Source: Bifidobacteriaceae bacterium (GTDB taxonomy: Bacteria > Actinomycetota > Actinomycetes > Actinomycetales > WQXJ01). Taken from it: a DNA stretch of 17,956 nucleotides. The DNA lies in assembly GCA_031265345.1 (NCBI GenBank), contig JAISCU010000466.1, positions 1 through 17,956 of the forward strand, read 5' to 3'. The notes under the pieces are model-generated. The model saw only the letters and a list, made by a program, of their open reading frames with translations, ran no database searches and was not told the DNA's origin. This document shows positions 1 to 17,956 of the stretch, piece by piece. A program made the position numbers and the translations under genes. How positions within the stretch are numbered: position 1 is the first letter of the stretch; every line of letters starts with the position of its first letter.

Positions 1-160
1 GCGGTGGAGCGCGCATAACAGCGGACTCGGTGAGTTTGACCGCGCAGAACAGCGGACTCGTTGAGTTTGACCGCGCAGAACCCCGGACTCGATGAGGTTG
101 ACCGCGCAAAACCCCGGACTCGATGAGGTCAATCAAGCAATGCAGCGGACTCGGCGGGAT
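1..160. repeat. 31-bp tandem repeat array
   Basis: The core GGACTCG recurs with its GG at 23, 54, 85, 116 and 147, an exact 31-bp period. Each unit continues as (G/C)(T/A)TGAG(T/G)TTGACCGCGC and then an A-rich step. The first four units are about 85-95% alike; the fifth (147 onward) keeps only the core, and a degenerate partial unit may lie before position 20. The array may continue upstream of the window. A period of 31 is not a multiple of 3, so it is not a coding repeat. There are no spacers, so it is not CRISPR. Function is unknown. Confidence 0.85.
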
Positions 161-221
161 CGGCGCGGCGCGCGGTGATGGGAGGGGAAGGACGCGGCGC
201 GGTTTCTGGGAGAGCGTTCCG

Positions 222-893
222 TCAGCGCAGAGCGGCGATCATCACGGCGACGAAGTGGCAGGAGAACCCGACGACCGTGCAGGAATGGAAGATCTCATGG
301 AAGCCGAAATAGCGCGGTGACGGATTGGGCCTCTTCAGGGCGTAGATGACCGCCCCGACGGTGTAGGCGATCCCGCCCGCCAGGAGCAGCCAGACTATGG
401 CTGGTCCGGCCCGCCAGAACTGCGGCATGAACCAGATGGCGGCCCAGCCGAGGACCAGGTAGATCGGCACGTAGCTCCAGCGCGGAGCGTCCAGCCACAG
501 CATCCTGACCAGGATCGCCGCCAGAGCCCCTCCCCAGACCAGGCACAGCAGCAGCACGGCGGTGCGGGTCGGCAGGGTCAGAACGGCCAACGGCGTGTAA
601 GTCCCCGCGATGATCAACGCGATGTTGGAATGGTCGAGCCGCCGCAAAGCTCCCGACCAGGCCGGCCCCCAGTTCCCCAGGTGGTAGGTGGCGGAGGTCG
701 CGAACAGCAGCCAGGCGGTCGCGGCGAAGACGGCGCAGGCGGCCTTCGCGCCGGGGCCTTTGGCCAGCACTATCAGGACGATCCCGGCCGCTATGGTGAG
801 CGGGAACATGGCGGCATGGATCCAGCCGCGCAGTCTCGGCTTGGGCTCGGGATCGCTCACCGCTGTGGCTGTGGGCTGGGAAGTCGGTGCCAT
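222..893 (-). CDS. Hemolysin III / PAQR-family integral membrane protein
   Basis: A 223-aa protein of the hemolysin III (TrhA/YqfA, PAQR/CREST) family, probably a seven-helix membrane protein. The family metal-site residues are visible: S67-x3-H71 (SATYH), D87-H88 after the second helix, and the C-terminal HExxH motif with H199 and H203. The frame is open to 1019, but the ATG at 893 is chosen because residues upstream of it are low-complexity and the family homology begins just after. There is no good Shine-Dalgarno. A 14-bp perfect palindrome lies 12 bp upstream. The gene is divergent from the Z-prenyl synthase, the same arrangement as Rv1085c/Rv1086 in M. tuberculosis. Despite the name, haemolytic activity should not be assumed; homologues are linked to membrane-lipid homeostasis. 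Family call is firm, function is not. Confidence 0.92.
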   Translation of the reverse strand: MAPTSQPTATAVSDPEPKPRLRGWIHAAMFPLTIAAGIVLIVLAKGPGAKAACAVFAATAWLLFATSATYHLGNWGPAWSGALRRLDHSNIALIIAGTYTPLAVLTLPTRTAVLLLCLVWGGALAAILVRMLWLDAPRWSYVPIYLVLGWAAIWFMPQFWRAGPAIVWLLLAGGIAYTVGAVIYALKRPNPSPRYFGFHEIFHSCTVVGFSCHFVAVMIAALR

Positions 894-901
894 CGTCACG
901 A

Positions 902-921
902 AAGCTACGGTACCGTAGGTT
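902..921. promoter_or_regulatory. Palindromic operator candidate upstream of hemolysin III gene
   Basis: CTACGGTACCGTAG at 905-918 is a perfect 14-bp palindrome. It extends to 902-921 with one mismatched pair (AA and TT flanks). It ends 12 bp before the ATG of the hemolysin III gene, so a bound protein would block its promoter. The size and symmetry suit a TetR-type dimer, but no such regulator is encoded in the window. The regulator is inferred, not seen. Confidence 0.6.
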
Positions 922-1156
922 CGCTTCCGGCCCAGCATCGAGATGTGCGGGATCGGTGCAGAAATGGCTGAGGTTGTTGGCGGATTTCGGAGCCGCCCGC
1001 AATCCGCGAAAGCCCGCATGCGACAGAGTCTGCCCAGGTCGGGGAGCGGCGACCGGGGCTTGTGGGCAAAGACGAGCCGGCGGCATCGGCGGCGTTCGAA
1101 ACCGGGGACAGACGGGGCCGCCCCGTGCGGTTCAAGTGCGGGCGCGCGGCGCGGGC

Positions 1157-1162
1157 TAGAGT
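1157..1162 (+). promoter_or_regulatory. Candidate -10 element of a leaderless promoter for uppS
   Basis: TAGAGT at 1157-1162 is followed by the six bases tgagcg and then the GTG start at 1169. A transcription start 7 bases after the hexamer would fall on the G of the GTG. No Shine-Dalgarno is present. The only -35-like string is TTCAAG at 1131, spaced rather long at 20 bp. Confidence 0.5.
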
Positions 1163-1168
1163 TGAGCG

Positions 1169-1930
1169 GTGCCTCTCCCGCGAGCGCTCTACCGCGCGTA
1201 CGAGTGGCGCGTGCTCAAGGGGCTGTCGCGCGAGCATGTGCCACGCCACGTCGGCGTGATCCTGGACGGCAACCGGCGCTGGGCCAAGGGCGTGGGCGAA
1301 TCGACCGCCACCGGGCACCAGGTGGGGGCCGACAAGATCAGCGAGTTGCTGAACTGGTCCGAGGAGGTCGGCGTCGAACTGGTGACACTGTGGATGCTCT
1401 CGACCGACAACCTGGAGCGTCCGCCGGAGGAGCTGGGCCAGCTGATGGCGATCATCGAGCAGTCGGTCGAGAACCTGGCCCGCAGCGAGCGGTGGCGCGT
1501 CCAGGTCGTGGGCGCGCTCGACCTGCTGCCCTACGGCACAGCCGAACGCCTGCACCAGGCGCAGGCCCGGACAGCCGAGGTGGATGGGCTCCATGTGAAC
1601 GTCGCGATCGGCTACGGGGGGCGTCGAGAGATTGCCGATGCCGTGCGCTCGCTTCTCGCCGAACAGGCTCGCGCCGGCATATCGATCGACCAGTTGGCCC
1701 AGACCCTGGACGTGGAGCACATCGCCGAGCACCTCTACACGCGCGGCCAGCCCGACCCGGACCTGGTCATCCGCACCTCCGGCGAGCAGCGGCTGTCGGG
1801 TTTCCTGCTGTGGCAATCGGTCCACGCCGAGTACTACTTCTGCGAGGCTTTCTGGCCGGATTTCCGTAAGGTCGACTTCCTGCGGGCGCTGCGATCCTAC
1901 GCCGCCCGCGAGCGCCGCTTGGGGCGTTGA
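1169..1930 (+). CDS. uppS: Z-isoprenyl diphosphate synthase (short-chain, Rv1086-like)
   Basis: A 253-aa cis-prenyltransferase that condenses isopentenyl diphosphate with an allylic diphosphate in Z configuration, feeding polyprenyl-phosphate and cell-wall lipid-carrier synthesis. Visible family motifs: LDGNRRWA at 32-39 with the catalytic Asp33 and Asn35, LSTDNLERP at 77-85, VAIGYGGRREI at 145-155, and the C-terminal PDLVIRTSGEQRLSGFLLWQ block (197-216) with conserved Arg202, Arg208 and Ser210. DGNRRW instead of DGNGRW, and the close match of the C-terminal half to M. tuberculosis Rv1086 as I recall it, favour a short-chain (farnesyl) product, but chain length cannot be settled from sequence. 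GTG start; the upstream gene is divergent and fumC converges on it with a 41-bp gap. Confidence 0.93.
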   Translation: MPLPRALYRAYEWRVLKGLSREHVPRHVGVILDGNRRWAKGVGESTATGHQVGADKISELLNWSEEVGVELVTLWMLSTDNLERPPEELGQLMAIIEQSVENLARSERWRVQVVGALDLLPYGTAERLHQAQARTAEVDGLHVNVAIGYGGRREIADAVRSLLAEQARAGISIDQLAQTLDVEHIAEHLYTRGQPDPDLVIRTSGEQRLSGFLLWQSVHAEYYFCEAFWPDFRKVDFLRALRSYAARERRLGR

Positions 1931-1971
1931 ACCGGGCTGGAGAGCCTCCATGGTTGCGGGCCGCGCGGCGG

Positions 1972-3360
1972 TCAGCGCGGGTGGGTCATCGACATGACGT
2001 CCAACCCTTGATCGAGCCCCGCCTCGGTGATCTTGCCCTCGGCGACCAACCCCAGATCGATCGCGGCCTGGCGGACCGTGGTCCCATGGGCGAGAGAGTA
2101 CTTGGCCACCTTGGCGGCCTCCTCGTAGCCGATGATCCGGTTGAGCGGCGTGACGATGGCGGGCGAGGATTCCGCCAATTCGAGGCAATGGGCCACGTTG
2201 GCGGTGACCCCGTCGACCACTTTGGTGGCCAACAGGCGCGCCACTGCGGACAGCAGATGGATCGATTCCAGCAGCGAGGAGCCGATCAGCGGGATCTGGA
2301 CGTTCAATTCGAAGAAGCCGGATGCCCCGCCCCAGGTGATGGCCGCGTCGTTGCCGATCACTCTTGAACAGACCTGAAGGGTGGCCTCGGGGATGACGGG
2401 GTTGACCTTGCCAGGCATGATGGACGACCCGGGTTGCAGGTCCGGCAGGTGGATCTCACCCAGACCGGCTCTGGGGCCGGAGCTCATCCAGCGCAGGTCG
2501 TTGCAGATCTTGATCAGCGACACGGCGATGGTCTTGAGTTGGCCGGACAGTTCGACTAGAGCGTCGCGGGCGGACTGGGCCTCGAAATGGTTGCGGGCCT
2601 CCTTGATCGGCAACCCGGTGTCCTGGGCCAAGAGCTCGATCACCCGTTCGGGGAAGCCCAAGGGCGTGTTGATGCCGGTCCCCACGGCGGTTCCCCCGAG
2701 CGGCACTTCGACCACCCGCACCAGGGCCGCCGCTATCCGTTCCTCGCCGTACCGGATGGCCGCCTCGTAGCCGGAGAACTCTTGGCCCAAGGTCACCGGC
2801 GTGGCGTCCATCAGGTGCGTCCGCCCGGCCTTGACCACGTCTTTGAATTGATCCGCTTTGGCCGCCAACGCCGTCGCCAGCCGGTCGAGCGCTGGGCTCA
2901 GATCGCGCGAGGACGCCTCGGCGGCCGCCAGATGGACCGAGGTCGGGAAGACGTCGTTGGACGATTGCGACGCGTTGACATGGTCGTTCGGGTGCACCGG
3001 TTCCCCGAGATGCTCGGTCGCCAGGTGGGCCAGGACCTCGTTCATGTTCATGTTCGAGGACGTGCCCGAGCCGGTCTGGTACACATCGACCGGGAACTGG
3101 TCGTCGTGCCGCCCCGCGATCACCTGCTCGGCCGCCCATTCGATGGCCCTGGCCCGTGGACGATCGAGGATTCCCAGCTCGGCGTTCGTCTGGGCCGCCG
3201 CCTTCTTGATCCGGGCCAGCGCGTGGATCTGGGCCGGGTCGAGCGGGCGTCCCGAGATCGGGAAGTTCTCGACCGCCCGCGCCGTCTGGGCCCCGTAGAG
3301 GGCATTGGCCGGGACCAGCACCTCGCCCATGGTGTCGTGTTCAGTTCTGTAGTCGGTCAT
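1972..3360 (-). CDS. fumC: Class II fumarate hydratase
   Basis: A 462-aa enzyme of the aspartase/fumarase superfamily that interconverts fumarate and malate in the TCA cycle; a cytosolic homotetramer. Signatures in order: [10 protein letters not shown] at 96-105, SSNDVFPTS around 133-141, [10 protein letters not shown] at 179-188 with the catalytic-dyad His188 region, [10 protein letters not shown] at 223-232, and the family signature [11 protein letters not shown] at 311-321 containing the catalytic serine. The N-terminal motif GEVLVP with a His-free MG lead and the length both fit FumC rather than aspartase. The frame is open to 3468, but the ATG at 3360 gives the usual FumC start ([14 protein letters not shown]). 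Divergent from the DsbA-like gene across 183 bp. M. tuberculosis fum (Rv1098c) sits in the comparable position. Confidence 0.96.
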
Positions 3361-3530
3361 GGCTCTACCGTCACACGAACGGGGGCACCTCGGGGCGAAC
3401 GCCGCCGGAGTGTCCAGTTGCCGTCGTGGTTCCCTCTGCACGATGCCGCGCATTCGTCCGTCCGCCATCCGCCGGTTTGGCGCCGCCCCGGCTCGAGCGC
3501 CCCCCGGACTGCGGGCGTGGGCGGCTTCGG

Positions 3531-3536
3531 TAGGGT
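3531..3536 (+). promoter_or_regulatory. Candidate -10 element of a leaderless promoter for the DsbA-like gene
   Basis: TAGGGT at 3531-3536 is followed by tgagcgt and then the ATG at 3544. This is nearly the same string as before uppS (TAGAGTTGAGCG). There is no Shine-Dalgarno in the 15 bases before the ATG, so a leaderless transcript is the simplest reading. Confidence 0.5.
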
Positions 3537-3543
3537 TGAGCGT

Positions 3544-4482
3544 ATGTCAGACCAACGCCCGAGCCCGCAGGAGCAGCCCGACCACATCCACACTCATGGC
3601 CCAGGCTTCGTGCCCTGGTACAAGCAGGCCGGGGCCTGGGTGGCGATTGGCGCGGTGGTGGTTGCCTGCTCCCTCGCGATGGTGATCGGCGCTAAGTCGC
3701 TGGCCAACCGGGCGGCATCGGACACCGCTAGCGATAGTCCCAGCGACAGTGCAGCCGGCAGCCAAAGCCCTGGCGCTGAAGCTTCTGCCGACGCGAGCCC
3801 CGAGGCGGACGGCAACTACGACCCGGTGGCGAAAGCCGAATGCCCCGCGACTGGGGAAGCGCCCGCGGCCGAAGCGGGCAAGCCGGCCGGGGCGACGGAC
3901 CTGGGCGGGATCGCGCTCGGCTGCGACGGAGTGCCGGGCGGCCCGGTGGCGGATGCTACCAGGATCTCCGTCGAGGTCATGTCGGACTACATCTGCCCGT
4001 TCTGCCAGCGTTTCGAGGAGCAGGTGGGACCCGCCCTGGAGCAGGCCATGCGCGACGGCCAGGTCAAGGTCACGGTGTACCCGATGGGCTACCTGGACGA
4101 CTTCTCGAGCACTGAGTACTCCTCGCGGGCGGCTCGCGCGGCGGTGGCTGTGGCCGGGCACGAGCCGGGGCATTACTGGGCTTTCAGCGAGTTGCTATGG
4201 CAGAACCAGCCGCCCGAGAACGGTCCTGGGCTGAGCGACCAGGAGATTGCGGACCTGGCGCGCGAGGCCGGGGTGGCCGATGACACGATCGCCCAGTTCA
4301 CCACCGGCGCCTACGACGAATGGGTGGCCAAGACCACCGCCAACGTGGCCGGTTCCGAGGGCTTCCAGGGCACTCCGTGGGTGCTGATCGGGGACGGGAC
4401 CAACAAGTACGCGTGGAATTGGTCCGAAGGCGACCTGCAGACCGCCATCGCTAAGGTGGCGGCAGGCCAGCAGCCGTCGTAG
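3544..4482 (+). CDS. Membrane-anchored DsbA-like thiol-disulfide oxidoreductase
   Basis: A 312-aa protein with a short cytoplasmic N-terminus, one membrane helix at about 31-50, an extracytoplasmic Ala/Ser/Asp/Glu-rich spacer (about 56-95), and a DsbA-like thioredoxin fold (Thioredoxin_4 type) from about 138. The active-site motif is CPFC at 151-154, and the cis-proline loop is Thr277-Pro278. Two further cysteines, C100 and C127, could form a structural disulfide; this is inference. The likely job is oxidising or shuffling disulfides in secreted proteins, as for actinobacterial DsbA-type proteins. The ATG at 3544 is chosen because everything upstream in the frame is antisense to fumC. A charged His-rich segment (DHIHTHG) precedes the helix. 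The partner (a VKOR or DsbB homologue) is not in the window. Confidence 0.92.
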
Positions 4483-4516
4483 ACCGCGCTGGCCGTTCGG
4501 ACGGGACGCGCCCCTC

Positions 4517-4795
4517 TCACGGGTGGTAGACGTCTCGCCGGTGGTCGATCCGCACCACAATGACTTCCCGCGCCAGGTCGTCGACCCGGTACAGGATTCG
4601 GTATGTGCCGCGCCTGGCCGACCAGATGCCTTGCAACTCGGCGCGAAGTGGTTTGCCGACCCGGCGTGGGTTGGTGACCAACGGTCCGGTGATGAATTCG
4701 ATCGCCGCCGTTGCCGCGGCCTCCGGAAGTCCATGCCGCAGCGCGCGGGCGACCGGTGCGGTGACGACGAGTTCATACTTGATCTGGTCAGTCAC
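4517..4795 (-). CDS. RelE/ParE-family toxin
   Basis: A 92-aa protein of the RelE/ParE superfamily. The core VGKPLRAELQGIWSARRGTY (46-65) followed by RILYRVDD and an IVVRIDHRRDVY C-terminus is typical of RelE-type mRNA interferases that cut mRNA on the ribosome; candidate catalytic residues are R61, R62, R66 and Tyr90. The start is GTG and overlaps the antitoxin stop by 4 bp (GTGA), which implies translational coupling. The antitoxin comes first, the usual order for relBE and yefM-yoeB modules. Family membership is clear. ParE-like gyrase inhibition is the alternative, but the R-x-Y-R-I/V-x-Y pattern favours RelE. Confidence 0.9.
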   Translation of the reverse strand: MTDQIKYELVVTAPVARALRHGLPEAAATAAIEFITGPLVTNPRRVGKPLRAELQGIWSARRGTYRILYRVDDLAREVIVVRIDHRRDVYHP

Positions 4796-5058
4796 CGTCC
4801 GAGACCCTTGACGGCGTCGATGCCGCGCACCACATCGCCACGGGCGTAGGCCGCGTCAGCTTCCCTGATTCCGGCCAGTGCTTCGGGATCGGACAGGACG
4901 TCAATGGTGTCTTCCAAAGCGGACAAATCTTCCGTGCTGATGACCACCGCTGCGGCTCGGCCGTTGCGGGTGACGGTGACGCGCTCGTGATGGTTCTGGA
5001 CGCGATCTATGACATCGCTGAAGTGATCCCGGACATGTCGCAACGACGCCACGCTCAT
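4792..5058 (-). CDS. Phd/YefM-family antitoxin
   Basis: An 88-aa antitoxin. The N-terminal half (MSVASLRHVRDHFSDVIDRV, then ERVTVTRNGRAAAVVIS) is the Phd/YefM DNA-binding fold. The acidic C-terminal half (about 52-80) would wrap and neutralise the toxin. The frame is open to 5385, but the ATG at 5058 gives the standard N-terminus, and residues upstream have no family resemblance. It should repress its own promoter: a 10-bp palindrome sits across the promoter directly upstream. It overlaps the toxin start by 4 bp. Confidence 0.92.
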   Translation of the reverse strand: MSVASLRHVRDHFSDVIDRVQNHHERVTVTRNGRAAAVVISTEDLSALEDTIDVLSDPEALAGIREADAAYARGDVVRGIDAVKGLGR

Positions 5059-5061
5059 GGC

Positions 5062-5095
5062 CACAATTGTGCCACCTGGACCTGGAGTCGCGCAA
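5062..5095 (-). promoter_or_regulatory. Toxin-antitoxin promoter with overlapping operator palindrome
   Basis: Read on the minus strand: TTGCGC (5095-5090), an 18-bp spacer, CACAAT (5071-5066), then 7 bases to the ATG at 5058. The perfect palindrome CACAATTGTG (5062-5071) covers the -10 and the expected transcription start. That is where a YefM/Phd-type autorepressor should bind. The transcript would be leaderless. Confidence 0.6.
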
Positions 5096-5209
5096 CCTGC
5101 TCGCGCCAACGGATGAGAATGCGGCGGCGGCAGGCCAACAGCCCTAATCGGTCGTGAAACGTCAACTGGGTGTTGCCCGCGCGTTACCGAGACCTGGCAA
5201 GCTGGAGCT

Positions 5210-5686
5210 ATGACTGAAGATAGTTCGGGCTGCCGCAGGCGCATAGCCCTGGTCGCGCATGACAACAAGAAGACCGACCTGCTCCGCTGGGCTGAGTTCA
5301 ACCGGGGCACCCTGGCGCGCCATGAGCTGTGGGCCACCGGCACCACCGGGACGATGCTCGAATTCGAGCTCGGATTGCCGGTCAACCGCCTGTTGTCGGG
5401 GCCGGTCGGCGGCGATCAACAGGTTGGCGCGATGATCGCGGAGGGGCGGCTCGACGTCCTGTTGTTCTTCTGGGACCCGCTCGAACCGCAACCGCACGAT
5501 CCCGACGTGAAGGCCCTGCTGCGCCTCGCCGCGCTTTGGAACGCCCCCGCCGCCTGCAATTCCGCGACCGCCGATCTGATGATCTCGTCGCCGTTGTTCG
5601 CCTCGGACTATCAGTGGGCCAGGCCGCCATTGGAGCCGCGTCAGTGGGACGATCACGGGATTGTGCAGGCGCCGGAAGGCGCGTGA
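5210..5686 (+). CDS. mgsA: Methylglyoxal synthase
   Basis: A 158-aa MgsA that converts dihydroxyacetone phosphate to methylglyoxal and phosphate, a glycolytic bypass used when phosphate is short or sugar phosphates pile up. All family landmarks are present: LVAHDNKK at 14-21 (H17), ATGTTG at 42-47, GPVGGDQQ at 64-71 with catalytic Asp69, LLFFWDPL at 84-91, [10 protein letters not shown] at 96-105 (H96, D99) and CNSATAD at 116-122. The C-terminal tail after about 130 is slightly longer than the roughly 150-aa E. coli enzyme. Starts at ATG 5210; GGAG lies only 2 bases upstream, too close for normal ribosome binding. It stands alone between the toxin-antitoxin pair and the regulator operon; no glyoxalase is in the window. 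Confidence 0.95.
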
Positions 5687-5708
5687 CAGCGTCTGAGGAC
5701 GTCTGAAT

Positions 5709-5720
5709 TGGACGATGCCG
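5709..5720 (+). repeat. 12-mer motif TGGACGATGCCG, copy 1 (intergenic)
   Basis: Exact copy 23 bp after the mgsA stop, in noncoding DNA. It is one of seven exact copies in the window. It points toward copy 2 at 6490-6501. Confidence 0.85.
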
Positions 5721-5778
5721 CTCTTGCGGCTCCCAGCGTCACGCCAGGTTGCCGCCGCCCGTGTTCCTGGCCAGGTGG

Positions 5779-5806
5779 TTGCGTAGTCTGGTTTGTGATG
5801 TAAACT
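5779..5806 (+). promoter_or_regulatory. Promoter of the membrane protein/regulator/ABC operon
   Basis: TTGCGT (5779-5784), a 16-bp spacer and TAAACT (5801-5806), then 7 bases to the ATG at 5814. This is the best -35/-10 pair in the window and again predicts a leaderless mRNA. The surrounding GTTTGTGATGTAAACTAGAT is AT-rich compared with the rest of the window. It is the obvious place for the operon's own HTH regulator to act, which is inference. Confidence 0.6.
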
Positions 5807-5813
5807 AGATTGC

Positions 5814-6524
5814 ATGAGCACAGACGATGCCTTGGGCAAGGATGAGTCGACCCCGGAGAACGGAGTCGACCCGCGCGAGGCTCTCGACCCGCGCGAGGCG
5901 CTTGGCCTCAGCCGGAACGCCGCCGACCGTGCCACCGCGCTCTACAACAACGTGTCCCGTTTCTACACCGGCGCTTGGGGTCTGATTTGGCTGATCGGCT
6001 ACGGCGCCATGTGGCTTGGATCGTTGGGCCACGACGGCGAGCCGCCAGTCTGGGCGTATCTGGTGTTCTTCGGACTGATGGCGATCGGTCTGGTTGCGGG
6101 AGGGATCGTCGGGATCAGGTCGGGCGGCCAGATGGCGGGGCCGTCGCGGCTGGCCGGCGCCCTCTACGGCTGGAGCTGGGTCATCACCTTCGGGGTGGGG
6201 ATGAGCGCCCTCGGATTCATCGTGGACCGGTACGAACTGACCGGGAACGCTATCGGCGTGCTCTACAACGCCGTGGCGGCGGTCTTGGCGGGCGGCCTGT
6301 ACATGGCCGGAGCAGCCACGTTCAAGGAACCGGCGATGTTCGTGGTCGGAGCCGTGATGGCGGGACTGGCGCCGCTCGGTGCGGGAATCGGCGTTCCTGG
6401 CGGCTACTTGGCGATGGCCCTGGTCGGCGGCGGCCTGATGCTCTCCATGTTCGCCACCCAGACCTGGCAGGTGCGCAAGGCTGGGCGGGCGGCATCGTCC
6501 ATCGGGAAAGAACCTTCGCCGTGA
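5814..6524 (+). CDS. Multi-pass membrane protein preceding an HTH regulator
   Basis: A 236-aa protein of unknown function. A hydrophilic N-terminus (1-45) contains a duplicated DPREAL heptad-like unit, encoded by a direct repeat at 5868-5903. About six hydrophobic helices follow (roughly 50-70, 78-100, 108-130, 140-160, 163-182, 185-207), then a short basic tail. Its stop overlaps the GTG of the downstream winged-helix gene by 4 bp (GTGA). Such membrane-protein/HTH_34 pairs next to an ABC exporter suggest a sensor or signalling partner for the regulator, but nothing in the sequence proves this. Near its 3' end it carries an exact copy of the 12-mer motif. Confidence 0.85.
   Translation: MSTDDALGKDESTPENGVDPREALDPREALGLSRNAADRATALYNNVSRFYTGAWGLIWLIGYGAMWLGSLGHDGEPPVWAYLVFFGLMAIGLVAGGIVGIRSGGQMAGPSRLAGALYGWSWVITFGVGMSALGFIVDRYELTGNAIGVLYNAVAAVLAGGLYMAGAATFKEPAMFVVGAVMAGLAPLGAGIGVPGGYLAMALVGGGLMLSMFATQTWQVRKAGRAASSIGKEPSP
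6490..6501 (-). repeat. 12-mer motif TGGACGATGCCG, copy 2
   Basis: Exact copy on the minus strand, within the last codons of the membrane protein gene, where it reads Ala-Ser-Ser. It faces copy 1. Confidence 0.85.
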
Positions 6525-6817
6525 ACGAACTCGACCCGGTGATCCATGCGACCACCAGGCTGCGCATAGTCTCGGCACTGAACGCCATGAGCCCAGGCGA
6601 CAAGGTCGCCTTCAAGGCGCTGCAGAAGATGCTCGGGCTGACAGTGGGCAACCTGTCCGTGCACCTGACCAAGCTGGAGGGCGTCGGCTACGTACGCATC
6701 GACAAGACGTTCGAGGGACGCAAGCCCGCAACCTACGTCGAGTTGACGGCCAAGGGGCGGCTGGCGTTCGAGCAATATCTCAAGGATCTCAAGCAACTAC
6801 TGGGAGAACAACCATGA
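6521..6817 (+). CDS. Winged-helix transcriptional regulator (HTH_34 type)
   Basis: A 98-aa DNA-binding protein resembling the HTH_34 (PF13601) / small MarR-ArsR-like group. The helix-turn-helix spans about 29-55 (VAFKALQKMLGLTVGNLSVH), and the wing about 57-76 contains the typical RKPATYVELTAKGR string. A hydrophobic C-terminal helix (80-95) would dimerise. There are no cysteines, so it is not a thiol- or metal-cysteine sensor. GTG start at 6521 overlaps the preceding stop; GGGAAAG at 6504-6510 is a usable but distant Shine-Dalgarno. Its TGA overlaps the ATPase ATG (ATGA). Tight coupling suggests it regulates this operon. Its ligand is unknown. Confidence 0.92.
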   Translation: MNELDPVIHATTRLRIVSALNAMSPGDKVAFKALQKMLGLTVGNLSVHLTKLEGVGYVRIDKTFEGRKPATYVELTAKGRLAFEQYLKDLKQLLGEQP

Positions 6818-7620
6818 CTGAATCATCACCGGGGAGGCCGCTCGAGATCGAGGGCCTGGTCAAGAGCTACCGCGGTCAACGGGCCGTGGACGGCCTCTCC
6901 TTGAGCGTCGCAGCCGGGGAGATCGTGGGCTTCGTGGGGCCCAACGGCTGCGGCAAGACCACCACCATGCGCTGCGTGGTGGGACTGGCGAGGCCCGACT
7001 CGGGTCGGATCAGGGTGTTCGGCCATGAGCCTTCGGCGCCGGAAGCTCTGGGAATGGTCGGCTCGTTGATCGAGGAACCGGCTCTCTACACCGGTCTGAG
7101 CGGGCGCGGCCATCTGCGTGTGGCTGCTCGTTGGTGCGGGGCCAGCGAGGCCCGTGCCGACGAGGTGCTAGCGCTGGTGGGACTGGCGGAAACCGGCCGC
7201 AAACCCTGCGGCAAGTACTCGATGGGCATGAAGCAGCGCCTCGGCCTGGCCACCGCGCTGCTGAAAGACCCTCAACTGCTGGTGCTGGACGAGCCCTCCA
7301 ACGGACTGGACCCCGCCGGGTTGCGGGACATCCGCAACCTGCTCGGTCGGCTGCGGGCCGAGGGCCGGGCCGTGCTGCTCAGCTCGCACATGTTGGGGGA
7401 GGTCGAGGCCCTGGCCGACCGGCTCGTGATGGTCAGCCGAGGCGAAGTGGTCTATCAAGGCCCGTTGGACGGCGTGCTGGACGCCACCGGCGAACCGCGG
7501 CTGCTGGACGCGTTTCTCGCGTTGACCGAGCCGGCGCCCGGACCGGCAGGATTGTCCGCGACCGGACCCACCGGCGAAGCCCCGGTGGCCGCCAGCCGTG
7601 AAACCGTGTCGATCCGCTAG
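6814..7620 (+). CDS. ABC transporter ATP-binding protein (ABC-2 exporter type)
   Basis: A 268-aa nucleotide-binding subunit of the CcmA/DrrA class. Walker A is GPNGCGKT at 42-49, the signature is YSMGMKQR at 135-142, Walker B LLVLDEP at 155-161 and the switch His is at 192 (SSHML). The Cys in Walker A replaces a more usual Ser and is harmless in this family. The last 30 residues are Pro/Ala/Gly-rich and poorly conserved. A good Shine-Dalgarno (GGGAG at 6802) precedes the ATG by about 7 bases. It pairs with the permease next door; the substrate may be a lipid, drug or peptide and cannot be told from sequence. Confidence 0.95.
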   Translation: MTESSPGRPLEIEGLVKSYRGQRAVDGLSLSVAAGEIVGFVGPNGCGKTTTMRCVVGLARPDSGRIRVFGHEPSAPEALGMVGSLIEEPALYTGLSGRGHLRVAARWCGASEARADEVLALVGLAETGRKPCGKYSMGMKQRLGLATALLKDPQLLVLDEPSNGLDPAGLRDIRNLLGRLRAEGRAVLLSSHMLGEVEALADRLVMVSRGEVVYQGPLDGVLDATGEPRLLDAFLALTEPAPGPAGLSATGPTGEAPVAASRETVSIR

Positions 7621-7639
7621 CGAAACGGAGATGTTCGAA

Positions 7640-8542
7640 ATGACTGTTGCTATGGAGGCTGGGGCTCTGAGCAGACTCAGTCCGCCCGCCCTGCCGATCC
7701 GGGCCGCTTGGTCCACTGCCGTGCGGAACCGCTCGATCTGGGTCACGTTCGCGATGTATCTCGTGATGTCGGTCGGATTCGGCGTCGGCATGACTTATGC
7801 GATCTACAAGGGCATGGCCGGCGACGCGGCGGAGGCTGCCGCCGACCCGGCCCTGGCCGCCCAAATCGAAGGTTTCCGGGAGTCGTTCCTGCTGGCCAAC
7901 TTCGATGGTTTCGTGGCCGGGTTGCTGCCGTTCTGGGGTGCGGCCACCGCGTTGGCCCTGGGCGTGATGGTGGTCGGCTCGCAGTACGCGAAGCGGACGG
8001 TGAACATCATCTACACCCAGGGTTCGAGCCGCGTCGCCGTGCTGATGGCCCAAATCATTGCACTGGCAGGTCTGCTGGCCTTGTTGGTGGCGGCGACAGC
8101 GGCGGTGAACGCGGCCGGATGCGCGGTGGTGTCCGCGGTCGAGGGCTGGGAGATTGCCGCGCCGCCCCTTGGCGCGACCCTGGTGAGCGCGTTGACGACC
8201 TACTTGACGGCGCTGACCTACGGCATCGTCGGGGTGGCTTTGGCGGTGGTGACCCGGAGCGAGATGCAAGCCCTGGGAATAGGCCTGGTCTGGTTCCTGG
8301 GGATCGAGACCGTGCTCGTGTTGGTGTTCGGGGCGCTGGGCTGGGTCGACGCGGGGCAATTCACGCTCGCGGGCGCGACCTCTGATCTGGCGGTGGCGCG
8401 CGGCGCCTACCCCTGGTGGCCCAACAGCCTGACCGACCAAGCGACCACGGCCCAGGGCGTCGCGGGCGCGATCATCCAAATGGGATGGTTGGCGCTGGCG
8501 GCCGGAACCGCTCTCGGGCTGATTCGGCGTCGCGACATCTGA
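7640..8542 (+). CDS. ABC-2 type permease
   Basis: A 300-aa integral membrane subunit with about six helices: approximately 32-55, 100-120, 140-165, 185-210, 215-240 and 275-293. A hydrophilic extracytoplasmic-looking segment (58-90) follows helix 1, as usual for ABC-2 permeases of the NatB/YhgE-like kind. I take ATG 7640 as the start because GGAG at 7627-7630 lies 9 bases upstream. ATG 7631 and a GTG at 7598 that overlaps the ATPase gene are alternatives. It forms an exporter with the preceding ATPase, probably two copies of each. Confidence 0.9.
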   Translation: MTVAMEAGALSRLSPPALPIRAAWSTAVRNRSIWVTFAMYLVMSVGFGVGMTYAIYKGMAGDAAEAAADPALAAQIEGFRESFLLANFDGFVAGLLPFWGAATALALGVMVVGSQYAKRTVNIIYTQGSSRVAVLMAQIIALAGLLALLVAATAAVNAAGCAVVSAVEGWEIAAPPLGATLVSALTTYLTALTYGIVGVALAVVTRSEMQALGIGLVWFLGIETVLVLVFGALGWVDAGQFTLAGATSDLAVARGAYPWWPNSLTDQATTAQGVAGAIIQMGWLALAAGTALGLIRRRDI

Positions 8543-8592
8543 CCTCCTCGGCCATGCCCGTGCCCGAGCCCGAGAAATGAGAGAATCGGCCC

Positions 8593-9222
8593 GTGCCCTC
8601 AGCCTCCGCTTCCGCCGACGCGCCGTTCACCTACCGGCCGCGCACTGGCCCTGTGATGGCCATCGGGGTGTGGGCCGTGGCCGCGTGGGCAGTGGCGAGC
8701 TTGGCGGTGACCGAGCCGGGCCGCCTGGTGACCTGGGCCCCGCTAGCGGCGTTGATCTGCCTGACCATCTGGGCGGTCTTCTGGGCGCCGAAGGTCGTTG
8801 TTGGACCGGAGAGGCTGGAGGTCCGCAACGTCGCTGCCACCTATGAGGTGCCGTGGGCCGCGATCTCGCACATCGACACCAAATGGGCGCTGACTTTGTA
8901 CACCACGGGTGGCAGGATCACCGCCTTCGCGGCCCCGGCCCCTTCCGGGCTGCGAGCCGAGCACGCGTCGGGGAGCGCCGGGCTGAGGCACCTGCCGGAG
9001 TCCACCTTCGACGCCGGCCGGTCCGCTCGCCCCGGCGATGTGCCGGGCACCGCTTCGGGCGATCTGGCCTGGGTGATCCGCGAACGGTGGGAAAAGGTGC
9101 GCGATGCCGTGCCAACGGGTTCCGCGTCCGGCGCGGCCCCGATTCGGCGCTGGCATGTCAGGACTTTGGCGGCGTGGGCGGCGCTGGCCGTCGTGACGGC
9201 ACTGACCCAGGTCCTGGCCTGA
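8593..9222 (+). CDS. PH-domain (bPH_6-like) membrane protein
   Basis: A 209-aa protein with two N-terminal helices (about 20-37 and 44-66), a small bacterial PH-like domain at about 67-115 (VVVGPERLEVRN, then VPWAAISHI and LYTTGGRITAFAAP), a variable Gly/Ala/Ser-rich region and a C-terminal helix at about 190-207. The pattern matches PF10756-type proteins, which are common in actinobacteria and of unknown role. GTG start; GAGAAT at 8581-8586 ends 6 bases before it, and there is no Shine-Dalgarno, again fitting a leaderless transcript. It lies 50 bp after the permease, so it could also be read from the upstream operon. It converges on the peptide transporter gene. Confidence 0.82.
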   Translation: MPSASASADAPFTYRPRTGPVMAIGVWAVAAWAVASLAVTEPGRLVTWAPLAALICLTIWAVFWAPKVVVGPERLEVRNVAATYEVPWAAISHIDTKWALTLYTTGGRITAFAAPAPSGLRAEHASGSAGLRHLPESTFDAGRSARPGDVPGTASGDLAWVIRERWEKVRDAVPTGSASGAAPIRRWHVRTLAAWAALAVVTALTQVLA

Positions 9223-9270
9223 CGGCTGCGGCGTCGGCTCTATTCCAGGCGGCCAGGGTCCGCCCAGCGT

Positions 9271-12200
9271 CTAGGAAGGACCGTCCCCGCGGCGGGCGGC
9301 TTGGAGGTCCGGGTCGGGGACGGGGACGGCGGCGATCAACTCGCGGGTGTAGGGCTGCCGGGGATGGAGCAGGATCTGTTCGGCAGGGCCGGATTCGACC
9401 AGATGGCCCTTCGACATGACCGCGATCCGGGACGATACCTGCTGCACCACGGCCAGGTCGTGCGAAATGAACAAGCAGGCGAAGCCATGCTCGCGCTGCA
9501 GCTCGGAGAACAGGTCCAGCACTGTGGCCTGCACGGACACGTCCAGGGCGGAGGTCGGCTCGTCGGCTATCAGCAGTTTCGGCTTCAGCGCCAGGGCACG
9601 GGCGATCCCGACGCGCTGGCGCTGGCCGCCAGACAACTCGTGCGGGTAACGGTTGCGCAGCGAGGCCGGCAATTGGACCTGTTCCAGCAGGTCGGCGACC
9701 TGGGAATCTAGCGCTTTGCCCTTGGCCAGGCCGTGCAGCGCCAACGGCTCACCGATCGACTGGCCGATCGGCAGGCGCGGGTTCAAGGAGGAGCCAGGGT
9801 CCTGGAAGACGATCGACACGCCTTCGCGCGCTTGGCGCAGCCCCGCCCAGTCGATCCCCTTCAGCTCCCTCCCGGCCACTTTCAGCGACCCGGAATGCAC
9901 TGGCAGCAGCCCCACCACGGCCCGCCCCACGGTGGACTTCCCCGAGCCCGACTCTCCCACCAGGCCGACCACTTCGCCGGGGTTCACCACCAAGGAGAAG
10001 TCCTCGACGGCCCGGAAGGCCGGGGTCCGCCCGCGCCGGGGGTACTCGAGCGTGACGCCCTCGGCCGCCAAGACCGGTTCGTCCGACTTGGACGATGCCG
10101 CCGCCTCGCTTTCCGTCCCCACGCCCGGTCCGCCCTGGGCTGGCGACGCGCCCCGTGCCCGAGCCGCTGCGACGCCGGGAGCCGAGCGGACGGCATCGTC
10201 CACCGACTTGGTCTTCGGGTCTGCCCCCGCATCCGGACCCAAACCAACCTCCGGGGCCGGCTCCAACTCGGGTTCCAGGTCGAGCTTGGGCACGGCGGCC
10301 AGCAGCAGCTTGGTGTAGGGGTGGCGCGGCGCGTAGAAGATCTGCCGGGACGTGCCGGTCTCCACGATCACGCCGTCCTTCATGACGCAGATGCGGTCCG
10401 CCATGTCCGCCACCACACCCATGTCGTGCGTGATCAGGATGATGCCCGAATCGATGCGGGTCCGCAGGTCGCGCATGAGGGCCAGGATCTCGGCCTGGAC
10501 GGTGACGTCGAGCGCGGTGGTCGGCTCGTCCGCGATCAGCAGCTTCGGGTCCAGCACCAGCGCCTGGGCGATCATGGCCCGCTGCCGTTGGCCGCCGGAC
10601 AGTTGGTGCGGGTAGTAGTCGATCCGGATTTCCGGGTCCGGCATGTCCACCAGTTTGAGCATCTCGAGCGCGCGCTCGCGGGCATGCCTCGGCCCGGTGG
10701 GGCTGTGCGCGCGGATGGTCTCCGCGATCTGGAAGCCGATGGTGTAGACCGGGTTCAGCGCCGTCATGGGCTCCTGGAACACCATCGCGATCTGCGCGCC
10801 CCGCACCGCGTGCAGTTCGGACGGGCGCATGCCGACCAGTTCCCGGCCCGAGAGCTTGACCGAGCCGGACACTCGTGCGTTGGGCGGCAACAGCCCGATC
10901 AGCGCCATCGACGATTGCGTCTTGCCACTGCCCGATTCGCCCACGATGGCCAGCACCTCGCCGGGGCTGACGTCGTACGACACATCGACGGCGGCCGGGA
11001 ACCATTCGCCCTCGACGTAGAAGTCCACGTTCAAGCCGTCCACCCGCAGGATCGGCTCGGCGCTGCCTGGCGCCGGTGGTTTGGACGATGCCGTGGCGCC
11101 GGTTCCGGAGGCGCCATCGGGTGCGCGCTCGGGCGGCCTGGGAGCCTCGGGGTGCTCCGAGGCCAGCCGAGCGGCATCGTCCACCGCTAACTGGGCGGCC
11201 AACTTGCGGGCGGCGCGGGCCATCTTGCGCTTCGACGGGATGCGGCGCTGGCGGGGGTCGAAGGCGTCGCGCAGGCCGTCGCCCACGAAGTTCACGCACA
11301 GCGCGATCGTGATGATGAAGAAGCCCGGCCACCAGAACAACCATGGGCGCTGGGAGAAGGCGGACTGGTATTCGGACACCAGGTTGCCCAGCGAGATGTC
11401 GGGGAAGTGGATGCCGAAGCCCAGGTAGCTGAGCGCGGTCTCCAACAGGATCGCGGCGGACATCAGCAGGGTGGCGTTGACGATGATCACGCCGACCGCG
11501 TTGGGCAGGATGTGCTTGACGATGATGCGGGTGTTGGACGCGCCCGCCACGCGTGCGGCATCGACGAACTCGCGTTCGCGCAGGGACAGGAAATCGGCCC
11601 TGACCAGGCGGCTCATGGGCATCCATTCGACGAACGCCAGCGCCAGGCCCAGGGTCAGGGCGGAGGCGCCGTTGACCCAATGGCCCAGGACCATGCCGAT
11701 CACCATCACGGGGATGGCGATCATCATGTCGGTGAAGCGCATCAGGAGGGTGTCCACCCGGCCCCGGAAGAACCCGGCCGCGGCGCCGATCACCACCCCG
11801 ATCAAGGTGGCCAACAGGCCGATCAGCACCATCACCGTGAGCGACTGCTGGGCGCCGCGCATGGTCATGGCGAACATGTCGTGGCCAACCGTGTCCTGGC
11901 CGAAGGGATGCTCGCCGATGTGCACGCCATTGGTGAGCGAGATCGACAGCGTCGGCTTGCCGCCGGGGACGGCGATGGGATAGGTGGACCAGTAGTTGTG
12001 CTTCCACCAGCCGGGGATGGGGCCCCAGCCGATCGACGTGGTCACCAGGATGATGAGCACGGCCAGGACCGCCATGGCGATGATCGCGCCGCGGTGGCGG
12101 AAGAAGCGGCGGCGCACTATCTGGCCTTGCGACAGCCCCTCGGTGGCCCTGAGCTCGATGGCGTTCTCGCCCGCGCCCGCGGAGCCGGTCAGGGCGGAGG

Positions 12201-12351
12201 CGTGGGCCGTGCCGTCTGCGCCTTCTGTGCCGCGGGGGCCGTCTGTGCCGCCGGGGCCGTCCAGGTCGCCGGAATTATCCAGGTCGGCGATGGCGCCGGT
12301 CAGGTCGGGGATGGCGTCGGGTTGGCGGTCCGATGGTGTCAGTGGGCTCAT
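9271..12351 (-). CDS. Fused oligopeptide ABC transporter: DppC permease + DppD ATPase + DppF ATPase
   Basis: A 1026-aa single polypeptide holding three normally separate importer subunits. Residues 1-75 are a Gly/Asp-rich variable tail. Residues about 76-370 are a DppC/OppC permease with helices near 88-108, 170-195, 205-223, 230-248, 286-306 and 340-358, and the EAA loop at about 263-284 ([20 protein letters not shown]). ATPase 1 (about 433-690, DppD/OppD) has Walker A GESGSGKT at 471-478, LSGGQ at 584-588, Walker B LLIADEP at 604-610 and His642. ATPase 2 (about 758-1010, DppF/OppF) has Walker A 799-806, LSGGQ 906-910, Walker B 926-932 and His964. Both carry the family's C-terminal HPYT/QPYT motif. 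Each low-complexity linker (about 377-432 and 691-757) is bracketed by inverted copies of the 12-mer. The ATG overlaps the dppB stop (ATGA). The frame is uninterrupted, so the fusion is not an obvious sequencing artefact. Confidence 0.95.
10089..10100 (+). repeat. 12-mer motif TGGACGATGCCG, copy 3 (linker 2, inner end)
   Basis: Exact copy inside the linker between the two ATPase domains; on the coding strand it reads Ala-Ser-Ser-Lys (residues 752-755). It faces copy 4; outer edge to outer edge is 114 bp, exactly 38 codons. Confidence 0.85.
10191..10202 (-). repeat. 12-mer motif TGGACGATGCCG, copy 4 (linker 2, outer end)
   Basis: Exact copy on the coding strand of the fusion gene, encoding Val-Asp-Asp-Ala (residues 717-720), where the linker after ATPase 1 begins. 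It is convergent with copy 3. Confidence 0.85.
11082..11093 (+). repeat. 12-mer motif TGGACGATGCCG, copy 5 (linker 1, inner end)
   Basis: Exact copy at the end of the linker between the permease and the first ATPase, read as Ala-Ser-Ser-Lys (421-424) on the coding strand. It is paired with copy 6. Confidence 0.85.
11172..11183 (-). repeat. 12-mer motif TGGACGATGCCG, copy 6 (linker 1, outer end)
   Basis: Exact copy encoding Val-Asp-Asp-Ala (390-393) near the beginning of linker 1. With copy 5 it brackets 102 bp (34 codons). The DNA between the pair is not similar to that between copies 3 and 4. Confidence 0.85.
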
Positions 12352-13883
12352 GCTTGCATCCGAATCCGTGGATCGAGGCCGGCGTAGACGAGGTCCGCGA
12401 CTATGTTCGCGGCGATGGCCAGGACGGCGGTGACGACGAAGTAGCCCATCACGCCGTAGATGTCGCCGTGGCGCAGCGCCTCGATGAACATGGTGCCCAT
12501 CCCCCGCCAGGAGAAGATGCGCTCGGTGATGATGGCTCCGCCGAACACCAGGGCCACGTCTATCGGCACGATGGTGGCCAGCGGGATCAGCGCGTTGCGG
12601 AAGGCGTGACGGACCACCACGGTGCGCTCGCTCAGGCCTTTGGCGCGGGCGGTGCGGATGTAGTCGGCGTTCATGACCTCCAGCATGGAGCTGCGGGTGT
12701 AACGGGTGTAACTGGCGAAGCTGATCAGCACCAGCGCGGTGGTGGGAAGGACCAGGTGGGTGAGCACGTCGGTGGCGGAGAACCAGAACGAGCCGCCCAA
12801 TTCCGGGGTGACCGCGCCGAGCGTGCTGATCGGCCGGCCGTCCACGCGGGGGGAAGCCATGTAGGCGGGCCAGGCCTGCATCAGGCGGTCCGCGAACACG
12901 AACACGGACATCACGATGGCGGTGAGCGCGGCTGTGCGGGCCGAGGCTCGCCGGTCTGGGCCGCCCCAGAGCCACCCGACGGTCATCCCGATCGCTGCGG
13001 CGGTGACCCAGAGCCCAGCGATGACCAGCCAGTTAGTGGCCACGAAGGCATATTGCAGGGGGTAGTACAAGGCCGTTCCCACCCCGACGGTTGTCAGTGT
13101 GGCGTACAAGACCCGGCGGTTGCCCAGGCCCGCACTCAAGGCGGTGAGGGCCACTGCCACGCCCGCGCCGGTGAGGGCCACGCCCACAATCCCCAGGCCG
13201 GGCTTGAGCAAGAAGTGCGTGGCTGAGACATAGGCTGCCACGCCGGTCACGGCGGCGAAGGCGACCATGCCCACTAGCAGTCGCATCCCGGTTCGTCCTC
13301 CGGCTATCAGGGCGGCCACCACGCCAGCCACCGCTCCGATGGCCAGGCAGGCCCGGATCGGCAATTCTGCCTCGGCCAAGAAGTCGTTGAACCGGATGGC
13401 GCCGAACTCCTTCAGGAGCACGGCTACCCAGAAGGCCGGGAGCGAATAAAACAGGAAGGTGAAGAACGTAGTCAAGTAATCGAAGGCCGAATACTGGCGA
13501 AGCGCCGTGGTGATTCCAACGGCCACGCCCAGCAGGATCGCGATGATGAGCGATCCGAACACCAGTTTGACTGTGGTCGGCACGGCCACGGCCAACTGGG
13601 CCGACACTGCTTGACCGTTGATGATCGAAATGCCGAAAGTGCCGTGGCCCCAGAGGTAGGCAACCAGGTTGCCGAGCCATTTGAAATAGCGAAGAACCGG
13701 CGGGATGTCCAGGTCAAGGGCAGAGACGGTGCGCGCGATCAAGATCTCCTTGTTCGGCGCGCTTGAGGCCTTCAGTTCTGCCAGGGGATCAACGGCGACG
13801 GCCACCATCATGAAGACGATGAACGTGGCGCCGAGTAAGACGATCACCCCCACCGCGAGGCGGCGAGCTATGAACGAAAGCAC
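12348..13883 (-). CDS. dppB: Oligopeptide ABC transporter permease, DppB type, with large membrane insertion
   Basis: A 511-aa permease; DppB/OppB proteins are normally about 300-340 aa. The N-terminal block (1-171) carries the family's first helix (MLSFIARRLAVGVIVLLGATF) and the VPTTVKLVFGSLIIAILLGV helix. The C-terminal block (about 342-511) carries the EAA loop at 408-431 (YIRTARAKGLSERTVVVRHAFRN) and the standard ending AGLDPRIR. Between them, residues about 172-340 are an extra segment with roughly five hydrophobic helices. The GTG start lies 6 bases after TAGGCT, so it may have its own leaderless promoter. Its stop overlaps the downstream fusion gene by 4 bp. It forms the membrane channel with the DppC domain of that protein. 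Confidence 0.93.
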   Translation of the reverse strand: MLSFIARRLAVGVIVLLGATFIVFMMVAVAVDPLAELKASSAPNKEILIARTVSALDLDIPPVLRYFKWLGNLVAYLWGHGTFGISIINGQAVSAQLAVAVPTTVKLVFGSLIIAILLGVAVGITTALRQYSAFDYLTTFFTFLFYSLPAFWVAVLLKEFGAIRFNDFLAEAELPIRACLAIGAVAGVVAALIAGGRTGMRLLVGMVAFAAVTGVAAYVSATHFLLKPGLGIVGVALTGAGVAVALTALSAGLGNRRVLYATLTTVGVGTALYYPLQYAFVATNWLVIAGLWVTAAAIGMTVGWLWGGPDRRASARTAALTAIVMSVFVFADRLMQAWPAYMASPRVDGRPISTLGAVTPELGGSFWFSATDVLTHLVLPTTALVLISFASYTRYTRSSMLEVMNADYIRTARAKGLSERTVVVRHAFRNALIPLATIVPIDVALVFGGAIITERIFSWRGMGTMFIEALRHGDIYGVMGYFVVTAVLAIAANIVADLVYAGLDPRIRMQA

Positions 13884-13889
13884 CGTGTC

Positions 13890-13895
13890 AGCCTA
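13890..13895 (-). promoter_or_regulatory. Candidate -10 element before dppB
   Basis: TAGGCT on the minus strand, then six bases (gacacg) to the GTG start. No convincing -35 is seen. It lies downstream of two hairpins that follow oppA, so the permease/ATPase genes may be transcribed separately from oppA. Confidence 0.4.
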
Positions 13896-13962
13896 ACCCC
13901 AGTGTGCGCCGGAGCACCAGAACCGCGGTCGTGTCGGCCATTGCGGCGATGGGCCCGCCGCC

Positions 13963-14002
13963 GCGCGACCACGGTATGGGACTCCCAATACCGTGATCGC
14001 GC
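13963..14002 (-). terminator. Long hairpin between oppA and dppB
   Basis: Arms 13963-13980 and 13985-14002 pair over 18 positions with two mismatches (at 13969/13996 and 13978/13987) and a 4-base loop. There is no T-run on either side, so it is not a textbook intrinsic terminator. Between a binding-protein gene and its permease gene, such structures commonly reduce read-through or protect the upstream mRNA 3' end. Confidence 0.6.
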
Positions 14003-14027
14003 AGCATCCAGCAGCCATTGATCAAAC

Positions 14028-14074
14028 GGCCGGGCTGGCCAGGCGGCGATCATTACCGCCTGACCCGTCCGGCC
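14028..14074 (-). terminator. Hairpin directly after oppA stop
   Basis: The inner stem CAGGCGG (14040-14046) pairs with CCGCCTG (14056-14062) around a 9-base loop. The outer stem GGCCGG (14028-14033) pairs with CCGGCC (14069-14074). The 6-by-6 interval between them also pairs partly. It begins 18 bp after the oppA stop and is followed by the second hairpin at 13963-14002. Confidence 0.55.
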
Positions 14075-14091
14075 AGATGGTCGTCAACTGA

Positions 14092-15942
14092 TCAGCTAGC
14101 GACCTCCCAGTCCCAGAAGTTCCAGAACATGGTCCCTGAGATGGCGGTCATCGACACGTTCTTGATGTCGTCCCGCCAGGCCAGCACCGATGGGAACTGG
14201 TAGAGGGTGATCCCGAAGCCGTCCTCCAACAGGATGGTTTCGACCTCGGTGTTGATCTCTTCTTGCCGCTTCGGGTCGGTGGCTGTCTCCAACTCGGAGT
14301 ACAACTCGTCCACCCTGGTGTTCGAGAAGTGGCCGAAGTTGTTCTGGCCGGTCGAGATGAAGTTCGCAGCCGGTTCGAACACGGCCGTCGAGGTGTTCTG
14401 CCAACCGAACAACGAGGCGTCGTAGGTGTTGTCGCCCAGCTTGGTGCCCCATTCGTCGGATCCGGCATCAATGATCTCGAACCCGGCCTGGGTGGCCGAC
14501 TCGTGGATCAACTGGAACTCCTGGACGCGCCGGGCGTTCGACTTGCCGTACATGAGGCGCACCTGGGGCGCGGTCACGCCAGCTTCCGCCAGCAACGCCT
14601 TGGCGCCTTCAATGTCGACGTCCTGGTACGCCGCGAACCCGTTGGCCGCGACCGTCGCGTCGTAGTTCGGCGAGCCGGGCACCAGGTTGTACGAATCGCG
14701 GGTGGCGGCATCGGGCTGCGTCGGCTTGATAATCGTGTCCACGATCTGCTGGCGCGGGATGGTCTTCAGGAACGCCTGGCGCACCTTCTTGGCCTTGTCC
14801 GCATCGCCACCGTAGGTGGCCGGGTCGAACGGGCCGCCGTTGTCATAGGTCAGGTCGACATGCTCGTAGGTGCCTTCATAACCGGATTCGTTGCTGACGC
14901 CGTCAATCCCCTGCACGGCGGTCAGCACGTCAGCGGTCACCTGCGGCTGGATGATGTCCAGATCGCCGTTCTGCAGCGCTTGAACCTGAGCCATCGGGTC
15001 CTCGTTGTAGCGCACAATGACCTCGTCGACCTTGGCCGGAGTGCCCCAAGTGAAGTCAGGGTTCTTCTTCAGCGTGACGTACTGGCCCTCGACGTAATCG
15101 CTGATCAGCATGGGCCCGCAGGACAGAACCAATTCGACGTCGTCGCCTTCAGGCATAGCCGTGAGGTCGAAATCGAAGCTCCAGACCTTGGCGATCTTGG
15201 CCAGGTCCTCAGTGTTCTTGTCTTGGATGGCCTTGGCCACGGCGGCCTGCGCTTCGGCCGGGTCATCGATCCCCAGCGCCCGCTTGCCCACCACATGGGC
15301 AGGCAGCGGATAGTCGGGGAAGTTGTACTGCCAGTCCGGGAACGGCTTGGAGTAGACGAAGGTGATCTCTTTGTCGTCTTCCGAGATGGTCGGAGTGTCC
15401 TGGATGATCGCCACGGCTGGGTCGCCAGCGTCGAAGTAGACCTTGCCCTCGGTCACGCCGGTGACGGCGCCTTCCTCATTGGTTTCGATGTCCGCGTCGG
15501 AAGTGTCGTTGAACACGCTCGACCGCGCCGCCCATTCGAGCAGCAGGTCCACTGCCGAGAGCGGCGTGCCATCCGACCACTTGGCTTCGGGGTTGATCGT
15601 CTGGGTGATGGTCAGCGGATCTTCCGAATCGACCCGCATCTGGCCCAGTTCCTCGTTCTTGACGAAGTTCAGGTCCGGGTCGTAGTAGGCCCAGTTGGCC
15701 CGCGTCATGTAGGTGATGACATAGTTAGCGGTTGCATGGCCGTTGCCGGACATGTAGTTCATGGAGAACAGAGGCTGGTTCCAGCCGACTGTGACGGTGC
15801 CGCCGCCCGTGGTCGTGGGGGCGCCGCTCTTGTCGCCGGTCCCGGCGTCATCCGTCGACGGGGCATTGCAACCGCTGACCACCAGGGCCAGCGCCGCGGC
15901 CGCAGCACCGATCGCCGCCAGTCTTCCGTGGCGAGTTGTCAT
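14092..15942 (-). CDS. oppA: Oligopeptide/dipeptide-binding lipoprotein (SBP family 5)
   Basis: A 616-aa extracytoplasmic solute-binding protein. The signal peptide (1-24) ends in a lipobox V-S-G-C with the lipidated Cys25, then a Ser/Thr/Gly-rich spacer. The mature protein has the family-5 layout: WSDGTPLSAVDLLLEW (about 146-161), a PDFTWG/VDEVIVRYNEDPMAQVQALQNGDLDII block, and a C-terminal lobe with LAEAGVTAPQVRLMYGKSNARR. It delivers peptides to the DppB and DppC-DppD-DppF proteins encoded downstream; other family-5 ligands (nickel, sugars) cannot be excluded. ATG 15942 is preceded by a strong Shine-Dalgarno, GAAGGAG with 6-base spacing (15949-15955), unlike most genes here. The frame is open to 16257 but without family homology. 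Confidence 0.94.
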   Translation of the reverse strand: MTTRHGRLAAIGAAAAALALVVSGCNAPSTDDAGTGDKSGAPTTTGGGTVTVGWNQPLFSMNYMSGNGHATANYVITYMTRANWAYYDPDLNFVKNEELGQMRVDSEDPLTITQTINPEAKWSDGTPLSAVDLLLEWAARSSVFNDTSDADIETNEEGAVTGVTEGKVYFDAGDPAVAIIQDTPTISEDDKEITFVYSKPFPDWQYNFPDYPLPAHVVGKRALGIDDPAEAQAAVAKAIQDKNTEDLAKIAKVWSFDFDLTAMPEGDDVELVLSCGPMLISDYVEGQYVTLKKNPDFTWGTPAKVDEVIVRYNEDPMAQVQALQNGDLDIIQPQVTADVLTAVQGIDGVSNESGYEGTYEHVDLTYDNGGPFDPATYGGDADKAKKVRQAFLKTIPRQQIVDTIIKPTQPDAATRDSYNLVPGSPNYDATVAANGFAAYQDVDIEGAKALLAEAGVTAPQVRLMYGKSNARRVQEFQLIHESATQAGFEIIDAGSDEWGTKLGDNTYDASLFGWQNTSTAVFEPAANFISTGQNNFGHFSNTRVDELYSELETATDPKRQEEINTEVETILLEDGFGITLYQFPSVLAWRDDIKNVSMTAISGTMFWNFWDWEVAS

Positions 15943-16340
15943 GTGTCGCTCCTTCGTTGTTTCGGCATCGTGTCCCCGATGCGCTTGGGTATGGTTCGCG
16001 GAGTCCTGCGCGCTTCGGCCTCGACCAGACCTGCCTGGAGCACCAATTCCCCGGTCGTTGCAGCCAACAATAAACGCTTGTCGGCGGTCGTTGGGGAACA
16101 AGAGCCCATCGTCCGATGCCGCTGAGACGGGCATCGCGCACCCGCACGGGAGCCGGCGGCAGGCTTCTGACCAGCCGAAACGGGGCCTTTGCAGGTGCGG
16201 ACAGCCCGCTCCGACGTCCCGTTTGACGCCCAAGGGGCCGCCGGAATTGTTGCCCACTTGTTATAAACCGGGCCGCGTCGGGGGCGTAGCCGGGCCGCCG
16301 GGGCCTTGCTCAGCGGTCGTGACGACAGCCTGCCGGAGCC
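15943..16340. other. Intergenic region upstream of oppA (about 400 bp)
   Basis: No credible gene. On the minus strand TATAAC at 16265-16260 is the best -10 candidate, but it has no good -35 and would give a leader of about 310 nt. Two small hairpins lie in that leader: CGATGCC/GGCATCG (16114-16120 and 16130-16136) and GCATCG/CGATGC (15965-15970 and 15977-15982), the latter just before the oppA ribosome-binding site. I recognise no riboswitch class. The hairpin arms resemble the GATGCC core of the repeated 12-mer. The stretch 16266-16340 after xseB holds nothing I can identify. Confidence 0.5.
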
Positions 16341-16550
16341 TCACTCAGCCGCTGGGGCCTTGGCCGCGATCCGGGCTTTGGCGCCGTCCAGCCACTCCTG
16401 GCACCGTGCCGCCAGGGCCTCGCCGCGCTCCCACAGCGCCAACGCCTCTTCGAGGGTCTGCGACCCGGCCTCGAGCTCTTGGACCACCTGGACCAGTTCG
16501 GCCCGCGCCTGCTCGTAGGTCAGGTCTTCGACTGGCACCGGCACGCTCAT
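16341..16550 (-). CDS. xseB: Exodeoxyribonuclease VII small subunit
   Basis: A 69-aa protein matching XseB in size and pattern: [20 protein letters not shown] (10-29), [15 protein letters not shown] (32-46), then a basic helix to the C-terminus. It forms a two-helix coiled coil and binds in several copies to XseA to make the ssDNA exonuclease that produces short oligonucleotides. It follows xseA on the same strand, but 64 bp away and behind a strong hairpin. ATG 16550 sits 6 bases after TAGGGT, so it probably has its own leaderless promoter. Confidence 0.95.
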
Positions 16551-16556
16551 GCTCCA

Positions 16557-16562
16557 ACCCTA
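16557..16562 (-). promoter_or_regulatory. Candidate -10 element of a leaderless promoter for xseB
   Basis: TAGGGT on the minus strand, then tggagc and the ATG at 16550. The GGAG is only one base from the ATG, too close to act as a Shine-Dalgarno. The hexamer is identical to that before the DsbA-like gene. Confidence 0.5.
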
Positions 16563-16573
16563 GCCGAGCGTCC

Positions 16574-16612
16574 AGGAACACGGGTTGGCGTCTGACGCTA
16601 ACCCGTGTTCCT
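16574..16612 (-). terminator. Hairpin between xseA and xseB
   Basis: Arms 16574-16591 and 16595-16612 pair over 18 positions, all Watson-Crick except one G-T position (16587/16599), with a 3-base loop. It starts 2 bp after the xseA stop. No T-run follows on the minus strand. It probably ends or attenuates the xseA transcript, with xseB restarted from its own promoter. Confidence 0.7.
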
Positions 16613-16614
16613 TC

Positions 16615-17808
16615 TCACAGGGGCGCCGCCTCGGCTCCGAACGCGCCTCCCGCCACGCGCACGCGCAGCTTGTCCCCGGCCGCCACCTGGCCGGGCTCGG
16701 TCACCAGCGCGCCCGCCTTGGTCACCACGGCGTAGCCGCGTTCCAGCGTGGCCTGCGGCGACAGCGCCACCAGCCGCCCGTTCAGGGTCTGCAGGGACGC
16801 CTCGGACAGACTCAACCGTTGCCCGATGCCGCGCCGCGAGTCCGCCACCAAGCTCATCACCTCGGCCGCCCGGTTGGCGATCATCCAAGTCGGGTCCTTC
16901 AGCGCGGGGCGCGAGCGGAACACCGCCAACGCCTCCCGCTCGTGGTCTACCCGGGCGGCGATGGTGCGCCGGAGCCGGGCGGCGGCATCGTCCATCAAAG
17001 CCGATTCGTCGGCCAGGTCCGGGACGATCCGCTTCCCGGCGTCCGTCGGCGTGGCGGCGCGGAAGTCCGCCACCAGGTCCAAGATTGGCGAATCGGGCTC
17101 GTGTCCAATGGCGCTCACCACCGGGGTGGCGGCCGCTGCCACTGCCCTGACCAGGGACTCGTCGGAGAACGGCAGCAGGTCCTCGAGCGAACCGCCGCCG
17201 CGGGCTATCACGATCACTTCGACGGCCGGGTCGGCGTCCAGCTCACTCAACGCGGCCATGACTTGCGCGGCGGCGGTCGGGCCCTGGACGGCGGTGTTGC
17301 GGACGGCGAAGCGGACCGCGGGCCAACGGCGGCCCGCGACCTCCACCACGTCGTGCTCGGCTTTGGAGTCGCGGCCGCAGATCAGGCCGATCAGCCCCGG
17401 CGCGAACGGGAGCGGACGCTTGCGGGCGGACGCGAACAGCCCTTCGGCGGCCAGTTTCCGTTTGAGCTGCTCCAACTGGGCCAGAAGCTGCCCCTCGCCG
17501 GCCAGCCGGACCTCGCGGACCTTGAAGGACAGGCGCCCCTGCTTGGTCCAGAACTCGAATTTGCCGTTGACCACCGCCCTGGAGCCCTCGCGCAGGTCCA
17601 GGCCGATCAGCGCCGAAGCGGGGATCGAGATGTCGATCGAGACGTTCTGGTCCACGTCCCGCAGCACGCCGAAAGCCATCGAGGCGCGGCGGTTGAACTG
17701 GACCACCTGGCCCTCCAGCCAGACCGCGCCGAGCTTCGCCACATAGCCTCTGACCAGTTCGGACACGCGGGAGACTGGCCATGGTGCGTCCGGCGACGAA
17801 TCGTTCAT
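16615..17808 (-). CDS. xseA: Exodeoxyribonuclease VII large subunit
   Basis: A 397-aa catalytic subunit of exonuclease VII, which degrades single-stranded DNA from both ends. An N-terminal OB-fold (about 10-105: VSRVSELVRGYV, then VWLEGQVVQF) binds DNA. The catalytic core follows, with IGLICGRDSKAEHDV at 140-154, RGGGSLEDLLPF at 203-214, and GHEPDSPILDLVADFRAATPTDA at 235-257. A helical segment and a short C-terminal beta region (LERGYAVVTKAG) complete it. At just under 400 aa it is near the short end of the family, as usual in actinobacteria. The start is ATG 17808, with GGGAGG about 8 bases upstream; the overlapping GAGGATTGAGCG also resembles the leaderless-start pattern. It contains one exact 12-mer copy. 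Confidence 0.96.
   Translation of the reverse strand: MNDSSPDAPWPVSRVSELVRGYVAKLGAVWLEGQVVQFNRRASMAFGVLRDVDQNVSIDISIPASALIGLDLREGSRAVVNGKFEFWTKQGRLSFKVREVRLAGEGQLLAQLEQLKRKLAAEGLFASARKRPLPFAPGLIGLICGRDSKAEHDVVEVAGRRWPAVRFAVRNTAVQGPTAAAQVMAALSELDADPAVEVIVIARGGGSLEDLLPFSDESLVRAVAAAATPVVSAIGHEPDSPILDLVADFRAATPTDAGKRIVPDLADESALMDDAAARLRRTIAARVDHEREALAVFRSRPALKDPTWMIANRAAEVMSLVADSRRGIGQRLSLSEASLQTLNGRLVALSPQATLERGYAVVTKAGALVTEPGQVAAGDKLRVRVAGGAFGAEAAPL
16983..16994 (-). repeat. 12-mer motif TGGACGATGCCG, copy 7 (inside xseA)
   Basis: Exact copy on the coding strand of xseA, encoding Met-Asp-Asp-Ala (residues 272-275) in the variable helical part after the catalytic core. No exact partner in the opposite orientation is nearby. 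Confidence 0.85.
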
Positions 17809-17901
17809 CGCTCAATCCTCCCAAACCGCGGGTGCACCCGGCGCCGAGCGCCCGGTCCGCCCCGTTCACCATGCCGCCCTGGAACCGTTGCCGGAGACCC
17901 A

Positions 17902-17936
17902 GAACCATAGTTGGGGACAGTCCCCAACTATGGTTC
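17902..17936. repeat. Perfect 35-bp inverted repeat
   Basis: Arms 17902-17918 and 17920-17936 are perfect 17-bp reverse complements around a single central A. The centre is GGGGACAGTCCCC. It lies 94 bp upstream of the xseA start in noncoding DNA. There is no T-run on the right side within the window. It may be a factor-assisted bidirectional terminator for a gene beyond the window, or a REP-like dispersed palindrome. Confidence 0.8.
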
Positions 17937-17956
17937 GGCGGACCGTCGCTTCGCGT

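Follow-up and report, generated by a model that had tools for sequence, protein, structure and literature searches.

A strand-balanced, family-restricted DNA motif in Actinomycetota as a probable DNA uptake sequence

Introduction

Tags in "self" DNA that guide its uptake are, to our knowledge, so far known from two distant bacterial families only. The DNA uptake sequence (DUS) of the Neisseriaceae (ATGCCGTCTGAA and its dialects, with ComP as the receptor) is a short, non-palindromic word whose many copies lie on either strand, within genes as well as between them; it comes in family-level dialects on a fixed core and occurs with genes for a type IV pilus and ComEC, all of which recur with the motif described here. 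The DUS also forms inverted pairs, of which a few are found with the present motif. The uptake signal sequences (USS) of the Pasteurellaceae, of the AAGTGCGGT and ACAAGCGGT types, share with our motif a high copy number, freedom from chromosome strand bias, clade-dependent types and weaker preferences beside the core. The DUS core is CTG and the USS core is GCGG (PMC12616744); the USS is biased towards gene ends (PMC2346458), and intergenic inverted, hairpin-capable motif pairs have been described in the Neisseriaceae (PMC3630211).

Among Actinomycetota, the nearest comparison is the transformation of Micrococcus luteus, likewise a case of actinobacterial competence with ComEA and ComEC. M. 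luteus uses a Flp/Tad pilus (PMC6370729), whereas the relatives considered here encode a type IV pilus of the PilB/PilT/PilC/PilM kind; in the literature on M. luteus transformation that we consulted, no uptake word is mentioned. Here, we describe an actinobacterial motif that, judging from comparison of genome sequences, is probably a DNA uptake sequence of independent origin, serving pilus-driven natural transformation.

A repeated word and its wider signal in the window

The window, i.e. the whole stretch of DNA analysed (17,956 nucleotides), holds seven exact copies of the 12-mer TGGACGATGCCG on both strands, and a recount found each of them, as well as a one-mismatch copy, TGCACGATGCCG, at 3437..3448 (+; 15.9 bits), where the first-pass annotation had placed them. 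The copy at 5709..5720 (+; 19.9 bits on a weight matrix from the relative G074) is convergent with that at 6490..6501 (−; 25.8 bits), which lies at the 3' end of an open reading frame spanning 5814-6524. Just ahead of a second ATPase domain, an antisense copy at 10089..10100 (+; 28.2 bits) converges with one at 10191..10202 (−); the latter, at 30.3 bits the window's top site, codes for VDDA in the linker that joins the two ATPase domains. Another antisense copy, in the linker ahead of the first ATPase domain at 11082..11093 (+; 24.6 bits), converges with the copy at 11172..11183 (−; 17.4 bits), which codes for VDDA in the linker past the permease domain. The last exact copy falls within xseA at 16983..16994 (−; 23.7 bits), where it codes for MDDA. 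No other 12-mer in the window is as frequent, and the count of eight at up to one mismatch was reached by none of 200 dinucleotide shuffles (mean 0.23, maximum 2).

The exact 12-mer belongs to a wider signal, absent from the first-pass list, whose strong end it marks. Of the 8-mer core CGATGCCG the window has 19 copies, compared with the 2.95 that a third-order Markov model predicts, and several of the additional sites score well on weight matrices made from relatives. These include cores at 3713..3720 (−; TGTC in front, 23.6 bits), at 14706..14713 (−; CAGCC in front, 16.3 bits) and, with other flanks, at 1081..1088 (−; 18.5 bits) and 9102..9109 (+; 18.0 bits). A core at 16824..16831 (+; TTGCC in front, 18.4 bits) lies 159 bp from the xseA copy and converges with it. 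Two more cores score higher on the matrix from a second relative, G041, than on that from G074: the one at 1636..1643 (+; TTGC in front) with 19.7 and 15.2 bits, respectively, and the weakly flanked one at 16114..16121 (+) with 17.5 and 9.5 bits.

The window's density of 7 exact copies in 18 kb is above that of every genome counted, and even at the rate of the densest of these, G074 (239 per 2.7 Mb), the probability of at least seven copies is 0.0013; the window was picked for its motif density, however, so this is not an unbiased estimate for its genome. Rfam, at gathering thresholds, gave no matches in the window or in three stretches from relatives, and a nucleotide search of a plasmid collection returned partial ABC-transporter matches only.

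One family, one core, several dialects

Genome-wide counts refer to relatives of the window's genome, in a sample of 396 genomes from the order, 18 of them from one family of uncultured actinobacteria; the assemblies sampled are fragmented, and genes in relatives were called with a simple coding-score script rather than a standard gene finder. Fourteen of the 396 genomes carry the 12-mer at high density (15-89 per Mb), and all 14 belong to this family of 18, so that the copies are by no means confined to the window. The 378 genomes from outside the family have at most 12 per Mb (G229), most of them with a few copies each, and 80 named loci from distant relatives contained no exact copy. By XseA, the window's nearest kin fall in the motif-rich family. 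In the XseA tree, which was midpoint-rooted and from which motif-poor G213, G058 and G159 were left out, the family is not resolved as a single clade apart from the six rows from outside it, and motif-poor G103 is flanked on both sides by motif-rich lineages. The 10-mer CGATGCCGTC was rejected as a family-wide marker: 40 non-family control genomes hold 11-191 copies each (up to 69 per Mb), and no more than 10 of the 18 family genomes lie above all of these controls, so it is the 12-mer on which the family claim rests.

What, then, is the unit that these genomes share? The core CGATGCCG is common to the sampled family members and its flanks differ among them as "dialects"; the exact 12-mer is one dialect. 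Sites above 15 bits far outnumber those in fifth-order Markov simulations (331 vs 15 in G074, 314 vs 31 in G041, 90 vs 6 in G131 and 99 vs 5 in G089), and with the codon shuffles described below, these counts rule out near-Markov expectation in the relatives. G074 carries about 0.43 sites per kb (331 in 768 kb), and its base preference extends over ∼15 bp, with a further weak element near +16 to +19. The preference fades over the first 20 bp or so from the core and is close to nil farther out; thus, duplication of linker segments, which the first-pass annotation had named as a possible source of the copies, does not explain them.

A short, non-palindromic word in hundreds to thousands of copies, far above chance, strand balance (see below) and clade restriction with dialects on a common core are among the hallmarks of DNA uptake sequences as a class, and all of these are found here. 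The letters of the DUS partly coincide with ours, ATGCCGTC being contained in the dialects of G131 and G089, but the invariant CTG core of the DUS differs from the CGATGCCG core, to which the GCGG core of the USS is also unrelated. The Neisseriaceae, moreover, belong to another phylum and have ComP as their receptor, whereas the actinobacterial receptor here is putative. Actinomycetota have no outer membrane.

Placement in and between genes

In G074, 261 of 331 sites fall within a gene or touch one, as do 249 of 314 in G041, and sense copies favour the one frame that codes for D-A. Could the motif simply be a by-product of codon and amino-acid usage, from Asp-Ala-rich linkers in GC-rich genes? 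That frame preference and the few copies present in most non-family genomes would suit such an origin, but shuffling synonymous codons keeps just 10% of the genic sites in G074 (25.7 of 256) and 19% in G041 (47.7 of 247), a 5-10x excess of real over shuffled sites, and antisense and intergenic copies are abundant in both genomes. For G074 and G041, the by-product explanation is refuted, and overall we give it next to no credence; inside genes, the motif is under selection at the DNA level.

Intergenic enrichment, which the first-pass annotation proposed looking for, is slight in these two relatives (1.33x, p 0.013, and 1.25x, p 0.048). Intergenic inverted pairs no more than 60 bp apart number six in G074 and one in G041, and a hairpin could form at some such pairs, whose spacing is 14-22 bp. 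Such pairs would be expected of a short mobile repeat or transcription-terminator element spread by copying, as would the excess of same-strand pairs less than 150 bp apart (24 vs 10.7 expected in G074, 47 vs 12.5 in G041), which resemble local repeats. Against copying stand the near absence of base preference beyond ∼20 bp from the core in G074, the location of most sites in or against genes, and the xseA site, which is kept in several species despite changing flanking bases. At the spot of the window's 16983 copy, the core is kept in 4 of the 11 other family members examined there (G041, G187, G089 and G145), with varying adjoining residues (VDDAA, VADAV, VSDAV and ASDAV). We regard a mobile or terminator element as very improbable.

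A bias towards gene ends, which the Pasteurellaceae USS shows in sense and antisense, was looked for by quintiles, and the distribution was flat in G074 and G041, and also in G089. Sense copies in G131 are uneven over the quintiles (4, 9, 4, 15, 4; p 0.01), although not towards gene ends.

Strand balance and spacing

The motif is even-handed between strands: contig stretches give 179/186 in G074, 39/38 in G131 and 59/61 in G041, weight-matrix sites in G041 divide 157/157, and contig C13 of G074, whose GC skew is of one sign throughout, has 42/46. On a single strand, copies shun each other within ∼1.5-2 kb, whereas copies on opposite strands do not, a pattern that is clear in two genomes and weak in two smaller samples. 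The coefficient of variation of same-strand gaps in G074 is 0.67, against a mean of 1.04 for 27 words that occur about as often, the core among them. Strand alternation is strong in G074 (214/310, p 1.7e-11) and weak in G041 (171/303, p 0.029), where removal of same-strand clusters of up to 150 bp, chosen after the first result was known, gives 169/266 (p 1e-5); the value for G131 is 48/78 (p 0.054), and alternation is absent in G089 (47/92).

These patterns bear on two further explanations. A motif for chromosome organisation or segregation, bound by a nucleoid protein, an SMC loader or an FtsK-type translocase, would be in keeping with the fairly even per-strand spacing in G074. FtsK-type (KOPS) signals are strongly strand-polar from origin to terminus, however, a polarity that the 42/46 split on C13 of G074 lacks, and neither flank dialects nor low counts in kin without PilT would be expected of such a motif, making this explanation quite improbable.

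The other is a Chi-like recombination hotspot, at which an end-processing nuclease of the AdnAB/AddAB type would read one orientation of the motif and switch from degradation to recombination. Chi sites are likewise over-represented oligonucleotides read in one orientation; the octamer core and high copy number fit, and same-strand exclusion with independent opposite strands would also suit a one-orientation signal. Chi sites, however, have a leading-strand bias, and here strands are balanced over stretches of uniform GC skew. RecC, the reader of Chi in RecBCD, was matched in 0 of 18 family genomes by a model that does match E. coli. Additionally, the ∼15-bp preference with its weak outer element in G074 is long for Chi, and the association with PilT, described next, would be left unexplained. 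We therefore judge a Chi-like function unlikely.

Pilus and competence genes in relatives

The relatives encode PilB, PilT, PilC, PilD, PilM, pilins and pilin-like proteins, ComEA and ComEC, and so the retractable type IV pilus, ComEA and ComEC that go with the uptake-sequence class, including the competence genes that the first-pass annotation suggested seeking, are found in the relatives. A strong match to PilT, the ATPase of pilus retraction (TIGR01420), is present in 13 of 14 motif-rich family members (12 above the cut-off, and a partial match in G225) and in 0 of 4 motif-poor ones, all four of which have weak matches of the wider ATPase family only (Fisher p 0.0016, a value that overstates independence because the 18 genomes are related). 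The exception, G269, has a fairly high density of the 12-mer (26 per Mb) and lacks a strong PilT match; its assembly may be incomplete.

ComEA was seen in one genome, G041. ComEC was found in 17 of 20 genomes tested, including 5 of 5 non-family controls, and was not found in 3 of the 15 family genomes tested. PilM was found in 20 of 35 genomes (10 of 15 in the family, 5 of 5 near named kin and 5 of 15 other order members), with short and weak matches in G103 and G019 and none in 5 of the 15 family genomes tested. Neither ComEC nor PilM separates motif-rich from motif-poor genomes, and both were rejected as dividers; since motif-less members of the order also have ComEC and, to some extent, PilM, those genes alone do not produce the motif. 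The window's own genome presumably has the same machinery as its relatives.

A model for uptake and its implications

In the first-pass annotation, the copies were put down to DNA-level selection or spread, with an uptake sequence, a motif of the nucleoid or of segregation, and a very short mobile repeat as the candidates. Action at the DNA level stands and an uptake sequence fits best, whereas the mobile repeat fails and a strand-polar segregation motif is at odds with the strand balance. In our model of uptake, the family's cells would build a type IV pilus on which a putative receptor, perhaps a minor pilin, would bind double-stranded DNA containing T-G-N-(A/C)-CGATGCCG-(C/T)-C. Retraction by PilT would pull this DNA to the membrane, one strand would be passed in by ComEA and ComEC, and the imported strand would join the chromosome by homologous recombination. 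Fragments bearing the motif would be taken up more often, such that motif-bearing alleles would spread (uptake drive) and copies would accumulate on both strands at positions that leave the encoded protein room for them, e.g. in linkers. As the receptor drifted between lineages, the flanks would track it, giving dialects around a fixed core, and lineages that lost the pilus would also have lost the motif. Preferential uptake, the receptor, recombination and the causal direction of the PilT association are parts of this model that we infer.

We also offer a more specific version, more tentatively: the receptor of this independently evolved Actinomycetota uptake sequence may read one orientation and draw in DNA from one side, in which case a same-strand copy within ∼1.5-2 kb would be redundant and not kept, and copies on the other strand would be independent. 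If so, one-sided reading would give each strand its own lattice of evenly spaced tags, interleaved with that of the other strand, and one could tell from the genome how long imported tracts were and in which direction they ran.

As the third case, unrelated to the other two and from a distant phylum, this motif would suggest that self-tagging evolves time and again in bacteria whose natural transformation is fed by a retractable pilus. It would also allow a comparative test of uptake drive, with the PilT-less kin as natural losses, and its dialect series would offer a way to find the receptor by co-variation. The per-strand spacing rule, should it hold in closed genomes, would be a quantitative prediction against which models of uptake drive could be set.

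The repeated word and its dialects

All seven exact copies of the 12-mer reported by the first-pass annotation, at 5709 (+), 6490 (-), 10089 (+), 10191 (-), 11082 (+), 11172 (-) and 16983 (-), and the single-mismatch copy at 3437-3448 (+), lie where they had been placed, and the word is the most frequent 12-mer of the window (67% GC; genes include those for a haemolysin-III-like membrane protein, undecaprenyl diphosphate synthase, fumarase C, ABC transporters and XseA). The signal extends beyond the 12-mer: its 8-base core, CGATGCCG, has 19 copies in the window against 2.95 expected under a third-order Markov model, and core sites flanked differently reach good scores with weight matrices built from relatives. 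Four of the seven exact copies fall in the linkers of 9271-12351 (-), a single open frame as assembled that combines an oligopeptide ABC transporter permease with two ATPase domains, in an order that we take to be of the DppC-DppD-DppF type.

Among sampled stretches of nine relatives, the core ranks first or second of all 8-mers by departure from the third-order model in eight; the exception is G225 (25 kb sampled; G-numbers denote genomes of the order sample), with top words ACGATGGC, CCATCGTC and CGATGGCG. The last of these is also favoured in G117 and G201, and in all three genomes it is a second abundant word beside CGATGCCG, possibly a second dialect inside one genome. Flanks vary around the fixed core. 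In the window it is preceded by TGGA; G074 places it between TGG(A/C) and (T/C)CC, G131 and G089 between C and T(C), and in G041 and G145 TTGCC leads into it. Bases in G074 are preferred over about 15 positions, and a weak (A/G)GNT follows at around +16 to +19. Sites scoring above 15 bits far outnumber those in fifth-order Markov simulations (331 vs 15 in G074, 314 vs 31 in G041, 90 vs 6 in G131 and 99 vs 5 in G089). The G131/G089 dialect, CCGATGCCGTC(T), has ATGCCGTC(T) in common with the Neisseria DUS, ATGCCGTCTGAA, an overlap of letters that is probably coincidence. PMC3630211 describes eight DUS dialects in Neisseriaceae, all sharing an unchanging CTG core, together with inverted pairs. 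Other repeats were also seen: a second recurrent word around CCGTCCCC (CACCGTCCCCTT, GGTACCGTCCCC, AGGACCGTCCCC) has 5-8 copies in each of the G041, G131 and G145 samples, and in the G074 stretches (L117-L136) overlapping GC-rich words, e.g. TTACCCCCGCCT and CCTGCGCGGGGA, recur about 40 times and resemble CRISPR repeats.

Distribution and kinship

How widely is the 12-mer shared? Across 396 genomes, the order of an Actinotalea MAG, most have 0-15 copies, and a reversed control pattern has 0-3 per strand. Fourteen genomes carry 42-239 copies (15-89 per Mb), and a search by family places all of them in one family of 18; its other members, G213, G103, G058 and G159, have 14, 23, 9 and 5. Of the 378 genomes that do not belong to the family, G229 has the most copies, 37 in 3.0 Mb; G229 and G192 (31 copies) stand above all other outsiders and are close in the XseA tree, their counts possibly reflecting codon usage or a weak relative of the motif system.

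The closest kin found for the window, by XseA identity, are motif-rich family members: G247 (85%, a partial match), G089 and G131 (82%), G041 (80%), G145 (78%), G187 (77%) and G074 (74%), down to G117 and G201 (54%); XseA was not found in G225 or G213. Proteins from MAGs labelled 'Bifidobacteriaceae bacterium' at NCBI are among the best 120 of 7988 matches to the window's XseA. Family genomes measure 1.8-4.0 Mb, larger than the termite Bifidobacteriaceae averages given in the available text of PMC11707648 (Ancillula 1.56 Mb, Opitulatrix 1.23 Mb), whose main text, in that portion, does not mention competence, DNA uptake or type IV pili.

Selection at the DNA level

When codons were shuffled synonymously, leaving proteins and codon usage unchanged, genic sites fell from 256 to a mean of 25.7 in G074 and from 247 to 47.7 in G041. 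At the xseA copy (16983), G041 has an identical core and left flank, G187, G089 and G145 show the core between different flanks, and neighbouring amino acids vary among core-bearing relatives; seven others read there (G131, G074, G173, G269, G258, G103 and G236) lack the core, G247 stops short of the spot, and G117 and G201 were left out. The site thus persists among part of the near kin only, and G131, though closely related, lacks it. Intergenic enrichment, a test that the first-pass annotation proposed, is slight (1.33-fold, p 0.013; 1.25-fold, p 0.048). Some of the inverted motif pairs between genes could form hairpins, and no gene-end bias was seen. In Pasteurellaceae the uptake signal has an intragenic bias, as the available text of PMC2346458 reports.

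Strand and spacing

The motif has no strand bias. In two long G074 contigs, successive pairs alternate strand at a rate of 0.71 for the core and at most 0.55 for 26 other words of like count. Same-strand pairs 150-2000 bp apart in G074 number 46 vs about 129 expected, and opposite-strand pairs at 300-2000 bp 119 vs about 117 (bins summed). In G041 at 300-1500 bp the figures are 46 vs 98 and 104 vs 99, with no same-strand deficit at 1500-2000 bp (41 vs 40) and an excess at 150-300 bp (20 vs 12.5). Below 150 bp, same-strand pairs are over-represented in both (G074 24 vs 10.7; G041 47 vs 12.5) and resemble local repeats. G074 pairs under 300 bp are often convergent (37 vs 10.6) and less often divergent (7 vs 10.6); the window's close pairs (10089/10191, 11082/11172, 16824/16983 and 3441/3713) are all convergent. 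The same-strand deficit is small in G131 (90 sites; 9 vs 14, 300-1000 bp) and slight in G089 (99 sites; 40 vs 50, 300-1500 bp), so the exclusion rule rests on G074 and G041. The deficit hints that uptake may be directional: within about 2 kb, an additional tag would bring no gain if it points the same way and some gain if it points the other way. An analysis of H. influenzae uptake data found no orientation effect (PMC1939737), which makes the directional reading bolder and lowers its probability.

Pilus machinery and proposed DNA uptake

A type IV pilus cluster in G041 encodes PilB (T2SSE with MshEN), PilT, PilC, PilD and PilM, and G131 has pilins bearing the N-methylation motif together with minor-pilin-like proteins. 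Competence genes, to which the first-pass annotation had pointed, are also present: comEA (SLBB and HHH) adjoins comEC in G041. PilT (TIGR01420) scores above cut-off in 12 of the 18 family genomes, with a strong partial match in G225; all four motif-poor genomes and the motif-rich G269 have weak matches only (49-62 bits). PilT goes with motif richness (Fisher's exact p 0.0016, a value to be read with caution because the genomes share ancestry). G269, without a strong PilT match or a PilM match, has abundant 12-mers (50 in 1.9 Mb) and scarce CGATGCCGTC (27), which may reflect either an incomplete assembly or recent pilus loss with decaying tags. In the midpoint-rooted XseA tree (G213, G058 and G159 left out), motif-poor G103 adjoins a ten-row group including the window (100/99 support), and motif-rich G236 and G117/G201 lie further out; the fork joining G236 is modestly supported (83/71), and the family does not come out as a single clade relative to the six outside rows. 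Joint loss of pilus and motif in the G103 line would be the most economical, if unproven, account.

Could the motif instead be a Chi-like signal? Same-strand exclusion would be predicted equally well, but the PilT association would not, and Chi in its known form needs RecC, which has no match in any of the 18 genomes; we regard this explanation as improbable. Pilus types used in competence are covered by PMC6370729 (available text), and titles and abstract openings found in the open-licence literature name no actinobacterial uptake sequence. Because the word is kept at the DNA level, is abundant in one family, forms dialects, occurs on both strands and is scarce in family members without the pilus motor, we infer that this pattern is what uptake drive would leave: a sequence-reading pilus receptor would preferentially take up motif-bearing DNA, and motif-bearing alleles would spread.
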